This document shows, one piece after another, positions 1-64,000 of a stretch of 64,000 nucleotides of DNA. Every line of letters begins with the position of its first letter. Positions within the stretch are counted from its first letter, which is position 1. The translations under genes and the position numbers were made by a program. Below the pieces are notes generated by a model. The model saw only the letters and a list, made by a program, of their open reading frames with translations. It searched no databases and was not told the origin of the DNA. Origin of the DNA: Microcella indica (GTDB taxonomy: Bacteria > Actinomycetota > Actinomycetes > Actinomycetales > Microbacteriaceae); the NCBI RefSeq assembly GCF_013414345.1, contig NZ_CP058670.1:992001-1056000 (forward strand), given 5' to 3'.

Positions 1-577
1 CGGTCGCCAGGTCGCGGATGCGCAGCGTGTACCGCTCGTCGCCGACCGTGTCGACGCCGAACAGCAGCATCGTGCCGTCGTCGCTCACGTCGAAGGAGCC
101 CATCGAGAAGAAGTCGTGCCCCTGGGCCTCCACGTTCGCGTCGAGCAGGAGCTGCTCGCCTTCGCGCGGCTGGGAGGGGTCGTCGAGGGGCGGCGGGGGA
201 GCCCACACTGCCGGGTCGAGCGGGTTGGCGGGGTCGATCGGGGCGGCGGGCACGCGGCACTGCAGCCCGTACTGCTGACCCTCGATGGTGCGCCCGTAGT
301 ACCACCAGTCGCCGTCGCGCACGGGGATGCCCATGTCGGTCTCCTGCGTGCGCGACCTGATCTCCTCCACGATGCGGTCGCGCAGCGGGTCGAGGTGCCG
401 CATGCGCTCGTCGGCGTAGGCGTTCTCGGCGTCGAGGTGCGCGACGACCTCGGCGCTGTCCTTGTCGCGCAGCCACTCGTAGTGGTCGACCACCACATCG
501 CCGTGGTGGCGGCGCTCATGCGGCTTGCGGGCGGCGACAGGTGCGGGGGTGGGGGCGGGTGCAGGAGGCGTAGTCAT
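1..577 (-). CDS. ptrB: Oligopeptidase B (S9A prolyl oligopeptidase family), N-terminal part, cut by window edge
   Basis: The first 192 codons are visible. The start is the ATG at 577, with GGAGG a few bases upstream. Near residue 25 there is a DHYEWLRD-type sequence followed by a helical stretch with DAENAY, and then an ETD.GIPVRDGDWWYY stretch. This pattern opens the beta-propeller of S9A oligopeptidases. Members cleave short peptides after basic residues in the cytoplasm. The catalytic Ser/Asp/His domain lies beyond the left edge, so activity cannot be judged here. A prolyl endopeptidase of the same family is the main alternative. Confidence 0.85.
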   Translation of the reverse strand, partial: MTTPPAPAPTPAPVAARKPHERRHHGDVVVDHYEWLRDKDSAEVVAHLDAENAYADERMRHLDPLRDRIVEEIRSRTQETDMGIPVRDGDWWYYGRTIEGQQYGLQCRVPAAPIDPANPLDPAVWAPPPPLDDPSQPREGEQLLLDANVEAQGHDFFSMGSFDVSDDGTMLLFGVDTVGDERYTLRIRDLAT

Positions 578-924
578 CGCCTCCAGGGTAGGGCGGCGGG
601 CTGACAGCGGGAGTCCGTGAGGGGCCTGACTCGCGCCGACCGCTGTTTATGGGGGGCTGGCGGGGAGGTGCAAACCGTGTCATGCTCTCGCCATCGTCTG
701 ATGCTTCCGTTGTCTGGTGGCTCTCAGACGTGAGGGTGCGTATCGAGCACCCCGTCCCCAGACCCCGGGCGAACGCACTGAGTGCGTGACGCAGCTCGTC
801 GGCTGCGGAGAGTCGAGTGTCGTCTCTCCGCCGATCGTGGGTAGGGGAGGGGATATGTGGTGATGCGCAGTGTTGCCGTGATGAACAGTGTCGCAGGACG
901 GCTTCTCGGGTCACGGAGTTTTCG
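578..924. other. Intergenic region, no gene seen
   Basis: This stretch separates the leftward peptidase gene from the rightward small membrane protein, so it should hold two divergent promoters. Open frames across it are antisense to, or run out of, neighbouring genes and have Arg/Ser/Thr-rich shadow composition. I see no convincing -35/-10 pair, RNA gene or strong hairpin. Confidence 0.5.
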
Positions 925-1068
925 GTGAAGCCCCCGCATCGCGTGTGGGAACACGTGCTCGCGGTCGTGAGCATCCTCGTGTTCCTGTGCGCGGCGGTGT
1001 CGGTCGTCATCATGCTGGGGCTGCTGCCGGCGGATGAGGTCGAGCGGTTGCGAACCCTCGTGGAGTAG
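925..1068 (+). CDS. Small single-span membrane protein
   Basis: This 47-residue protein starts at GTG 925 with GGAG seven bases upstream. A longer frame starting at 817 exists, but its extra N-terminus is Cys/Arg-rich and has no ribosome site. The protein has a short basic N-terminus, one hydrophobic segment from about residue 9 to 32 rich in Val, Leu, Ile and Ala, and an acidic tail ending in a Glu. I do not recognise a family. The next gene begins 39 bases downstream on the same strand, so co-transcription with the J-domain gene is possible. Confidence 0.5.
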   Translation: MKPPHRVWEHVLAVVSILVFLCAAVSVVIMLGLLPADEVERLRTLVE

Positions 1069-1107
1069 GGCTCACACTCATGGCCGCCCGGGTAGCCTGG
1101 GACGGCT

Positions 1108-2037
1108 ATGTCAGAGTCCCCCCTTGCCGCCGGCCCGTACGAGGTGCTCGGCGTGAGCCCGACGGCGAGCGATGAGGAGCTGAAGCGCGCGTATCGGGCG
1201 CGGCTGCGTGCCGCGCATCCGGATACCGGGGGGTCGGCGGCGGAGTTCGATCGCGTGCAGCAGGCCTGGCAGCGTGTCGGCACGCCCGCGGCGCGGCGCG
1301 CCTACGATCTGGGCGCCGATGCGGAAGCGGGCTCGCCAGGGTCGACGTGGGCGCAGTCGTCGTCGGGTGGCGGCATGCGGCGCGGCGACACGCGCCCGGG
1401 CGCGAAGGCGCACGGCCACCCGGGCGGCTGGTACCGCGAGCAGTTCCTCGATCTCATGAACGAGTGGATCGGCCGCGGCGACGGCGACGTCGACCCGTTC
1501 GACCCGCAGCTGGTGCGGCGCGCGCCCCGCGAGATTCGCCACCTGCTGGCGGCGGCGATCGCGGAGGAGAAGTCGGCGACGGCGCTCACGACGCTCGGCA
1601 TGGGCTTCACGATCTGGCACGACGTGCTGGCGGGGGCGACGCGCGACGACAAGCTCGACCACATCGTGCTGGGCCCGACGGGCCTGTGGGCGGTGTTGAG
1701 CGAGGACTGGGGCGAGCCGGTGCGCGTCAAGCGCGGCGAGCTGATCGGCGAGGGCCTCGCCTCGGGCGAGCGGCCCCTGCACCTGCTGGCGCAGCGGGCG
1801 AAGGTGGTGGCGCGGGCGGCGAAGGTCAAGTTCTCAGCGCTCGTGATCGTGGTCGAGGATGCTCAGGCTCCTGCTTCTCTCACCGAACTCAGCTCGATCC
1901 GCGGGGCGCAGGGGCTGCTCGTGCAGCGGTCGCGCCTCGTGAACCTCATCCGCACGGGCCTGCCGGGTGTCGGGGTGGGCGGCACCGACCTGTTCGAGGT
2001 GCGCACGCGCCTGCAGCAGACTGTGCGCTTCGTGTAG
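1108..2037 (+). CDS. J-domain protein with NERD-like C-terminal region
   Basis: The protein has 309 residues. Residues 11-70 form a J domain with the HPD motif at 37-39, which in this family stimulates Hsp70 ATPase. A Gly/Ser-rich linker follows. From about residue 170 to 300 there is a region with DHIVLGPTGLWAV, then conserved basic and hydrophobic strands, resembling the start of a NERD (nuclease-related) domain. The usual catalytic acidic-Lys residues of NERD nucleases are not clear to me, so this half may only bind. There is no DnaJ zinc finger or Gly/Phe region, so it is not canonical DnaJ. The start is ATG 1108. Confidence 0.7.
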   Translation: MSESPLAAGPYEVLGVSPTASDEELKRAYRARLRAAHPDTGGSAAEFDRVQQAWQRVGTPAARRAYDLGADAEAGSPGSTWAQSSSGGGMRRGDTRPGAKAHGHPGGWYREQFLDLMNEWIGRGDGDVDPFDPQLVRRAPREIRHLLAAAIAEEKSATALTTLGMGFTIWHDVLAGATRDDKLDHIVLGPTGLWAVLSEDWGEPVRVKRGELIGEGLASGERPLHLLAQRAKVVARAAKVKFSALVIVVEDAQAPASLTELSSIRGAQGLLVQRSRLVNLIRTGLPGVGVGGTDLFEVRTRLQQTVRFV

Positions 2038-2100
2038 CGGCGTCTCCACCCACGGCGCAACCCCCTTCCGTGGCGGCACGGTTCGCGCCACGGTGGAGTC

Positions 2101-3666
2101 ATGCCTCGATTCCGCGCGCCTGCAGACCGTTCCCGCTCCGCCGACCGCGCCTTCGATCGCGCTACCGCGCGGGCGGGCTCGCCGAGTCTCGTCGCGGAGC
2201 CTGGTCGTCGTCGCCTGGTACTGCCGGCGTGGGTGGGGCGCGCTGACCGCGCGATCGTCAAGCGCCTGAACCGCGGGCAGTACCACCCGCGGGTCGACAC
2301 CGGTCTGCGCGCCCTGTCGCGCGCCGCCGATCGCGGACTGCAGTGGTTCGGCATCGCGTTCTCGCTCGCGGCGGCGGGGCGCTGGCGCGCCGGGATTCGC
2401 GGGGTCGGCAGTCTGCTGACGGCGAGCGCGGTGGCGAACCTCATCGGCAAGCGACTGTTCGGCGGGCAGCGCCCCGACCACACGCTGCTGCCGGCGGCGC
2501 GGCGCATCCGCCGGCTGCCGACGTCGCCGTCGTTCCCCTCCGGCCATTCGGCGAGTGCTGCGGCGTTCGCGGCGGGGGTCGCGATCGAGCGCCCGGTGGC
2601 GGGCGCGGTCATCGCGCCGGTCGCGGCGGCGGTGGCGTACTCGCGCGTGCACACGGGAGCGCACTGGCCGTCCGACGTGGTGGGCGGCACGCTCATCGGT
2701 CTCGGTGCGGCGGGGGCGTCGGCGGCGGTCGCGCGGTCGGCGCGCTCGGGTCGGCGGGCGGTCGGGCCGGCGGCCCCGAGCATCCCGTTGCCGGCTCTGC
2801 CGCAGGGGCGCGGTCTCATCGTCATCGTGAACCCGGCGGCGGGGCTCGGCGGCGATGCTGGGCGCGAGATCGAGCGCCGGCTGCCGCGGGCGCACGTGGT
2901 GCGCACGACGCCCGACAGCGATGTGGCGGCGCTCGCGCGGCGGGCGCTGCGGCGGCGCGGCTGGTCGCACGCCGTGCACGCGCTCGGCGTGGCGGGTGGC
3001 GACGGCACGGTGTCGGCGGTCGCGCAGGTGGCGCGCGAGCACGGCGTGCCGCTCGCGGTGTTTCCGGCGGGCACGCGCAACGCGTTCGCGCGCACGGCGG
3101 GCGTGGCGTCCATCGCGGATGCTGCGCGCGCGATCGTCGAGGGCGCGGGCCTGCTGACCGATGTCGCCGAGGTGCGCATCGGGGGTGGGCCGTGGTCGAC
3201 GGCGCTCAACACGGTGTCGCTGGGGGTGTATCCGCAGCTGGTGGAGGAGCGCTCGCGTCTGGCGAAGCGGGTGGGCAAGCCGCTCGGGGCGGTGCTCGCG
3301 GCGCGGCGGGTGCTGCGCCGGTCGACGCCGTTCACGGTGTCGGTGAACGGCGAGTCTGCGCGTGTGTGGTCGGTGTTCGTGGGGGTGAGCGACTACGGCA
3401 CCCTCGAGCAGGGGCCGCTGTGGCGGGGCCGGCTCGATGATGGCGCGCTCGATGTTCGCATCCTGCACGCGGGGCGGCGGCCGCGGATGGCCATGCAGTC
3501 GTTCCACGCCGATGAGGTGCGCATCGCGCTGCACGACCGGTCGACGAAGCCGGGCTTCGCGTGCGACGGCGAGGCGTCGGTGGAGCAGCTGGCCGGTGTC
3601 GTGGAGGTGGCGATGCGGCGGGGCGGGTTGCGCGTGTACGCGCCGGGCGGTGCAGCAGCGCGCTGA
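2101..3666 (+). CDS. PAP2 phosphatase - diacylglycerol kinase fusion protein
   Basis: The protein has 521 residues and two domains. Residues ~115-200 carry the PAP2 motifs: KRLFGGQRP, then PSGHS near 147, then SRVHTGAHWPSD near 181-193. They lie within hydrophobic segments, implying membrane location. Residues ~240-521 form a DAGK catalytic domain with VNPAAG near 242, GGDGT near 300 and FPAGTRNAFAR near 320. PAP2 domains remove phosphate from lipid phosphates, and DAGK domains phosphorylate diacylglycerol-like lipids or sphingoid bases. The fusion suggests lipid phosphate turnover at the inner membrane. Such fusions occur in many actinobacteria, and the substrate is unknown. Confidence 0.85.
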   Translation: MPRFRAPADRSRSADRAFDRATARAGSPSLVAEPGRRRLVLPAWVGRADRAIVKRLNRGQYHPRVDTGLRALSRAADRGLQWFGIAFSLAAAGRWRAGIRGVGSLLTASAVANLIGKRLFGGQRPDHTLLPAARRIRRLPTSPSFPSGHSASAAAFAAGVAIERPVAGAVIAPVAAAVAYSRVHTGAHWPSDVVGGTLIGLGAAGASAAVARSARSGRRAVGPAAPSIPLPALPQGRGLIVIVNPAAGLGGDAGREIERRLPRAHVVRTTPDSDVAALARRALRRRGWSHAVHALGVAGGDGTVSAVAQVAREHGVPLAVFPAGTRNAFARTAGVASIADAARAIVEGAGLLTDVAEVRIGGGPWSTALNTVSLGVYPQLVEERSRLAKRVGKPLGAVLAARRVLRRSTPFTVSVNGESARVWSVFVGVSDYGTLEQGPLWRGRLDDGALDVRILHAGRRPRMAMQSFHADEVRIALHDRSTKPGFACDGEASVEQLAGVVEVAMRRGGLRVYAPGGAAAR

Positions 3667-3754
3667 CGGGCCGGGGCGGGCCGGACGTTCGGGTGGGCGC
3701 GGTAGCCTGGGGTGACGGGCCGCGGCATTCGCGCCGGCCCGGTAAAGGAGTGCA

Positions 3755-4528
3755 GTGCCTGAGGAGTGCGTCCACGGTTTCGAGCCCGGCATGTGCGCCA
3801 CGTGCTATCCGCCGCCTGAGCCGGAGAAGCCGCTTGTGACTCGTCGGTCGCCGCGCACGGCGGCGAAGAGTCTGCGCAGTCCCGCGCCGGGCGCGACGGG
3901 CAAGGCGGCGGAGGTGCGGCCGCCGAATCTGCCGCACCGCATGTTCCACGTCACGCACGTGTCGAACCTGCCGGCGATTCTGGAGGCGGGGGAGCTGCGA
4001 CCGTCGTCGGCCGCGACACCGGCGCTCAAGCTGGCGAGTGCGATCACGGATGAGCTGCGCTCGACCGCGCCGGTCGATGATTCGGTGTCGGTGGCGGACT
4101 GCGTGCCGTTCTCCTTGAGCCCGCTCGCGACCTGGTGGGGCGAGGTGCAGGACGGCGCTGCGGGCCCGACGTGGAGTGATGAGGCGCGGGCCGCATCCAC
4201 GGTCGATTTCGTCGTGCTGGGTGTCGACCTGTCGTCGGTCGATGACGACCTGGTGGTCTCTGACGGTGATGCGGCTGCGGTGGTGACGTCGCTGGCGCGG
4301 TCGCCGGAGGATCGTAAGCGGATGCTCGCCCGCGCGGCCTCGGATGCCGCAGTCTTGCAGGCCGCGGAGGCGCTCGTGCCCGGCTCGGTGCCGCTGTCGT
4401 CGGTGGCGCTCGTCGCCGTGGCGAACGACCCGCGCCGCGATCAGGTGCGCGCGCTGCTGAAGTCGGCCGGAGTGTCGATCAAGGTCGCCGTCTACCCGCC
4501 GTGGTTCGTGCCGGTCGTCGCCGAGTAG
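3755..4528 (+). CDS. DarT-like ADP-ribosyltransferase (DUF4433-like) with N-terminal Cys motif
   Basis: The protein has 257 residues and starts at GTG 3755 after AAAGGAG. The first 20 residues hold a C-x8-C-x2-C pattern followed by prolines, probably a small metal-binding knuckle. From residue 62, MFHVTHVSNLPAIL matches the opening HxTxxxNLxxIL motif of DarT-type ADP-ribosyltransferases. Near 117, VPFSLSP corresponds to the VPFYF segment of that family. DarT enzymes modify thymidine in single-stranded DNA and are normally neutralised by DarG. No macro-domain antitoxin lies beside this gene; the neighbours are a lipid enzyme and a lipoprotein. A housekeeping ADP-ribosyltransferase role is possible. 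The catalytic Glu cannot be assigned by eye. Confidence 0.55.
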   Translation: MPEECVHGFEPGMCATCYPPPEPEKPLVTRRSPRTAAKSLRSPAPGATGKAAEVRPPNLPHRMFHVTHVSNLPAILEAGELRPSSAATPALKLASAITDELRSTAPVDDSVSVADCVPFSLSPLATWWGEVQDGAAGPTWSDEARAASTVDFVVLGVDLSSVDDDLVVSDGDAAAVVTSLARSPEDRKRMLARAASDAAVLQAAEALVPGSVPLSSVALVAVANDPRRDQVRALLKSAGVSIKVAVYPPWFVPVVAE

Positions 4529-4590
4529 GTCGCGCAGCACCGCCAGTTTCCTGACAATTGCTTGCGCCTGGGCGCGCTCTTGGGGAAAGT

Positions 4591-4613
4591 ATGTCGTGTA
4601 CGCATAGCGACAT
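4591..4613. promoter_or_regulatory. Dyad ATGTCG-N11-CGACAT upstream of lipoprotein gene
   Basis: Perfect 6-base arms lie 24 bases before the lipoprotein start. The position fits an operator or a leader hairpin. I see no regulator gene beside it, so the binding protein is unknown. Confidence 0.3.
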
Positions 4614-4636
4614 GTCTGTACTCGGGAGGGTGTCTG

Positions 4637-5203
4637 ATGACGGTGAAGGACGTTTCTGAGCGGCTGGTGCCTGGCTTCGTGCCGCTCATGGTGGGGGCGC
4701 TCGTGGTCGCCCTGGCGGGGTGCGCCGGCGGTGCGGGTGAGGCTGAGGCTCCGGCTGCGGGCGAGGAGGTCGAGGCGCCGGCCGAGGCTGATGGCGGCGA
4801 GTCGGAATCGTCTGAGGGTGATGCTGAGGCCGGCGCTGGTGCCGATCTGGGCACGATCACGGTGGGCACGACGAGCTACCGCGTGATCGAGGCCGTGAAC
4901 TGCGAGCCGGTGCAGTCGAATGAGCTCACGACCGAGGTCTTCAACTCGATCGCGTTCGGTCAGTCTGCGGAGGGCGAGGATGTTCTGTTCTTCGCGTACA
5001 CGCAGGAGCAGTCGGGTGCGCGAGCGAACTTCATCGACTATCAGGGGCCGGAGGGCACATGGTCGACGCAAGAGGGCAACGCGACGTTCACCTACGACGG
5101 TGGCGTGCTGTCGGGGGCGAGCGCCCTCGTCAACGATGACCTCTCGGAGTCGATCATGATCCAGTTCACCTTCGATCTGCCGGAGGAGCTCGTCGGGTGC
5201 TAA
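4637..5203 (+). CDS. Secreted lipoprotein of unknown function
   Basis: The protein has 188 residues and starts at ATG 4637 with GGGAGG seven bases upstream. Residues 14-28 are hydrophobic and end in a LAGC lipobox, making Cys29 the predicted lipidated residue, so the mature protein should be anchored on the outer face of the membrane. Residues 30-70 are a low-complexity Ala/Glu/Gly linker. The folded part (about 75-188) has two cysteines, one near its start and one at the C-terminal residue, which could pair. The layout resembles small actinobacterial LpqH-type antigens, but I do not recognise the domain. It is monocistronic and convergent with the PfkB gene. Confidence 0.7.
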   Translation: MTVKDVSERLVPGFVPLMVGALVVALAGCAGGAGEAEAPAAGEEVEAPAEADGGESESSEGDAEAGAGADLGTITVGTTSYRVIEAVNCEPVQSNELTTEVFNSIAFGQSAEGEDVLFFAYTQEQSGARANFIDYQGPEGTWSTQEGNATFTYDGGVLSGASALVNDDLSESIMIQFTFDLPEELVGC

Positions 5204-5263
5204 TGGTGGGCCGCCTCGGTGGGTGGCCGGGGTAACGCGGCGCAGGGCGCGTGCGTTCGCGCT

Positions 5264-5299
5264 GTGTGCCTCCCACGGCACATGCCTCGAGAGGCACAC
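5264..5299. terminator. Hairpin between convergent genes
   Basis: GTGTGCCTC (5264-5272) pairs with GAGGCACAC (5291-5299) across an 18-base loop. It lies between the stop codons of the rightward lipoprotein gene and the leftward kinase gene, so it could end both transcripts. No T-run follows, which is common in high-GC genomes. Confidence 0.5.
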
Positions 5300-5386
5300 T
5301 GCGTTGTCGTCACTTCGTATCGCCGGCGCCCTCCACTGCCCGCACCATACGCTGGCAGCACTGGTCTCCTCTCACGCCGAGTAGCT

Positions 5387-6370
5387 CTACACGCGGCTGC
5401 GCGGCAGCAGCTCCACCGAGGTGGGCGAGTCTGCTCCGACTCGGCCGACGGTGATCTCGGCGGTGCGCTGCGCCCACGAGCCGGCGCGGCGCAGGATGTG
5501 CGGGGCGAGCGTGCTCAGGGTGTCGCGCCCGGTGGCGCGGAAGAGGCCGACGACGTCGAGCCCGGCGATGAGGCCGGCCATGAACGCGTCCCCGCCGCCG
5601 ATCGTGTCGACGACTCTCGGGTGGTGGCCGGGAATGTGCAGCTTGCACTGCGCGGTGGCCATGTCGATGCCGTGCTCGGCGCGGGTGATGACGACGAGCG
5701 AGGTGCCGGCGGCGAGCCAGCGCGCGATGGTCGACTCGATCATGGCTTCGCGCACGTCGTCGGCGATGTCTGCCGGGTCGGCGACGAGTTCGGGGTGCAG
5801 GTAGGCGAGGTCTTCGTCGCTCGCTTTGACGATGTCGCTGAGCGCGGCGTGCCGGTCGACGCGCGCGCGGGCGGCGTCGCGGTCGGGGTCGATGCGCGGG
5901 CGGATGTTGGGGTCGTAGGTGACGAGGGCGTCGCCACGGTACTGGGCGACGAGCTCGTCGACTTGGTCGGCGCCGGGCTGCAGGGCCGAGCCGAGTGAGC
6001 CGAAGTGCACGACGTCGGGCACTCCTGCGGGAGTGTCGGTGTGGTCGAGCATCCACGTGAGGTCGAAGTCGTAGCTGGGTGTTCCTCGGTCGTCGAGCGT
6101 GGCCGTGGCAGTGCAGGTGCGGCCGGCGCGCCGAGGCGTGTACACGTCGACGCCTTCGTGCACGAGTCGGCGCTCGATGGTGTCGGCGTGCCGGTCGGCG
6201 CCGAGCGACGTGATGAAGGCGACGTCGATGCCTTGGCGAGCGAGGCCGATGCTGAGGTTCATGGGGCTGCCGCCGGGCACCTCGGTGCGCGTGTGGCCGT
6301 CGACGATGATGTCGATGAGCGATTCGCCGAGCACGAGCGCGCGTGTCGCCCGCCGTCGTTCTTCGGTCAT
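5387..6370 (-). CDS. PfkB-family carbohydrate kinase (fructokinase-like)
   Basis: The protein has 327 residues, a normal length for the family, and starts at ATG 6370. The N-terminus has LVLGESLIDIIVDG, then GGSPMNLSIGLARQG (PfkB signature 1). The C-terminal half has DTIGGGDAFMAGLIAGLD (signature 2), whose Asp is the catalytic base and whose Gly run forms the anion hole. Family members phosphorylate sugars or nucleosides with ATP. The GGSPxN form and length suggest a fructokinase or related hexose kinase. There is no sugar transporter beside it; the preceding leftward gene is an HNH nuclease. Confidence 0.85.
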   Translation of the reverse strand: MTEERRRATRALVLGESLIDIIVDGHTRTEVPGGSPMNLSIGLARQGIDVAFITSLGADRHADTIERRLVHEGVDVYTPRRAGRTCTATATLDDRGTPSYDFDLTWMLDHTDTPAGVPDVVHFGSLGSALQPGADQVDELVAQYRGDALVTYDPNIRPRIDPDRDAARARVDRHAALSDIVKASDEDLAYLHPELVADPADIADDVREAMIESTIARWLAAGTSLVVITRAEHGIDMATAQCKLHIPGHHPRVVDTIGGGDAFMAGLIAGLDVVGLFRATGRDTLSTLAPHILRRAGSWAQRTAEITVGRVGADSPTSVELLPRSRV

Positions 6371-6484
6371 TAGCGCCCCCTCATGTGCTGGCGCATCCCC
6401 GAGCGCCGTTGACTTCCACCGTATCCGGGTATTCGTAGCCGTGCTTCGACTCGGAGTGACGTTGTCGGGGCAGTCCGCCGATGG

Positions 6485-6970
6485 CTACACGCTGAAGGCG
6501 GCGTACCGCTCGGCGACGAACTCGCGGTCGGGCGCGTCGTCCCGCCGCGACGGCAGCTCGAGCCGCTTGCCGTCCATCGCCTGCAGCCCGTACTCCAGCA
6601 TGGGCCCGTCGCGGTCGGCGAGCAGCCGCTCGTTGATGTGCACGGTGTAGTCGGGGCTGACACCGAGGAAGTTCTGGTCGTAGGCGCGGTGGTGAATCGT
6701 GCACATTGCCATGCCGTTCGTCACGACCGGAAGGCCGCGCTCGTCACTGTCGGGCAGGATGTGCGCAGCATCCAGAAGCTCGGCGTATTTGAGGGTGCAG
6801 ATGGCGCACCGCTTGCCGTACGCGTTGAGGACGCGCGCGCGGAACACGGGCTGGTGCACGCGCTGCCGCACGAGGCGCTCGACGTAGCGCTTGTCGAGGG
6901 TCGTGGTCGGGGATGCTCGCACTCCGCTGTCGTCGAGGTCGATGACGAACTGCCGCTGGTCGGGCAGCAC
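6485..6970 (-). CDS. HNH endonuclease domain protein, possibly N-terminally shortened
   Basis: The protein has 161 residues. The HNH core spans about 52-100: a CAIC pair at 55-58, DAAHILPDSDERG with His70, and a second metal set CTIHHRAYD with Cys90 and His93/94. This ββα-metal fold cuts DNA. Related proteins I recall often have an extra N-terminal domain of about 100-150 residues. Here the only in-frame start after the upstream stop is GTG 6970, so the protein begins just before the HNH region. It may be a compact form or a remnant. It lies next to the toxin-antitoxin island and may belong to it. Confidence 0.7.
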   Translation of the reverse strand: MLPDQRQFVIDLDDSGVRASPTTTLDKRYVERLVRQRVHQPVFRARVLNAYGKRCAICTLKYAELLDAAHILPDSDERGLPVVTNGMAMCTIHHRAYDQNFLGVSPDYTVHINERLLADRDGPMLEYGLQAMDGKRLELPSRRDDAPDREFVAERYAAFSV

Positions 6971-7053
6971 GTCGATACTGCATCGCCTAAGGCGCGAGCA
7001 CCCCGATCGCGGGCACGTACACGCTCGGGGTCAATCGCTCGGAGGTGGGCAGC

Positions 7054-7314
7054 CTAGCTGGTGGGTGCGACGCCTCCGAAGCGTTGCTGCGCCGCTTGCT
7101 TGCTGATGCCGAGCACGATGCCGATGTGACCCCAGCTGCGGCCAGAAGTTCGAGCGGCCGCAACCGCGGCCCGGAGCTCGGCCTCCGCGTCGTGCACCGC
7201 TTGCTTCGCGCGCCCGATTCGCCTGAGGTCGACAGGGTCGTCGACCGGCAGCTGACTGAGGTCGAGTGCGTCGAGTCGCGCTTCGATGTCGTCCGGGGTC
7301 GTGGTGGACTTCAT
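7054..7314 (-). CDS. HTH antitoxin-like protein of a toxin-antitoxin pair
   Basis: The protein has 86 residues. The C-terminal end (about 58-80) reads as a helix-turn-helix: SWGHIGIVLGISKQAAQQRFG. The middle is a helical Ala/Glu/Arg-rich segment. Its start overlaps the end of the upstream killer-like gene by 4 bases, so the two are translationally coupled. A perfect inverted repeat lies just upstream of the operon and is the likely autoregulatory site. The family is known to me only as a hypothetical actinobacterial antitoxin, so the assignment rests on architecture. Confidence 0.6.
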   Translation of the reverse strand: MKSTTTPDDIEARLDALDLSQLPVDDPVDLRRIGRAKQAVHDAEAELRAAVAAARTSGRSWGHIGIVLGISKQAAQQRFGGVAPTS

Positions 7315-7559
7315 GGCTGTTCTCTTCCCTTCAGGTATCGAGCGAACGTTGCCCGCAAGGGCATCGCGTGGATGATGCGCGCGTCTCCTTCCGGTTCCGC
7401 AACGACGACTTCGAGGAGCGCTCCTCGACTGTCGGGGCCGATCACGAGCACCTCATCCTCATCGAGCGGGTAGTGACGTAACGGAAACTCGATCGCGTGC
7501 ACAATGTCGGCATCTCGCACCCTGTGCTTGCGCGCCGAGGCGATGATCCGTGGCAACAC
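7311..7559 (-). CDS. Putative toxin of an HTH toxin-antitoxin pair
   Basis: A small protein with KHRVRDADIVHAI near the N-terminus, then a strand-rich part with VLVIGPDSRGALLEVVV and IIHAM. I recall this pattern from short actinobacterial proteins encoded before HTH antitoxins, loosely like BrnT or RelE-fold toxins. I placed the start at GTG 7559. A TTG at 7586 would give 91 residues but lies inside the perfect dyad at 7581-7599, which looks like the operator. Enzymatic activity is not shown by any motif I can name. Overlap with the downstream gene supports the pair. Confidence 0.55.
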   Translation of the reverse strand: MLPRIIASARKHRVRDADIVHAIEFPLRHYPLDEDEVLVIGPDSRGALLEVVVAEPEGDARIIHAMPLRATFARYLKGREQP

Positions 7560-7580
7560 TGTAGATGTCGTCCCTTCGAT

Positions 7581-7599
7581 CGTCAACCTATGATTGACG
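7581..7599. promoter_or_regulatory. Operator-like perfect dyad before HTH toxin-antitoxin operon
   Basis: CGTCAA-CCTATGA-TTGACG is a perfect 6-base-arm inverted repeat immediately upstream of the leftward killer gene. The paired gene encodes an HTH protein, so autoregulation at this site is the simplest reading. Confidence 0.55.
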
Positions 7600-7700
7600 C
7601 GCTCCGTGAAGTCTCAGTGTCGTCACACCTGCGAGCCTGCAGTGGTTGTATCGCGAAACCCGGGAAGGTCGGCTGGCTGGGGGCGGTGTGGAGGAGCGCC

Positions 7701-8036
7701 CTAGGTCCGGTCGAGCAACGCCCTGAGCGCGACGAAGTCGTGCGCGACGGTCTGCCACAGCAGGTCGGTGTCAATGCGGTGGTAGTGGTGAGCGACGATG
7801 TCACGGTTGCGGGCCGCCGCCGACCAGATGGGTGCGCTGAAGCGGTCGGGGTCGAGTGCGATAAGACGCTTGGCGAGGTCGCCCACGCGGTTGCTGAGCG
7901 CTTCGAAGGCGAGTCGCAGGGCTGGGTCGTCGTCGTAGGCGGCGCGGCCCCGCGCGGCGAGCTGTGCGGCAGTGTCGAGGGTGGAACGCAGCTCGGTCAT
8001 CCACCGCTCGATCTGGCTGCGTGGGTCGCCCTTCAC
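7701..8036 (-). CDS. hepT: HepT-family HEPN ribonuclease toxin, copy 1
   Basis: The protein has 111 residues and is all-helical in appearance. It has the HEPN motif RX4HXY: Arg78, His83 and Tyr85 in RNRDIVAHHY. HepT toxins are RNases that cut tRNA ends. The Tyr in this motif is the residue that the partner MntA nucleotidyltransferase modifies with AMP to silence the toxin. The GTG start at 8036 overlaps the stop of the partner gene by 4 bases. A second copy sits at 14246-14593 with the same motif at the same residues. Confidence 0.85.
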   Translation of the reverse strand: MKGDPRSQIERWMTELRSTLDTAAQLAARGRAAYDDDPALRLAFEALSNRVGDLAKRLIALDPDRFSAPIWSAAARNRDIVAHHYHRIDTDLLWQTVAHDFVALRALLDRT

Positions 8037-8497
8037 AGCGGTACGGCGTCGGTGAGCACGTGGGCGTCGGTGACGGGGTCGAGGGATCGTGAGCTGAGTA
8101 CGTCGACGGGATGGCCGAGCAGCTGCTCGAGGTCGTCGCCGAACTGAGCAAGGTCGAGAAGGCTGGCGCCGGCCTGTGGGTCGACGATGAGGTCGATGTC
8201 GCTGTGAGCCTCCGCCGTGCCTCGTGCCACCGATCCGGTGACGCGAACGCCGTCGAGGTGGGCCACCTCGGCGAGCCGCATGATGAGGCGCCTCTTGCTG
8301 CGAAGGCTTTCGAGCGTGGGGGTGGGCGAATCGGTGGCAGCTACTCGGTACGTCGCATACGGCAGGATGACCGCCTCGGGCTTGCGGTGCGAGCCGAGCA
8401 CGACCGGCTCAAGATCTCCGCCGCGAAATCGGCGCAGGGTGCGGCTGAGCTCGTCGCGCGCGAGCGCCACGGTCGTGACGGTGCCGGTAGCGGTCAT
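8033..8497 (-). CDS. mntA: MntA-type nucleotidyltransferase antitoxin with N-terminal Phd/YefM-like region, copy 1
   Basis: The protein has 154 residues from ATG 8497. A TTG at 8524 would extend it but leaves no room for a leader after the operator. Residues 1-50 resemble a Phd/YefM antitoxin fold: a short strand, an LSRTLRRF helix, then VVLGSHRKPEAVILPY. Residues 75-154 are a minimal nucleotidyltransferase with GSX10DXD complete (Gly88, Ser89, Asp100, Asp102). MntA enzymes AMPylate HepT. The Phd-like part would add DNA binding and thus autoregulation, which ordinary MntA lacks. It is followed by hepT with a 4-base overlap. Confidence 0.8.
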   Translation of the reverse strand: MTATGTVTTVALARDELSRTLRRFRGGDLEPVVLGSHRKPEAVILPYATYRVAATDSPTPTLESLRSKRRLIMRLAEVAHLDGVRVTGSVARGTAEAHSDIDLIVDPQAGASLLDLAQFGDDLEQLLGHPVDVLSSRSLDPVTDAHVLTDAVPL

Positions 8498-8530
8498 GAC
8501 TGCAGGGTAGCCCACCTCGGGCAAAAATTG

Positions 8531-8546
8531 TACGTAAACATGTACA
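8531..8546. promoter_or_regulatory. Operator-like site before mntA-hepT copy 1
   Basis: TACGTAAACATGTACA lies 34 bases upstream of the mntA ATG, with inverted TGTAC/GTACA ends. Copy 2 has TACGCATTCATGTACA at exactly the same distance, while the sequence around it has diverged. Conservation of the site against a changed background supports a regulatory role. Confidence 0.6.
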
Positions 8547-8598
8547 GATTTCTCAGGGTTCGCGCACGTGACAGAAGGTGCGTGGCGAGATCGCTCTC

Positions 8599-8922
8599 TC
8601 AGCTGGCGACTTTGGCGCTGACGAGGCGATTGAGGCTCACGCCTTGCTCGGCCGCTTCGAGGGCGAGGGCGCGGTGCAACTCGGGTGGAATGCGCAGGCG
8701 GAACTCGCCGCTGTATGTCCGGTCTGAGATGGGCTCGGGCACCGGGTCTCCGGCTGCGCGCAGATCTTCGACGACCTCGGCGACCAGTGCGCGCAGCCCG
8801 AGCAAGGCGCCCGCGGGATCAGGTGCGAGCCAGGAGAGTGACGTGAACTCGACGACCGAAGCGACGAACTCGCTGTCTTCGGGCGACCACGAGATGCGAT
8901 AGGTGTAGTGGTCGTCACGCAT
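8599..8922 (-). CDS. hicB: HicB-family antitoxin, copy 1
   Basis: The protein has 107 residues from ATG 8922. The N-terminal half (HYTYRISWSPEDSEFVASVVEF and onward) is the partial RNase H-like fold of HicB, which blocks the toxin. The C-terminal part, SGEFRLRIPPELHRALALEA and SLNRLV, is a ribbon-helix-helix DNA-binding domain. It overlaps the upstream hicA by 8 bases. The gene order toxin then antitoxin is standard for hicAB. A close copy at 13477-13800 has the same length. Confidence 0.85.
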   Translation of the reverse strand: MRDDHYTYRISWSPEDSEFVASVVEFTSLSWLAPDPAGALLGLRALVAEVVEDLRAAGDPVPEPISDRTYSGEFRLRIPPELHRALALEAAEQGVSLNRLVSAKVAS

Positions 8923-9202
8923 CGTTGTCTTCCTTCTCGTTCTCGGTGTCGTGAGCTCCAAGGCGTTCGACTGCCGCGAGCACTTGACGAACCTGGTACG
9001 GCTTGGCTGAGCCACGGTTGTTCTGAATGTTCACGCGCGGGTCCCCTCGCCAGGGTGTCGCGTAGATCCGGTGGCTTCCCGACGACACCCGAGGCGGCCC
9101 GAAGTGGTGACGGCACACCGCCTCGAGATCGCGGAACGACACGGAGGCCGGCGAGGAGCGCATCAAGGCGATGACGTGATCGATCTTTCGTTGTGGTGTC
9201 AC
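8915..9202 (-). CDS. hicA: HicA-like toxin, copy 1
   Basis: The protein has 95 residues from GTG 9202, preceded by AAGGCGG. It contains SGSHRIYATPW with His44 in the position of the HicA catalytic histidine, then DPRVNIQNN and a C-terminal helix KPYQVRQVLAAVERL. HicA toxins have a double-stranded RNA-binding fold and cleave mRNA. This version is longer than classical HicA (about 60 residues) because of an N-terminal extension with helices. The overlap with hicB supports the pair. The frame stays open upstream, so the start is chosen by the ribosome site and by matching length with copy 2. Confidence 0.75.
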   Translation of the reverse strand: MTPQRKIDHVIALMRSSPASVSFRDLEAVCRHHFGPPRVSSGSHRIYATPWRGDPRVNIQNNRGSAKPYQVRQVLAAVERLGAHDTENEKEDNDA

Positions 9203-9215
9203 TAATGGTACCGCC

Positions 9216-9236
9216 TTGTGGCTCGCATTGCCACAA
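9216..9236. promoter_or_regulatory. Dyad TTGTGG-N9-CCACAA upstream of hicA copy 1
   Basis: Perfect 6-base arms begin 14 bases upstream of the leftward hicA start, within the 209-base gap shared with the rightward dnaQ-like gene. It fits an operator for the HicB ribbon-helix-helix domain. The copy-2 hicAB locus keeps TAATGGTACCGCC next to the start but not these arms. Confidence 0.4.
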
Positions 9237-9411
9237 TCTGCCAGTGGCCCCAAGGACACCCGCCCCAGAACGCACCGTCGTGGAGAGACGGCGGGCACTC
9301 CTCTCGTGGGGAGGAGACCGAGGGCCCTCAGGTCACGGGGCCAGGGGATGCAAAGCACACCGCGCACAACGCCCACATGAGGTAGCTTCACTCGGAACAC
9401 GAGGAGGCCCC

Positions 9412-10650
9412 ATGCCCGGTCCCGGATTCGCCGTCGTCGACCTGGAGACGACAGGCCTCTCACCTGGCGCCCACGAGCGCGTCGTCGAGATCGCCATCGT
9501 GCACGCCGACAAGTACGGCAGCGTGACGGGCCAGTGGGAGACCTTGGTGAACCCGCAGCGCCACGTCGGTGCCGAGCACATCCACGGCATCCGTGCGGGC
9601 GACCTCATCGATGCCCCCGCCTTCGCCGACATCGCCGATGACGTCATGGACCTGTTGAGCGGTCGGGTGATGGTGGCGCACAATGCGCGATTCGATCGCG
9701 GCTTCCTCACCGCCGAGTTCGGCCGCGCCTCGCGCGCCTTGCCCGACGACGCTCCGACCCTGTGCACGATGCAACTCGCCCGCGAGCTCATTCCCGGCGC
9801 GGGCCGCAGTCTGGCGGACTGCTGCGCGGCCTTCGACATCGCGCTCGAGGAAGCCCACCGAGCCGCCGTCGACGCTCGCGCGACGGCCGAACTCCTCGGC
9901 GGCTACATCGCGAGTACCGCCCGCGAGTTCTGGTTCTCCCACATCGATCGGGCTCTCAGCGTTGCGTGGCCGTCGCCGGCGAGCTCCGGGGCGAGCGCCC
10001 TCGCGCGGTGGGTGGCGCGCGGCTCGAGCGCAGCATCCGTTCCGTTCTTGCAGCGCATTGCCGACCGCATGCCCGACTTCTCGGGGCCAGCCGAGCACGT
10101 CGAGTACGTGGCGTTGCTGGATCGCTGCCTCATCGACCGGCACCTCTCTGAGCACGAGTCGCGCCAGCTGGTGGCGCTCGCCGAGGAGCTGGGAATCGGC
10201 CGCGACACGGCGGCCGGCCTGCACGCGCAGTACTTCGACCAGTTCGCCGCGGTCGCCTGGGCTGACGGGGTGCTGACGTCGACGGAGGTGGCAGATCTCG
10301 CCGCCGTCGCATCGCTGCTGCACATTCCGGACACACGGCTCACGGCAGCTCTCGCCCCGCCCGCCGCAACGGCGGCGGCCCAAGCGGCGACGACGGATGC
10401 TCCGCCGCCGCCCGGCGCGTTCGTGCTGTCGCCCGGCGACACGGTGGTGCTGACCGGCGACATGTCGCGCCCCCGAGCCGACCTCGAGGCTGAATTGGTC
10501 GCGGCGGGGTTCCGCGTGGCATCGGCCATCTCGAAGAAGGTTGCGCTCTTGGTCGCCGCCGACCCGGACTCGCTGTCGGGCAAGGCCCGCAAGGCGCGAG
10601 AGTACGGCATTCCGGTGGTGGGTGAGGAGTACCTTCAGCGGATGCTCTAG
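9412..10650 (+). CDS. DnaQ-like 3'-5' exonuclease with BRCT domain, copy 1
   Basis: The protein has 412 residues from ATG 9412 with GAGGAGG upstream. Residues 1-170 are a DEDD exonuclease: DLETTG (Asp10, Glu12) in Exo I, HIHGI, MVAHNARFDRGFL in Exo II, and HRAAVDARATAELL in Exo III with the His-x4-Asp pattern of DEDDh enzymes. Residues ~230-320 form a helical segment reminiscent of a TerB-like tellurite-resistance fold (YVALLDRCLIDRHLS, then FAAVAWADGVLTSTEV). Residues ~335-412 are a BRCT domain (GDTVVLTGDM, then the conserved ISKKVALLVAAD). Such proteins are presumed to trim DNA 3' ends in repair. It stands divergently from hicAB. Confidence 0.85.
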   Translation: MPGPGFAVVDLETTGLSPGAHERVVEIAIVHADKYGSVTGQWETLVNPQRHVGAEHIHGIRAGDLIDAPAFADIADDVMDLLSGRVMVAHNARFDRGFLTAEFGRASRALPDDAPTLCTMQLARELIPGAGRSLADCCAAFDIALEEAHRAAVDARATAELLGGYIASTAREFWFSHIDRALSVAWPSPASSGASALARWVARGSSAASVPFLQRIADRMPDFSGPAEHVEYVALLDRCLIDRHLSEHESRQLVALAEELGIGRDTAAGLHAQYFDQFAAVAWADGVLTSTEVADLAAVASLLHIPDTRLTAALAPPAATAAAQAATTDAPPPPGAFVLSPGDTVVLTGDMSRPRADLEAELVAAGFRVASAISKKVALLVAADPDSLSGKARKAREYGIPVVGEEYLQRML

Positions 10651-10778
10651 TGATCTAGCCGCTCACAAGGTTGCTCCCTAGCCTCGCCGTCCAGCGCTGT
10701 CGGTGTTCACTCTTCTAGACGATCTCAGCACGGCTCGGTACACTAAACGCGTCGCCCGATACGTCGGGAGTGAAAGTG

Positions 10779-10817
10779 AACCCCGGGAGATCCTGTGTTG
10801 CCACAGGGCCCGGGGTT
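10779..10817. terminator. Strong hairpin between convergent dnaQ-like and DUF3800-like genes
   Basis: AACCCCGGG (10779-10787) pairs with CCCGGGGTT (10809-10817), and inside it CCTGTG pairs with CACAGG around a TTGC loop. The 3' side ends in TTT. A smaller hairpin, CCCGA-TACG-TCGGG, lies just before it. The position between convergent genes fits a bidirectional terminator. Confidence 0.65.
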
Positions 10818-10824
10818 TCGCGCA

Positions 10825-11409
10825 TCACGGGGCGAGGGTGATGAGCGTGTATCGCGTGAGTTGCTCGATGTACCGCTCCTCGCCCTTGATGCTCGCGGCT
10901 ACAGCACCCACCACAGCGTCGGCAGACCACAGCGCGGGATCCTGCGGGCCTGGCTTGTGATGAATGCGAATTGTCGCGCCGGGGAGTTGTCGTGATTGCA
11001 TCCTCACGAAGTGCTCAACGTCTCTCTTGTCGTCAGCTCGCCCTCGAGACTCAGCAATGATCTCTTCGACTCGGAGCTCGTGGAGCGTCTGCACGAGCCG
11101 TTCCATGCACTTGCGTCGTTGGCGTTCTGGGCGTTCGTTGGCGTTGCCCGCTCTCGCCACCACCACGCTCATGAGCGACAGAGTGTTGAGCGCTGCGAGC
11201 CAGTGCGCTCTTCTCGCGGGTTGCCGCGAGAGGCCGTGCCAGTGGAGCTTGCGAGCGCCCCGAGGCTGAAGGTTCTGCATAACCTGCCGCAACTCGTCAA
11301 GCTGACTTCGGTTGCACACGACCGCGCACAGCAGGTAAGTACCTGGACCCTTCTCGTCGGAGATCGCCGATTCGTCGAGGAAGGCGAAGATCTGTGATGG
11401 CTCAGTCAT
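10825..11409 (-). CDS. DUF3800-like protein
   Basis: The protein has 194 residues from ATG 11409 with GGGAGG close upstream. The N-terminus reads IFAFLDESAISDEKGPGTYLL, like the DES start of DUF3800 proteins, a predicted RNase H-like fold often found in defence and mobile DNA. Later acidic positions (IIAESRG, ALWSADAVVGAV) could complete a metal site as in that fold. It ends in a long helix, KGEERYIEQL. The role is unknown. It is a lone leftward gene inside the toxin-antitoxin island, next to the NERD helicase. The family call is by eye. Confidence 0.55.
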   Translation of the reverse strand: MTEPSQIFAFLDESAISDEKGPGTYLLCAVVCNRSQLDELRQVMQNLQPRGARKLHWHGLSRQPARRAHWLAALNTLSLMSVVVARAGNANERPERQRRKCMERLVQTLHELRVEEIIAESRGRADDKRDVEHFVRMQSRQLPGATIRIHHKPGPQDPALWSADAVVGAVAASIKGEERYIEQLTRYTLITLAP

Positions 11410-11567
11410 TCGCCTCCCGTTCGTTGCGTGATGCTGGTGATGCAGGTCCATCAGAGTGTCAGAAGTCGAACGTCGCCTTGTGAAACTGCTCACGTTGCGC
11501 GTCGCGACACTGCGCGGCACTCGTGAGTGACATTCCGTTCTGCCGCACCCGCCGATAGCGTCAAGTC

Positions 11568-13448
11568 ATGCCCCGCATGCACCCCACCCATCTGCCCGAG
11601 AAGGCGAACCGCAGCGAGCGCCAGCTCTTCACCGCATTCGAAGGCCTCCAAGACCGGGACGACTGGGTCGTCATGACCGGGCTCACGGTCGGGCAGCATG
11701 TGGCCGGCCTGAGCGGCGAGGTCGACGCGGTCGTCATTGCGCCCGGGAGGGGCATCCTGCTCATCGAGGCGAAGACGGCGGAGCATGTGGAGTACCGCGA
11801 CGGGCAGTGGTTCCTCGCCAAGAATCCGCGGCCCACGAAGAACCCGCTCGTGCAGCTGGACGGTGCTCGCCGCAGCATTCGCGGCTTCCTGCGCCAACGA
11901 GACCTACTCAAAGGCGACGAGCCAATCGCCCGCCTGGTGTGGTTCACGAACCTGGGGCGCTGGCAGTTCGACAACGGCACGCCGCACGATCTGACGTTCT
12001 TCGAGTGGGAGCTGGCGTGGAGCGACGACCTGGCGAAGCCGGCCGAGACGGTCGAGCGCGTGCTGGCCGAGCACAGCGCGTGGTTCGGTGAGGCGGAAGG
12101 GGTGAGCGTCGACCCGGCATCCCTGACGGCTGAGCACGCGACCGACATCGCGGATGCCCTGCTCGCCTCCTTCACCGCCGCCAGCAGCGCGGCCGACCGT
12201 CGGCGTGCCCGGCTGATCGACGAGCGCGCCCTGCTGGAGGACCAGGAGCTCGTACTCGACCTGCTCGAGACCAACCCGCACCTGTACTTCGACGGCCCGG
12301 CGGGCTGCGGCAAGAGCTGGCTCGTCGCCGTGGCCGCGCGGCGGGCGGCGCGCGCGGGCCGCCGAACCCTGCTGACGTGCTGGAACATGCTCATGGCCGA
12401 GTCGCTGCGCGAGCTCGTCGGCGAGAGCCCGTTCGACATCGAGGTCGCCGACCTCAACGCGGTCATGCTGCGCGTCTGCGGGCTGGAGGAGAACCCGGCG
12501 GGTGCCGACGACAGCTGGTACCGGCACGAGCTGCCCGAGTTGACGCTGCAGGCTCTGGCGGAGCATCCGCAGCGGGGCGGTTTCGCCACCATCTGCGTCG
12601 ACGAGTTCCAAGACGTGGCGGGCGTGCCCTTGCTCATGGACGTGCTGCGCGCCCTCGCGGTGGGCGGCGACCCGGCGCAGGCCCGCTTCGTGCTCGCGGG
12701 CGATGCCGGCCAGCAGATCATGCGGGCGGCGGGGGAGCGCGCCGAGCCGCTGCCGGCGGCGCGCGAGCTGGCGCCGGGGCTCGTACACGTGCGGGTGCGC
12801 CGCAACTGCCGGGTGGCGCCGCGTCTGCTGCGCGCGGTGAGCGGCCAGCTGGGGCGCCCCCTCGATCATGCGGGCGACCGGATGCCCGACTCGACCCCCG
12901 GCGCGCTCGACGTGGTTCCCGTGGCGGAGGGGCGCGAGTTGCCCGCCCTGCTCACCGCGCTCAAGGCCCAGCTGGAGCACTTCGGCCCCGACGAGGTAGT
13001 CGTGCTGAGCCCGTTCGGCGCGCAGTCGTCGCTAGTGGGCCGCTTTCTGGCCCGCGAGCCGGCGAACAGGGAGGAGCGGCAGTTGCGAGACCTGCTTTCG
13101 GGGGAGCGCGCGGTCGCGTGGCGGTCCATCTTCAAGGGCAAGGGCTTGGATGCTGCTGCCGTGGTGCTGACCGACATCACGCCCGACGCCGCGGCCTGGG
13201 CTGATGAGCGCCGTCTCAGTTGGAACGACATGCTCTACGTCGGCATGACGCGGGCGCAGTACGGCTGCACGGTGCTGAGGTCGGAGGGTGCGCCGTGGAG
13301 CGGCGAGCTCGACGCCGAGCTCGGGGCGGCGCGCGTCGAGGCCGCGCGGCCAGGGGTGCGGGTGGTGGGTGGCGCGCAGAACGCTGGCGCCGCTGCCGCG
13401 ATGGTCGCGATGGCCGGTCGGTCTGGAGGTGGCAACTCTAAGGGTTAG
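11568..13448 (+). CDS. NERD-domain UvrD-like helicase
   Basis: The protein has 626 residues. Residues ~14-115 form a NERD nuclease-related domain with SGEVDAVVIAPGRGILLIEAK, where the Asp and Glu-x-Lys resemble PD-(D/E)XK catalytic positions. A superfamily 1 helicase core follows: Walker A GPAGCGKSW near 243, DEFQDV near 345 (motif II), VLSPFGAQSS, GKGLDAAAVVLTDI (motif V-like) and LYVGMTRAQY (motif VI). Such proteins are predicted DNA repair or defence nuclease-helicases. A broken partial copy lies at 17888-18503. The stop codon falls inside a 16-base repeat shared with the end of hepT copy 2. Confidence 0.85.
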   Translation: MPRMHPTHLPEKANRSERQLFTAFEGLQDRDDWVVMTGLTVGQHVAGLSGEVDAVVIAPGRGILLIEAKTAEHVEYRDGQWFLAKNPRPTKNPLVQLDGARRSIRGFLRQRDLLKGDEPIARLVWFTNLGRWQFDNGTPHDLTFFEWELAWSDDLAKPAETVERVLAEHSAWFGEAEGVSVDPASLTAEHATDIADALLASFTAASSAADRRRARLIDERALLEDQELVLDLLETNPHLYFDGPAGCGKSWLVAVAARRAARAGRRTLLTCWNMLMAESLRELVGESPFDIEVADLNAVMLRVCGLEENPAGADDSWYRHELPELTLQALAEHPQRGGFATICVDEFQDVAGVPLLMDVLRALAVGGDPAQARFVLAGDAGQQIMRAAGERAEPLPAARELAPGLVHVRVRRNCRVAPRLLRAVSGQLGRPLDHAGDRMPDSTPGALDVVPVAEGRELPALLTALKAQLEHFGPDEVVVLSPFGAQSSLVGRFLAREPANREERQLRDLLSGERAVAWRSIFKGKGLDAAAVVLTDITPDAAAWADERRLSWNDMLYVGMTRAQYGCTVLRSEGAPWSGELDAELGAARVEAARPGVRVVGGAQNAGAAAAMVAMAGRSGGGNSKG

Positions 13449-13476
13449 GCGCTGCCGGAGGTGGCGTACAATGTTC

Positions 13477-13800
13477 TCAGCCGGCGACTTTGGCGCTGAC
13501 GAGGCGGTTGAGGCTCACCCCTTGTTCGGCTGCTTCGATGGCCAGGGCACGGTGTAACTCTGGCGGAATGCGGAGGCGGAATTCGCCGCTGTACTGCCGG
13601 TCGGAGAGGGGCTCGGGCACGGGGTTGCCCGACGCGTGCAGGTCATCGACGACGTCGGCGACGAGCGCGCGCAGCCCGAGCAAGGCGGCTGCGGGGTCGG
13701 GTGCGAGCCAGGAGAGTGACCTGAACTCGACGACGGAAGCGACGTACTCACTGTCTTCCGGGGACCACGAGACCCGATAGGTGTAGTGGTCGTCACGCAT
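13477..13800 (-). CDS. hicB: HicB-family antitoxin, copy 2
   Basis: The protein has 107 residues from ATG 13800. It keeps the RNase H-like N-terminal region and the C-terminal ribbon-helix-helix (SGEFRLRIPPELHRALAIEA) of copy 1 with only scattered substitutions, such as VSW for ISW and DVVDDLHASG for EVVEDLRAAG. It overlaps hicA copy 2 by 8 bases, as in copy 1. Only 28 bases separate its stop from the NERD helicase stop, so the genes converge closely. The gene looks intact and likely functional. Confidence 0.85.
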   Translation of the reverse strand: MRDDHYTYRVSWSPEDSEYVASVVEFRSLSWLAPDPAAALLGLRALVADVVDDLHASGNPVPEPLSDRQYSGEFRLRIPPELHRALAIEAAEQGVSLNRLVSAKVAG

Positions 13801-14080
13801 CGTTGTCGCCCTCCTCGTTCGTGTTGTCGTGAGCTCTCAGTCGCTCGAGTGCGGCCAACACTTGGCGCACCTGGTACGGCTTGGCCGACCCGCGGTTGTT
13901 CTGAATGTTCACGCGCGGGTCTCCTTGCCAGGGTGTTGCGTAGATTCGGTGGCTCCCCGACGAGACTCGAGGTGGGCCGAAGTAGTGCTGGCACACGCGC
14001 TCGAGGTCCCAAAACGACACCGAGACCGGCGAGGCGTGCATCGTGCCGATGAGGCGATCGATCTTCCGTTGTGGTGTCAC
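13793..14080 (-). CDS. hicA: HicA-like toxin, copy 2
   Basis: The protein has 95 residues from GTG 14080, the start equivalent to copy 1; a TTG at 14095 would add five residues. SGSHRIYATPW with the catalytic-type His, DPRVNIQNNRGSAKPYQVRQVL and the C-terminal acidic tail are all kept. Differences from copy 1 cluster in the N-terminal helices and the tail. The conserved TAATGGTACCGCC stretch just upstream is shared with copy 1, after which the sequences diverge. The locus is the cargo between two 16-base direct repeats. Confidence 0.75.
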   Translation of the reverse strand: MTPQRKIDRLIGTMHASPVSVSFWDLERVCQHYFGPPRVSSGSHRIYATPWQGDPRVNIQNNRGSAKPYQVRQVLAALERLRAHDNTNEEGDNDA

Positions 14081-14245
14081 TAATGGTACCGCCAAGTCGC
14101 TCGCATGGCGTTACAGTGCACGTTCGGGTTTTGCGCACGTGCCCGTCGTGGCCTGGCGGTGAGCAGACACCTCCAGTTCGGCTCCTGGGGAGGAGGCACT
14201 CTCGCGTGCGGTCTGCGGTCGGCTTGGCGGCGGTCGCGCGGAGGG

Positions 14246-14593
14246 TTAGGCGCTGCCCGAGATCTGGTCGAGCAACTCTTTGAGCGTGACGAAGTCGTGG
14301 GCGACGGTCTGCCACAGCAGGTCGGTGTCGATGCGGTGATAGTGGTGGGCAACGACGTCTCGGTTGCGAGCTGCGGCCGACCAGATCGGTGCGCTGAATC
14401 GCTCGGGGTCGAGCGCAACGAGTCGCTTGGCGAGGTCGCCGACGCGGTTGCTGAGCGCTTCGAAGGCGAGCTGCAGGGCCGGGTCGTTGTCGTAGGCGGC
14501 GCGGCCCCGGTCGGCGAGCCGTGCGGCGGTCTCGAGGGTGGTGCGCAACTCGGTCGTCCACCGGGCTATCTGCTCGCGCGGGTCGCCTTTCAC
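14246..14593 (-). CDS. hepT: HepT-family HEPN ribonuclease toxin, copy 2
   Basis: The protein has 115 residues from GTG 14593 and is closely similar to copy 1 along its length, with RX4HXY intact (Arg78, His83, Tyr85). The last residues, QISGSA, replace the DRT ending of copy 1. They are encoded inside the 16-base repeat at 14242-14257, so the C-terminus differs by the history of the junction. The 4-base overlap with the nucleotidyltransferase gene is kept. Role: RNA-cutting toxin silenced by AMP transfer. Confidence 0.85.
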   Translation of the reverse strand: MKGDPREQIARWTTELRTTLETAARLADRGRAAYDNDPALQLAFEALSNRVGDLAKRLVALDPERFSAPIWSAAARNRDVVAHHYHRIDTDLLWQTVAHDFVTLKELLDQISGSA

Positions 14594-15054
14594 AACGGCA
14601 CAGCGTCGGCGAGCAGTTCGGAGTCGGTGTCGCGGTCGAGGGATCGTGCGCTGAGCACGTCGACGGGGTGGCCGAGCAGCTGTTCGAGGTCGTCAGCGAA
14701 CTGGGCGAGGTCGAGCAGGCTGGCGCCAGCCTGGGGGTCGACGATGAGGTCGATGTCGCTGTCAGCCTCCGCGGTGCCTCGCGCGACGGATCCCGTGACG
14801 CGAACGCCGTCGAGGTGGGCCGCCTCGGCGAGCCGCAGGATGAGACGTCTCTTGCTGCGAAGCGTTTCGAGAGTGGGGGCGGGTGTATCGGTGGCTGTCG
14901 CCCGGTATGTCGTGTAGGGCAGGATGACCGCCTCAGGCTTGCGGTGTGAGCCGAGCACGACCGGCTCGAGGTCTCCGCTGCGAAATCGGCGCAGGGTACG
15001 GCTGAGGTCGTCGCGTGCGAGCGTCACGGTCGTCACGGTACTGGTAGCGGCCAT
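14590..15054 (-). CDS. mntA: MntA-type nucleotidyltransferase antitoxin with N-terminal Phd/YefM-like region, copy 2
   Basis: The protein has 154 residues from ATG 15054, identical in length to copy 1. The GSX10DXD motif is intact (GSVARGTAEADSDID). The Phd-like N-terminus with LSRTLRRFRSGD, VVLGSHRKPEAVILPY is preserved. An upstream in-frame ATG at 15117 would place the operator inside the coding region, so I reject it. Spacing to the operator (34 bases) equals copy 1. The pair should form an independent toxin-antitoxin unit, and cross-talk with copy 1 is possible given the similarity. Confidence 0.8.
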   Translation of the reverse strand: MAATSTVTTVTLARDDLSRTLRRFRSGDLEPVVLGSHRKPEAVILPYTTYRATATDTPAPTLETLRSKRRLILRLAEAAHLDGVRVTGSVARGTAEADSDIDLIVDPQAGASLLDLAQFADDLEQLLGHPVDVLSARSLDRDTDSELLADAVPL

Positions 15055-15087
15055 GGCCGCAGGATAACCCACTGAGCAGAGAAAACG

Positions 15088-15103
15088 TACGCATTCATGT
15101 ACA
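15088..15103. promoter_or_regulatory. Operator-like site before mntA-hepT copy 2
   Basis: TACGCATTCATGTACA shares 13 of 16 bases with the site of copy 1 and sits at the same distance from the start codon. The outer TAC and GTACA elements are kept. Confidence 0.6.
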
Positions 15104-15224
15104 TAAATGGATATCACGTCTCACCGTCAGTTCGCGCAGGGGGCGGGCCGGCTCGATCACATGAGCGTTGCGCACGCAGGGCGCTGATATGAGGTAGCTT
15201 CACCCCCAACATGAGGAGGCCTCC

Positions 15225-16460
15225 ATGACCGGACCCGGTTTCGCCATCATCGATTTGGAGACGACAGGGCTCCTGCCCAGCGCGCACGAGCGCGTCGTCG
15301 AGATCGCGATCGTGCATGCCGATCAGTACGGCACCGTGACGGGCCAGTGGGAGACCCTGGTGAACCCGCAGCGCCACGTCGGCGCCGAGCACATTCATGG
15401 CATCCGCGCCGCCGACCTCATCGATGCCCCCGCCTTCTCCGACATCGCCGACGACGTCATGGAATTGTTGAGCGGTCGGGTAATGGTGGCGCACAATGCG
15501 CGGTTCGATCGCGGCTTCCTCACCGCAGAGTTCGGCCGCACTTCGCGCGCACTGCCCGACGATGCTCCGACGCTGTGCACGATGCAACTCGCCCGCGAGC
15601 TGATCCCCGGTGCGGGCCGCAGCCTGGCGGACTGCTGCGCGGCGTTCGACATTGCCCTCGAGGATGCGCACCGTGCCGCAGTCGACGCTCGCGCGACGGC
15701 GGAACTGCTGGGCGGATACATCGCGAGTACCGACCGCGAGTTCTGGTTCTCCCACATCGAAAGGGCTCTCAGCGTCGCGTGGCCGTCGCCGGTGAGCCCC
15801 GGGGCGAGTGCTCTGGCGCGGTGGGTGGCGCGCGGCTCGAGCGCAGCATCCGTGCCGTTCTTGCAGCGCATTGCGGAGCGCATGCCCGACTTCTCGGGGC
15901 CCGCCGAGCATGTCGAGTACGTGGCGTTGTTGGATCGCTGCCTCATCGACAGGCACCTCTCTGAGCACGAGTCGCGCCAACTGGTGGCGCTCGCCGAGGA
16001 GCTGGGCATCGGCCGCGACACTGCTGCCAGCCTGCACGCGCAGTACTTCGACCAGTTCGCCGCGGTCGCCTGGGCTGACGGCGTGCTGACGTCGACGGAG
16101 GTGGCCGATCTTGCCGCCGTCGCCTCCCTGCTGCAGGTGCCGGACGCACGCTTGACCGCGGCTCTCGCCCCGCCCGTCGCGCCGGCGGCGCACGCGGCGT
16201 CGACGGATGCTCCGCCCACGCCCGGCGCGTTCACACTGTCACCCGGCGACGCGGTGGTGCTCACCGGCGAGATGTCGCGCCCGCGAGCCGACCTCGAGGC
16301 GGCGCTGGTCGCGGCGGGTTTCCGCGTGGCATCGGCCATCTCGAAGAAGGTCGCGCTCTTGGTCGCCGCTGACCCTGACTCGCTGTCGGGCAAGGCCCGC
16401 AAGGCGCGGGAGTATGGCATCCCGGTCGTGGGGGAGGAGTACCTTCAGCAGTTGCTCTAG
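15225..16460 (+). CDS. DnaQ-like 3'-5' exonuclease with BRCT domain, copy 2
   Basis: The protein has 411 residues from ATG 15225 and is nearly collinear with copy 1. DLETTG, HIHGI, MVAHNARFDRGFL and HRAAVDARATAELL are all present, so all DEDDh residues remain. The helical middle and the C-terminal BRCT domain are also kept, and most changes lie in the Ala/Pro-rich linker before BRCT. The promoter side shares ATGAGGTAGCTTCAC with copy 1, so the duplicated unit includes regulatory DNA. Here it stands divergently from mntA-hepT rather than from hicAB. Confidence 0.85.
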   Translation: MTGPGFAIIDLETTGLLPSAHERVVEIAIVHADQYGTVTGQWETLVNPQRHVGAEHIHGIRAADLIDAPAFSDIADDVMELLSGRVMVAHNARFDRGFLTAEFGRTSRALPDDAPTLCTMQLARELIPGAGRSLADCCAAFDIALEDAHRAAVDARATAELLGGYIASTDREFWFSHIERALSVAWPSPVSPGASALARWVARGSSAASVPFLQRIAERMPDFSGPAEHVEYVALLDRCLIDRHLSEHESRQLVALAEELGIGRDTAASLHAQYFDQFAAVAWADGVLTSTEVADLAAVASLLQVPDARLTAALAPPVAPAAHAASTDAPPTPGAFTLSPGDAVVLTGEMSRPRADLEAALVAAGFRVASAISKKVALLVAADPDSLSGKARKAREYGIPVVGEEYLQQLL

Positions 16461-16522
16461 GAACCCGCCGAACGGCTGCCCGCAGCACGGGGCAGTCGGC
16501 GCTCAAGAACCGTTTCCTTCTC

Positions 16523-17251
16523 TCATGACATCAGCGCACTGTGGAGGTCTTGGGCGGTGCGCTGTGCCAGGCGCAGGGTGTCCTGCGGGGCTTGAGCGCC
16601 GACCAGCGGCCGTTCTTCGAAGGCCCGGAGCATGTGAACGAGCCTTTTCCGGTCGGAGCCTCGCAGGTCGGTCACGATGGGTTCGACGTCGATGATGCAG
16701 GCGAGCAGCGTTGCGGCATCCAGCAGATGCCGGCCGCGATCACGCGAGTCGACCATGTACGCAGCTGCTTTGAGAACGAGAGCGCCGTGAAGAGTGGGCA
16801 CGGGCACGGCAACTTGTGCGCCGTCGTGATGGAAGTGCATGAGCTGCAGCCTGCCCATTGCCTGTTGCCCCGCCGTCACCCGCATGACGTCCCGGCGTGC
16901 GTGGCGCGGCACCGGTCGCTCGTGATCGGGGACCATCAGGTCGACGACGTGGGTTCCGCGCGTGAAGCGGTAAGCAAGAGTCGTCGACTGGTCGAGTTCG
17001 TATCCGAGTCGCACGAGCACCGCGGCCGCTTCCGCGTAGTTGAACGCACCTGCTTCGACTCGCACTGCGGCGTCGACGTCGACGGTGACGCGGGTGGTCT
17101 CAACCTCTGCGGCCAGTGCGTGCGCCTGCACCATGAGTCCGCCGACGAGTGCCCAACGCTCGATGGGCAGCACGCTGGCCAGCTCGAACACTCTGGGCCA
17201 GGGTTCGCGCCACCCACCAATCGGCTCCGCGACTGTGGGGTTGTCACTCAC
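16523..17251 (-). CDS. AbiEii-like nucleotidyltransferase, putative toxin
   Basis: The protein has 242 residues from GTG 17251. ALVGGLMVQAHA gives the Gly-Gly start of the nucleotidyltransferase fold, and TRVTVDVDAAVRVE gives the DxD metal pair, in the form seen in AbiEii/AbiGii-type proteins. A later ADxxx-type segment is replaced by VPVPTLHGALVLKAAAY and RHLLDAATLL, which matches the K and D positions of that family. AbiEii proteins are GTP-dependent toxins of type IV systems active in phage exclusion. It follows an HTH gene with a 4-base overlap, as expected for such a pair. Confidence 0.65.
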   Translation of the reverse strand: MSDNPTVAEPIGGWREPWPRVFELASVLPIERWALVGGLMVQAHALAAEVETTRVTVDVDAAVRVEAGAFNYAEAAAVLVRLGYELDQSTTLAYRFTRGTHVVDLMVPDHERPVPRHARRDVMRVTAGQQAMGRLQLMHFHHDGAQVAVPVPTLHGALVLKAAAYMVDSRDRGRHLLDAATLLACIIDVEPIVTDLRGSDRKRLVHMLRAFEERPLVGAQAPQDTLRLAQRTAQDLHSALMS

Positions 17252-17850
17252 GAGAGTGCCGCCTGTCTGGCCTGGATCCGCTGCCGGGCCGCGCTGCTCG
17301 TGCGCTCATCCCCGTAGGCGTACAGCGCGATGTCGGTGACGACGGCGGGTGCATCCGTGTCGAGCTCGATGAGGAGTGTCTCGCCGTCGGCGTCCTCCAG
17401 CAGGCGTAGTCGCCTGGCGAGCGTGGCGGCGTCTCGGCTCACCTTGATGTCGAGACCTTCGCCGGTCGAGCTCAGGCCGTCGGCTACCTGGCTGCCCGAG
17501 TTCACGTTGCGCCGGGTGCTGCGCCAGAGCGTCGCCCGATTACCGAGCACCTGGTACGCGAGTTCGGCGACAGTCATGGCCCGCAGTCGGCCTCTCAGTC
17601 GGCTCCGTTGACTGCCGTCGATCAACTGGGTCGAGCCGCGGTCGAGCAGCTCGCAGGCGGCCCGGACCGTCTGTTCATCCCAGCGACGGCCGCGGGCGGC
17701 TGATCGGCTCACGGCGATCAGCGAGCGTCCGGAGACGACCGTCCGCCCGGCCACTGCGCGATGGATGACGCGCCCGTTCTGCGCCAGACGCTGAACTTGC
17801 CGCTGACTCAGACCGAGCTGCGTCGCAGCCGAGCGGGTCTCGATCTCCAT
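17248..17850 (-). CDS. HTH protein, putative antitoxin of AbiE-like pair
   Basis: The protein has 200 residues from ATG 17850. The N-terminus (about 5-50) is a helix-turn-helix of excisionase or MerR shape: SAATQLGLSQRQVQRLAQNG, then RTVVSGRSLIAVSRSAARG. The remainder is a mixed region with an Arg-rich helix and a strand-rich C-terminus. It is encoded directly before the nucleotidyltransferase. AbiEi antitoxins also begin with a winged helix and repress their own promoter, though I cannot confirm the AbiEi C-terminal domain. A 24-base dyad lies just upstream. The start at 17850 is preferred because upstream codons run into the dyad. Confidence 0.55.
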   Translation of the reverse strand: MEIETRSAATQLGLSQRQVQRLAQNGRVIHRAVAGRTVVSGRSLIAVSRSAARGRRWDEQTVRAACELLDRGSTQLIDGSQRSRLRGRLRAMTVAELAYQVLGNRATLWRSTRRNVNSGSQVADGLSSTGEGLDIKVSRDAATLARRLRLLEDADGETLLIELDTDAPAVVTDIALYAYGDERTSSAARQRIQARQAALS

Positions 17851-17855
17851 GACGT

Positions 17856-17879
17856 ATATAGTCGCGTGAGCGACCATAT
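17856..17879. promoter_or_regulatory. 24-bp dyad operator before AbiE-like operon
   Basis: ATATAGTCGC-GTGA-GCGACCATAT has 10-base arms with one mismatch and starts 6 bases upstream of the HTH gene start. It is the natural site for autoregulation. Confidence 0.6.
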
Positions 17880-17887
17880 CTGTCAAT

Positions 17888-18503
17888 AGGCCCGCTTCGT
17901 GCTCGCGGGCGATGCCGGCCAGCAGATCATGCGGGCGACCGGATGCCCGACTCGACCCCCGGTGCTCTCGAGGTGGTGCCCGTGGCGGAGGGTCGCGAGC
18001 TGCCCGCCCTGCTCACGGCTCTCAAGGCCCACCTGGAGCACTTCGGCCCCGACGAGGTGGTCGTGCTGAGCCCGTTCGGCGATCAGTCGTCGCTCGTGGG
18101 GCGCTTTCTCGCTCGTGAGCCCGCGAACAAGGAGGAGCGGCAGCTGCGCGAGCTGCTGTCGGGGGAGCGCGCGGTCGCGTGGCGTTCCATCTTCAAAGGC
18201 AAGGGTCTGGATGCTGCTGCCGTAGTGCTGACCGACATCACGCCCGACGCCGCGGCCTGGGCCGACGAGCGCCGCCTCAGCTGGAACGACCTGCTCTACG
18301 TCGGCATGACGCGCGCGCAGTACGGCTGCACGGTGCTGAGGTCGCAGGGCGCGCCGTGGAGTGGCGAGCTCGACGCCGAGCTCGGGGCGGCGCGCGTCGA
18401 GGCCGCGCGGCCCGGCGTGCGCGAGGGGATGCGAACCGTCGGCGGTGCGTCGAGTGCTGGCACCGCGGCGGCGATGGCTCGGATGGTGGCGCGCACGGGC
18501 TGA
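17888..18503 (+). pseudogene. Partial, internally deleted copy of NERD helicase
   Basis: The block begins at GGCCCGCTTCGTGCTC, matching the middle of the intact helicase from about 12680, and runs to the homologous C-terminus. Everything before it, including NERD, Walker A and DEFQDV, is missing. Relative to the intact gene a further 148 bases are lost between two copies of GATCATGCGGGCG (12716-12728 and 12864-12876 in the intact gene), leaving one copy here and shifting frame. From 17943 an open frame of 186 codons remains, with the GKGLDAAAVVLTDI and LYVGMTRAQY motifs, but it cannot be an active helicase. Confidence 0.85.
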
Positions 18504-18504
18504 G

Positions 18505-19188
18505 TCACGGCGGGCGAGCTACCTCGACGTGCTCGACGCGCTGCTCGTGGTCGGGCTGGCGCAGTCTCCGGTCTTCATCACCGGAGACTTGGACCACCAG
18601 GTGATCTACCGCCGCCACGAAGGCACCGATGAGGCGACGGATGCTCCGTCCGCCCCGCGCGCAACCATCCTGTGCCGCGTGCCGGGCCTCATGCAGCTGC
18701 GCCTGACCTCGAACGTGCGCACGACTCACGAGGTGGCGCGCTTCGTGGCCGAGCTCATCGGCGAGCCGACCCTCTGCAGCGAGCACTGTCGCAGCGACGA
18801 CGATCAGGTCTCGGTCGAGCGTCACACCTTCGCGACCATGGATGAGCAGCAGCGTCTGCTCGCCGACGCCGTCGAGCGCATCCTGTCGGAGCCGTTCACG
18901 GTGCGCGAGCTGGTGATTCTGTCGCCCTACGCCCGCGAGCGGTCGGCTGCCGGCCAGGCGCTCGCTGACCCGACGGCGGATGCCCGCCTCACCTCACGCC
19001 TCGGTACGAGCATCGACGACGCGACGCGCATTCGGTGGGGGAGCATCCACGAGTTCAAGGGTCTCGAGGCGCCCGCGGTGATTCTCACGGACGTCGACCT
19101 GTCGAAGGGCTACCACCACGATCTGCTCTATGTGGGGGCGTCGCGCGCGACCGATCGGCTGGTGATGCTGGAGGAGCCACTATCCTGA
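18505..19188 (+). pseudogene. C-terminal fragment of a second UvrD-like helicase
   Basis: Directly after the previous remnant's stop, an open frame lacks a sensible start. It reads YLDVLDALLVVGLAQ, then ITGDLDHQVIY (motif III-like), LRLTSNVRTTHEVARFV (motif IV), SIHEFKGLEAPAVILTD (motif V) and LLYVGASRATDRLVML (motif VI). This is the back half of a superfamily 1 helicase of the NERD-helicase type, but from a different paralogue than the gene at 11568. No Walker A exists upstream. It is a remnant, ending just before DUF3223. Confidence 0.75.
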
Positions 19189-19192
19189 CACT

Positions 19193-19876
19193 TCAGATGC
19201 GTTCAGGCATCTCGTTCTTGACGTAGACCGGGTTGGCATTCGTTGCGTAGTACGCCAACCACGCATCACGGAGAGCCTCGTCCTCCACGTCGCGACCAAC
19301 AAAGATGTACCCATTGCCGCTGTGAGTCTCGATCGCGCCCCACCCGCCATGTGCGTCCGCGAACGCCTGCGTCAGCTCGCCCCAGGTGGGTTTGAGGTGC
19401 TGGGTGTCTGCCTGGTGCTTTTGATTGATCAGTTCACCAGTTCGCGCGCAGTACACGGGAGGCATGCCATCAGCGAAGTCTGCATCTCGCCGTCGAATAC
19501 GCCCCGAGTCGAGGGCAAAGGCGAGCGCGCTCTTCACATTCGCCGCCTCCGAGGGGCTGTCGATAACGTGGCGATAGCTCCAGTCTCGTTCCGTGCCATC
19601 AGACCGAACCACGATGATCGCTCTTTGGCTCCGAGACACCGCCTCCTTGCCCGGCAGGCGCCAGGTCTCTTCGACATAGAAGTGGTCGATCCCAGGGCCG
19701 ATCTTCTCCGCAGCATCAGAATGAAGTTCCAGCACCTCACGAAGGACCTGGTCATTCGTCCCTGATGGGATGGGCGTCCTCACCGGGTAAGTGTGGAGGA
19801 TTTCGTCCCGAATGTAGTTCTTCGCCTCGGTTCGGCTTCGAAACGTTCTCGACGGAATCACGAACGGTATTGCCAT
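19193..19876 (-). CDS. DUF3223 (DCL-type) domain protein
   Basis: The protein has 227 residues from ATG 19876. It begins PFVIPSRTFRSRTEAKNYIRD, and the following VLELHSDAAEKIGPGIDHFYVEE and DGTERDWSYRHVID match the DUF3223 (DCL) pattern I recall. The C-terminal half has WGAIETHSGNGYIFVGRDV. In bacteria such genes often sit in defence or mobile regions; in plants DCL is linked with plastid rRNA maturation. No mechanism is visible. It is the last gene of a leftward three-gene run, 7 bases after the XRE-ImmA gene. Confidence 0.6.
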   Translation of the reverse strand: MAIPFVIPSRTFRSRTEAKNYIRDEILHTYPVRTPIPSGTNDQVLREVLELHSDAAEKIGPGIDHFYVEETWRLPGKEAVSRSQRAIIVVRSDGTERDWSYRHVIDSPSEAANVKSALAFALDSGRIRRRDADFADGMPPVYCARTGELINQKHQADTQHLKPTWGELTQAFADAHGGWGAIETHSGNGYIFVGRDVEDEALRDAWLAYYATNANPVYVKNEMPERI

Positions 19877-19883
19877 CAGGCCC

Positions 19884-20957
19884 TCATTTCATTGCTCGAA
19901 GGTGGGTGTTCTTGGGCTCGGGAAGTCGCGGCAAACTTAGTTCGAATCGCGCAGAGAACTCGTCTTGATTCAGTGCAACCACTCGCGCAAGTTCGTCGAA
20001 CGAGTAGCCATGTTCAGTGAGATGGACAGTAATCAGCGACGACATCACTGTGGGATGGTCGTGCGGCACGTCCACAGGCTCCGCCTTTCGCCAGCCCTTT
20101 TGGGACATAGAGACCATCAGACTCTTGTAACGATTTTCATCAATCACGCCTAGATCTCGAGCACGCCGGATCAATGCACTGATGGCAACGCGCCAGACGA
20201 CCTTCAATTGCGCGGCGCGCGCGAGAGTGATTCCCTTCAACGCGGTACGAATCTCCGCAGCAGGCATCAAGAATTCGGCAGCGAATGAATCCGCCTCTCG
20301 CTCGGCCTCGTCGGTTGTCACCAGCACGGAGTGCATGACGAGGTGACCGAGTTCATGGGCAAGCGTGAATCGCTCGCGATCGGCTGGCAGTCCCTTGTTC
20401 AGGATGATGAGCGCAGGATAAGTCCCGACGTTGTCGAGGCTTATCGCGGCAATCTTGGGGGATTCAAGATTGCCGCGAACCACGATGACTCCGGCAAGTT
20501 CCAGCGCAGCCGCCATGTCGCGAATAGGCCCCATTGGCAGACGCCACAGTGCACGAACCGCCCGAGCGACCTCGGCCGGGCTACCGTGCTCCTCGACGTC
20601 AAGCGACGGCACCACATACTGGGAGTCGATCTCAATCGAGCGCAGCAGCCTATCGAGGCGCATCCGGGTGAGATTCACCTGCGCCTGGATCTTCCGAAGC
20701 GTGGTCTGCGGAAGCGCCTGCTGTTTGCGGTGGTAGAAGGCGGCACTCCCGAAGCCGTAAATCGGGTCTGTCCAGCTGAACGCTTCCAAGGGGTAGTCCA
20801 GCGCATCGGCGAGCTTCTGAAGCCTGGCCTCGTCAATCGCTGCCAATCCATTCTCCATCTTGGAGAGGGTCGGCTGCGGTATTCCAGCCAGCTTCGCGAG
20901 CTGCGCTCCGCTGTATCCCCGTGATTCGCGCAGAAGAGTCAACATCTGCGGATTCAT
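19884..20957 (-). CDS. XRE-family regulator with ImmA/IrrE metallopeptidase domain
   Basis: The protein has 357 residues from ATG 20957. Residues ~4-60 are an HTH_3 domain (LRESRGYSGAQLAKLAGIPQ, then LSKMENG). A helical linker follows, then an ImmA/IrrE (COG2856) domain with the zinc motif FTLAHELGHLVMH and the downstream EADSFAAEFLMP. Such fusions cleave a repressor or sense stress to switch on neighbouring mobile or defence genes. It lies between an unknown gene and DUF3223, and divergently from the mod-res-helicase genes. It is a plausible regulator of both arms; that link is inference from position. Confidence 0.85.
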   Translation of the reverse strand: MNPQMLTLLRESRGYSGAQLAKLAGIPQPTLSKMENGLAAIDEARLQKLADALDYPLEAFSWTDPIYGFGSAAFYHRKQQALPQTTLRKIQAQVNLTRMRLDRLLRSIEIDSQYVVPSLDVEEHGSPAEVARAVRALWRLPMGPIRDMAAALELAGVIVVRGNLESPKIAAISLDNVGTYPALIILNKGLPADRERFTLAHELGHLVMHSVLVTTDEAEREADSFAAEFLMPAAEIRTALKGITLARAAQLKVVWRVAISALIRRARDLGVIDENRYKSLMVSMSQKGWRKAEPVDVPHDHPTVMSSLITVHLTEHGYSFDELARVVALNQDEFSARFELSLPRLPEPKNTHLRAMK

Positions 20958-20962
20958 TGGTC

Positions 20963-21553
20963 CTACCCTTCGACTTCTTCGCGTGCTGCGGGTCGCGTGC
21001 TGCGGACCGGGGGGCCCTGTGGCTGGTCAACGCGAACCGGCAAGACCGGCGCGAGACCCTCATCCCGCAGGTCGATCTGCCAGATGACACGTCCGTCGTA
21101 GGTACAGGCGATCGCGAGCACATCGAGACCGATGCCGAGTTCGTCGGGGAGATACCCGGCGACGATGTAGGTAGCAGCGGTCCCATCGAGAACGACCTGC
21201 TGTAACTCGAACTCGAGGCGCTGCTGGGTCGGGATGCCGGCCGTCCCGAGCTTTCGGCTGCGGAATTTCTTGAAACGAAGGATCAGGCGTCCATCGTCTA
21301 GTGAGACAGTAAGCATCTGCCCCTTGCGGACGGCGGGGATATTCTGTGCGTCGAAGTATGCCTCGGCGTGGAAAGTGATCCGGTCGTAGACCATGTTCGC
21401 TCGGGTGGTTGCTCGCGACGTCGCGAGCATAGGCGCAGCAGCAACCGACTCGTGCCAGTCGACCCAGCCCTGTTCGAGGAAACCACGGAGGGCGCCGAGG
21501 TGAGGCGCGAGGATGGCTTCGGCATCCTGTCGGGAGAGAAGTTCGTCGATCAC
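20963..21553 (-). CDS. Hypothetical protein upstream of XRE-ImmA
   Basis: The protein has 196 residues from GTG 21553. The first half is helical with a Trp-rich VDWHES segment; the second half is strand-rich (MLTVSLDDGRLILRFKKFR and VVLDGTAATYIVAGYLPDELG). It ends in a charged tail. I do not recognise a family. It is separated from the XRE-ImmA gene by five bases, so the two are surely co-transcribed. The strand-rich middle resembles a small beta-barrel or substrate-binding fold rather than an enzyme. Possible roles are a partner or substrate of the peptidase, but nothing in the sequence proves this. Confidence 0.55.
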   Translation of the reverse strand: MIDELLSRQDAEAILAPHLGALRGFLEQGWVDWHESVAAAPMLATSRATTRANMVYDRITFHAEAYFDAQNIPAVRKGQMLTVSLDDGRLILRFKKFRSRKLGTAGIPTQQRLEFELQQVVLDGTAATYIVAGYLPDELGIGLDVLAIACTYDGRVIWQIDLRDEGLAPVLPVRVDQPQGPPVRSTRPAAREEVEG

Positions 21554-21868
21554 GGTCCGATTCTGGTGTATAAATTCTTGCCTGTCAAATATTCGTGAAG
21601 TATTCGGGTGTGTCCAGGACCTGGTTCACCGTTGGTGGGCCGAACTATGAGGGGAGCGCCGCGCCGACGGAATCTGGAACAGGCGCATTAGCAATCAGGG
21701 CCGGCGCGGGTTGTTGCCAAAGTGCTTACAGGACAGCGATCCGCGGGTCGGACTCGTCGATCGATGAAGCTCGCGCGAAGAAATTTGAGCCCTTGTCGTT
21801 GAATAGCCCCGCTTCGGCGCCACACCAAGGTAGGTTCGAATCCAACTAGCTGCACCAGAGGAGAAGTG
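21554..21868. other. Divergent intergenic region with AT-rich stretch
   Basis: This separates the two arms of the defence cluster. The left part (about 21560-21605) is AT-rich for this genome and holds TATTCG twice in direct orientation, a candidate operator or promoter area for the leftward genes. The right end holds the tRNA-like 3' end described separately. I see no open frame worth calling. Confidence 0.45.
21829..21857 (+). other. tRNA-like 3' end (T-arm plus CCA), possible attachment-site remnant
   Basis: GGTAGGTTCGAATCC gives a T-arm with the invariant TTCGAAT loop. It is followed by AAC, a 7-base acceptor-like TAGCTGC, a discriminator A and CCA. The T-stem has one mismatch. I searched the preceding bases for the matching 5' half, which should start GCAGCTA, and found none, so no complete tRNA is present. 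The pattern fits the 3' tRNA fragment left at the edge of an integrated island, or chance. Confidence 0.35.
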
Positions 21869-24007
21869 ATGGCTCGTATTCATGAGCTACTGGCCCAGCT
21901 TCGGGCACAAGCCCCAGCCCTCGCGCAAGATATCCAGCGGGAGGTTGATGCCCTGCAGGATCGTCGTGCATTCGGACTGAATTTCGAGCGGCACGCTCCG
22001 GAAGCGGTTGAGCTACCCGGGCGGCGGGTGCGGGTGGGGGACAAGGTTCGAGTGCTCTCGCCACGCGGTGAGACACCGACCGCCGCCAACCGGTCACTGT
22101 TCCGGGTCACCTCGATCGGACGGAGCGAACGCGGACGGCTTGCGTCGCTAGTGCCTCTTGGTCCCGAGTTCGAGGGCTTGGACGAGGCTGAGATCAAACA
22201 TGCTGTGGCTGTCGATGACCTCGTCGTCGTCGCGGAGTTCCGTGATCCTATCTACCCAGGACTGGTCTCGACCGGCAAGGTCGAGCGCGGAGGTGGGTCC
22301 CAGGGCGAACCCGGCAACAAGCCTTACCACGCGGTCATCAGCGCCGAGAACTTTCACGCCCTTCAGTCGCTGCTATTTACCCACCGGGGCAAGGTTGATG
22401 CAATCTATATCGACCCGCCGTATAACACCGGCGCGCGCGACTGGAAGTACAACAACGACTATGTCGAGGGTGATGACCTTTACCGTCACTCCAAGTGGCT
22501 TGCGTTCATCGAGCGTCGCCTACTTCTTGCCAAAGAGCTGCTGAACCCAGACGACTCGGTTCTCATAGTGACCATCGACGAGAAGGAGTACCTCCGTCTA
22601 GGACTCTTGCTGGAACAGGTGTTCCCCGAAGCTCGAATCCAAATGGCCACAGACGTCATCAATCCGCGCGCGGGTGTCGCGAGACCGGGGGCCTTCACTC
22701 GGACCGAAGAGTACGTTTACTACGTCTTGGTTGGCGAGCAGTCTGCCGTGGTTCCGGCCATTCAGAGCACGGGGGAGCCGCTCCCGCAAAGAAACACGGC
22801 ACCAATCTGGTTCTCGCTTATGCGCACTGGATCTAACAGTGCAAGACGAGACCGACCCAATCTGTTCTATCCCGTGTGGGTTCGTGGAGATGGCTCACTG
22901 CATTCAGTAGGTGACTCCACCCCTCTATCAGTCGAACGAGACTCGGTAACCAAGCCAGACGCTGAAGAAAGTCTTACTGCGGTGTGGCCCATCCGGCCAA
23001 GTGGTGACGAGAACACTTGGCAGCTTGGGCCAGCGGCACTGCGCCTTGCGCTTGCCGAAGGCACCGCGCGCATCAACGCTTCCGGCTCCCGGTTCACGAT
23101 CAACTATCTCCGAACCGCGGAGAAGAAGCGGATTGAGGCCGGTGAAATCGAGGTTCTTGGGAAGGACGAACGGGGTGCACTCATTCTTCGTCACAAGGAA
23201 GGTGTTGTGCGAATGACTGCACCGCGATCCGTATGGCAACTCCGCTCTCACGATGCGGGCCTATACGGGTCGTCCCTTCTTTCGGCTCTCATCCCAGGAC
23301 GGAAGTTTCCATACCCGAAGTCCCTCTACGCAACCGAGGACGCTCTGAGGTTCGTCATTGGTGCGAAGCCTGAAGCGATAGTTGTGGACTTCTTCTCCGG
23401 CTCTGGCACGACTGCCCATGCGGTTATGCGCCTAAATCAGCAGGACGAGGGCCGCCGCGTTTCAATCTCGATCACGAACAACGAGGTCAGTGCCGACGAA
23501 CAGGCGGATCTGACGAAAGAGGGCTTCCGTCCTGGGGACCCAGAGTGGGAGCGCTGGGGCATCTGCGATTACGTGACCAAGCCGCGAATCCGCGCAGCGA
23601 TAACTGGAACCACCCCCGATGGCCGCGATGTATCGGGCGACTACAAGTTCGCACATGAGGCCCCGATGGCCGACGGCTTCGAGGAGAATGTGGAGTTCTT
23701 CACCCTCACATATGAGACCCCGATGCGGGTGCAGTCGAATCGAGAGTTCTCGCGGATCGCTCCCTTCCTATGGCTACGCGCCGGGTCGCGTGGCAGACGA
23801 ATCGACTCACTTGTCAACGGGTGGGACGTCACTGACGCGTACGGGGTGCTTGAAGATCTCGACAGGGCCGACGAGTTCCTCGAGGCGATGAACTCCGCGC
23901 CAGACGCGCGTATCGCGTACATCGTCACTGATGAAGATCGGCTATTCGAAGCAGTTACCCGCGACTTGCCTATTGGGGTCGAGCCCGTCCGTATGTACCA
24001 GTCCTAG
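21869..24007 (+). CDS. mod: Type III-like DNA methyltransferase (Mod)
   Basis: The protein has 712 residues from ATG 21869, with AGAGGAG upstream; GTG 21866 is an alternative adding one residue. Motif IV is DPPYNTG near residue 185, and motif I, FFSGSGTTAHAVMRL, lies downstream near 510. This order marks beta-class N6-adenine methyltransferases such as Mod subunits. The middle between them would carry target recognition. The N-terminus has a helical LLAQLRAQAPALAQ segment. The gene precedes res by 38 bases on the same strand. It should set the specificity and methylate the host sites. Confidence 0.85.
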   Translation: MARIHELLAQLRAQAPALAQDIQREVDALQDRRAFGLNFERHAPEAVELPGRRVRVGDKVRVLSPRGETPTAANRSLFRVTSIGRSERGRLASLVPLGPEFEGLDEAEIKHAVAVDDLVVVAEFRDPIYPGLVSTGKVERGGGSQGEPGNKPYHAVISAENFHALQSLLFTHRGKVDAIYIDPPYNTGARDWKYNNDYVEGDDLYRHSKWLAFIERRLLLAKELLNPDDSVLIVTIDEKEYLRLGLLLEQVFPEARIQMATDVINPRAGVARPGAFTRTEEYVYYVLVGEQSAVVPAIQSTGEPLPQRNTAPIWFSLMRTGSNSARRDRPNLFYPVWVRGDGSLHSVGDSTPLSVERDSVTKPDAEESLTAVWPIRPSGDENTWQLGPAALRLALAEGTARINASGSRFTINYLRTAEKKRIEAGEIEVLGKDERGALILRHKEGVVRMTAPRSVWQLRSHDAGLYGSSLLSALIPGRKFPYPKSLYATEDALRFVIGAKPEAIVVDFFSGSGTTAHAVMRLNQQDEGRRVSISITNNEVSADEQADLTKEGFRPGDPEWERWGICDYVTKPRIRAAITGTTPDGRDVSGDYKFAHEAPMADGFEENVEFFTLTYETPMRVQSNREFSRIAPFLWLRAGSRGRRIDSLVNGWDVTDAYGVLEDLDRADEFLEAMNSAPDARIAYIVTDEDRLFEAVTRDLPIGVEPVRMYQS

Positions 24008-24045
24008 CTTTCCAACTTTGAGATCGACGCGATGCGGAGAGTCCG

Positions 24046-26664
24046 ATGAAATTCTCGCTGAAGGACTATCAGCGCGACGCGGTTATTCAGGTGCTTGACA
24101 ACCTTGAGCGCGCGAAGAGGAAGTACCACGAGGACCACAAAGAGACCTCTTTCACGCTTACCGCGACGACGGGCGCGGGCAAGACCGTGATGGCCGCCGC
24201 GGCGATCGAGGCGCTCTTCTATGGAAACGACGAGCTTGATTTCGACCCCGACCCGGGCGCTGTAGTCATCTGGTTCTCGGACGACCCGAACCTCAACGAT
24301 CAGACCCGCATGCGGCTCATGCAGGCCTCCGAGAAGCTCGACCACAGCCGACTCGTGACTATCGAGTATCCCTTTTCCATGCCGCAGCTCGAGGCGGGCA
24401 AGGTGTACTTCTTGAACACCGGAAAGCTCACCGCAAACTCGAGACTCACGCAGAAAGCTGCCCGAGCTCGCGCTGTTGAGGCGACCGGGCAGTCGTCCTT
24501 CCTCGCCCCTGACGACCTTGCGTGGACGATTTGGGAGACTCTCGCGAACACGATCGACGATGACGGGCTGTCTGTCTACTTGGTCATCGACGAAGCACAC
24601 CGCGGCTTCAACACAAGGGCTAGCAGGGACAAGCCGACGATCGTCAAGGGCCTCGTCGACGGCACCGAGACCGGTCTGCCAATCCCGGTCGTTTGGGGCA
24701 TCTCTGCAACGAGCAAGCACTTCGACGAGGCAATGAGCGAGGCAGACCTGGCCGCCGAACGGGAACAGCTGCCAGCCGTCACCGTCGACCCGGCCCGCGT
24801 CCAAGCGTCCGGCCTCATCAAGGACAAGATCGTCCTCGATATCCCAGCTGAAGCCGGCAACCTTGCGACCGCGCTCGCGAGTCACGCCGCCCAGAAGCTT
24901 AAGCACTCAGCCGACCGCTGGGGGAAGTACCTCGAGGCGCAGGCGAAGCTGCCGGGCGAAAAGTCGCCCGAGGCGGTCGTGCCGCTCCTTGTCATGCAGA
25001 TCCCGAACGACGCTGCCGAGGAGCATCTCGACGAGGTCGGCCTCTGGCTCGACACGATCGCAGCTGGCCTCGGTGACATCAGCTCGATCCATGTCCGCCA
25101 CGTGCTCGGCGACCACAGGACGATGACGTTTGGCTCCTGGGACGTTGAGTGGATTGAGCCACAGCGAGTTCAGGAGGCCACCCAGGTTCGTGTCCTCATC
25201 GCGAAGGACGCGATCTCGACTGGCTGGGACTGCCCGCGGGCCGAAGTTCTGCTGTCGTTCCGGCCGGCGAGGGACCACACACACATCGCGCAGCTCCTCG
25301 GCCGGATGGTCCGCACCCCGCTCGCACGCCGCATCCCCGGTGACGAACGACTCAATTCCGTCGACTGCATCCTGCCGCATTTCGACCGCACCACCGCGGG
25401 CAATGTTGCGAAGTTCCTGACAGGCCTCATCGACGAGATGCCCGGAGGGCCAACGATTGAGGTGTTGCTCGATGGGCGCGAGCTCGCGCCGAATCCGCAC
25501 GTGCCCGCCGCGGTTTGGGAGCGCCTCGACGCTCTGCCGTCGTACGTCGTACCGCAGCGCGGCGCACGGCCTGTCAAGCAGTTGGTGAGCCTCGCGCAGG
25601 CGCTCGCTGCCGATGGGCTGAAGGGCGGCGCGATCAAGTCGGTGGAGAAGCAGATGCATATCACCCTTGATGGCTTCGCCGAGCGCTACGACGGACAGCT
25701 GCGAAATGCCGAGGTTGAAGTGCGCACCGTCCGAGGAATGTCGATCGCCGGACGATTCGGCGGCGACAAGCTCACTTACGCCGACTTCACGATTCGGGCA
25801 GACGAGCGGGCGATCCGCGTCGCATTTGAGGATGCAAAGCGTGCCTTCGGTGCGGACATTGCACAGTCGTACGTTGACCACCTCGCTGGCGAAGATGACC
25901 CGGACGCGGACGACGATGGCCTTCGCGGCGCCTACGTGAGGGCCGCGGCACTAGCGACTATCGCGATCGTGCGCGAGAAAGTGGACGTCGCAGCGAAGGA
26001 CCTCGTCGACGAGTGGTTCGCCGACCATCGCGTGGCACTTCTTGGCCTCTCCGACGAGAGACGAGAGGTGTACGACGAAATTCGCGCACAGGCTGTCGAA
26101 CCGCAGTTGCAGCCTCTCCACCGGCCACGAAACCGTATGGCCGACTTCAAGGAGCTCGATGGCGACCAGATACGTGACGCGGATACGATAGACAAGCATC
26201 TGATGTCGGACGAGGCTGGCTGGTACCCGATCACGAAGCTGAACGACTGGGAGAAGGCGGTCATCCAGAAGGAGGTTGCCCGCCTCGATTGCGTCGGCTG
26301 GTACCGAAACCCTTCTGTCTCCTCCGCCGATTCCCTCGGCGTCACATACCGCGACGGGGTCGGCAACTGGCGTGCCATGCATCCAGACTTCATGCTCTTC
26401 AACGACGTAAATGGTCAGATCAAGCCGTCCATCGTTGACCCTCACAGCACCCACCTCGATGACGCGTTAGTGAAGCTGAGAGGCCTCGCGGGATACGCGC
26501 AGACGCACGCCAACGACTTTCATCGGATCGACTCAATCGCAAACGGGACAGGTGGCGAACTCCGCGTCCTCGACCTGAAGGACGAGGCAGTCCGAGACTC
26601 GGTCATGCACTCGAAGCTCTCCGCCGCCGAAATCTTCGCCGCCCAAGGGAGGAAGTACGCGTGA
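24046..26664 (+). CDS. res: Type III-like restriction subunit, DEAD/DEAH helicase (Res)
   Basis: The protein has 872 residues from ATG 24046. It begins FSLKDYQRDAVIQVL. Walker A is ATTGAGKTVM near 40, and the DEAH box is LVIDEAHRGF near 179. A superfamily 2 C-terminal helicase part follows, with TGWDCPRAEVLLSFRPARD and QLLGRMVRTP. The C-terminal region has HPDFMLFND and then IVDPHSTHLDDALVKLRGLAGYA, the position where Res proteins carry a PD-(D/E)XK nuclease. Here DPH replaces the expected ExK, a form I have seen in this subfamily but whose cutting ability is uncertain. It overlaps the next gene by 4 bases. Confidence 0.8.
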   Translation: MKFSLKDYQRDAVIQVLDNLERAKRKYHEDHKETSFTLTATTGAGKTVMAAAAIEALFYGNDELDFDPDPGAVVIWFSDDPNLNDQTRMRLMQASEKLDHSRLVTIEYPFSMPQLEAGKVYFLNTGKLTANSRLTQKAARARAVEATGQSSFLAPDDLAWTIWETLANTIDDDGLSVYLVIDEAHRGFNTRASRDKPTIVKGLVDGTETGLPIPVVWGISATSKHFDEAMSEADLAAEREQLPAVTVDPARVQASGLIKDKIVLDIPAEAGNLATALASHAAQKLKHSADRWGKYLEAQAKLPGEKSPEAVVPLLVMQIPNDAAEEHLDEVGLWLDTIAAGLGDISSIHVRHVLGDHRTMTFGSWDVEWIEPQRVQEATQVRVLIAKDAISTGWDCPRAEVLLSFRPARDHTHIAQLLGRMVRTPLARRIPGDERLNSVDCILPHFDRTTAGNVAKFLTGLIDEMPGGPTIEVLLDGRELAPNPHVPAAVWERLDALPSYVVPQRGARPVKQLVSLAQALAADGLKGGAIKSVEKQMHITLDGFAERYDGQLRNAEVEVRTVRGMSIAGRFGGDKLTYADFTIRADERAIRVAFEDAKRAFGADIAQSYVDHLAGEDDPDADDDGLRGAYVRAAALATIAIVREKVDVAAKDLVDEWFADHRVALLGLSDERREVYDEIRAQAVEPQLQPLHRPRNRMADFKELDGDQIRDADTIDKHLMSDEAGWYPITKLNDWEKAVIQKEVARLDCVGWYRNPSVSSADSLGVTYRDGVGNWRAMHPDFMLFNDVNGQIKPSIVDPHSTHLDDALVKLRGLAGYAQTHANDFHRIDSIANGTGGELRVLDLKDEAVRDSVMHSKLSAAEIFAAQGRKYA

Positions 26665-29462
26665 CCATGCCAGCTTCGATTGGATTCACGACTGCCCAGG
26701 CGGACGCAATATCTGAGGTGTCGAACCCCCTGCAGCTCATCGCCTGCGCCGGATCTGGGAAGACCGAGGTGCTCGCCCAACGGATCGCGAACATCCTCCA
26801 GCAGCCGGGCGTTCAGCCAAGGAACGTCATCGCCTTCACGTTCACCGAAAAAGCCGCGGCAGAGTTGAAGGAGCGCATTCACCGCACGGTTAACGCGGCG
26901 ATTCCGGACATAGTCGGCATGGCCGAAATGTACGTCGGCACCATGCACGGCTATTGCCTCGACATGCTCCAGACGTACATACCAGAGACATTCAAGTACG
27001 GAGTGCTCACCGACATTACGCAGCAGCTGCTCATCGATCGGATGAGTGTGAAGTCTGGGCTCACCACCTGCACAAAGGCCGTCGGCGGTACCGTCTCCAC
27101 ATTGTCCCGATTCAAGGACACCCGCTACTACAAGGGCGCACTATCTATCCTTCAGGAAGACGACGTCACCTTCGGGCTAGTACCTGACGCGGTCAAAGCT
27201 TCGCTCGCGTCGTATCAGAATCTGCTGACTGAGCAGCGCTACTTCGACTACACGTCGATGATGGTCGAGGCCGTCCGGTTTCTGGAACGATCTCAGACTG
27301 GCCCGATTCTTGACACAGCAGAGCAGTCTTTGCGGGATCACATTGAGCGCGACGTCAAGTTTGTGATCGTTGACGAGTACCAGGACGTAAATCCGATCCA
27401 AGAGAAACTCGTCCAACGACTCGTTCACTTTGGCGCGAACCTCTGTGTCGTTGGTGATGATGACCAGACGATCTATCAATGGCGTGGATCCGAGGTGCGC
27501 AACATCATTGACTTCACCTCCCGATATGCGGGCGTGCGGTCCATCCGACTCGAAGAGAACTTCCGCTCCTCGAAGGGCGTTGTCGAGCTCGGCCGCTCGG
27601 TGGCCGAGAGGCTTGACTCTGCCGAGCGGCTGCCGAAGAAGATGCTTTACGCCTCTCACCAGACCTGGGAACGCGGGGACATGCTTGCCCTCCAGTTCGA
27701 GGACGCCCGCGAGGAGGCTGCCTGGATCGCCGAGCGGATCCAGGACCTTCAGGGGCTGCCGTTTCAGGATCGCCCCACCAGCGAACCTCGTGGCCTCTCA
27801 TGGTCCGATTGTGCGGTCCTGTTCCGGTCGGTGAAGGACGCCGACGCACTAGTTGACGAGTTCCGCCGACTGAATGTTCCCTTCATCATCAAAGGTCTTG
27901 CGCGGCTCTTCGATGGAGTCGAGATTCAAGCCTGCGTGGGGATCTTCCGTTACGTGCTCGGGAAGATTGGCGAGCCTGAGCTGCGTGACCTGTGGGATGC
28001 GGCATCGCTCATTCCGGGCCCGTCTCTCTGGCCAGGCGCCATGAAAGTTCTCGATGACGGCGCCGACTTCACAAGGAGCACCGCGTGGGGCGCCTACAAC
28101 ATCCAGCGGCTGTTCCTGAAGTTCCTGGAAGCTCTCGACCTTCACGAAGGAACGATCGCTCCTGCGGACTCGAGACGGGCCGAGCTTGTCATGTACCAGC
28201 TCGGCAAGTTTTCGCAGGTGATTTCCGATTTCGAGGCAATCCATTTCTCCTCAGACCCCGCGCGCAAGTACGAGTCCTTCGAGGGATTCCTGACCTACCA
28301 AGCCCCGAACGTCTACGAGGAGTCGGACGAAGACGCCGGCTATGTCGCTCCCGACGCCGTAGTGATCTCCACCGTTCACCGCGCCAAGGGACTCCAATGG
28401 CCAGCTGTCTTCGTGCCGTTTCTTCGCGCCAACCGCTTCCCAATGAAGGCGCCCGGCGGAACGCAAACGATCCCACACATCATTCCGATCGAAGCGGTTC
28501 CGAACGGTGCTCGATACAAGACGAACCGGTCGGACGAGACGCGACTCTTCTACGTCGCGGTGACCAGGGCCCAGAAGTACCTTTACTGCACCTACTCTCC
28601 AGGCGACTCGGCCATGTATCGACGAGCCTCTGAGTTCTACCTTCACTGCACCGCTTCAGCTTGGATGTCCACAACTGACGAGGGGCTTCCCACCGCGGTT
28701 CGACTCGACCCGACGCCCAAGAGGGATACCCCCAACATCGGGGTGTCGTTCTCCGAACTGAAGTACTTGATCGAATGTCCCTACCAGTTCAAGCTCCGAT
28801 TCATGTACGGCTTCAATCCGCCAATTCATGAGGCACTCGGCTACGGCAAGGGGCTCCATGACGCTCTTGCCGAGATGCACAAGAGGGCGCTTGCTGGCGA
28901 TGTTCCTGACCGGTCAGAGGCGGAGTCGCTCGTTGACCGACACCTGCACACTCCGTATGCCTACCCGACGCTTCGAGCGGAGCTCCGACGCGCAGCAGTC
29001 GATGCCGTCGAGCGTTACTTCGACCGGCATGGTGCAGATCTCACGCGAACAATCCACTCTGAGAAGGTCATCGAGGTCGAGATTTCTCCCGGCGTCACCG
29101 TCAACGGTCGTATCGACCTGATCAAGTCACTTGAGACCGGTGAGACTGCAATCGTGGATTTCAAGTCCACGAAGGATTCGCAGTCAGAGAGTGTGACAAG
29201 GGACCAGCTGTCGATCTACGCGCTTGGCTACCAACAGCTCACTGGAGAGGACGCTGATCGCGTTCAGATCCTGAACCTCGATGATCAGGGCAAATCCACC
29301 AACGATCCCGTGAGCCCTGACCTCGTAGCTGCCATCAAGGCGAAGGTTGATGGTGTCGCCGAGGACATCCGAGCAAATCACTTTGCCTGTGATCACGATC
29401 ACGCGAAGGAGGCCGCCTTTGACGACTTGGTGTGGCTCACGGCAGGTGGTCAGTCCTTCTGA
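26661..29462 (+). CDS. UvrD/Rep-family helicase with C-terminal PD-(D/E)XK nuclease
   Basis: The protein has 933 residues from GTG 26661; ATG 26667 is also possible. Superfamily 1A motifs are complete: ACAGSGKTEVLAQRI (Walker A), FVIVDEYQDVNPIQ (II), VVGDDDQTIYQWRG (III), STVHRAKGLQWPAVF (V) and LFYVAVTRAQKYLY (VI). The last ~220 residues are a RecB-like nuclease: LIECPYQFKLRF, then NGRIDLI, then IVDFKST and a Gln/Tyr helix. A four-cysteine iron-sulfur set is absent. The overlap with res indicates one operon. Such a helicase-nuclease is not a normal type III subunit and may degrade cut or unmodified DNA. Confidence 0.85.
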   Translation: MTMPASIGFTTAQADAISEVSNPLQLIACAGSGKTEVLAQRIANILQQPGVQPRNVIAFTFTEKAAAELKERIHRTVNAAIPDIVGMAEMYVGTMHGYCLDMLQTYIPETFKYGVLTDITQQLLIDRMSVKSGLTTCTKAVGGTVSTLSRFKDTRYYKGALSILQEDDVTFGLVPDAVKASLASYQNLLTEQRYFDYTSMMVEAVRFLERSQTGPILDTAEQSLRDHIERDVKFVIVDEYQDVNPIQEKLVQRLVHFGANLCVVGDDDQTIYQWRGSEVRNIIDFTSRYAGVRSIRLEENFRSSKGVVELGRSVAERLDSAERLPKKMLYASHQTWERGDMLALQFEDAREEAAWIAERIQDLQGLPFQDRPTSEPRGLSWSDCAVLFRSVKDADALVDEFRRLNVPFIIKGLARLFDGVEIQACVGIFRYVLGKIGEPELRDLWDAASLIPGPSLWPGAMKVLDDGADFTRSTAWGAYNIQRLFLKFLEALDLHEGTIAPADSRRAELVMYQLGKFSQVISDFEAIHFSSDPARKYESFEGFLTYQAPNVYEESDEDAGYVAPDAVVISTVHRAKGLQWPAVFVPFLRANRFPMKAPGGTQTIPHIIPIEAVPNGARYKTNRSDETRLFYVAVTRAQKYLYCTYSPGDSAMYRRASEFYLHCTASAWMSTTDEGLPTAVRLDPTPKRDTPNIGVSFSELKYLIECPYQFKLRFMYGFNPPIHEALGYGKGLHDALAEMHKRALAGDVPDRSEAESLVDRHLHTPYAYPTLRAELRRAAVDAVERYFDRHGADLTRTIHSEKVIEVEISPGVTVNGRIDLIKSLETGETAIVDFKSTKDSQSESVTRDQLSIYALGYQQLTGEDADRVQILNLDDQGKSTNDPVSPDLVAAIKAKVDGVAEDIRANHFACDHDHAKEAAFDDLVWLTAGGQSF

Positions 29463-29690
29463 CGCTCACGGAATGGACGGTCAGCGCGGAGGATTCATCA
29501 TTTGCCTGGGGCTGGCAGGGCCCCCGGCTCTCGCGGTACTTCATGAGTCTCTCGATCAGCGCTATCCCAGCCCGGTCTGGCGTCACGGTGGCAGCCTCCA
29601 GCGGTTCAAAGACATCAAGGCGCGGTTGTCGACCAAGATGGACGACGATGGCTTGAGCAGCACTGCGAGACGGAGTTCGACCGCATTCGG

Positions 29691-31115
29691 GGCTCTTCGC
29701 AATCAAGCGGGTAGGTGGGGTCTGAATCCGCCGCTTTCGAGCAGGCTGCGGGCGATGTAGTTGCTGAGGTTGCGGAAGCCGAGCGCACTGCCGCGGAGGT
29801 GTTCGAGTCGGCCGTTGATCGCCTCGGTTGGACCGTTCGAGGTGCCGGGCAGGTCGAAATAGGCCAGCACGTCGCCGGCGCGGCGATGCAGGGTGCGGCC
29901 GAGCTTGCCCAGCTCGACGAGGACTTCGGGAACGCCGTGACGCAGCGAGTCGATCACCGCTTGCAGGGCTCGGCGCCCGGCGGCTCGGTCGGGGTGCCGG
30001 TAGGCGGCGACGATGCTCTGGTAGACGGCCCAGGTGGTCTCGACCTCGACATGCTCGTCGATGGCGAACACCGCCTCGATGCGGGCGCGCTGTCGGTCGG
30101 TGAGGAACGCTTCCCCGGTGTGCAGGGCGCGGCGAACACCATAGAGCGGATCGCCGGCGTGGCCGCGGTGGCCGAGGGTGTGCTGTTGGACGCGTTGCCG
30201 GGTGCGGTCGAGGGCGTCGCCGGCGAGCTGGACGACGTGGAACGGGTCCATCACCTCGATCGCGTCGGGGAGGGCTTCGGCGGCGGCGGTCTTGAAGCCG
30301 GTGAACCCATCCATCGCGACCACCTCGATCCCGGCCCGGAACGCCGGGGACTGCTGCTCGAGCCAGGTCTTGAACACCGGCTTCGATCGGCCCTCGACCA
30401 TGTCCAGCAGCCGCGCCGGACCCGTCCCGTCACGCACCGGGGTCAGGTCGATGACCACGGTCACGTAGCGGTCCCCGAACCTCGTGTGCCGCCAGACGTG
30501 TTCATCGACACCGATCACGGTGACCCCATCGAAGCGGGCCGGATCGCCGATCAGCCTCCGACGGCCTTCCTCCAAAACAGCACTGTTGGCCGTGTGCCAG
30601 GACACCCCGAGCCGAGCTGCGACTCGGCTGATCGTGAGATGGTCCACGACGAGCGCGGTGAGCGCCCAGGTGAGCGCTCCACGGGACAGCTTCGACCTCG
30701 GCTCAGCCGCCGCGGTGCTGTCCTGCCGCCACGACCTGCCGCATCCCGAGCACCGGTAGCGGCGCACCCGCACCAGCAACGTCGTCGGCCGCTCGCCGAA
30801 CGGGACATGCGCGAGCCGTCTCGCCTCGGTGCCGCGCGAGACACCCTCCGCCCCGCACCACCGGCACCACTGGTCCGGCTCCACGATCCGGCACTCCAAC
30901 ACCGCCCGATGTGCCTCGATCCGCTGCCCGGCGACCACGAGTCCGAGCTCCTCGAGACGGCAGAAGACAGTCAGATCGGCGGGGTCGAAGGTAGCGTTGA
31001 GCACGTCGAGGTCTTTCTCGGATGGTGAGCCTGAAGAACTTCCATCCTGGAAGACCTCGACCCTGTCTCCAGACCCCGACGCGCTACCGACCTACCCCCT
31101 CAACTGCGAAGAGCC
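29691..31115. mobile_element. ISL3-family insertion sequence A, complete, with 8-bp target duplication
   Basis: Terminal inverted repeats begin GGCTCTTCGCA at 29691 and end TGCGAAGAGCC at 31115; a second block, GGGTAGGT, is shared further in. GCATTCGG occurs at 29683-29690 and 31116-31123, an exact 8-base target duplication as expected for ISL3. One transposase gene fills the element. It lies between the helicase-nuclease gene and the broken M48 gene, so it interrupts no recognisable reading frame. Confidence 0.9.
29703..31004 (-). CDS. ISL3-family transposase A
   Basis: The protein has 433 residues from ATG 31004. Residues ~47-50 and 85-88 form two CxxC pairs (CRWCG and CSGCG), an N-terminal zinc ribbon. 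A helix-turn-helix follows (LTISRVAARLGVSWHTANSAV), then the DDE catalytic core with VIGVDEHVWRHTR, VVAMDGFTGF and VMDPFHVVQ, and an Asn/Glu ending SNGPTEAINGRLEHLRG. All catalytic blocks typical of ISL3 (DUF4096/transposase 12) are present, so it is probably active. It is clearly related to but not identical with transposase B. Confidence 0.92.
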   Translation of the reverse strand: MLNATFDPADLTVFCRLEELGLVVAGQRIEAHRAVLECRIVEPDQWCRWCGAEGVSRGTEARRLAHVPFGERPTTLLVRVRRYRCSGCGRSWRQDSTAAAEPRSKLSRGALTWALTALVVDHLTISRVAARLGVSWHTANSAVLEEGRRRLIGDPARFDGVTVIGVDEHVWRHTRFGDRYVTVVIDLTPVRDGTGPARLLDMVEGRSKPVFKTWLEQQSPAFRAGIEVVAMDGFTGFKTAAAEALPDAIEVMDPFHVVQLAGDALDRTRQRVQQHTLGHRGHAGDPLYGVRRALHTGEAFLTDRQRARIEAVFAIDEHVEVETTWAVYQSIVAAYRHPDRAAGRRALQAVIDSLRHGVPEVLVELGKLGRTLHRRAGDVLAYFDLPGTSNGPTEAINGRLEHLRGSALGFRNLSNYIARSLLESGGFRPHLPA

Positions 31116-31168
31116 GCATTCGGGTATAGGGCTTTTCCGCGGGCGTGCTCCGGGTGAGCCAGCGGCGC

Positions 31169-31332
31169 CTAGAACCCGCGCCCGATCTGCTGCAGCCGCT
31201 CAACTCGCTCCGCCACCGGCGGGTGCGAGCCGAGCCACTGCGCCAGCACACCCGAGCCGATCGTGTTGACGAAGAACAGCCCGCGCACCTCGAACGACGC
31301 GGCCTGCGCCGTCGTCGGGTGCGCCTGAATCG
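31169..31332 (-). pseudogene. C-terminal fragment of M48 (HtpX-like) peptidase gene split by ISL3 B
   Basis: The leftward frame reads AHPTTAQAASFEVRGLFFVN, IGSGVLAQWLGSHPPVAERV and ends with QQIGRGF and TAG at 31169. This SHPP.AERV ending is typical of M48B peptidases. It continues the 32772-33527 fragment exactly: rejoining at the 8-base duplication CTGAATCG restores ...TTIQ-AHPTTAQ... in frame. Confidence 0.9.
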
Positions 31333-32771
31333 GGCTCATCCCAATCGGGGGTGTAGGAGTTGGGGTCTGAAGCCGCCGGTCTCGAGCAGGCTTCGGGCGA
31401 TGTAGTTGGTCAGGTTGCGGAACCCGAGTGCGGAGCCGCGCAGGTGTTCGAGCCGTCCGTTGAGCGCCTCGGTCGGCCCGTTGCTGGTGCCGGGTCGTTC
31501 GAAGTAGGCGAGCACGTCAGCGGCTCGCTTCTTCAGGGTCCGGCCCAGGGTGGTGAGCTCGGTGAGCACCTTGGGGACGCCGGCGCTGAGGTCGGTGATC
31601 AGCTTCTCCATGAGCTCGCGGCCACGTTGCCGGTCCTCGTGGCGATAGGCGGCGATCATGCGCTGGTAGACACCCCAGCTCGCCTCGACCTCGACGTGAG
31701 CGTCATCAATGAACAGCGCGCGTAGCCTGTCGCTCTGCTTGTCGGTGAGCAGGTCCGCGCCGGTGTGCAGCGTGCGCCGCGACTTGTAGAGCGGATCGTC
31801 CCTGAACCCACGGTGCCCGTGGATCGCGAGTTGGACCCGGCGCCGGCACCTGTCGAGGGCGTCACCGGCCAGGCGCACGACGTGGAAGGGATCCATCACC
31901 GTGACCGCGTCCGGGATCTCCTCCGCAGCGGCGGTCTTGAACCCGGTGAAGCCGTCCATCGCGACCACCTCGACCGCGTCACGGAAGGCGTCGTCGCGGT
32001 CGGCGAGCCAGGTCTTGAACGCCGCCTTCGACCGGCCCTCGACCATGTCCAGCAGCCTTGCTGGGCCGGCGCCATCGCGGACCGGGGTGAGGTCGATGAT
32101 CACGGTGACGTACTTGTCGCCACGCCTGGTGTGGCGCCAGACGTGCTCATCGACGCCAATCACCTTCACGCCCGCGAACCGCGTGGGGTCGTTGATCAGC
32201 AGCCGCTTGCCTTCGGCCAGGACCGCGTTGTTGGCGGTGTCCCACGCGACCCCGAGTCCCTCGGCGACACGGGCGACGGTGAGGTGTGCGACCACGATCC
32301 CTTCCAGCGCCCACCGCAGCCCGGTGCGCGAGAGCTTCGCGCGTGGCTCCGCCGCGGCGCTGGTGTCTTGGCGCCACACGTGTCCGCAGTCTGCACAGCG
32401 GTAGCGGCGCACTACAACTTCCAGCACGGTCGGTCGCCAGCCCAGCGGCTCGTGGGCCAACCGCCGGATCACGGTGTCACGAGCGGCGCCTTCGCTGCCG
32501 CACCGCCGGCACCACTGATCTGGTTCCACCACGCGGCACGCGAGGACCGCACGATCCGGTTCAAGTCGTTGCCCGATCACGCTCAGACCGAGGCCGTCGA
32601 GTCGAGCGAAGGCGGTCAGGTCAGGGCGGCCGAAGCCGGGCGGCGGGGTAGCGTCGGGCACGTCGAGGTCTTTCCGATGGATGGCGTAGGAACCTCCATC
32701 GTCGGGAGACCTCGACGTCTATCTGCGGACCGACGCGCCCGGCCGACCTACACCGTCATCTGAGAAGACCC
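31333..32771. mobile_element. ISL3-family insertion sequence B, complete, inside M48 gene
   Basis: Ends are GGCTCATCCCAATC... at 31333 and the reverse complement of GGGTCTTCTCAGATG... at 32771. They agree at about 17 of 25 positions, with GGTGTAGG shared further in. CTGAATCG flanks both ends (31325-31332 and 32772-32779), an 8-base target duplication. The element carries one transposase. It separates the last 54 codons of an M48 peptidase from the rest. Confidence 0.9.
31336..32661 (-). CDS. ISL3-family transposase B
   Basis: The protein has 441 residues from ATG 32661. It has the same build as transposase A: a CxxC zinc ribbon (CRRCG, CADCG), an HTH (LTVARVAEGLGVAWDTANNAV) and the catalytic blocks VIGVDEHVWRHTR, VVAMDGFTGFKTAAAEE, VMDPFHVVRLAGDALDR and SNGPTEALNGRLEHLRG. 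Many positions differ from A, so the two elements are separate family members rather than a recent tandem copy. The gene appears intact. The stop lies only three bases from the element end. Confidence 0.92.
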   Translation of the reverse strand: MPDATPPPGFGRPDLTAFARLDGLGLSVIGQRLEPDRAVLACRVVEPDQWCRRCGSEGAARDTVIRRLAHEPLGWRPTVLEVVVRRYRCADCGHVWRQDTSAAAEPRAKLSRTGLRWALEGIVVAHLTVARVAEGLGVAWDTANNAVLAEGKRLLINDPTRFAGVKVIGVDEHVWRHTRRGDKYVTVIIDLTPVRDGAGPARLLDMVEGRSKAAFKTWLADRDDAFRDAVEVVAMDGFTGFKTAAAEEIPDAVTVMDPFHVVRLAGDALDRCRRRVQLAIHGHRGFRDDPLYKSRRTLHTGADLLTDKQSDRLRALFIDDAHVEVEASWGVYQRMIAAYRHEDRQRGRELMEKLITDLSAGVPKVLTELTTLGRTLKKRAADVLAYFERPGTSNGPTEALNGRLEHLRGSALGFRNLTNYIARSLLETGGFRPQLLHPRLG

Positions 32772-33527
32772 CTGAATCGTCGTAAGCGCCCGCACGAGCC
32801 CCTCCGGAAAGCGCGTGAGCTCGACGCCGCTCGCGTCGGCGAGAAACTCGCGGCGACGCGACACCGCCGAGCTGATGAGGGGGCCGAGCACGAAGGCCAC
32901 GACCGCGAAGGCGGTGCCGATGACGATCATCACGAGGCCGAGCATCCCGAGAATGAGACCCAGGCCGAACTTGAACTCGCTGATCACCGACTGCACCATT
33001 GCCCAGCCGAGCATGAGCAACACGCCGGCGAGCGAGGCGATTGAGCCGACGAGGGCGAAGGTCGTGAGGGTGACGCGTCCGTCGTGGTTGACGATGTGCG
33101 CCACCTCGTGTGCCACCACCGCCTCGAGCTCGCTGTCGTCGAGCAGGTCGAGGGCTCCGGTCGTGACGCCGATGACCGCGTTCTTCGGGCTGAGCGACGC
33201 GGCGAAGGCGTTGGGGGCGGGGTCGTCGATCACTCCGACGCGCGGCATCGGGATGCCCGCTCGAATCGCTGTCGTCTCCACCACCCGGTGCGGCCGGGGT
33301 TGTTGCTCGGCGTCCGCGGCCGCCCACCCGGCGGTGCTCGCGGCCGACGTCGTCGCGGTGCTGAGCGCCCACCACGCGTAGAGGGGACAGAAGATCAGCA
33401 GCAGCCAGAACGGCCACACCTCGCCGACCACCCACGCGCTGAACAGCCCGAGCCCGACCACGGCGACGCAGTAGAGCGCGATGAGCAGGATGCTCCACCG
33501 CTTGTTGCGCGCGATCTGCCGGTACAT
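32772..33527 (-). pseudogene. M48-family (HtpX-like) membrane peptidase, N-terminal part, split by ISL3 B
   Basis: The frame runs from ATG 33527. Hydrophobic segments lie near residues 12-55 and 145-205. The zinc motif VVAHEVAHIVNHDG is near 135 and the third ligand region REFLADASGVELTRFPEGL near 228. HtpX-type enzymes degrade misfolded membrane proteins. The frame now runs eight codons into the IS and stops at 32748, so the C-terminal ~54 residues are lost. Because the active-site motifs precede the break, a shortened protein could in theory keep some activity, but loss is more likely. Confidence 0.88.
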
Positions 33528-33668
33528 GGGATGAATCTACTTCGCTAGTGAGGTGGGGGCCGTGTCGAACCCCGCACGGATCACCGAACTCCCGTCTGGT
33601 GCTCGCCTCCAGCAGCCAATGTCTGGGGACAGCCGTAGCCTGGGCACAGCCCTTCCCGAGGAGAACCC

Positions 33669-36600
33669 GTGTACCTGACCATGAACGAGCACGGCGAGCG
33701 ACTGCTCGTCACTTCGGCGAGCGACCTCAGTCGCGCCGCCGAGTGCGAGTTTGCCGTCGCGCGCGACCTGGACGCGCGGCTCGGGCGACTGCCCGCCGTC
33801 GAGCAGCCGCACGACGCGATGCTCGAGCGCACCTCCACTATGGGCGACGCACACGAAGCCGCGATCATCGCCGACTACCGCGCTCGCGCCGACCACCCCG
33901 ACGACGTGCTCGAGATCGACCGCGCCGACAGCGCCGAGCTCGACGCCATCGAGCCCTACGCCGAACAGACCCTCGACGCGCTGCGGCGCGGCGTTCCCGT
34001 CATCGTGCAGGCCACCTTCGTCGACCGCGATCACAACACGGGGGAGTCGGGCGACCTGCCGATCGCCTTCGTCGGGTACGCCGACTTCCTCGTGCGGATG
34101 CCCGACGGCGCCTACCGCGTGCAAGACAGCAAACTCGCACGCCGCGCCAAAGTGACCGCACTGCTGCAGCTCGCCGCCTACGCCGAGCAGCTCGAGCGGC
34201 TCGGCATCCCCGTCGACCGGGAGGTGGAGCTGATCCTCGGCAACCGTGAGCGGAGCATCCACCGCCTCGACGACATCGCTCCAGTACTGCGCGCCCGACG
34301 CGCCCGCCTGCACCAGCTGCTGCGCGACCGCCACGCCGCCGACGCGCCCATCGCGTGGCGCGACCCCAGCGTCACCTACTGCCGCAGCTGCGCCTGGTGC
34401 GAGCACGAGATCGCCGCCTACGACGACGTCAGCCAGGTCGCCGGGCTCAACGGAGCCCAGTGGACCAAGCTCGGCACCGCCGGCATCGAGACCCTCGCGC
34501 AGCTCGCCGAGAGCCGTGGCCCAGTAGAGGGCATCGCCGCGAGCACGCTCGACACCCTGCGTCTGCAAGCCGAACTGCAGCGCCACGCCGCCGGAGCCGA
34601 GCCCGGCACCGCCCCGCCCGTGCGCGTGCGCGACCCCGCCGTGCTGCACGCCCTGCCCGCGCCCAGCGCCGGCGACCTCTACTTCGACTTCGAAGGCGAC
34701 CCGCTCTACGCCGAGCACGACCCCGCCCGCTGGGGCCTCGACTACCTCTTCGGCATGGTCGACACCGAGAGTCAGTTCACCGCGTATTGGGCGCACAGCT
34801 TCGCCGACGAACGGGATGTCCTGCTCGACTTCCTCGCCGACGTGCAAGCCCTCCGCGCCCTCCACCCCGACCTGCATGTCTACCACTACGCCGCCTACGA
34901 GCGCACGCACCTGCGGTCGCTCAGCGCCCGGCACGGGGTGGGGGAAGAGGTCGTCGACGAGTGGCTGCGCAGCGGCCTGCTCGTCGACCTGTACCCGGTC
35001 GTGCGCAAAGCCCTGCGTGTGGGCAGCCCCAGCTACTCCATCAAGTACCTCGAACCCATCTACTGGCCCGAAGCACGCGAAGGTGCAGCCGTCGCGCGGG
35101 GCGACGACTCCGTCGCCGAGTACGTGCGCTCGCGCGAGCTGCGGGCCGCGGGCGACACCGCCGCCGCGCAGCAGATACTCGACGACATCGGCGACTACAA
35201 CCGCGTCGACTGCGTCAGCACGCTGCGGCTCGCCTCGTGGCTGCGCGAGCTCGCGGCCGAGCATCCCGCGCCGGCACCCGCCCTGCTCGATGACGACGCC
35301 GTCGACGACGGGCCCGACATCGACGACTCGCCTTTGCGCAGCGCCCTGCTCGAGCTCGCCGCCAACGCCGACGGCACCCCCGCGACCGAGCCCGACCGTA
35401 GCCCCGAGCAGCGCGCCCTCGCCTACGCGGCGGCCGCCATCGACTACCACCGCCGCGAGCACAAGACCTACTGGTGGGAGCACTTCGACCGCCTCGTAGC
35501 ACCCCTCGACGACTGGGCCGACGTGCGCGACGTCTTCACCGTGGCGCCGGATGCTCCGCACGAGTCCACCCCGTGGAGCAAGACCGGCAAGCAGCGGTCG
35601 CTGCGCCGCACGCTCACGCTCTACGGAACGTGGGCCCCCGGCTCCCGCCCGACCGTCGGCGGCATGAGCGGCCCGTTCGCCGTGTACGACCAGCCCGCGC
35701 CGATGCCGTCGAGCAACCGCGACCGGCTCGCGCGCTCCACCCGCAGCGTCTCGATCGCGGCAGTCGCCGACGACCACGTCGTCGTCACCGAGACACTCTC
35801 CGACGGAGTCGACGAGTACGACGACCTGCCCGTCGCCCTCACGCCCGGGCCGCCCCCGCCCGCCGGGCAGCAGAAGCCCGCCATCGAGGAGTGGGGAGCC
35901 GCGCTTCTCGATGCGGCCTCGACGACGCTCCCGGAAGAGTGGCCGCGCGATGCTGCGACCGATCTCCTCCGCCGCGTACGGCCGCGCATCCAGGACGCGC
36001 CCGAAGGCACCGTCTTCGACTGCCGGTGGCCGGGCATGGCGGCCCGACCAGCCGAGGGTCACTACATGATCGCGACCGTCGTCGCGCACCTGCTCGACCT
36101 CGACCGCTCCTACCTCGCCGTGCAAGGCCCGCCCGGCACCGGCAAGACCTACCTCGGCTCCCACGTCATTGCCACCCTCGTGCGAGAGCACGGCTGGAAG
36201 GTCGGCGTCGTCGCGCAGAGCCACACGACCGTCGAGCACGTGCTCACCGGCGTCGTGCAGGCCGGGCTCGACGGGCGACGCGTCGGCAAGGCGCCCAAGG
36301 GTGGCGGCGACCCCGCCGACTACGCGACCGCGCGCTGGACGGTACTCGGCAAGGCCGACCAGCTCGCCTCCTTCACCGCCGACCGCGCTGTTGACGGACA
36401 CGGGGGCTACGTGATCGGCGGCACCGCGTGGGACTTCGCCAACCCCAAGCGCGCCGGCCGCCGCAGCCTCGACCTGCTCGTGATCGACGAAGCTGGCCAG
36501 TTCTCCCTCGCCGCCACCATCGCCGCGAGCATGAGTGCGAAGAATCTGCTGCTGCTCGGCGACCCCCAGCAGCTGCCCCAGGTCAGCCAGGGCACGCACC

Positions 36601-37292
36601 CTGAACCGATCGACGGCAGCGCCCTCGGCTACCTCAGCGAGGGGCACGACGTGCTGCCCGAGGAGTTCGGCTACTTTCTTGCCGAGACCCGCCGACTGCA
36701 TCCCGCCCTCGTCGAACCCGTGTCGCTGCTCAGCTACGAAGGCCAGTTGTTCGCGCACGAGAGCACCTCAGAGCGACGGCTCGAGGGCGTCGCGCCCGGG
36801 CTGCACCCCGTGCCCGTCGAGCACCACGGCAACGCCACCGAGTCGGTCGACGAAGCCGACGAGGTCGTGCGCCTCGTGCAGCAGCACCTCGGCGCAGCGT
36901 GGTTCGACGGCGAGCAAGTGGGTGCACCCACACGGCCCCTCGAGAGCCGCGACATCATCGTCGTCACCCCCTACAACGCGCAGCAGCAGACCATCCGCGA
37001 ACGGCTCGACGCCGCCGGGCTGCACGACACGCGCGTCGGCACCGTCGACAAGTTCCAGGGGCAGGAAGCCGTCATCGCGATCGTCTCGCTCGCCGCCTCG
37101 AACTCACGTGACGCACCCCGCGGCATGGAGTTCCTCCTCAACCGCAACCGCCTCAACGTCGCTATCTCGCGGGCCCAGTGGGCGGCCTACCTCGTGTACT
37201 CACCCGGGCTGCTCGACTCGCTGCCCGCCACACCAGGGGGAGTCGCCGAGCTCAGCGCCTTCATCCGCCTCACCGAGGAACGGCCCGATTGA
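33669..37292 (+). CDS. TM0106-family RecB-like nuclease fused to superfamily 1 helicase
   Basis: The protein has 1207 residues from GTG 33669 with GAGGAG six bases upstream. The N-terminal ~250 residues are a RecB-like nuclease: TSASDLSRAAECEFAV, FVGYADFLVRMPDG, QDSKLARRAKVTALLQLAAYAEQ, and a Cys cluster CRSCAWCEHE near 240. The middle has YFDFEGDPLYAE (DEDD-like RNase H fold, TM0106 type). The C-terminus is an Upf1-like helicase: [10 protein letters not shown] near 820, DEAGQFSLA near 938, GDPQQLPQVSQGTHP and DKFQGQEAVIAIVS. The family is common in actinobacteria and presumed to process DNA ends or RNA-DNA hybrids. Confidence 0.85.
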   Translation: MYLTMNEHGERLLVTSASDLSRAAECEFAVARDLDARLGRLPAVEQPHDAMLERTSTMGDAHEAAIIADYRARADHPDDVLEIDRADSAELDAIEPYAEQTLDALRRGVPVIVQATFVDRDHNTGESGDLPIAFVGYADFLVRMPDGAYRVQDSKLARRAKVTALLQLAAYAEQLERLGIPVDREVELILGNRERSIHRLDDIAPVLRARRARLHQLLRDRHAADAPIAWRDPSVTYCRSCAWCEHEIAAYDDVSQVAGLNGAQWTKLGTAGIETLAQLAESRGPVEGIAASTLDTLRLQAELQRHAAGAEPGTAPPVRVRDPAVLHALPAPSAGDLYFDFEGDPLYAEHDPARWGLDYLFGMVDTESQFTAYWAHSFADERDVLLDFLADVQALRALHPDLHVYHYAAYERTHLRSLSARHGVGEEVVDEWLRSGLLVDLYPVVRKALRVGSPSYSIKYLEPIYWPEAREGAAVARGDDSVAEYVRSRELRAAGDTAAAQQILDDIGDYNRVDCVSTLRLASWLRELAAEHPAPAPALLDDDAVDDGPDIDDSPLRSALLELAANADGTPATEPDRSPEQRALAYAAAAIDYHRREHKTYWWEHFDRLVAPLDDWADVRDVFTVAPDAPHESTPWSKTGKQRSLRRTLTLYGTWAPGSRPTVGGMSGPFAVYDQPAPMPSSNRDRLARSTRSVSIAAVADDHVVVTETLSDGVDEYDDLPVALTPGPPPPAGQQKPAIEEWGAALLDAASTTLPEEWPRDAATDLLRRVRPRIQDAPEGTVFDCRWPGMAARPAEGHYMIATVVAHLLDLDRSYLAVQGPPGTGKTYLGSHVIATLVREHGWKVGVVAQSHTTVEHVLTGVVQAGLDGRRVGKAPKGGGDPADYATARWTVLGKADQLASFTADRAVDGHGGYVIGGTAWDFANPKRAGRRSLDLLVIDEAGQFSLAATIAASMSAKNLLLLGDPQQLPQVSQGTHPEPIDGSALGYLSEGHDVLPEEFGYFLAETRRLHPALVEPVSLLSYEGQLFAHESTSERRLEGVAPGLHPVPVEHHGNATESVDEADEVVRLVQQHLGAAWFDGEQVGAPTRPLESRDIIVVTPYNAQQQTIRERLDAAGLHDTRVGTVDKFQGQEAVIAIVSLAASNSRDAPRGMEFLLNRNRLNVAISRAQWAAYLVYSPGLLDSLPATPGGVAELSAFIRLTEERPD

Positions 37293-37449
37293 CCGGCACC
37301 GGGAGTGCCACCAACCTCTCCTCCCCGTGAAGCTGTCGACGTAGCGAGTCCACGGTCGCCCCTCGAGCATGCGCACGAAGTGACTTAGTAAGGCACTCTT
37401 CCTCGAATGATCTCCACTTCATCCACCCGCGATTGATTCGGCCACTTCT

Positions 37450-37779
37450 GTGAACTATGGTTGGCGACAGATAGAGGTGAGAAAGACGGCCATCTTCGAC
37501 CGGTGGTTGTCGAATGTCAAGGACATGCGCGCCGTCGCACGCATCCTGGTGCGCATCGATCGACTCGCACAGGGGAACGCAGGCGACGCTCGATCGATAG
37601 GTTCAGGACTATGGGAACTGCGCATCGACTGCGGGCCCGGGTACCGGGTCTACTACCTGCGACGCGGAAAGGCTCTCGTGCTTCTGTTGTGCGGCGGTGA
37701 CAAGTCGACGCAGTCGCGTGACATCGAGCGGGCGTACGAGTTGGCGAGCGAGTGGAGAGGGCGGCACCATGAAAGCTGA
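37450..37779 (+). CDS. higB: RelE/ParE-superfamily toxin (HigB phage-type)
   Basis: The protein has 109 residues from GTG 37450; an internal GTG at 37477 would give 100 residues and is also plausible since neither start has a strong ribosome site. The pattern IFDRWLSNVKD, ARILVRIDRLAQGNAGDA, GLWELRIDCGPGYRVYY and LLCGGDKSTQSRDIERAY is the addiction-module killer family related to HigB/RelE. Such toxins cleave mRNA on ribosomes. The toxin gene comes first and overlaps the antitoxin by 11 bases, the usual order in HigBA. Confidence 0.85.
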   Translation: MNYGWRQIEVRKTAIFDRWLSNVKDMRAVARILVRIDRLAQGNAGDARSIGSGLWELRIDCGPGYRVYYLRRGKALVLLLCGGDKSTQSRDIERAYELASEWRGRHHES

Positions 37780-38068
37780 GACGGTGAGTCGCTTTGATGC
37801 GGCCGACTACCTACCGGACGTGGAAACGGCGGCGGCGTACCTGGAAGCCGCGATCGAAGAAGCCGGAGACGACCCGGCTGTGATCGCTACGGCTCTTGGC
37901 GCCATCGCGCGTTCCGGCAACCTCAGCGAGTTGTCACGTCGAACAGGGATAAGCCGCGAAGGTCTGTACAAGGCGCTCTCCGCCGAGGGCAATCCCAGCT
38001 TTGCGACGATCGTCAAGGTAGCTAGGGCTCTCGGGCTCTCCATCGAGTTCCACGCCAGCGCACCGTAG
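37769..38068 (+). CDS. higA: HigA-type HTH antitoxin
   Basis: The protein has 99 residues from ATG 37769 with GGAGAGG upstream. Residues ~5-45 form helices (DAADYLPDVETAAAYLEAAI). The HTH is LSELSRRTGISREGLYKAL, followed by FATIVKVARALGLSIEF. This is the addiction-module antidote family that binds the HigB-like toxin and represses the operon. The reading frame overlaps the toxin's stop by 11 bases, so translation is coupled. I see no decay. Confidence 0.88.
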   Translation: MKAETVSRFDAADYLPDVETAAAYLEAAIEEAGDDPAVIATALGAIARSGNLSELSRRTGISREGLYKALSAEGNPSFATIVKVARALGLSIEFHASAP

Positions 38069-38148
38069 GACGCATGCACACAGCCTGTGCCATGGCTTCA
38101 GACAGTCAACTATCGCCGTCGCGGCGCGGGTAATTTCGTCATACGATA

Positions 38149-38418
38149 ATGCGCATGGAGAGAGGCGAGACGGTCGTTGGCGAACCGGTCGCCGACGAGC
38201 AGATCGTTGCATGGGCCGCCGAGGCTGAGTCCGGCTACGGTGTGGACGCTCTCAAGAAACGTGGCCGCGGTCGACCCGGTCGCGGGGCGGTTGCCTCGCA
38301 AGTAGTCGCACTGCGCCTCACCGAGGAGGAACTCGCCGACATCGATGCGCGTGCCGCGCGTGATGGAAAGACGCGCTCTGACGTGATTCGAGAGGCATTG
38401 CACAACGCAGTCACGTGA
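38149..38418 (+). CDS. Ribbon-helix-helix (CopG-like) protein, solitary antitoxin-like
   Basis: The protein has 89 residues from ATG 38149; ATG 38155 is an alternative. The C-terminal half reads VVALRLTEEELADIDARAAR, then KTRSDVIREAL, a CopG/Arc-type ribbon-helix-helix. The N-terminal half has a basic RGRGRPGRG stretch. No toxin gene follows: the next gene is a pRiA4b ORF-3 protein. CATACGATA just before the start may be a -10 element or operator. It may be an orphan antitoxin or a simple regulator. Confidence 0.65.
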   Translation: MRMERGETVVGEPVADEQIVAWAAEAESGYGVDALKKRGRGRPGRGAVASQVVALRLTEEELADIDARAARDGKTRSDVIREALHNAVT

Positions 38419-38455
38419 GATCCAGGCTCGCTGCGTCTCTCGCTACCGTGGAGCC

Positions 38456-39769
38456 ATGCGCGTACGACTCCGCCTCGCAGACTCCGCGCCCTTAATCTGG
38501 CGCACGCTCGACATCGATCCGAGCACACCCCTCGACGTCATGCACCTCGTGCTGCAGCGGCTCTTCGACTGGCAGAACGTGCACCTGCACCAGTGGCGCA
38601 CCCTCGACCCCTGCTCTCGCGCCCACGACGGCGTCGACCTCGCGTGGCTGCCCGCCAACCTGCTCGACGAGATGGACGGACTGCCCGACACCGACGAGAC
38701 GATCGGCGACGCGCTCGCCCTCGCCGACGGCACGCTCCACTACGAGTACGACTTCGGCGACAGCTGGCACGTCGCGATCGAACGGCTCGACGACGAGAGC
38801 GACGACATCAAACGCAGCAACGATGCCCGGCCCATGCCCGCGGTCGACGGCGCAAGGCGCGGCCCGCTCGACGACGTCGGAGGTATCCACGCCTGGAACG
38901 AGGCCGTCGCCATCCCGCAACGTTCTCGCATGCCCGTCGACCCGGCGCAGTTCGACCCGGCAACGGCGACCGCGTCGGTGCGCCGACTGCTCGACGTCAC
39001 GACCGAGCTGCCCGCGCTGCGGCCACTGCTGACGCGCGTGAACTCCGAAGTGGGACAGAAGTGGCTCGAGCGCGCTGCGGCGGCGGCCGAACATCCACCG
39101 ATTGCCACCGACGCCGCAATCGAGGCGAGCATCGCGCCCGTCCGCTGGATGCTCCGCCGTATCGGCCCCGAGGGCACAGCCCTCACCGCTGCAGGCTGGT
39201 TGCCGCCCGCCCTCGTGCGCGAGGCCATGCGCGAGCTCGGCGGGGAGCACCGCGATGTCGGGAAGATGAACCGGGAAGATCTCACTCCCGACATCTCCGA
39301 CCTGCGTGCCCGGATGCGCTGGCTCGGGCTGCTGCGCGTTGCGAAGGGCCGCATCGCGTTGACGGCGGTCGCGCGGCGCCTTGTCGGCGACCCGGGCGGG
39401 CTGTGGCGGCACGTCGCCGAGAACCTCGTTTCCCGGCAGACGAGCGACGTCAGCCGCGACCTCATGCTGCTGCTAGCCCTGCACCTGGTCACGGGCCGAA
39501 CGCTCGACGAGCGGCAGCTCGCGGCGCAACTCGCGCTCGACCTCACCGCTCTCGGCTGGCGCGATCCGGGTAGGGGAGTCCCCGGCGATCAGCTGGAAGG
39601 CACCGTGTCGACAGACTCGGTGCGGTACATGCTCTACGAGGTGCTCCCGGCGCTGCACGACCTCGGCGCGTTCGCAGAAGGCCGCAAGCGCTGGGAGTGG
39701 AGTGGCGAGCTGACCTCTACTGGTCGTGCGCTGGGCTGGCAGATGCTTGGCAGAATGCTGCCCGCCTAG
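38456..39769 (+). CDS. Plasmid pRiA4b ORF-3 family protein
   Basis: The protein has 437 residues from ATG 38456. Residues 1-175 match the pRiA4b ORF-3 domain: VRLRLADSAPLIWRTLDI, DVMHLVLQRLFDWQNVHLHQW, LHYEYDFGDSWHVAIERL. The domain is widespread in plasmids, IS passengers and chromosomes, and its function is unknown. The C-terminal part is helical, with LTAAGWLPPALVREAM and LRARMRWLGLLRVAKGRIALTAVARRLVGD, a winged-helix-like arrangement seen in longer members. It lies among toxin-antitoxin loci, but no pair can be shown. Confidence 0.8.
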   Translation: MRVRLRLADSAPLIWRTLDIDPSTPLDVMHLVLQRLFDWQNVHLHQWRTLDPCSRAHDGVDLAWLPANLLDEMDGLPDTDETIGDALALADGTLHYEYDFGDSWHVAIERLDDESDDIKRSNDARPMPAVDGARRGPLDDVGGIHAWNEAVAIPQRSRMPVDPAQFDPATATASVRRLLDVTTELPALRPLLTRVNSEVGQKWLERAAAAAEHPPIATDAAIEASIAPVRWMLRRIGPEGTALTAAGWLPPALVREAMRELGGEHRDVGKMNREDLTPDISDLRARMRWLGLLRVAKGRIALTAVARRLVGDPGGLWRHVAENLVSRQTSDVSRDLMLLLALHLVTGRTLDERQLAAQLALDLTALGWRDPGRGVPGDQLEGTVSTDSVRYMLYEVLPALHDLGAFAEGRKRWEWSGELTSTGRALGWQMLGRMLPA

Positions 39770-39876
39770 AGCCGCCTCCTCGGGTTGCTCCTCCCCAGCA
39801 GGTCGGGCGGGTTGCCACCGCACGGATGTTGGCACGATCGACATGCGGAGTCGACTCGCGCGGCATCCTTCACGGC

Positions 39877-40305
39877 ATGACCGGCGCCTTCCGCACCTAC
39901 CGCCCCGTGGCCGCCGACGACCTTGAGCGACTCGAAGCGCGCATCGCCTCCGTGCTCGGCCCCGCCATCCGCTGGCAGCTGTGGTTGTTCTTCCCGCCCA
40001 GCGCGTTCGGCGGCGACGGGCTCAGCATGCCGTGCAACGACCTGCCGCGGCGCCCGCCCGCCGACGCGGCCGACATGCTGTTCACGGCGATCGATGAGAT
40101 CGCCCGCCACACCGCGCACACCGAGCTTATTCTCGCGCTCGAGCGGCGCGGGTCGCCCGACCCCGGTCGCCTCGACCGCGACTGGATGCGCGTCGTCGCC
40201 GACGCCTGCGACCGGGCGGGCGTGCACCTGCGGTCCGTCCTCATCAGTCACACGCGCGGCGTACGCGAGCACGCGCCGCCCGAGTCGACCCTCGTCGAAG
40301 CCTGA
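39877..40305 (+). CDS. Conserved hypothetical protein
   Basis: The protein has 142 residues from ATG 39877. It has WQLWLFFPPSAF near residue 30, MPCNDLPRRPPADAADML, then ILALERRGSPDPGRLDRDWMRVVADACDRAGVHLRSVLISHTRGVR. I recall similar actinobacterial hypotheticals with a PG...DR.W pattern. No catalytic motif is assigned. The C-terminal HTRGVR could hint at a RadC/JAB-like end, but the HxH...D set is missing, so I do not use that name. It stands between the pRiA4b ORF-3 gene and MazEF. Confidence 0.55.
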   Translation: MTGAFRTYRPVAADDLERLEARIASVLGPAIRWQLWLFFPPSAFGGDGLSMPCNDLPRRPPADAADMLFTAIDEIARHTAHTELILALERRGSPDPGRLDRDWMRVVADACDRAGVHLRSVLISHTRGVREHAPPESTLVEA

Positions 40306-40310
40306 TCCGT

Positions 40311-40335
40311 GAAAGTTATACCCGGTTATACTTTC
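40311..40335. promoter_or_regulatory. Palindromic operator/promoter of mazEF-like operon
   Basis: GAAAGT...ACTTTC arms surround a CCCGG centre, and GTTATAC occurs twice in direct orientation inside. The site ends 3 bases before the antitoxin ATG, leaving no room for a ribosome site. This fits an autoregulated and possibly leaderless transcript. Confidence 0.55.
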
Positions 40336-40338
40336 GGC

Positions 40339-40614
40339 ATGAAGACCGCGATCTCGGTTCCCGACCCGCTGTTCGAGAAGGTGGAACGTGCGCGGCCCGA
40401 TCTCGGCATGAGCCGCTCGCAGTTCTACGCGACCGCGGCGAAGCACTACCTCGACAGCGTCGAGCGTGAGGCTCTCACGAGCGAGATCGACGCGGCACTG
40501 CAGACCGTGCGCGGCGACTCCCACGCGCAGGCTGCGGAGGAGCACGAGCGCGCCGACCTCTCGCAACAGTCGCTGCGTCGGCTGGAGCTCCTCACTGAGG
40601 ATGACGACTGGTGA
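40339..40614 (+). CDS. mazE: MazE-like ribbon-helix-helix antitoxin
   Basis: The protein has 91 residues from ATG 40339. A GTG at 40309 would add ten residues but covers the palindrome. The N-terminus MKTAISVPDPLFEKVERA, with GMSRSQFYATAAKHYL, is a ribbon-helix-helix domain of the type paired with MazF in actinobacteria. The C-terminus is acidic (RLELLTEDDDW) and would occupy the toxin's RNA-binding face. It overlaps mazF by 4 bases. Confidence 0.85.
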   Translation: MKTAISVPDPLFEKVERARPDLGMSRSQFYATAAKHYLDSVEREALTSEIDAALQTVRGDSHAQAAEEHERADLSQQSLRRLELLTEDDDW

Positions 40615-40952
40615 TCGCACGCGGCGACGTGTGCTGGGTCGATCTCGGGCCCATCGTCGATCGGGGCCCGGCAAAGCACCGCCCCGTCGTCATCGTCCAG
40701 AGCGACGACTACACGCGCTCCCGACTCGGCACGGTCGTCGTCGCGGCGATCTCGAGCAGCACAGCGCGTGCGGGCATCCCCGGGAACGTTTTCGTCCCTA
40801 CGAGCGCGAGCGGGTTGCCGAAAGACTCCGTCGTGATCGCCACTGAGGTGCTGACGCTCGACCGAGACCACATCGGCGAGCCGATCGGCCGGCTGCCGAC
40901 GCCCCTCATGCGGGAGATCGACTCGGGGCTGCGGCGCGTGCTCAGTCTGTAG
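40611..40952 (+). CDS. mazF: MazF/PemK-family endoribonuclease toxin
   Basis: The protein has 113 residues from GTG 40611. It has RGDVCWVDLGPIVDRGPAKHRPVVIVQSD at the start, with the conserved Arg-Pro-Val strand, VVVAAISSSTARAGIPGNV with the catalytic-type Ser/Thr, and SVVIATEVLTLDRDHI. MazF toxins cut mRNA at short sequences. Translation is coupled to mazE by the GTGA overlap. Its last ten bases overlap the convergent DUF1622 gene end. Confidence 0.9.
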   Translation: MIARGDVCWVDLGPIVDRGPAKHRPVVIVQSDDYTRSRLGTVVVAAISSSTARAGIPGNVFVPTSASGLPKDSVVIATEVLTLDRDHIGEPIGRLPTPLMREIDSGLRRVLSL

Positions 40953-41343
40953 GGCGGCTCGGCTCGCGCTGAGCATCCCGAACCGCATCATGACCGGGCT
41001 TCGCCTGCCACGGCCAGCGGCCCGTGATCTCCAGCTCGAGCACGAAGCTCAAGCCGGTGCGCACGAGCACGATGATGGCGAGCACTCCCACGTTCTCGAG
41101 GGTCGGCTCGACCGCGACCGTGCGCACGATGTCGCCCGCGACGAGGAACTCGAGGCCCAGCAGGATCGACCGGCCCAGGTGTCGGCGCAGCGACTCGAAG
41201 ACGTCACCTGACCGTCGCACCAGGTTGGGCACCGCGAGGGCCGCCGAGACCAGTACGCCCACGAGGACGGCGACGATGCCGACCCCCTCGAGCACGTTTG
41301 CGGCCAAAGATGCCCATTCGCGAAACTGTTCATCGATCAGCAT
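40942..41343 (-). CDS. DUF1622 family membrane protein
   Basis: The protein has 133 residues from ATG 41343. It has three hydrophobic segments (about 18-40, 58-75 and 84-104), with NLVRRSGDVFESLRRHLGRSILLGLEFLVAGDIVRTV between the first and third, the recognisable DUF1622 core. The C-terminal tail is charged. Function is unknown. The upstream side is the left border of the IS nest: the first IS target site lies 9 bases before the start codon, so its promoter is probably separated by the insertions. Confidence 0.8.
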   Translation of the reverse strand: MLIDEQFREWASLAANVLEGVGIVAVLVGVLVSAALAVPNLVRRSGDVFESLRRHLGRSILLGLEFLVAGDIVRTVAVEPTLENVGVLAIIVLVRTGLSFVLELEITGRWPWQAKPGHDAVRDAQREPSRPTD

Positions 41344-41366
41344 GCCGACAGCCTAGGTGTACTCGG

Positions 41367-42316
41367 TCATGACGTTGGTGACACTCGGGTGATCGGGGGT
41401 TTGCCTCCGCAGGCGGTGTGGGCTCGAGTGTAGTTGTAGTGCTCCAGCCAGGGCTCCAGGGCGTCGTGGCGGGCCTGGTTCGAGGTGAAGGGGTGCCGGT
41501 ATGCCCAGCTCTTTTGCATGGTCCGGTTGAAGCGCTCGGCCTTGCCGTTCTGCCACGGGCAGTGCGGTTTGGTCAGCACGTGGCGTGCGCCAAGCACCGT
41601 CAGAACGTCTTGGAAATCGCGGGAGCGGCGGTAGTTCCACGCGTTGTCGGTCATCACTCGGCGGATGGTGATGCCGTGGGCGGCGAAGAACTCGGCTGCG
41701 GCTTTCAGGAACGCCGCGCAGGTGGCGCCGGTCTCATCGGGCAGGATCTGCGCGAACGCCAGCCGGGAGTGGTCATCGACGGCGACGTGGACGTAGTCGA
41801 ACCCGAGGCGGCGTTGCCGCCGACCGTGATGATCGATCGTGTCGGGCCCCTCGATGCGCCACCCGCCGCCGAAGGGGATACGGCCCAGCTTCTTCACATC
41901 GATATGGATCAGGTCCCCAGGCTTGTCGTGTTCGTAACGGTGCGAGCTGCGGCGGGATGCTCGGATCTGCACCCCGGTGACGGGGTCGAGCTCAAACAGT
42001 TTCGGCAGACCGGCGCGGGCGACGATGCGGGAGGCGGTGGAGGCACTCACCCCGCAGGTGACAGCCAGATCGGTCGGCCCCACGCGTTGCGCTACGCGCA
42101 CCGCTATCACCGCTGCCGCCTGCGAAACCGGTGTTCTGGTCGGCGACCGTCGCGGCCGTGAAGACCTGTCGTTCAGGCCTGCGAGGCCCTCGGACCGGTA
42201 TCGAGTAACCCAACGGTGAGCGCACTGCCGGGACACGCCCAGCTCTTTAGCGACATGCGCCACGGGGCGTCCGTCGAGCACGCGTTGAGCGAGAAGGTGA
42301 CGACCACGAGGAGTGA
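41367..42316 (-). pseudogene. IS481 transposase, main part, separated from its first 9 codons by IS21
   Basis: The protein part has PRGRHLLAQRVLDGRPVAHV (HTH start), then a DDE rve core: HIDVKKLGRI, VHVAVDDHSRLAFAQIL, MTDNAWNY and HCPWQNGKAERFNRTM. Codons 1-9 lie at 44453-44479 across the IS21. The frame stays open into the IS21 end up to 42479, so a start inside the IS21 could still make a transposase with a foreign N-terminus. The catalytic residues are intact. Confidence 0.85.
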
Positions 42317-42381
42317 TGTCGACAACGCTCGAAAATTGGACAGTATCGACGCTTGAAATGTGAACACTCGACGATTGGAGA

Positions 42382-44390
<2,009 letters not shown>

Positions 44391-44452
44391 ACTGCCCGCA
44401 ACCGTTCACTTTTCCAGCGTCGGAACCGTCCAGAACTCAAGCGTCGTCGACA

Positions 44453-44479
44453 AGTGAGCCGCGCATTACGGTGGGTCAT
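44453..44479 (-). pseudogene. First 9 codons of the IS481 transposase
   Basis: ATG 44479 begins MTHRNARLT, the common start of IS481 transposases. The last codons fall in the AGTGA duplication made by IS21. Across the IS21 the frame resumes at PRGRHLL (42316 leftward). Confidence 0.85.
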
Positions 44480-44757
44480 AGAGAAGGCCTCCACTTCGGT
44501 GACGTTGAACACCACCAATGTTGGAGGCCTTCTCCCTACAGAAGTGTCACCAACCTGCTGACCGAGTACACCTAGGAGACTGCTGAACAAGGGGTCTTGA
44601 CCGTGGTCGGCTGGGCCGTGTCGGTTCTCTGGGCGGGCGTCGGTGGCTCGGTTCTTGGTCTGCCGTGCCAATAGTTGTCTGCCCGGAAGGCGGCGTTGCG
44701 GCACTGTTGGCGGGGGTTCCGCCGAGCTGCGACCGTGATTGGGCGCACTGGCTGGCT

Positions 44758-44964
44758 CTATCCGAGCGCCCAGTTCCCGTTGTGGAAGGTGAGGCCGAGG
44801 TTGAGAAGTCGTTTGAGGTTGATTCCGGCGGCGCGGGTGACCCACCAGGCGTTGTTCTTCGCGACGCCACGGAACGGCACGCGTCTGGCGTCGCGGGTGA
44901 GCCACGCGATTGAGCGTTCGACCATTGGCCGGTGTTGCCGGTAATCGGCTTGGAAGCCAGGATC
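44758..44964 (-). pseudogene. C-terminal part of IS1182 transposase, cut by IS3
   Basis: The leftward frame reads DPGFQADYRQHRPMVERSIAWL, then RRVPFRGVAKNNAWWVTRAA and LKRLLNLGLTFHNG, ending at TAG 44758. This is the usual IS1182 C-terminus (RP.VER.IAWL). It follows in frame from the fragment at 46308-47657 once IS3 and one ATC are removed. Confidence 0.88.
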
Positions 44965-45015
44965 TGAATCCCCCCGGCGTGTTCGGAGACTCGATTCCTT
45001 GGAAGGATCAGTCTC

Positions 45016-45339
45016 ATGGCACGACCCAACAAGTATCCGCGCGAGCTTCGTGAGCGCGCAGTCCGCATGGTCGCCGAGGTGCGGCCTGACTATCCCAGCG
45101 AGCACGCCGCGATCACCGCGGTCGCCGGCATGCTCGGCATCGGCTCGCCCGAAACGGTCCGAACCTGGATTCGGCGGCAGCAGGTCGATGTCGGCCAACG
45201 GCCGGGGGTGACCACCGAGGCGCAGGCGGAGATCAAGAAGCTCAAACGAGAGAACGCCGAGTTGCGGCGGGCGAACGAGATATTGAAGGCGGCTTCGGCT
45301 TTCTTCGCGGCCGAACTCGACCGGCCAGCGAAGCGATAG
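45016..45339 (+). CDS. IS3 OrfA (HTH protein)
   Basis: The protein has 107 residues from ATG 45016. It has the HTH start RPNKYPRELRERAVRMVAEV, GIGSPETVRTWIRRQQVD, then a leucine-zipper-like helix IKKLKRENAELRRANEILKAA and the common FFAAELDRP ending. OrfA binds the IS ends and dimerises. The orfB frame lies at -1 and is open through the end of orfA, as needed for programmed frameshifting into OrfAB. Confidence 0.92.
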   Translation: MARPNKYPRELRERAVRMVAEVRPDYPSEHAAITAVAGMLGIGSPETVRTWIRRQQVDVGQRPGVTTEAQAEIKKLKRENAELRRANEILKAASAFFAAELDRPAKR

Positions 45340-46268
45340 TCGCGTTCATCACCGACCACAAGGACCGCAATGATGGTGGCCTGCGATGGGGTGTCGAGTC
45401 GATCTGCGCCGTGCTCACCCAGCATGAGGTGAAGATCGCCCCATCGACCTACTATGACGCCCGCAAGCGTCGACCCTCAGCGCGGCAGGTGTCCGATGAG
45501 CGGTGGAAGCCGATCGTGCTGGGCTGCTGGCAGCGGCAACGGCGCGTGCTGGGCGCTCGGAAGCTCTGGTTGCGTCTGCGCCGCGAGGGCCACGACATTG
45601 CCCGTTGCACGGTGGAGCGCCTCATGCGCGAGCTCGGCATCGCTGGCGTGCGACGTGGGAAACGCACCAATCCGGTCGATGCTGACCCGCGCGAGACCAG
45701 ACCTGCCGACCTTGTCGATCGGCATTTCGCCAGGTTCCGCACGAACCAACTCTGGGTCGCTGACTTCACCTACGTGTGGTCGTGGTCCGGATGGGTTTAC
45801 GTCGCGTTCGTGTTCGATGTTCACTCCCGCCGCATCCTGGGCTGGCGGGCGGCGACGAGAATGACGACGCCGCTGGTGCTCGACTGCCTGGAGATGGCGT
45901 TCTGGACCAGGCGCCGCGAGGGCGTCGCCGACTTCGCCGGACTGACGCATCACACCGATGCCGGCAGCGTCTATACGTCCATTGCCTTCACCGACCGCCT
46001 GATCGAGGAAGGCATCGACCCCTCGGTTGGATCCGTCGGCGACGCCTACGACAACTCCCTCGCGGAGTCCCAGATCGGACTCTATAAGACCGAGTTGATC
46101 CATCACGAAGGGCCCTGGCGAAACGTCGATCAGGTCGAGGCCGCGACCGCGGACTGGGTGCAGTGGTTTAACACCGAACGCATCCACAGTTCGATCGATG
46201 ACCTCACCCCGATCGAACTGGAGCAGCTCGAATATGCTCTGACCGAGCCCCTCGAACAAGCGGGCTGA
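45300..46268 (+). CDS. IS3 OrfB (rve integrase domain), expressed by -1 frameshift
   Basis: The frame is open from about 45300, overlapping the end of orfA; the first in-frame ATG is 45411. It reads AIVAFITDHKDRNDGGLRWG, then HTH_21 (STYYDARKRRPSARQVSDE). The DDE core has LWVADFTYVWSWSGWVYVAF, HHTDAGSVYTSIAF and VGDAYDNSLAESQIGLYKTE, with WFNTERIHSSIDDLTP at the end. All three acidic residues are present. I take the frame from the overlap because family members make an OrfAB fusion; the exact slip site is not fixed. Confidence 0.88.
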   Translation, partial: FLRGRTRPASEAIVAFITDHKDRNDGGLRWGVESICAVLTQHEVKIAPSTYYDARKRRPSARQVSDERWKPIVLGCWQRQRRVLGARKLWLRLRREGHDIARCTVERLMRELGIAGVRRGKRTNPVDADPRETRPADLVDRHFARFRTNQLWVADFTYVWSWSGWVYVAFVFDVHSRRILGWRAATRMTTPLVLDCLEMAFWTRRREGVADFAGLTHHTDAGSVYTSIAFTDRLIEEGIDPSVGSVGDAYDNSLAESQIGLYKTELIHHEGPWRNVDQVEAATADWVQWFNTERIHSSIDDLTPIELEQLEYALTEPLEQAG

Positions 46269-46307
46269 CACCAGCAATACGCTCTCCGAACACGCCGGGG
46301 GGATTCA

Positions 46308-47657
46308 ATCCGCGGCTCGGGCCCGGTGTTCGCGTTTGATCCGGTCATGCGCAGTCACGGTCATCTTCCGTCCTCGCGCCGCCGTGGTGCATCGAAGCTT
46401 CAACGGACAGGAGGAGCAGACGCTGCCGAAGGTCACTGTTCCCTTGGCGGCGATCGGTCGGGTGACTCCGGCCGGGCAGGTCATCGTTCCCGCGGTGTCA
46501 TCGACGGTGAAGTCATCGATGGTGAACCCGTCAGGAACCGCCCGGGCCAGCGGCATCGGCTTGATAATCGCGGTGTGACCGGCGGTTCCGATCTGGTCGA
46601 GCAGCTCACCGCTGCCGTAGGCCGAATCGGCCAGCACGTCGACCGGTTCCTCGCCGATGCTGGTATCGGCGGTGAGCAGCTCCGCCCCGCGGGCCGCGTC
46701 GCTGTTCGCCGCCCCGGACGCCTTCGTGAGGGCGGCAGCGGTGACCAGACCGGTGTCCGGCTCGATCACAACGTGGGCTTTGAAGCCGTCCTGCTTCTTC
46801 TCCCGCGACTTGTGCGCATGCCGGGTGTCCGGATCAACGGTTGAGATCATCCGCGGGGCGACCTTCCGGGCGATCCGCCACCGCCCATCGGTGCCATCGG
46901 AATCCTCCGCCGGCTCAACGTCCTGCCCTGCGACCAGTGCCAGCAACGCCACCGTTTCCTGCTCCTTCTCGCTCAGTTCGACACCGTCGAGCTCCGCCAG
47001 CAGCGTCAACGCGTCGTTCACCAACGCTGAGACGAGCAGATCGCGGGCGGCCGGGTCATCCCAGGCAATGTCCGGCTTCCCAGGCGTGGAGTAGTCATGC
47101 CCGGGCAGGCCCGCGATGAGCTCCGCCGTTGCGGGGACCTCCCGCCCGACTCGGCGGATCTGCGCGATCAGCTGGGTCACCGTGTCCTGCCGGGCAACCG
47201 CATCGTCGAGGATCGTGGAATCGATCGCCCGTCGCCGTCGACCGGTCAACGCCCCCGACTGAGCGATGACCTCGGCCACGGCATCGAAGATGCGATGCGG
47301 CCGCTCACTGCCAGCCAGACGGCGCCGCCAATACGTCAACACCGACGGGTGGAACGCTGTCTGGGCCACCGCGAACCCACAGGCCGCTTTCCAGCGCAGA
47401 TCAAACGTGACCGCCTCCGCAGTCTCCCGATCGGAGAGGTTATGAATCGTCTGCAACACCAACACCGACGCGATCACATCCGCCGGGATCGAGGGACGAC
47501 CCCGCCCGGACGGGAACAGATCCGCGAACGCGTCATCCGGGAACAGTTGCCTCCGGTGAGCGGCCAGGAACGCGAACACCGACCCCCGCGGGAGCAAATG
47601 ACCCGCCCAGGACTGAACATCCAACAGTTGACGCTGACCATCGTCACTACCCTGCAT
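46308..47657 (-). pseudogene. IS1182 transposase, N-terminal ~450 codons, cut by IS3
   Basis: From ATG 47657. It has GHLLPRGSVFAFLAAHRRQLF, DLFPSGRGRPSIPADVIASV, FDLRWKAACGF (DUF772), AIDSTILDD, then the DDE_Tnp_1 part with DPDTRHAHKSREKKQDGFKAHV and DVLADSAYGSGELL, and a late CSSCPLKLRC pair. The frame is stopped by the TGA of the IS3 end at 46305-46307. The missing C-terminus is at 44758-44964. Confidence 0.9.
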
Positions 47658-47841
47658 GAACCAAGTCTTAACCCGCAGCCCGGACCAGTCCGCAGGCGCG
47701 CCTTAAACCCCCGAATTGTTCAGCGGTCTCCTAGGCGCGGTGCGGGCGAAGGCCGAGGCCGTTCCTCCACACTCGCTGGGACTGTCGTGAGGTACCGCGA
47801 CCGCACCGAGAACCATCGCCAAGCTCCTCCACCTGGCAGTG

Positions 47842-47876
47842 TTGACTTCATGGTTAGTCCACTACGCTTAGTCCAC
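47842..47876 (+). promoter_or_regulatory. Promoter/operator of vapBC-like operon
   Basis: TTGACT (47842) resembles a -35 box. TTAGTCCAC occurs twice in direct orientation (47854-47862 and 47868-47876), the second ending just before the antitoxin ATG. The repeats are the natural antitoxin-binding sites. No ribosome site fits before the ATG, so the message may be leaderless. Confidence 0.5.
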
Positions 47877-48107
47877 ATGGGCGAGCAGGTGAACGTGCAC
47901 GAGGCGAAGACGCGCCTGTCGGAATTGCTCGCGCGCGTCGAACGCGGCGACGACATCGTCATCGCCCGCGGCGGAGTCCCCGTCGCGAGACTCGTTGCCG
48001 TCGAACCGTTGGCAGAGCGGGCCCTCGGATTCCTGCCCGGTCTCGACACGACACCTGCGTTCTTCGAGCCGCTGCCGAACGACGAGCTCTCCGCCTGGGA
48101 GCCCTAG
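47877..48107 (+). CDS. Phd/YefM-type antitoxin (VapB role)
   Basis: The protein has 76 residues from ATG 47877. It has QVNVHEAKTRLSELLARVERGDDIVIARGGVPVARLVAV, the Phd/YefM core, followed by an acidic toxin-binding tail FFEPLPNDELSAWEP. It overlaps the PIN toxin start by one base. Phd-type antitoxins with PIN toxins are frequent in actinobacteria and repress their own operon. Confidence 0.9.
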   Translation: MGEQVNVHEAKTRLSELLARVERGDDIVIARGGVPVARLVAVEPLAERALGFLPGLDTTPAFFEPLPNDELSAWEP

Positions 48108-48499
48108 TGGCGTTGCTGCTCGATACCCACGCTCTGCTGTGGGCGCTCGGGGCGCCCGACCGACTCCCTCCGAGGGTGCGTGCGATCCTCAGCGATCGTC
48201 GAGAGCGCATCGTCGTCTCCGCGGCCAGCGCATTCGAGATCGCCACGAAATACCGCCTCGGCCGCCTCGACTCCGCCGAACCGCTTGTGCGCGACTTCAC
48301 CGGCATCGTCGAGCGCCTCGGCGCCGACCAGTTGCCGATCAGGTCTGCGCATGGCATCGCCGCCGGGCTGCTGAGCTGGGCGCACCGGGACCCTTTCGAC
48401 AGAATGCTCGCGGCGCAAGCCTCAGCAGAGGGGCTACCCCTCGCCACCGTGGACCGCGTCTTCGACGAGGCGGCCGGCGTCACTGTCGTCTGGGATTGA
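48107..48499 (+). CDS. vapC: PIN-domain ribonuclease toxin (VapC)
   Basis: The protein has 130 residues from GTG 48107. LLLDTHALLWAL carries the first Asp, VSAASAFEIATKYRLGRL the Glu, and AHRDPFDRMLAAQASAEGLPLATVDRVF the last acidic group (DPFDR and D). This is the full PIN acidic set. VapC toxins cut tRNA or rRNA and depend on Mg2+. It pairs with the Phd-type antitoxin just upstream. Confidence 0.92.
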   Translation: MALLLDTHALLWALGAPDRLPPRVRAILSDRRERIVVSAASAFEIATKYRLGRLDSAEPLVRDFTGIVERLGADQLPIRSAHGIAAGLLSWAHRDPFDRMLAAQASAEGLPLATVDRVFDEAAGVTVVWD

Positions 48500-48708
48500 C
48501 GACGACCGCCTCTCCAGCCCGACTCCGCCGAGAGGGTCCGGCCATGCGAACGAACCCGCAGTCGCCCCGCGGTGGACCGGCCTCACCCGCACACGGTGCT
48601 GCGCGAGAAGACCGAGGCTGGGCACTCGTCGAGCGCCGCGACACGCCCGAACCCTTGCCGACCCTGCGCGAGCGAGAGTAGTGTGCCACACACTCGGAGG
48701 AGGCCCCC

Positions 48709-50082
48709 ATGCCCGATTCGCTCCGCACGCCCGACCCTGACGTTCCCCAGCCGACCGACGTCGCCGAATACAGCGACCCGCCAGAGCTGCGCGTCGACAC
48801 GGATAGCGGCCACACCTACAGCCCGCGGTACGAGAAGGAGAAGGTCTGGACCTCGAGCCGTGTCGCCGCCGACGACCGCGACAAGCACGACATCGTCTGG
48901 GCGTTCTATAACCGATTCCGCGTCGACGAGCTCGACGTCGACCACACCGAGTGGCGGGTGACCGACAGCACCGACGAGTTCCGCGTCACCCGACTCTCTG
49001 ACGGGCGCTGCCAGCGCGAGCAGAAAGTGACCGAAGCCGAGCATCGGTTCCAGTACGTCATGGTGTCGCAGTTCTACGAGCTTTGGCGCATCGACAAGAA
49101 GCTCGAGACCTACTATGAAGGCCTCCTCGGGCCTGTCGTCAGCGGCGGCGGATCGGTCGGCCTCGTCGGCGCAGGGCTCTACGGAACCCTCAAGTACGAC
49201 GCCGCCGTCGTCGCCCTGCAGTCGGGTGCCGCCACGACCACGACCGGCACGCTCGGCGGCATGACTGCCGGCGGCAGCCTCGCCGCCGCGGGAGGCGCAG
49301 CCGCCGTGCTCGCCACCGCGACCGGCGCCTTCCTCGGCACGACCACCATCATGCGCGCCGTCAAGAATGAGCTCGACGTCGAGACCGACGGCTTCGCCCC
49401 CATCGGCAAGTTCCGCACCCCCGAGGTCGCGACGGGCGAGACGCGCACGGCCTGGCGTGCAGTCGGCGAGCCCTACGACTGCCCCGACGCGGTGCTTCCG
49501 CCGCCGCCGCCGCTGCTGCAGCGACTGCTCCGCGCCTGGTGGTTCTGGGCGGGCCTCATCGCCGTCATCGTGCTCATCCTGCTCATCATCGCGCTGCTCA
49601 GCGCCCGCGGCACACCCGGTGTCGGCCCAGGCGACGAGTCGACCACGGGAGGTGATGTCGGCGAAGAGGTGAGCACGGGCATCCCGCCGCTCGCCGCCAT
49701 CGACACCACGTGTCGGGCCATCACGCACAGCCCCTCCCGGCTCTACCCCGACAGCCCGTCCTGGTTCCTCGTCGCGCTGCTGCTCGCGGCGGTGAGCGAC
49801 GAGGCGCTGCCAGCCGACTCCGTTGCGACCGTCACGATCGAGGGCGCTGACCAGCCGACGCTCAGCAGCGAGATCGCCGACGACGGCTCTGTCGTGCTCG
49901 CCGTACCCATCTCGAGCTACGGCACCTACGCCATCACCGACGTGCGGGTTGACTCGGGCGACGAGACCGCCAGCGTCCCAGGAGCTCTCCCCGTCGTCGA
50001 CGTGACGTCAGATGAAGAAGCCGTCGTCTGCACAGGACCCGGAGCGGACACCCTGCGGGCCGCCACCGGCGAGACAGGCTGA
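48709..50082 (+). CDS. Large membrane-anchored protein with Gly/Ala-rich segment, unknown
   Basis: The protein has 457 residues from ATG 48709 with GGAGG upstream. Residues 1-140 are hydrophilic and acidic. Residues ~143-215 are very rich in Gly, Ala and Thr and may form a membrane-inserting hairpin. After PPPPPLLQRLL comes a strong transmembrane helix (about 283-305). The C-terminal 150 residues follow, probably extracellular, with two cysteines (CRAITHS and VVCTGPG) that could pair. I do not recognise a family. It is a single gene. The Gly-rich pair of hydrophobic stretches is reminiscent of pore-forming or glycine-zipper proteins, but this is only a resemblance. Confidence 0.6.
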   Translation: MPDSLRTPDPDVPQPTDVAEYSDPPELRVDTDSGHTYSPRYEKEKVWTSSRVAADDRDKHDIVWAFYNRFRVDELDVDHTEWRVTDSTDEFRVTRLSDGRCQREQKVTEAEHRFQYVMVSQFYELWRIDKKLETYYEGLLGPVVSGGGSVGLVGAGLYGTLKYDAAVVALQSGAATTTTGTLGGMTAGGSLAAAGGAAAVLATATGAFLGTTTIMRAVKNELDVETDGFAPIGKFRTPEVATGETRTAWRAVGEPYDCPDAVLPPPPPLLQRLLRAWWFWAGLIAVIVLILLIIALLSARGTPGVGPGDESTTGGDVGEEVSTGIPPLAAIDTTCRAITHSPSRLYPDSPSWFLVALLLAAVSDEALPADSVATVTIEGADQPTLSSEIADDGSVVLAVPISSYGTYAITDVRVDSGDETASVPGALPVVDVTSDEEAVVCTGPGADTLRAATGETG

Positions 50083-50154
50083 CGTCTCGCTGGCCGCGAA
50101 CGGCGCCGGCTCGCGCACCGCACGGGCTCGCGCACCCCGAGAAACCGAGTACAG

Positions 50155-51012
50155 CTAGGAGCCGGGCAGAGACAGGGGCGACAGTAGGCCAGGCACGAAG
50201 GCGAGCATGAGCAGCACAGTGCCGGCGCCCACGAGCACCGACACACCCAGGTACACCCACAGCGGCGCGGAGCCGCGCCCCGTCGCGCGGTGCACGTGCA
50301 CGGTGCGCGAAATCAAGTACGGCAGGGGGCCGAGGATGATCCACAGCACGGAGGGGCGCGAAGCGTAGCCGAGGGCGCCCAACCGCCGAAAGTCGGCGAC
50401 AACGGCAAGCACAAGCCACGCGAGCGTCAGCCCGCTCGCCACCCACGCCGCGATCGCCGCGACCGGCGACAGCGGGTCAGAAAGCACGAGCGCGCCCACT
50501 CCCGCAGCCAGCAGCAGGGTCAGTACAGGGGAGAGCGCGAGCAACCAGGCGCCCGCCGTGCCCGTCGCCTGCGGCGTGCGCCGCGCAGGTGCGGCCGTGG
50601 CCGACGGCGCCCACGACCGCTCCATCGGCGCGTAGTCCACCGACTCGAGGTCCGCAACCGACGACGGGGCGGCGAACGACCCCTCCACCGACGGCGCGGC
50701 CACACTCGACGCCGCCCACGGAGGAGTGTCGGTGCGCCACGAACCACCCACCGCTGCCGACCCCACCGACGACACCGGCTTGGTGCCCTCCAGCTCCGAC
50801 GGCACCGCGAACGTCGTCGCCTCCGACACCGCAGGAGCCTCGGCCGAGCTCACCGACGCGGCAGGCGTTGACCTGCGCAGCGCGCCGAGCCCGAGCGCAG
50901 CATCCTCGTCGGGGCGCACATGATCCGTCCACGCCGTGCCGTCCCACCAGCGACGCGTCGCCGGCAGCGACGGATCGCGGTACCAGCCCTCGGGCAGAGT
51001 CGTCTCGGGCAC
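50155..51012 (-). CDS. DUF2510 domain membrane protein
   Basis: The protein has 285 residues from ATG 51012. Residues ~8-30 (EGWYRDPSLPATRRWWDGTAWTDH) are the DUF2510 motif, a short Trp-rich domain usually at the N-terminus of actinobacterial membrane proteins. A long Ser/Ala/Pro-rich linker follows, then four hydrophobic segments between about 155 and 280. The function is unknown; the domain is thought to face the cytoplasm. It is divergent from the hydrolase gene. Confidence 0.8.
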   Translation of the reverse strand: MPETTLPEGWYRDPSLPATRRWWDGTAWTDHVRPDEDAALGLGALRRSTPAASVSSAEAPAVSEATTFAVPSELEGTKPVSSVGSAAVGGSWRTDTPPWAASSVAAPSVEGSFAAPSSVADLESVDYAPMERSWAPSATAAPARRTPQATGTAGAWLLALSPVLTLLLAAGVGALVLSDPLSPVAAIAAWVASGLTLAWLVLAVVADFRRLGALGYASRPSVLWIILGPLPYLISRTVHVHRATGRGSAPLWVYLGVSVLVGAGTVLLMLAFVPGLLSPLSLPGS

Positions 51013-51093
51013 GCCGATCCTCTCGCTGGGGAATGCTCACACGGTGCGGCCAGCGTACGCGCCCCCAGCCGACCTCGCTAGGGTCGAGCCGCC

Positions 51094-51837
51094 ATGACCC
51101 AACCCCGCCACACCGCCGACGAGCCGGGCCCTGCACGCCGCCTCGGCGTCGTGCGCAGCGCTGCCGGGCTCGCCGCAGACCTCGCCTACATCGCACGATC
51201 GCGGCTGGCGCCGCTGCGGTACGGGATGCTCCCGCCCCCGCCGAGCACCCCCTCGAGCGACCCGGCGCGGCCGCCCGTGCTGCTCATCCCCGGCGTGTTC
51301 GAGTCGTGGCACTACCTGCGCGCCCTCGGCGAGCGGCTCGCCGCCCGCGGGCACCCCGTGCACCGCGTCGCCGAGCTCGGCCTCAACCACCGACCCATCG
51401 ACCAGGCCGCGCGCCTCCTCGGCGACTACGTCGTCGACCGCGACCTGCGCGACGTCGTGCTCGTCACCCACTCCAAGGGCGGGCTCATCGGCAAAGTGAT
51501 GCTGCTCGCCGATGCCGACGCTGCGGCCACACCGCCGAAGCGGCGCCTCACGCGCCTGATCACCGTCAACACGCCGTTTCGCGGCACGCCCGTCGCGCGC
51601 TGGGGGCTCGGGCCGTGGCGGGAGTTCCGCCCCGAGGCGGCCATCATCCGATCACTAGATGCCCGCACCGAGGTCAACGACCGCATCACGTCGCTCGTGA
51701 GCGCCGTCGACCAGTATGTGCCGCGCGCGATCGCGCACCTCGACGGAGCCGAGAACGTCGTCCTCGACCGGGTCGGGCACTTTCGGGTGCTCGGGCTGCC
51801 CGACGTCATCGACGAGATCGAGCGTCGCCTGCCCTGA
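51094..51837 (+). CDS. Alpha/beta-hydrolase, lipase/esterase-like
   Basis: The protein has 247 residues from ATG 51094. VLLIPGVFESWHYLRALGER is the strand-loop with the oxyanion residues. VVLVTHSKGGLIGKVMLL is the nucleophile elbow (HSKGG, Ser as nucleophile in the lipase-like G/HxSxG form). NTPFRGTPVARWG follows, and the His near the end, in RVGHFRVLGLP, completes the triad. The pattern resembles PGAP1/lipase class proteins acting on acyl esters. No signal peptide is clear. The substrate is unknown. Confidence 0.8.
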   Translation: MTQPRHTADEPGPARRLGVVRSAAGLAADLAYIARSRLAPLRYGMLPPPPSTPSSDPARPPVLLIPGVFESWHYLRALGERLAARGHPVHRVAELGLNHRPIDQAARLLGDYVVDRDLRDVVLVTHSKGGLIGKVMLLADADAAATPPKRRLTRLITVNTPFRGTPVARWGLGPWREFRPEAAIIRSLDARTEVNDRITSLVSAVDQYVPRAIAHLDGAENVVLDRVGHFRVLGLPDVIDEIERRLP

Positions 51838-51906
51838 CACCCGGGGGTCTTGACCGGCCCGGTGTCCGTGTGGGGGGACCGTCAGCAGACGGCGCTCGCG
51901 CCGCGG

Positions 51907-52122
51907 TCAGCGGTCGGCGTTGCCGCCGTTCACTGACGTGGCGTCTTCGCCCGGGTCGCGATCGACGAAGTCCTCCAGGTCGGGAGCGAACTCGTCGTCC
52001 TCGTCCAGTTCGGGGTCCGTCTCGTCGGCCTCGGCCTGCCCGGCGCCGATGTCACCCTGCGCGCCGGGGTTGTCGCCCTGCGTGGGTTCGTCAGCGTGGT
52101 CACCGTTCGTGTGCTTCGCCAT
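51907..52122 (-). CDS. Small acidic disordered protein 1
   Basis: The protein has 71 residues from ATG 52122. It is highly acidic, with DETDPELDEDDEFAPDLEDFVD, and contains no hydrophobic core, so it is probably disordered. It is the last of three consecutive leftward genes for small acidic proteins. I do not recognise a family; such proteins can be stress or desiccation related, but that is a guess. Confidence 0.55.
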   Translation of the reverse strand: MAKHTNGDHADEPTQGDNPGAQGDIGAGQAEADETDPELDEDDEFAPDLEDFVDRDPGEDATSVNGGNADR

Positions 52123-52157
52123 GGTCGTGCTCCTACTCTGTCGTCTTCTCGTCGGCA

Positions 52158-52421
52158 CTACTCGTCGATACCCGGAACGGGCTCGTCTTCTCCCGCGGCA
52201 TCCGGTTCGTCGTTCGCGCCCATGCCGTCGTCGATGGGCTCGCCGTCCTCGTCGGTCTGGTGCGGGTCGCTGCGCGGGTCGATGCTCGTCGTGTCGTCGC
52301 GCGAGTTCTCGGCATCGCGCGAGCTCGTGGCCTCGCGATCCTCGCCGGGCGGCGGGCCCTCGGGGATCAGCGGGTTGAACTGTCCGTCATCAGCATTGGT
52401 TCCTTGGCTGGTGTCGCTCAT
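52158..52421 (-). CDS. Small acidic disordered protein 2
   Basis: The protein has 87 residues from ATG 52421. It is rich in Asp, Glu, Ser, Pro and Asn, with NPLIPEGPPPGEDREATSSR in the N-terminal half and SDPHQTDEDGEPIDDG later. It overlaps the upstream gene by 4 bases, which argues for real translation. The NPLIPEGPPPG segment is the only stretch that looks conserved in type. No known domain. Confidence 0.6.
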   Translation of the reverse strand: MSDTSQGTNADDGQFNPLIPEGPPPGEDREATSSRDAENSRDDTTSIDPRSDPHQTDEDGEPIDDGMGANDEPDAAGEDEPVPGIDE

Positions 52422-52717
52422 GCTTCATCTCCTTCGGTCTCGTCTTCGTCGATCTCGGCGCCGATCGCACCGCCGCCGAGTTCGCCCCCCACGTAGCGGT
52501 CGTCCGCTCCTTGACCGCCGGACTCCTCGGTGTCGCTCGCGCCCGGCACCGTCAGATCGGGGTCGGTTCCCTCAACACCGCGGTCGTCGGTGCCGCTGAG
52601 GTCGACCTGCTCGTACTCGTCGGAGGTCATCTCGTCCCCGAAGCCGGAGGGGTCGGTGGTGGGGTCGTCGTCACGGCGATCGCCGTGGTGGTTCTCCCGT
52701 GCGGTGTCTTCAGTCAT
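52418..52717 (-). CDS. Small acidic disordered protein 3
   Basis: The protein has 99 residues from ATG 52717. It is acidic and Gly-rich, with EMTSDEYEQVDLSGTDDRG in the middle and GGAIGAEIDEDETEGDEA at the end. It is the first gene of the three-gene run. Its GTG/ATG-overlap coupling with protein 2 and the shared composition suggest a common role. Homology between the three is not obvious by eye. Confidence 0.55.
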   Translation of the reverse strand: MTEDTARENHHGDRRDDDPTTDPSGFGDEMTSDEYEQVDLSGTDDRGVEGTDPDLTVPGASDTEESGGQGADDRYVGGELGGGAIGAEIDEDETEGDEA

Positions 52718-52825
52718 GCGGCCAGTGAATCGAGGTGCGAGCATCCGCACAACGGGGTTGACATTGCGCGCATAGAGGAGATGATCGACGCCCCGCGGCC
52801 GGGGAGCACCTGAGAGGATGCTCGT

Positions 52826-53668
52826 ATGCCCGTCGCCCAGACCAGCCCCGAGATCGCCGCCCCGAAGCCGCTGTGGAGCTGGAAGCTCGCGCCAGCGTTC
52901 ATCGTCGTCACGAGCGCGATACCGCTCTTCGGCTTCGAGAACCGGCTCGTCGGTTACCCCTGGCTCGTCATCGGCCTCGTCGTGGCCTACTTCGTCGACC
53001 GCGAGCTCACACGTGACCTCGGCATCATCGCCGCGGGCCTCATCGTCGTGAGCACCGTGAGCGTCAAGGCCGACATCTCGTGGCCCAACTTCTTCCTGCT
53101 CGGCTTCGTGCTGAGCCTCGCGGTCGCCGTGCCCTTTGTGCTCGACCGGTTCGTGTTCCGGCGCCGGGTGATTCGCTTCCCGTGGCGCAGCGGGCAGAAG
53201 TGGCAGCCCTGGGAGAAGTCGTACCTGTTCGCCGTGCCGTTCCTCGGCTGGCTCATCCTGCCGTTCTACTTCATCTCCTCGGGCGCGTACCTCAACTGGC
53301 CGGCCGTCTCCGAGTTCTCCGAAGTGGCGCGGCTCTTCGTCGGCGTCAACGCGGTCGGCATCTGGGACGAGTTGTTCTTCATCTGCACGTGCTACGTGCT
53401 GCTGCTGCGGCACTTCCCCGTGCTCTTCGCCAACATCCTCCAGGCCATCGTGTTCGTCTCGTTCCTGTGGGAGCTCGGCTACCAGGAGTGGGGGCCGCTC
53501 ATGACGATCCCCTTCGCGCTCCTCCAGGGTTGGATCTTCCACCGCACCAAGTCGCTCACCTACGTCATCATCGTGCACCTGCTGTTCGACCTCGTGGTGT
53601 TCCTCGCGATCGTGCACGCCCACAACCCGGGCGTCTTCCCGTTCTTCCTCATCCCGGCGCCGCAGTAG
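52826..53668 (+). CDS. CPBP-family (CAAX protease-like) membrane protein
   Basis: The protein has 280 residues from ATG 52826 with about eight hydrophobic segments. The conserved blocks near 180-250 are IWDELFFICTCYVLLL, FALLQGWIFHRTKSL and IVHLLFDLVVFLA, which correspond to the EExxR, FxxxH/N and HxxxN/D motifs of the CPBP (Abi) intramembrane protease superfamily. Here DE replaces the usual EE and the Arg is missing, so protease activity is uncertain. It may act as a membrane chaperone or processing factor. Confidence 0.65.
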   Translation: MPVAQTSPEIAAPKPLWSWKLAPAFIVVTSAIPLFGFENRLVGYPWLVIGLVVAYFVDRELTRDLGIIAAGLIVVSTVSVKADISWPNFFLLGFVLSLAVAVPFVLDRFVFRRRVIRFPWRSGQKWQPWEKSYLFAVPFLGWLILPFYFISSGAYLNWPAVSEFSEVARLFVGVNAVGIWDELFFICTCYVLLLRHFPVLFANILQAIVFVSFLWELGYQEWGPLMTIPFALLQGWIFHRTKSLTYVIIVHLLFDLVVFLAIVHAHNPGVFPFFLIPAPQ

Positions 53669-53709
53669 CGCGCCGCAGCAGGGCCCTCGCGCCTCGAGCG
53701 CGCGGGCAT

Positions 53710-53807
53710 CTCCACAATTCAGGAGTTCGGGATGCTCGCACCCCGTCGACACGCCGTGCGAACATCCCGAACCGCTGTTGGAGAGTGCCGACTCCTGAAT
53801 TGTGGAG
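53710..53807. repeat. Palindromic ~100-bp repeat, copy 1
   Basis: CTCCACAATTCAGGAG at the left pairs with CTCCTGAATTGTGGAG at the right. Inside, TTCGGGATGCTCGCA pairs with TGCGAACATCCCGAA with one mismatch. A second copy in the same orientation is at 62184-62285. It lies between the convergent CPBP gene and ABC ATPase gene, so it may also act as a terminator. Confidence 0.8.
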
Positions 53808-53927
53808 GCCGGCCCGGTGTCCGGCTTCACACGCGTGGGGACGGTTCAGAGGTGGACCAGTAGCCCAGAACACCGCCCAGGGGCTTCTGCTGCTCCCCTG
53901 ACCGAGGTATTGCTCGCGCCAGGGCGA

Positions 53928-54989
53928 CTATTGGTCGCTGAGCCGCGCTTCAGTGATCGGGTCGAATAGGTGCGCAGCTGTGGCGCGGACGGCGAGGTCG
54001 ACTGGCGTGCCGACAGAGAGTTGTGAGAGACCGGCTGCGTCGACGACGCTCGTAAGGCGATCATCACCGGAGTCGACGTGAACGATCGCCCGAGGACCGA
54101 GCAACTCGATCAACGCCACACGAGCCGAGGCTGAGTCCGTGGGCGACAGCACGAGATCATCAGGCCGCACACCGAGGATCACAGAATCTCGTGTCGTCAC
54201 ACCTGCTGCGCGGATGCGGCTGCCTCCCGATGAGCGAAAGTCGCCGTCACTGATGGTGCCGGTGATGACATTCATCTTGGGGCTACCGACGAATGTCGCC
54301 ACGAACACACTGTTGGGGCGAGCATAGATCTCGTCGGGGCGGCCGCTCTGAGCGACCCTGCCGTCACGCATGACGACCATGCGGTCGGACATCGTCATCG
54401 CTTCTTCCTGGTCGTGCGTGACGTACACCGCAGTGATTCCCAGTCGACGCTGAATCTGCATCAGCTCGAATCGCGTCTCGACGCGAAGCTTCGCGTCGAG
54501 GTTGCTCAGCGGCTCATCAAAGAGGAAGACGGAAGGCTGGCGGATGATCGCACGACCAATCGCGACGCGCTGTTGTTGCCCACCCGAGAGGTCTTTCGGC
54601 TTGCGAGACGTCAAGGCACCGAGGCCGAGCGAGTCGGCAACTTCCTGCGCGCGTGCGAGAGCATCCGACCGAGGTGATCGCGTAGCACGCAAGGGAAACG
54701 CGATGTTCTCCAGTACCGAGAGGTGCGGGTACAGGGCGTAATTCTGGAACACCATGGCGACGTCACGATCTTTCGGCTCCAAGCCATTCACGACGCGTCC
54801 GTCGATCGTGATCTCACCACCGCTGATCTCCTCCAGGCCGGCGAGCATGCGAAGGGAGGTTGACTTTCCGCAGCCGGAGGGACCCACCAGAACGGTGAGC
54901 GAGCCGTCGGGAAAGTCGATGTCGACATCGTCGACGATCACCGTGGACCCGTACTGCTTGCGCACTTTGTTGAATCGGACCTCTGCCAT
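53928..54989 (-). CDS. Sugar ABC transporter ATPase (MalK/UgpC type)
   Basis: The protein has 353 residues from ATG 54989. Walker A is VGPSGCGKSTSLRML, the Q-loop is MVFQNYALYPHLSV, the signature LSGGQQQRVAIGRAI, Walker B FLFDEPLSNLDAKLR, and the H-loop YVTHDQEEAMTMSD. The C-terminal OB-type domain (about 235-353) is that of MalK-like ATPases, often with regulatory function. It energises import by the two permeases encoded just before it in the same run. It is the last gene of the operon. Confidence 0.92.
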   Translation of the reverse strand: MAEVRFNKVRKQYGSTVIVDDVDIDFPDGSLTVLVGPSGCGKSTSLRMLAGLEEISGGEITIDGRVVNGLEPKDRDVAMVFQNYALYPHLSVLENIAFPLRATRSPRSDALARAQEVADSLGLGALTSRKPKDLSGGQQQRVAIGRAIIRQPSVFLFDEPLSNLDAKLRVETRFELMQIQRRLGITAVYVTHDQEEAMTMSDRMVVMRDGRVAQSGRPDEIYARPNSVFVATFVGSPKMNVITGTISDGDFRSSGGSRIRAAGVTTRDSVILGVRPDDLVLSPTDSASARVALIELLGPRAIVHVDSGDDRLTSVVDAAGLSQLSVGTPVDLAVRATAAHLFDPITEARLSDQ

Positions 54990-55011
54990 GACGACGAACC
55001 TCTCGTGAGAA

Positions 55012-55830
55012 CTAGAACTTGACTGCGCCGCCGCTGATGCCTTGCACCAGTCGACGTTGAATGAAGAAACTCGCGATCACCACGGGCACCACGGCGATGA
55101 TGATGGCAGCGCTCATGGCGCCGAGCTCCACTCCGCGGAAGGTATTGAACGCCGCGATGGCCACCGGGAGGATCGTTTCGCGGGTGGGGGCCAGGATCAG
55201 GCCGTAGAACATGTCGTTCCACGACAGTGTGAAGCCGAAGATGGCGGCCGCACCGATTCCTGGCAATACCTGGGGGATCACCACGAGGCGGAACGCGGCG
55301 AATCTCGAGAAGCCGTCGACGCGGGCCTGCTCCTCTAACGACCGCGGAACCGCATCGAAGAATCCGATGAGGAACCACGTGATGACCGGCAAGACGAAGC
55401 TCAAGTGAGCGAAGATGATCGGGACGTAGGTGTTGTCGATTCTCAGGGCGTAGGCCATCGTCAAGAACGGGAAGACCAAGACCGCGGGCGGGAGCACTTG
55501 AGCGGCGAGAATGCCGAATCGTGTGGCCGAGCCACCGGCCTTGTACGCAGAAATCGCGTAGGCGCCCATGGAACCGGCGACGACACTGATCGACACCGTC
55601 ACTGCGGCGACGAACGCGCTGCGTCCCGCCGCATCAAGGATCCCCGCTTCGAAGACGCGTGCCCAGTTGTCGAGATTGGGAGAGAACAAGAACAACCCGG
55701 GGTCGTTGAGCTGCGCTGGCGACTTGAAGCTAGCCAGGGCCACCCAGATGATCGGGAAGGCGACCGTTACGGCGGCCGCCCACAGCAGCAGAGTGCGGGC
55801 GATGCCCCACGGGCTGACGCGTCGGGTCAT
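55012..55830 (-). CDS. Sugar ABC transporter permease (MalG type)
   Basis: The protein has 272 residues from ATG 55830, with six hydrophobic segments. The EAA loop reads LEEQARVDGFSRFAAFRLVVIPQVLPG, which docks onto the ATPase. Length and gene position (second permease) fit the MalG class. It overlaps the first permease gene by 4 bases. It forms the channel with the partner for an unidentified sugar or polyol. Confidence 0.9.
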   Translation of the reverse strand: MTRRVSPWGIARTLLLWAAAVTVAFPIIWVALASFKSPAQLNDPGLFLFSPNLDNWARVFEAGILDAAGRSAFVAAVTVSISVVAGSMGAYAISAYKAGGSATRFGILAAQVLPPAVLVFPFLTMAYALRIDNTYVPIIFAHLSFVLPVITWFLIGFFDAVPRSLEEQARVDGFSRFAAFRLVVIPQVLPGIGAAAIFGFTLSWNDMFYGLILAPTRETILPVAIAAFNTFRGVELGAMSAAIIIAVVPVVIASFFIQRRLVQGISGGAVKF

Positions 55831-56690
55831 CGTGCGGCGCTCCTTTGCAGTCGGCGGAACAAGAGCACGATCAGGGTCAGCACGATCGCGAGCAGGACGA
55901 AAGCAACGGCGGATGCTTCGCCGAGTCGGAAGAACTGGATACCTGTCTGATAGGTGAAGTACTGGATCGTCTCGGTCTCGGTGCCGGGCCCGCCGCGAGT
56001 CGTAGCGTAGACATATTCGAACACTTTGAGGGCATCAAGAGAACGCAACAGCACGGCAACGGTCAGTACCGGGGTGAGCAACGGCAACACCACGCGGCGG
56101 AAGGCATACCAGGCACTCGCACCGTCGACCTTCGCGGCCTCGAGAGGCTGGCGCGGTACCGATTCCAGTCCGGCCAGGAGCAGCAACACCATGAACGGTG
56201 TCCACTGCCAAACGTCCATCAAGGCGAGGGTGAAGAGCGCGTTGCCGGGGCCGAAGAAGTCGTAGTCGATTCCGAGAGATCGCAGCATCGCCGGGAGAGC
56301 GCCGAGCTGATCGTTCAGAAGAAATCGGAAGGTCAGGCCGACGGCGATCGGGGTGATGAACATCGGTGCAAGCAGCATCGCCCGGGTGAGGTCGCGTGCC
56401 CATTGCTGCTTCTGCAGGGCGAGAGCAATGGCGAGACCCAGCAGGGTCTGCAACGCCACCGCGATGATCACGTAGGTGGCGGTGTTCGAGAAGGCGTTCC
56501 ACATGCGGGGGTCCGTGAGCACGAAGAAGTAGTTCTCGAGGCCGACCACATCGGGAGCCCCGCGGCTCGTAAGTCGGTAGTCCGTCAGGCTCAGATAGAA
56601 CGCGTACCCGAGGGGAAACCCGACAGCGACGCCTGTAATGGCCAAGACGGGTGCGAGCATTCCCCACCGGAATCTCGTCATTCGCGTCAC
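55827..56690 (-). CDS. Sugar ABC transporter permease (MalF type)
   Basis: The protein has 287 residues from ATG 56690, with six hydrophobic segments; the first lies at about 10-35. The EAA loop PLEAAKVDGASAWYAFRRVVLPLL is clear. This is the first permease of the pair, 38 bases after the binding protein gene. Motifs and length match CUT1-type carbohydrate importers. Confidence 0.9.
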   Translation of the reverse strand: MTRMTRFRWGMLAPVLAITGVAVGFPLGYAFYLSLTDYRLTSRGAPDVVGLENYFFVLTDPRMWNAFSNTATYVIIAVALQTLLGLAIALALQKQQWARDLTRAMLLAPMFITPIAVGLTFRFLLNDQLGALPAMLRSLGIDYDFFGPGNALFTLALMDVWQWTPFMVLLLLAGLESVPRQPLEAAKVDGASAWYAFRRVVLPLLTPVLTVAVLLRSLDALKVFEYVYATTRGGPGTETETIQYFTYQTGIQFFRLGEASAVAFVLLAIVLTLIVLLFRRLQRSAAR

Positions 56691-56728
56691 TGTCGGGTTC
56701 CTTTCCTCAGTTGGTGTGGTGCGAGTCG

Positions 56729-58033
56729 CTAGCGCTGAATACGCTCGACGGCAGCCTGAGCGTCAGCCAGTGCCTGCTCGACCGTCTTCGTTCCGGCGAC
56801 CGCTTCACTCAGTTCGGTTCCCACGGCCTGGATCATCTCCTCGCCACCGAGACCCTGCGACAGAGGCGCGGCATCCGACAGAATCTCGATGATCGCCGCG
56901 TAGTAGTCCTCCCCGAATCCCGACTCGAGCACCGTCGGGTCAGTCAGCGTGCTTTCACGAATGGCAGCGCCACCGGCCACGACGCGCTCGACGTCGACCT
57001 CGGTGGAAGTGATCCAGGCTGCGAAGGCCCAGGCCGCATCGGAGGCCGCGGAGTTTGCCGGAATCGCCCAGCTCCAGGAACCCAAGACCTGCTTGCCGCC
57101 GGGCATAGGTGCCAGGGCAAATGACCCCGCGAGGTCGCCGGAAGCGCCCTCGGGGTCGTTGAGCCCTGGCAGGTTCCAGTTGTAGCTGATCATCGCTGCC
57201 GACTGATCGCCCGACACCGACCGGAACGCCTCATCGAATGCCCAGTTGGAGCTGTTTGCCGGCGCGGCGGTCGTGAAGGCCTCGATGTACGCCTCGAGCG
57301 CAGCCTGGGCCTCCGGGGTGTTCAGGGTGGGTGCCCCCGATTCGTCGTAGATCGAGCCGCCGGCCGCAAAGAGCCAGTTCGCCCATTCTTCGAAAATCTT
57401 GTAGCCGCGCTGCGGTTGCATCGCGATGCCTGTCCGCTCGCTCGTGGTGAGAGCCTGCGAGTTGGCGACGAGCTCGTCGAGCGTCGACGGCACGGAGAGC
57501 CCGGCCTCTTCGTAGAGGTCGGTGCGGTACAGGTAGCCGAGAGCGTAGTTGTAGAACGGAACGCCGTAGCGCACGCCGTCGACCTCAGTGATGTCGACGA
57601 GCGGCTGGAAGAAGTCTTCTGCTGCGTAGTCGGTGGTCGTGGTGATCCTGTCATCGAGAGGCTGCAGGAACCCCGCGTCGACGAAGTCGTCCATCCAGGG
57701 GTTGTCCACGACGATCAAGTCGTAGGTCGGCTCGCTCGACTGGAACGAAGCGATGAGCTTGTCGCGCATCTGGTCGAAACCGAGCGTCTCGATCTCCACC
57801 GCGATGCCCGGGTACTCCTCGTTGAACGAGTCGACCAGATCTACGACGATGTCGGTGTCGGGAACGCTCTCCATCAAGATACGGACGGTGCCCTCGGTGT
57901 CGGAGGGGATGTCGCCCTGCCCGGAGGAGGCGGGGGCTTCCGTGCCACCGGTTCCTGCGCATCCTGAGATGGTCAGGGCGAGTGCTGACGTGAGGCCGAT
58001 AGCGGCCAGTAGCGCGTTGCGTCGAATACTCAT
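56729..58033 (-). CDS. Sugar ABC transporter substrate-binding lipoprotein
   Basis: The protein has 434 residues from ATG 58033. The signal peptide ends in a lipobox (LTISGC, Cys near 25), so the mature protein is lipid-anchored outside the cell. The body is an SBP_bac_1 protein: LVDSFNEEYPGIAVEIETL, YDLIVVDNPWMDDFVDAGFLQPLDD, YGVPFYNYALGYLYRTDL. It captures the substrate for the two permeases. The bound sugar cannot be read from sequence. Confidence 0.9.
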   Translation of the reverse strand: MSIRRNALLAAIGLTSALALTISGCAGTGGTEAPASSGQGDIPSDTEGTVRILMESVPDTDIVVDLVDSFNEEYPGIAVEIETLGFDQMRDKLIASFQSSEPTYDLIVVDNPWMDDFVDAGFLQPLDDRITTTTDYAAEDFFQPLVDITEVDGVRYGVPFYNYALGYLYRTDLYEEAGLSVPSTLDELVANSQALTTSERTGIAMQPQRGYKIFEEWANWLFAAGGSIYDESGAPTLNTPEAQAALEAYIEAFTTAAPANSSNWAFDEAFRSVSGDQSAAMISYNWNLPGLNDPEGASGDLAGSFALAPMPGGKQVLGSWSWAIPANSAASDAAWAFAAWITSTEVDVERVVAGGAAIRESTLTDPTVLESGFGEDYYAAIIEILSDAAPLSQGLGGEEMIQAVGTELSEAVAGTKTVEQALADAQAAVERIQR

Positions 58034-58091
58034 TGCGTCACTTCCTTTCTATGTTGGTGTGGTGCGGGGTCTGCCGCTGACGGTCAGCGGG

Positions 58092-58865
58092 TCAGTCCAT
58101 GTAGGCGCCGCCGTTGATCGACAGCGATTCGCCGGTGATGAAGGAGGCGTCATCAGAGAGCAGGAAGGCGACGCCGCGCGCCACGTCTTCCGGCTGCTGT
58201 AGGCGGCCAAGCGGAGTCGCGGCAACCCACGAGTCACGAACGGCCTCGGGGGTGGAGTTGCTGAGCTCGGCTTCCCAGGCCAGTTCGCGCTCTTGCATGG
58301 CGGTGGCGACGAAGCCAGGGCAGACGGCGTTCACGGTGATCTTGTGCTCCGCCAGTTCGAACGCCATCGCCTGAGTCAGGCCCACGACACCGAACTTGGA
58401 GGCCACATAGTCTGCCAAGAATGGGACGCGTCCCTGCTTGCCCGCCATCGACGCGGTGTTGACGATGCGGCCCTCTCGACCGGTGCGGATCATGGCGCGG
58501 GCGGCCGCTTGACCGCAGAGGAAGACACCTTTGAGGTTGACGGCCAGTGTGAGGTCGAGCTTCTCCAGAGAGATGTCGACGAATGGCTGCATGAAAGAGA
58601 CACCAGCGTTGCTGACCCAAGCGTCGAGCCCCAGGGTGTCGGCGATCTCGTCCGCGACCGCCGTCACAGCCGCGGCGTCGGTGACATCGAGCTGTCGGCT
58701 CATGTGCTGTTGCCCCCCTGCCGTCGACAGCAACTTGGCGGTCTCGGCGGCGGCGGCCTCGTTCAGGTCGGTGGCGACAACGCTCCAGCCACGGTCGGCA
58801 AGCGAGACGGCGATTGATCGGCCGATACCGGATCCGCTTCCGGTGATGACGACGACGGAGGTCAT
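58092..58865 (-). CDS. Short-chain dehydrogenase/reductase
   Basis: The protein has 257 residues from ATG 58865, overlapping the kinase stop by 4 bases. The cofactor motif is TGSGSGIG at residues 7-14, the ATDLNE acid after beta-2 suggests NAD(H) preference, and the active-site set is NTASMAGKQG (Ser) with YVASK (Tyr and Lys). Next to an FGGY kinase it probably oxidises an imported polyol to a ketose, or reduces a sugar. The FLLSDDASFITGESLSINGG end is typical. Confidence 0.9.
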   Translation of the reverse strand: MTSVVVITGSGSGIGRSIAVSLADRGWSVVATDLNEAAAAETAKLLSTAGGQQHMSRQLDVTDAAAVTAVADEIADTLGLDAWVSNAGVSFMQPFVDISLEKLDLTLAVNLKGVFLCGQAAARAMIRTGREGRIVNTASMAGKQGRVPFLADYVASKFGVVGLTQAMAFELAEHKITVNAVCPGFVATAMQERELAWEAELSNSTPEAVRDSWVAATPLGRLQQPEDVARGVAFLLSDDASFITGESLSINGGAYMD

Positions 58866-60349
58866 GAGTGTGCCTTTCGAGAGAGGGAGTGGGAGAACGG
58901 GGTGAGGGCGACACTGAGTTTGCGCCATTCGCGGTACGCGGCGTCGTACTGTGACACGCGAGCCGGGTCGGGATGAACTATCGGACCGAGGGAGACGTAC
59001 CGGTCGACATCGGTCCACTCGTCAATCAGGCCGACGCCGATCGCAGCGATGACGGCAGCACCGAAGGAGGCCCCAGGATGATCGACAATCGGGTTGAGGT
59101 CGGTGCCGAGAACGTCCGCGTGGATCTGTTTCCAGAGCGTGGATTTCGACCCCCCGTTCGTGACCATAGCCCGGGAGAGGGGCAAGCCCAGGTCACCGAA
59201 AACGTCAGCATGGTGTCGGAATCCGAAGGCGATCGATTCCAGTACCGCGCGATACATGGCTCCGCGCGAGGTGCCGAGATGGAGTCCGACGAAAGCCCCG
59301 CGGAGGTCGGGGTCGTGGAGGGGGCTCTTCTCGCCGAGGAAATAGGGGAGGCAGAAGAGCGCGCCAGCTGGCTCCATATCAGCTTCATCATCTAGTCGGA
59401 GGAGCTCGGCTCCGCCGGTCAATGCTTGGAACCACCGGATGAGACTTCCCGATGTCGCCATACAGCCGTTGGGAAGCCAGAGTCCAGGAACAGGATGCGC
59501 ATCAAGGTAGAGGCGTTCGTCGACCAGAGCCTTCTCGCTCGCAACCAGGATGTCGCCTGCTCCACCGAGCTTGATGAGCCAGTCGCCGGAAGTCCGCACG
59601 CCGGCTGAGTAGGCCGAGAGCACATGATCGGCACCACCGACGACGAGAGGAATTCCGGCGGGAAGGCCGGTGCGCTCCGCCATCTCACGCGACAGCGAGC
59701 CCACGACGGTTCCGGGTGCGGCGATATCGGGAACCCTGTCCTGCTCGATCTGCGCTGCCGAGAAGGCCTGCGCAAATTGCTCTCCCGCGATCGTGAATAG
59801 ACCAGATTCGAGTGCCCAGTTCTGCTCGACGTGCGGTCGACCGCCGAGGTGCATGAGAATCCAGTCGTATCCACCGACGACGACTCGTGTGCGGGACCAG
59901 ATCTCCGGTTCATGCTTCTGAAGCCAGAGGAGCGTGGGGGCGACGGACTGCTGGCTCACGGCACTGCCGGTCGTCTCCACGGGGGAGAATGGTTCGAGGT
60001 AGTCGGCCACCTGCGCAATCTCGTCGACAGCTCGAGCGTCGCTCTGCAGGATGGCGCGCCGAAGCGGCATGCCATCATCACCTAGCAGGAGCACGGCCGG
60101 CACCATGCCGGTGGTCGAGATCGCCGCAACGCGGCGGGCATCGAGCTGATGGTGGGCGAGCAAGTCAGCGATCGCTGAAATCGTGTTCTCGATCCACTCC
60201 CGAGGATCAGCCTCTGCGATTCCAGGGCCGTCGGCGTTCGCGGTGACGCTTCGACTCACGGCTGTGAGGCGGCCGTCGGCCGCGTCGAAAGCGACCACCT
60301 TCGTGCCGGTCGTGCCGATGTCGATCCCGAGCGTGATGCTGGCCTTCAT
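58862..60349 (-). CDS. FGGY-family carbohydrate kinase (xylulokinase-like)
   Basis: The protein has 495 residues from ATG 60349. TLGIDIGTTGTKVVAFD is the ATPase-fold phosphate 1 motif. ALESGLFTIAGEQF and VVGGADHVLSAYSAGV lie in the middle. The C-terminal lobe has GALFCLPYFLGEKSPLHDPDLRG and TNGGSKSTLWKQIHADVLG, the FGGY signature 2 region. Family members phosphorylate ketoses, polyols or gluconate. With a neighbouring SDR the likely substrate is a ketose such as xylulose or ribulose, but this is inference. It overlaps the regulator gene by 4 bases. Confidence 0.88.
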   Translation of the reverse strand: MKASITLGIDIGTTGTKVVAFDAADGRLTAVSRSVTANADGPGIAEADPREWIENTISAIADLLAHHQLDARRVAAISTTGMVPAVLLLGDDGMPLRRAILQSDARAVDEIAQVADYLEPFSPVETTGSAVSQQSVAPTLLWLQKHEPEIWSRTRVVVGGYDWILMHLGGRPHVEQNWALESGLFTIAGEQFAQAFSAAQIEQDRVPDIAAPGTVVGSLSREMAERTGLPAGIPLVVGGADHVLSAYSAGVRTSGDWLIKLGGAGDILVASEKALVDERLYLDAHPVPGLWLPNGCMATSGSLIRWFQALTGGAELLRLDDEADMEPAGALFCLPYFLGEKSPLHDPDLRGAFVGLHLGTSRGAMYRAVLESIAFGFRHHADVFGDLGLPLSRAMVTNGGSKSTLWKQIHADVLGTDLNPIVDHPGASFGAAVIAAIGVGLIDEWTDVDRYVSLGPIVHPDPARVSQYDAAYREWRKLSVALTPFSHSLSRKAHS

Positions 60350-61146
60350 GTGAGCTGCCCCTTCATCGACGAGGCGGGCGGTTGGACACAGATCACGGTG
60401 ACTCCTGCTGATTGGGCGCTGCGCAACGCGGGGTGCTCAGGAGGCCCATCTGTCACGAGGGTGTCGAGGTCGGCGAGGTCGGCGATTGAGATCAGCTGCA
60501 CCCGCCCGAGCTTGCTCGAGTCGGCGACCACAATGATGCGCTGGGCCGATCGTGCCGCGGCGCGCTTCACGTGCGCCTCGTCGTAGTGGTAGTCGGTGAC
60601 GCCAGCGCCCTCGTCTACGCCGGCCACGCCCATCACGAATGTGCTCGCGTTGAATCGATCGAAGCTCTCTTGAGCTCCCGCTCCGATGAGGCTGAGCTCG
60701 CCCGGGCGCAACTGGCCGCCGGTGACGTAGACCTCGGAATCGACTTCCGAACTCAATTCCGTCGCGACCAACAGGCTGGGGGTGATGACCGTGAGGGGCA
60801 GGTGCCGCGATCGGATCTCTCGAGCTACGGCGAGCGCCGACGAGCCACTGTCGATGATCACCGTTTCTCCTTCATGGAGGAGATCGACCACGGCGGAGGC
60901 GATGTGTGCCTTCTCGGTCGCAGCCAGGGCGGCTCTCGCTTCAAAGGAGGGTTCCGCGGCAGCAGACCCGACCGAGATCGCACCGCCCATGACGCGTCGC
61001 AACACGCCTTTGAGCTCCAGTGCCTCGATGTCACGACGAATCGTCATTTCCGACACGCCGAGCTCAGTGGCGAGACTGGTGAAGTCGATCTCGCCCTCGT
61101 CGAGTACGCGCTGTTCGATCAGCGCTCGTCGCCCTTGAACTGACAT
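60346..61146 (-). CDS. DeoR/GlpR-family regulator
   Basis: The protein has 266 residues from ATG 61146. The N-terminal HTH is FTSLATELGVSEMTIRRDIEAL, followed by LKGVLRRVMGGA. The C-terminal sugar-phosphate-binding domain has VIIDSGSSALAVAREI, VYVTGGQLRPGELSLIG and KRAAARSAQRIIVVADSSKLG. DeoR-type proteins repress sugar operons until a sugar phosphate binds. It is the first gene of the seven-gene leftward run, and a dyad lies just upstream in the divergent gap. Confidence 0.92.
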   Translation of the reverse strand: MSVQGRRALIEQRVLDEGEIDFTSLATELGVSEMTIRRDIEALELKGVLRRVMGGAISVGSAAAEPSFEARAALAATEKAHIASAVVDLLHEGETVIIDSGSSALAVAREIRSRHLPLTVITPSLLVATELSSEVDSEVYVTGGQLRPGELSLIGAGAQESFDRFNASTFVMGVAGVDEGAGVTDYHYDEAHVKRAAARSAQRIIVVADSSKLGRVQLISIADLADLDTLVTDGPPEHPALRSAQSAGVTVICVQPPASSMKGQLT

Positions 61147-61175
61147 GTGACCACAGTAGACGCAAACTGTGATCT

Positions 61176-61196
61176 TGTAACACCTTTTTGGTTACA
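61176..61196. promoter_or_regulatory. Operator dyad TGTAAC-N9-GTTACA between deoR and btpA-like genes
   Basis: Perfect 6-base arms lie 29 bases before the regulator start and 128 bases before the divergent gene. The site is in an AT-rich patch unusual for this genome (runs of T and A), fitting overlapping promoters. The DeoR-type regulator is the likely binder and would control both directions. Confidence 0.6.
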
Positions 61197-61324
61197 TTTC
61201 TGTAAAAGGTTCCCAGTAGTGCGAGGAATGTGGGAACATTTGACATGTCGCGGGATGACATCTCATCCGCCTTGCGCACTCGATCACGCCGACTCTGATT
61301 GTCGGGCAGCAGAAAAGGAGCATC

Positions 61325-62143
61325 ATGACCACCTGGTTGGACGACATCTTCGCGGTGAAGAAGCCTGTGATCGCGATGCTGCACTTGTCTGCGCTGCCGG
61401 GCGACCCCGGGTACGATTCGTCAGCGGGCCTCGACGCAGTGATCGCGCGTGCTCGTCAGGAACTACACGACCTGCAGGCAGGCGGTGTCGACGGCGTCAT
61501 GTTCTCCAACGAGTTCAGCCTTCCGTACCTGACGCAGACCGAGCCAATCACTGCCATCACCATGGCGCGCGTCATCGGGGAGCTGCGCTCGGAAATCACT
61601 GCGCCGTTCGGCGTCAACGTGCTCTGGGATGCTCGAGCATCGATCGACCTGGCAATGGCGACCGGCGCCCAGTGGGTACGCGAGATCTTTACTGGGGTCT
61701 ACGCGAGCGACTTCGGGCTGTGGAACACCAACGTCGGCGAGGTGGCGCGTCACCGCGCTCGGATCGGTGCCTCGCACGTCAAGTTGCTGTTCAACATCGT
61801 TCCTGAGTCGGCACAGTACCTGGCCGACCGCGACCTCGCCTCGATCGCCAAGACCACCGTGTTCGCTACTCTGCCCGATGCGCTGTGCGTCTCGGGTGCG
61901 ACCGCGGGAGCGCCGACTGACACACAAGCCCTTTCGATCGTGAAGAACGCCGCAGGCACCGTTCCGGTATTCGTGAACACGGGTGTTCGGGCCGAGAACG
62001 TCGGCGAGCAACTGTCGATTGCTGATGGTGCGGTGGTCGGCACCTACTTCAAGCGAGAGGGCCGCTTTGAGAACACGGTCGACCCTGCACGTGTGGTGCA
62101 GTTGATGACGGCCGCCCGCGAATTCCGCGCCACCCTCGCCTAG
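61325..62143 (+). CDS. BtpA/SgcQ-family protein
   Basis: The protein has 272 residues from ATG 61325 with AAAGGAG upstream. It reads KPVIAMLHLSALPGDPGY near the start, GGVDGVMFSNEFSLPY, GVNVLWDARASIDLAMATGA, FTGVYASDFGLWN and VFVNTGVRAENVGE later. This is the BtpA/SgcQ family, a TIM-barrel fold. SgcQ is encoded in an enteric sugar operon, while BtpA was linked with photosystem I; the enzymatic role is unclear. Divergence from the regulator of a sugar locus argues for a sugar-phosphate role here. Confidence 0.85.
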   Translation: MTTWLDDIFAVKKPVIAMLHLSALPGDPGYDSSAGLDAVIARARQELHDLQAGGVDGVMFSNEFSLPYLTQTEPITAITMARVIGELRSEITAPFGVNVLWDARASIDLAMATGAQWVREIFTGVYASDFGLWNTNVGEVARHRARIGASHVKLLFNIVPESAQYLADRDLASIAKTTVFATLPDALCVSGATAGAPTDTQALSIVKNAAGTVPVFVNTGVRAENVGEQLSIADGAVVGTYFKREGRFENTVDPARVVQLMTAAREFRATLA

Positions 62144-62183
62144 CGGCGACAACGCGCTCTCGCGCTCGCCCCACTACAACTCC

Positions 62184-62285
62184 GTCTCCACAATTCAGGA
62201 GTTCGGGATGCTCGCACCCCGTCGACACGCCGTGCGAGCATCCCGAACCGCCGTCTCCGAGCAGGCACTCCTGAATTGTGGAGAC
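62184..62285. repeat. Palindromic ~100-bp repeat, copy 2
   Basis: GTCTCCACAATTCAGGAG at the left pairs with CTCCTGAATTGTGGAGAC at the right. The inner hairpin GTTCGGGATGCTCGCA / TGCGAGCATCCCGAAC is perfect (62201-62216 with 62233-62248). It has the same orientation as copy 1, 8.5 kb away. A decayed piece (GAGTCCTGAGCTGTGGAGAC) follows at 62301-62320. It sits downstream of the btpA-like gene. Confidence 0.8.
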
Positions 62286-62353
62286 GAAGCCGGTGTCGGT
62301 GAGTCCTGAGCTGTGGAGACTGTGACCCGGGCGGGTGGGGGAGACTGGAGGCG

Positions 62354-64000
62354 ATGACCTCCTCGCTGCTAGACCGCATGCCCGCCCCCTACGAGGCCGG
62401 TGCTGCCTTCGACGCGATCGAGAACTGGGCGACCGACGAAGGCCTCACGCTCTACCCCGCGCAGGAGGAGGCGATCTTCGAGCTCGTCGCCGGCGCGCAT
62501 GTGATCCTCGCCACCCCGACCGGCAGCGGCAAGAGCCTCGTCGCGGTCGCCGCCCACGCGATCGCCCTCGCGCAGGGCCAGCGCAGCTACTACACCGCCC
62601 CCATCAAGGCGCTCGTGAGCGAGAAGTTCTTCGCCCTCGTGGAGATCTTCGGCGCGGAGAACGTCGGCATGGTCACGGGCGACAGCAGCGTCAACGGGGA
62701 TGCGCCCATCGTCTGCTGCACGGCCGAGATTCTCGCGAATCAGGCTCTGCGCCACGGGACTGATGTGGAGGCGGGGCTCGTCGTCATGGACGAGTTCCAC
62801 TACTACGCGGACCCCGAGCGGGGCTGGGCGTGGCAAGTGCCGCTGCTGGAATTGACCCACGCGCGGTTCCTGCTCATGAGCGCGACGCTCGGCGACGTCA
62901 CGCCCATCGCCGAGGACCTCGAGCGCCGCACGGGCCACCCGGTGAGCGAGGTGACGCACGCCGAGCGGCCGATTCCGCTCACGTTCGACTACGTGAAGAC
63001 TCCCGTGCACGAGACCGTGCAGACGCTGCTCGACGACGGGCAAGCGCCGATCTACGTCGTGCACTTCAGCCAGGCGGCCGCGATGGAGCGCGCGCAAGCG
63101 CTGTCGAGCATCCGCATCATCACGCGGGAGCAGCGCGACGAGATCGCTGAGGCGATCGGCGACTTCCGCTTCACCACCGGATTCGGCACGACGCTCAGCC
63201 GTCTCGTGCGCTCGGGCATCGGCGTGCACCACGCCGGCATGCTGCCCAAGTACCGCCGACTCGTGGAGGTGCTCGCGCAGCGCGGACTGCTGCGCGTCAT
63301 CTGCGGCACCGACACGCTCGGGGTGGGCATCAACGTGCCCATCCGCACGGTGCTGCTCACGGCGCTCAGCAAGTTCGACGGCGAGAAGATGCGGCAGCTG
63401 AGCGCGCGCGAATTCCACCAGATCACGGGGCGCGCCGGTCGCGCCGGGTACGACACCGCCGGGCTCGTCGTCGTGCAGGCTCCCGACCACGAGGTCGAGA
63501 ACCACGCCGCGACCACCAAGGCGGGCAGCGACCCGAAAAAGAAGAAGAAGATCGTGCGCAAGTCGGCACCCGCCGGCTTCGTGACGTGGAGCGAGACGAG
63601 CTTCGAGCGGCTCATCGGCGGAGCGCCCGAGCCGCTCGAGAGCCGCATGCAGGTGTCGGCGGCCATGCTCATCAACCTCATCGCGCGCGGGGGAGACGTC
63701 TTCGCAGGCGCCCGCGCACTGCTCACGCAGAACCACGAGCCGCCGCACCGGCAGCGCGAGCTCGTGCGCCGCGCGCTCGGCATCGCCAAGACCCTCGTGC
63801 GCGCGGGCGTCGTCGTCATCGAGCCCGTCGGGCGCATCACGCTCACCGTCGATCTGCAGCCGAACTTCGCACTCAATCAGCCGCTCAGCCCGTTCGCGCT
63901 TGCCGTGATCGAGTCGCTCGACCCGGAGGACGACACCGCGACGGTCGCGCCGCCCGCGCCCGGCGTCGTTGACGAGAACACGGTCCCCGGCGCCGAGCTC
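62354..64000 (+). CDS. DEAD/DEAH-box helicase with DUF3516-type architecture, 3' end beyond window
   Basis: 549 codons are visible from ATG 62354, with GGAGG just before it. The N-terminus has LTLYPAQEEAIFELVAG and Walker A ATPTGSGKSLVAVAA near residue 55. Motif II is VVMDEFHYYADPERGWAWQV (DEFH), motif III LLMSATLGDVTP, and motif VI QITGRAGRAGYDTAG near 360. A Lys-rich loop (KKKKKIV) follows. The pattern matches the actinobacterial helicases of about 830 residues that end in DUF3516, related to Ski2/Mtr4 RNA helicases. It probably acts in RNA or DNA metabolism. The frame is open to the window end. Confidence 0.85.
   Translation, partial: MTSSLLDRMPAPYEAGAAFDAIENWATDEGLTLYPAQEEAIFELVAGAHVILATPTGSGKSLVAVAAHAIALAQGQRSYYTAPIKALVSEKFFALVEIFGAENVGMVTGDSSVNGDAPIVCCTAEILANQALRHGTDVEAGLVVMDEFHYYADPERGWAWQVPLLELTHARFLLMSATLGDVTPIAEDLERRTGHPVSEVTHAERPIPLTFDYVKTPVHETVQTLLDDGQAPIYVVHFSQAAAMERAQALSSIRIITREQRDEIAEAIGDFRFTTGFGTTLSRLVRSGIGVHHAGMLPKYRRLVEVLAQRGLLRVICGTDTLGVGINVPIRTVLLTALSKFDGEKMRQLSAREFHQITGRAGRAGYDTAGLVVVQAPDHEVENHAATTKAGSDPKKKKKIVRKSAPAGFVTWSETSFERLIGGAPEPLESRMQVSAAMLINLIARGGDVFAGARALLTQNHEPPHRQRELVRRALGIAKTLVRAGVVVIEPVGRITLTVDLQPNFALNQPLSPFALAVIESLDPEDDTATVAPPAPGVVDENTVPGAEL

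Follow-up and report, generated by a model that had tools for sequence, protein, structure and literature searches.

Restriction-modification (RM) systems are usually described as DNA cutters, with RecBCD-like host enzymes doing the rest. A locus of Microcella indica, found within a 64,000-nucleotide stretch of contig NZ_CP058670.1 (the window), raises the question of whether an RM operon can bring such an enzyme along, as a gene for a UvrD-type helicase-nuclease follows directly on type III-like mod and res genes (this order is hereafter called the trio). It also raises the question of whether a second gene group, which runs leftward from the same intergenic region, belongs to the same system.

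Gene content and order

The locus comprises six genes in two orientations (Table 1), and for all six the positions of the ORFs match the coordinates given in a preliminary description of this DNA, as does the 4-base overlap of res and uvrD. These ORFs are more than chance occurrences, since relatives of each module are found elsewhere with the same gene order. Scanning the window for Rfam families and tRNAs gave no match.

Table 1 Features of the locus (window positions).
Feature	Position	Strand	Description
DUF3223 gene	19193-19876	-	Pfam DUF3223 51 bits; HamC/DCL-like
XRE-ImmA	19884-20957	-	HTH_3 + Peptidase_M78 (Pfam); RmrA-like candidate antitoxin
P196	20963-21553	-	No Pfam, PADLOC or NCBIfam match; candidate toxin partner
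Upstream element of leftward cassette	21554-21606	-	TTGACA ... AATTTATA; promoter-like scan match
mod	21866-24007	+	713 aa; Pfam N6_N4_Mtase; type III-like beta-class amino-methyltransferase
Target-recognition region of mod	22616-23365	+	Residues 251-500; replaced in comparison with G012, a genome of the same genus
res	24046-26664	+	872 aa; Pfam ResIII 44 bits; SF2 helicase/type III Res-like subunit
Nuclease-like motif of Res	26383-26475	+	P780 D781 ... D798 P799 H800 ... D806 ... K810; non-canonical
res-uvrD overlap	26661-26664	+	4 bases
uvrD	26661-29462	+	933 aa; Pfam UvrD-helicase 191 bits, UvrD_C 117, PDDEXK_1 79
PDDEXK_1 nuclease domain of uvrD	28743-29396	+	Residues 695-912
C-x-H-D-H of UvrD	29388-29402	+	C910, H912, H914; replaces three C-terminal Fe-S cysteines

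The trio was seen in five loci (the window, L022, L023, L026 and L032), all of which keep the 4-base res-uvrD overlap, and this suggests translational coupling of the two genes. The spacing of mod and res is a 38-base gap in the window and a 4-base overlap in the other four loci (in L023 as read from the ORF ends).

Mod matches the PADLOC model MTase_III (PDLC03645) with 833 bits across residues 2-712 and has the beta-class layout, with DPPY (catalytic motif IV) at residue 183, then the variable region 251-500, then FFSGSGTT (AdoMet motif I) at 509. It shares this order, with the recognition region between the two motifs, with its PDB matches EcoP15I Mod (E 4e-21) and Mbo45V (E 3e-23). In a sequence comparison with G012, identity is 28-54% in residues 251-500 and 62-90% in the rest of Mod, while Res and UvrD are each ~97% identical. 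The recognition region of Mod is therefore replaced between two species with Res and UvrD kept, an observation that is new here, and it looks as if specificity had been swapped and the Res-UvrD effector pair retained. The compact trio, together with a close relative whose recognition region is exchanged, makes the role of the helicase-nuclease directly testable.

Separation of the leftward cassette

The leftward genes resemble RosmerTA (RmrA/RmrT), with which they have in common an HTH-ImmA antitoxin gene beside a small unrelated partner gene: the XRE-ImmA protein matches PADLOC RmrA with 198 bits, and P196 adjoins an XRE-ImmA gene in all five other loci read (L030, L031, L071, L075 and L076). 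They differ from RosmerTA in that P196 matches no scanned model and in the added DUF3223 gene, whose product matches PADLOC HamC with 153 bits. We regard them as a RosmerTA-like cassette in which P196 would be the toxin, XRE-ImmA the neutralising antitoxin and repressor, and DUF3223 an accessory. Relatives of P196 were found in none of the phages searched and in 1 of 149 members of the phylum sample, its own genome; an AlphaFold2 model from the single sequence has a mean pLDDT of 34. The promoter-like element upstream of the cassette could be aligned in three genomes.

Hachiman type II was rejected as an identity for the locus, because the HamC-type DUF3223 stands without HamA or HamB, neither of which is among the PADLOC families listed for the nine window proteins scanned, the DUF3223 gene being the sole match. 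Gabija was rejected likewise, as there are matches to the UvrD-type helicase GajB and none to its OLD/TOPRIM nuclease partner GajA among those listed for these nine proteins (for Mod and UvrD, the best 25 each).

The preliminary description had counted the cassette as an arm of a single set of seven functions, which we find to be six genes in two modules separable in both directions. The sequence retrieved around each of the four remaining trios contains no match to P196, XRE-ImmA and DUF3223, and at one of these loci (G012) the cassette slot is filled by ietAS. Conversely, genome G680 has the leftward cassette without Res or UvrD matches, and P196 was found in 0 of 9 genomes searched for it that carry the Res or UvrD family, both no-match results coming from searches run without a positive control genome. 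The borders of homology differ as well: DNA homology of the cassette to L075 and L076 stops at 21606/21605, and the mod-res-uvrD block has its border at 21855. Since each is found without the other and their homology borders are separate, we read the locus as two modules, namely mod-res-uvrD (21855 to ~29690) and the cassette (19193-21606), and we reject a single seven-function system on account of this two-way separation. In defence islands, a common intergenic region is thus no proof of one system.

Looser ties among genes of these types do exist, as L067 has an ImmA-type gene not far from a DUF3223 relative, and in L068 another such relative adjoins a UvrD-domain gene without the nuclease domain. 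Near L046, L047 and L033, weak matches of the ImmA or XRE type (28-43%) were also seen, none of them together with P196.

A conserved non-canonical motif in Res

Res adjoins mod and carries SF2 helicase motifs, with Walker A and DEAH among those conserved in 14 aligned Res proteins. In contrast to EcoP15I and Mbo45V, it has no Pfam RE_endonuc domain and no PDB relative detectable by sequence, and the Pfam scan found PF19778 neither in it nor in five plasmid relatives. We call the locus type III-like because Res shows no canonical PD-(D/E)XK, with PF19778 missing and PD...DPH...K as its motif. The DPH to which the preliminary description drew attention is real (residues 798-800), and the seven motif residues are invariant in 14/14 aligned Res proteins, window included. 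Nine of these 14 (eight plasmid records and genome G087) are without this UvrD, there being no full-length UvrD relative anywhere in the same record or genome. An AlphaFold2 model of the C-terminal 233 residues, built from a four-row alignment, has a mean pLDDT of 58, with residues 141-233 at 64-92 (in blocks of ten). Foldseek returned 0 matches to this model at E <= 0.001, and its weak list mixes Hjc, Cas4, AddAB, HincII and SwaI with unrelated folds.

One explanation of the motif would be that Res has lost its nuclease, with DPH in place of ExK, and that UvrD does the cutting in a single machine switched by the ImmA arm. The missing RE_endonuc domain fits this, as does the finding that BPTD_3080-family Res proteins beside the UvrD clade are also off ExK (EVS or EIS in 4/4), and the weak ImmA- and XRE-type matches mentioned above would fit the switch. 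However, PD...DPH...K is invariant whether or not a full-length UvrD is present, UvrD adjoins a Res with the canonical PD...ETK in L057, and the supposed switch is separable from the trio both ways, so that we hold this explanation to be highly improbable. Its central element, a UvrD that compensates for a broken Res by supplying the missing ExK, as the preliminary description had proposed, is rejected on the grounds of the DPH standard in UvrD-less pairs and of L057.

The helicase-nuclease and its genomic company

The uvrD product is, judging from its domains (PF00580, PF13361 and PF12705), an SF1 UvrD-type helicase fused to a RecB/Cas4-like PD-(D/E)XK nuclease. Residues C706, H733, D819, D833, K835, Q849 and Y853 are invariant in 19/19 full-length members of its family, window included. 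The four Cas4/AddB-type Fe-S cysteines are incomplete, as C706 is kept and the C-terminal triplet is replaced by C-x-H-D-H, which is present in 10/11 clade members with the 3' region read (window included), whereas the Cys triplet is present in 12/12 full-length family members outside the clade. This apparent exchange of three Fe-S ligands in the clade is new here and gives a clear biochemical prediction.

AdnAB, AddAB and RecBCD likewise combine an SF1 helicase with a RecB-family nuclease, but the window UvrD is a single polypeptide in an RM operon and an AdnB-like protein is encoded separately in the host. The latter, which lies elsewhere than this locus, is close to PDB 6ppr chain B, which we take to be mycobacterial AdnB (6ppr and 6ppu presumably being mycobacterial AdnAB). 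Given this protein, UvrD looks additional to host repair and is unlikely to be a plain host repair enzyme. A related reading is that UvrD serves self-protection, mending or resecting the chromosomal breaks that the host would suffer from its own RM enzymes during lapses of methylation, and is no attack enzyme. Its architecture, which is like that of RecB/AddB/AdnAB-type end-processing enzymes, agrees with such a role, and a RecB/AddB-like recombination role is suggested by the authors of PMC5704561; the AdnB-like protein elsewhere in the host and the tight coupling of uvrD to res argue against it, and we consider it unlikely.

The company kept by UvrD relatives points to RM. A UvrD query gave 21 relatives, of which 16 were informative, and 12 of these 16, which are not phylogenetically independent loci, have RM genes in the fetched flank, which belong to four or more kinds. 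Five loci do not enter the 16: L024, L025 and L047, where the gene lacks its 5' part, and L051 and L062, which lie on short contigs. Taking L025 and L047 as RM-less gives 12/18, and neither L032, found via Res, nor the window itself is in the count. The RM assignment of L027 and L028 comes from the annotation of the records, and that of L029 and L041 from a methylase alone. The UvrD family is located with type II, type III and type IIG/ISP-like RM loci, two relatives sitting with type II C5-methylase RM genes, and on the UvrD tree association with different RM types arises repeatedly. UvrD matches were taken to E 1e-60 at order and family level, to 1e-110 at phylum level and to 1e-20 among plasmids (best 30 of 261), and a scan of genome contigs with the UvrD protein found five close relatives. 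The joining of a helicase-nuclease to mod-res, as first described, is thus seen again in the trio loci, and the wider family stands beside other RM types; recurrence of the exact trio extends to four further loci but is confined to the window's own genus and three Microbacterium records.

It could be argued that UvrD is an independent defence gene hitchhiking in defence islands and co-transcribed here by chance, given that 4/16 informative relatives (L058, L060, L061 and L063) are without RM genes in their flanks, TmtA being the neighbour in one case, and that many Mod-Res loci lack UvrD. This is very unlikely in view of the identical overlap in 5/5 trio loci, the 97% identity kept with Res while Mod diverged, and the recurring pairings with various RM types across the tree. 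We instead regard the UvrD-type helicase-nuclease, from its gene neighbourhoods, as a recurrent RM accessory; certain RM systems may thus carry an enzyme of their own for degrading DNA ends. Among plasmid records, 28 have nearly the whole Res of the window family and 33 that of the BPTD_3080 family, and two have UvrD over >=80% of its length among the matches listed (best 30 of 261), from which the helicase appears dispensable and rare.

Proposed role and related systems

On balance, we somewhat favour two independent modules, with UvrD as an optional finishing enzyme of a type III-like RM operon. Its most likely role, as we infer from motifs and gene order, would be to degrade DNA ends made by Mod-Res. 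Mod would methylate an asymmetric site; Mod-Res would recognise the unmethylated site, its SF2 motor would find a second site, and the DNA would be broken. In type III systems, cleavage takes ATP and a pair of unmethylated sites in inverse orientation. The UvrD-family 3'-5' helicase-nuclease would then load on the resulting ends, unwind and degrade them, so that cut invader DNA could not be rejoined or repaired, which would amount to defence. The enzyme would be optional because the same Mod-Res family is found elsewhere without UvrD, and the UvrD family may plug into other RM types. As a variant, Mod, Res and UvrD might form one type III-like machine in which Mod-Res, with its odd PD...DPH...K site, delivers or nicks the target and UvrD destroys it, the Fe-S cluster of UvrD having been traded for Cys/His ligands (possibly zinc) and the effector having passed between two different type III Res families; this we judge distinctly unlikely.

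UvrD-Cas4-like fusions are the subject of a 2017 computational study, presumably that of Hudaiberdiev et al. Their RM link is already described there, and the study gives type III Mod/Res as their most frequent context and also places them with Dcm/Vsr (PMC5704561); putative defence contexts of such fusions are mentioned in PMC7641849 as well. The window UvrD shares with these fusions the architecture (UvrD helicase + PF12705) and the main context of type III Mod/Res; it differs in that its clade has C-x-H-D-H and not the three C-terminal Fe-S cysteines, in the PD...DPH...K of the accompanying Res, and in the leftward neighbour, which is the RosmerTA-like cassette here, the genes named in PMC5704561 being WYL/HTH or Schlafen-like. 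In the type III systems of Murray et al. (2021, PMC8259958), mod and res are likewise accompanied by one more gene for a helicase-like ATPase; it lies 5' of mod and encodes an SF2 helicase without a nuclease motif, whereas here an SF1 helicase with a nuclease is encoded 3' of res.

Gene content of the operon and its leftward arm

The preliminary description joined a type III-like restriction-modification (RM) operon, mod-res-uvrD, and a leftward arm (P196, a 196-residue protein, XRE-ImmA and DUF3223) into one seven-function system. All six of its gene positions were confirmed in the sequence, and its domain names were backed by Pfam, PADLOC and NCBIfam scans (see the table). Among PDB sequences, Mod matched EcoP15I Mod and Mbo45V, and the 933-aa UvrD protein, a helicase with a RecB/Cas4-like nuclease, was closest to PcrA/UvrD helicases. 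A PDB search by sequence found no relative of Res, and the endonuclease domain model was not matched by Res in the three scans.

Features of the window and the evidence for them
Feature	Position	Direction	Evidence
Mod	21866-24007	rightward	type III methyltransferase model, full length, 833 bits
Res	24046-26664	rightward	ResIII match
UvrD	26661-29462	rightward	both helicase halves and PDDEXK_1 domain
C-x-H-D-H motif of UvrD	29388-29402		replaces C-terminal Cys triplet
P196	20963-21553	leftward	no family match in Pfam, PADLOC or NCBIfam scans
XRE-ImmA	19884-20957	leftward	RmrA model matches
DUF3223	19193-19876	leftward	Pfam, PADLOC and NCBIfam scans
Promoter-like element	21554-21606		conserved TTGACA...AATTTATA within arm homology
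ISL3-type transposase genes (two)	29703-31004, 31336-32661		directly 3' of uvrD; Pfam DDE_Tnp_ISL3
1207-residue protein	33669-37292		TM0106-type RecB-like nuclease domain and helicase part
Second copy of helicase-gene 3' part	11568-13448 and ~17925-19188		UvrD_C_2-type pieces repeating an upstream ORF

Recurrence of the trio and the motif of Res

Recurrence, the question on which the preliminary description turned, was seen for the trio at four further loci within a narrow range: Microbacterium oleivorans (L022), M. bovistercoris (L026), Microbacterium sp. 69-10 (L023, with mod split over two frames) and G012 (L032), a genome of the window's own genus. The 4-base overlap of res and uvrD is present at all five loci, the window's included. 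Res and UvrD of the window are 97% identical to their G012 counterparts, but Mod identity drops to 28-54% across residues 251-500, which lie between its catalytic and AdoMet motifs, a pattern that looks like exchange of a target-recognition region; DNA homology resumes at 23306 and extends to 29689.

The mod-res family also stands without UvrD. Res matches 40 plasmid records (nearly whole in 28), and at the eight nearly whole loci that we read, mod, whole or partial, lies directly upstream of Res in every case (in two unannotated pieces in L017, as its 3' part only in L018) and a uvrD gene in none; a UvrD-family profile gave no match at E <= 1e-60 in the eight whole records. Across the plasmid collection, a UvrD relative covering 80% or more of its length occurs in just two records, neither of them among the 40. 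Among 99 near-kin genomes five match Res, the window's own counted, and of the other four G012 alone has UvrD beside it; G087, G030 and G094 gave only generic helicase matches, over about the first 430 positions of the UvrD profile.

These UvrD-less Res proteins bear on the earlier proposal that UvrD could make up for a Res with DPH where ExK is expected. P780, D781, D798, P799, H800, D806 and K810 are invariant across 14 aligned Res proteins, the window's included, and the alignment covers the eight plasmid proteins and that of G087, whose records or genome have no such UvrD; as judged from this alignment, the DPH motif is the normal state of the family. A second Res family found beside UvrD relatives, BPTD_3080, has PD...E(V/I)S in all four cases (L045, L046, L040 and L059, each exceeding the family cut-off) and is likewise common on plasmids, with 33 nearly whole copies, at least 31 of which have no UvrD relative (>= 80% of length) in the record, since only two plasmid records contain one. 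The third UvrD-linked Res (L057) has an RE_endonuc domain and a canonical PD...ETK. UvrD therefore does not accompany a broken Res, and compensation is the rival explanation most weakened by the DPH result. PD...D...K with the lysine shifted into the next helix would make a plausible variant active site; the domain model is of moderate quality, and a structural search with it returned no significant match. E. coli YagJ (plasmid records H34-H39) is related to the C-terminal quarter of Res (38% identity over residues 631-853), and yagJ may thus be a remnant or free-standing form of this domain.

The UvrD helicase-nuclease among RM types

With UvrD alone as the query we found 21 loci (from the plasmid search, the three best records only), five of them uninformative because the gene is cut at its 5' side (L024, L025, L047) or the contig is short (L051, L062). 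RM genes lie in the fetched flank of 12 of the 16 informative loci, and the helicase-nuclease travels among RM types: DPH-type type III (L022, L023, L026), BPTD_3080-type in the order res-mod-uvrD (L040, L045, L046) or on the opposite strand (L059), type III with a canonical endonuclease domain (L057), type II by annotation, with MspI-like or MvaI/BcnI-like enzymes and a C5-methylase (L027, L028), an adjoining N6/N4 methylase (L029), and a type IIG/ISP-like methylase at 5.6 kb distance (L041). The fetched flanks of L058, L060, L061 and L063 held no RM genes; at L058 the gene immediately upstream of the UvrD-nuclease relative is a TmtA homologue (1214 bits). Two copies of uvrD are broken: that of L040 contains an in-frame stop and about three inserted genes, and that of L047 lacks its 5' part, with an integrase-core gene alongside. 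In the 24-row UvrD tree the window falls within a fully supported clade of eight rows (100/100), far from another supported group, of four rows, that holds L059 and L057; the type III link was thus gained or retained more than once. At strict cut-offs, own genome counted, the family is rare (3/396 genomes of the order, 4/398 of the family, 9/396 of the phylum sample).

Residues C706, H733, D819, D833, K835, Q849 and Y853 are invariant in all 19 full-length members, window counted. All 12 full-length members that do not belong to the window's clade keep the C-terminal CxxC...C triplet. Within the clade, C-x-H-D-H replaces it in 10 of the 11 members read to their end (seven whole proteins plus the terminal parts of L024, L025 and L047; the 3' piece of L040 is without the C-x-H-D-H). 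Together with the C706 equivalent, the triplet makes up the four-cysteine Fe-S set described for AddB and Cas4 (PMC7430649), and we read the replacement as a changed metal site.

UvrD-Cas4-like fusions are described as monophyletic and mostly adjoining type III Mod and Res, with Dcm and Vsr as another context and an ancillary role proposed (PMC5704561). In many type III loci the reported third gene is another one, located 5' of mod and encoding an SF2 helicase-like ATPase (PMC8259958). Our literature search, confined to open-licence papers, found no experiments on UvrD-Cas4 in RM loci. The reading with the best support, which comes from gene coupling, motifs and association, is that Mod-Res would mark and break unmodified DNA and that UvrD would load on the ends so made and degrade them; the rivals are that UvrD serves in host-protecting repair or is an independent, hitchhiking defence gene.

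The leftward arm is a separate module

The leftward arm is a module apart from mod-res-uvrD, and its proposed membership in one system was not upheld. In G680 all three arm genes occur in the same order (P196 and XRE-ImmA 87-89%, DUF3223 76% identical; the last, L075:6499-7178, may be frameshifted, as its matches fall in two overlapping frames), and G546 has the P196/XRE-ImmA pair; Res and UvrD relatives are both absent from G680, G546 and G252 at the cut-offs used. P196 matches four of 299 sampled family genomes (own counted, one match weak) and none of nine genomes picked for carrying the Res or UvrD family. The P196/XRE-ImmA pair also occurs on plasmids of Rhizobium (L031) and Klebsiella (L030, broken), with mod-res absent from the fetched stretches, and DUF3223 is found in 16 plasmid records, the four contexts read being without mod-res.

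The homology borders are likewise separate. Arm homology ends at 21606 against G680 and 21605 against G546, ~50 bases upstream of P196, and mod homology to G012 and L022 starts at 21855-21858; in G012 the divergent slot upstream of mod holds an ietAS pair (L032:14937-18621; 439 and 755 bits). The second hexamer of the promoter-like element stops 6 bases ahead of the P196 GTG start, a position from which the P196 message is possibly leaderless.

RmrA-type antitoxins of RosmerTA systems are described as paired with varied toxins (PMC10440598), which, given the RmrA matches of XRE-ImmA, makes P196 a candidate toxin; DUF3223 is described as HamC of Hachiman type II (PMC8565338). Pointing the other way, weak XRE/ImmA matches lie ~1.3 kb past uvrD in L046 (28%), in L047 (HTH-sized) and ~2 kb from res in L033 (32% over part of the protein), P196 being absent from all three. 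Two of the four DUF3223 contexts are also of this kind: in Azospirillum (L067) an ImmA-type gene lies ~1.2 kb away, and on a Streptomyces plasmid (L068:5899-9373) the gene directly downstream of DUF3223 encodes a protein of 804 residues that has a UvrD domain but neither PDDEXK_1 nor another recognised nuclease domain, and that is similar to the window's UvrD over 77 residues only. ImmA/XRE, DUF3223 and UvrD-type genes thus do meet in defence regions, but not as the set first proposed.

Elsewhere in the window, the 1207-residue TM0106-type protein has a homologue near the G012 trio too (85% over 117 residues), and the repeated UvrD_C_2-type pieces, with 88% DNA identity over 563 bases, look like a decayed duplicate.
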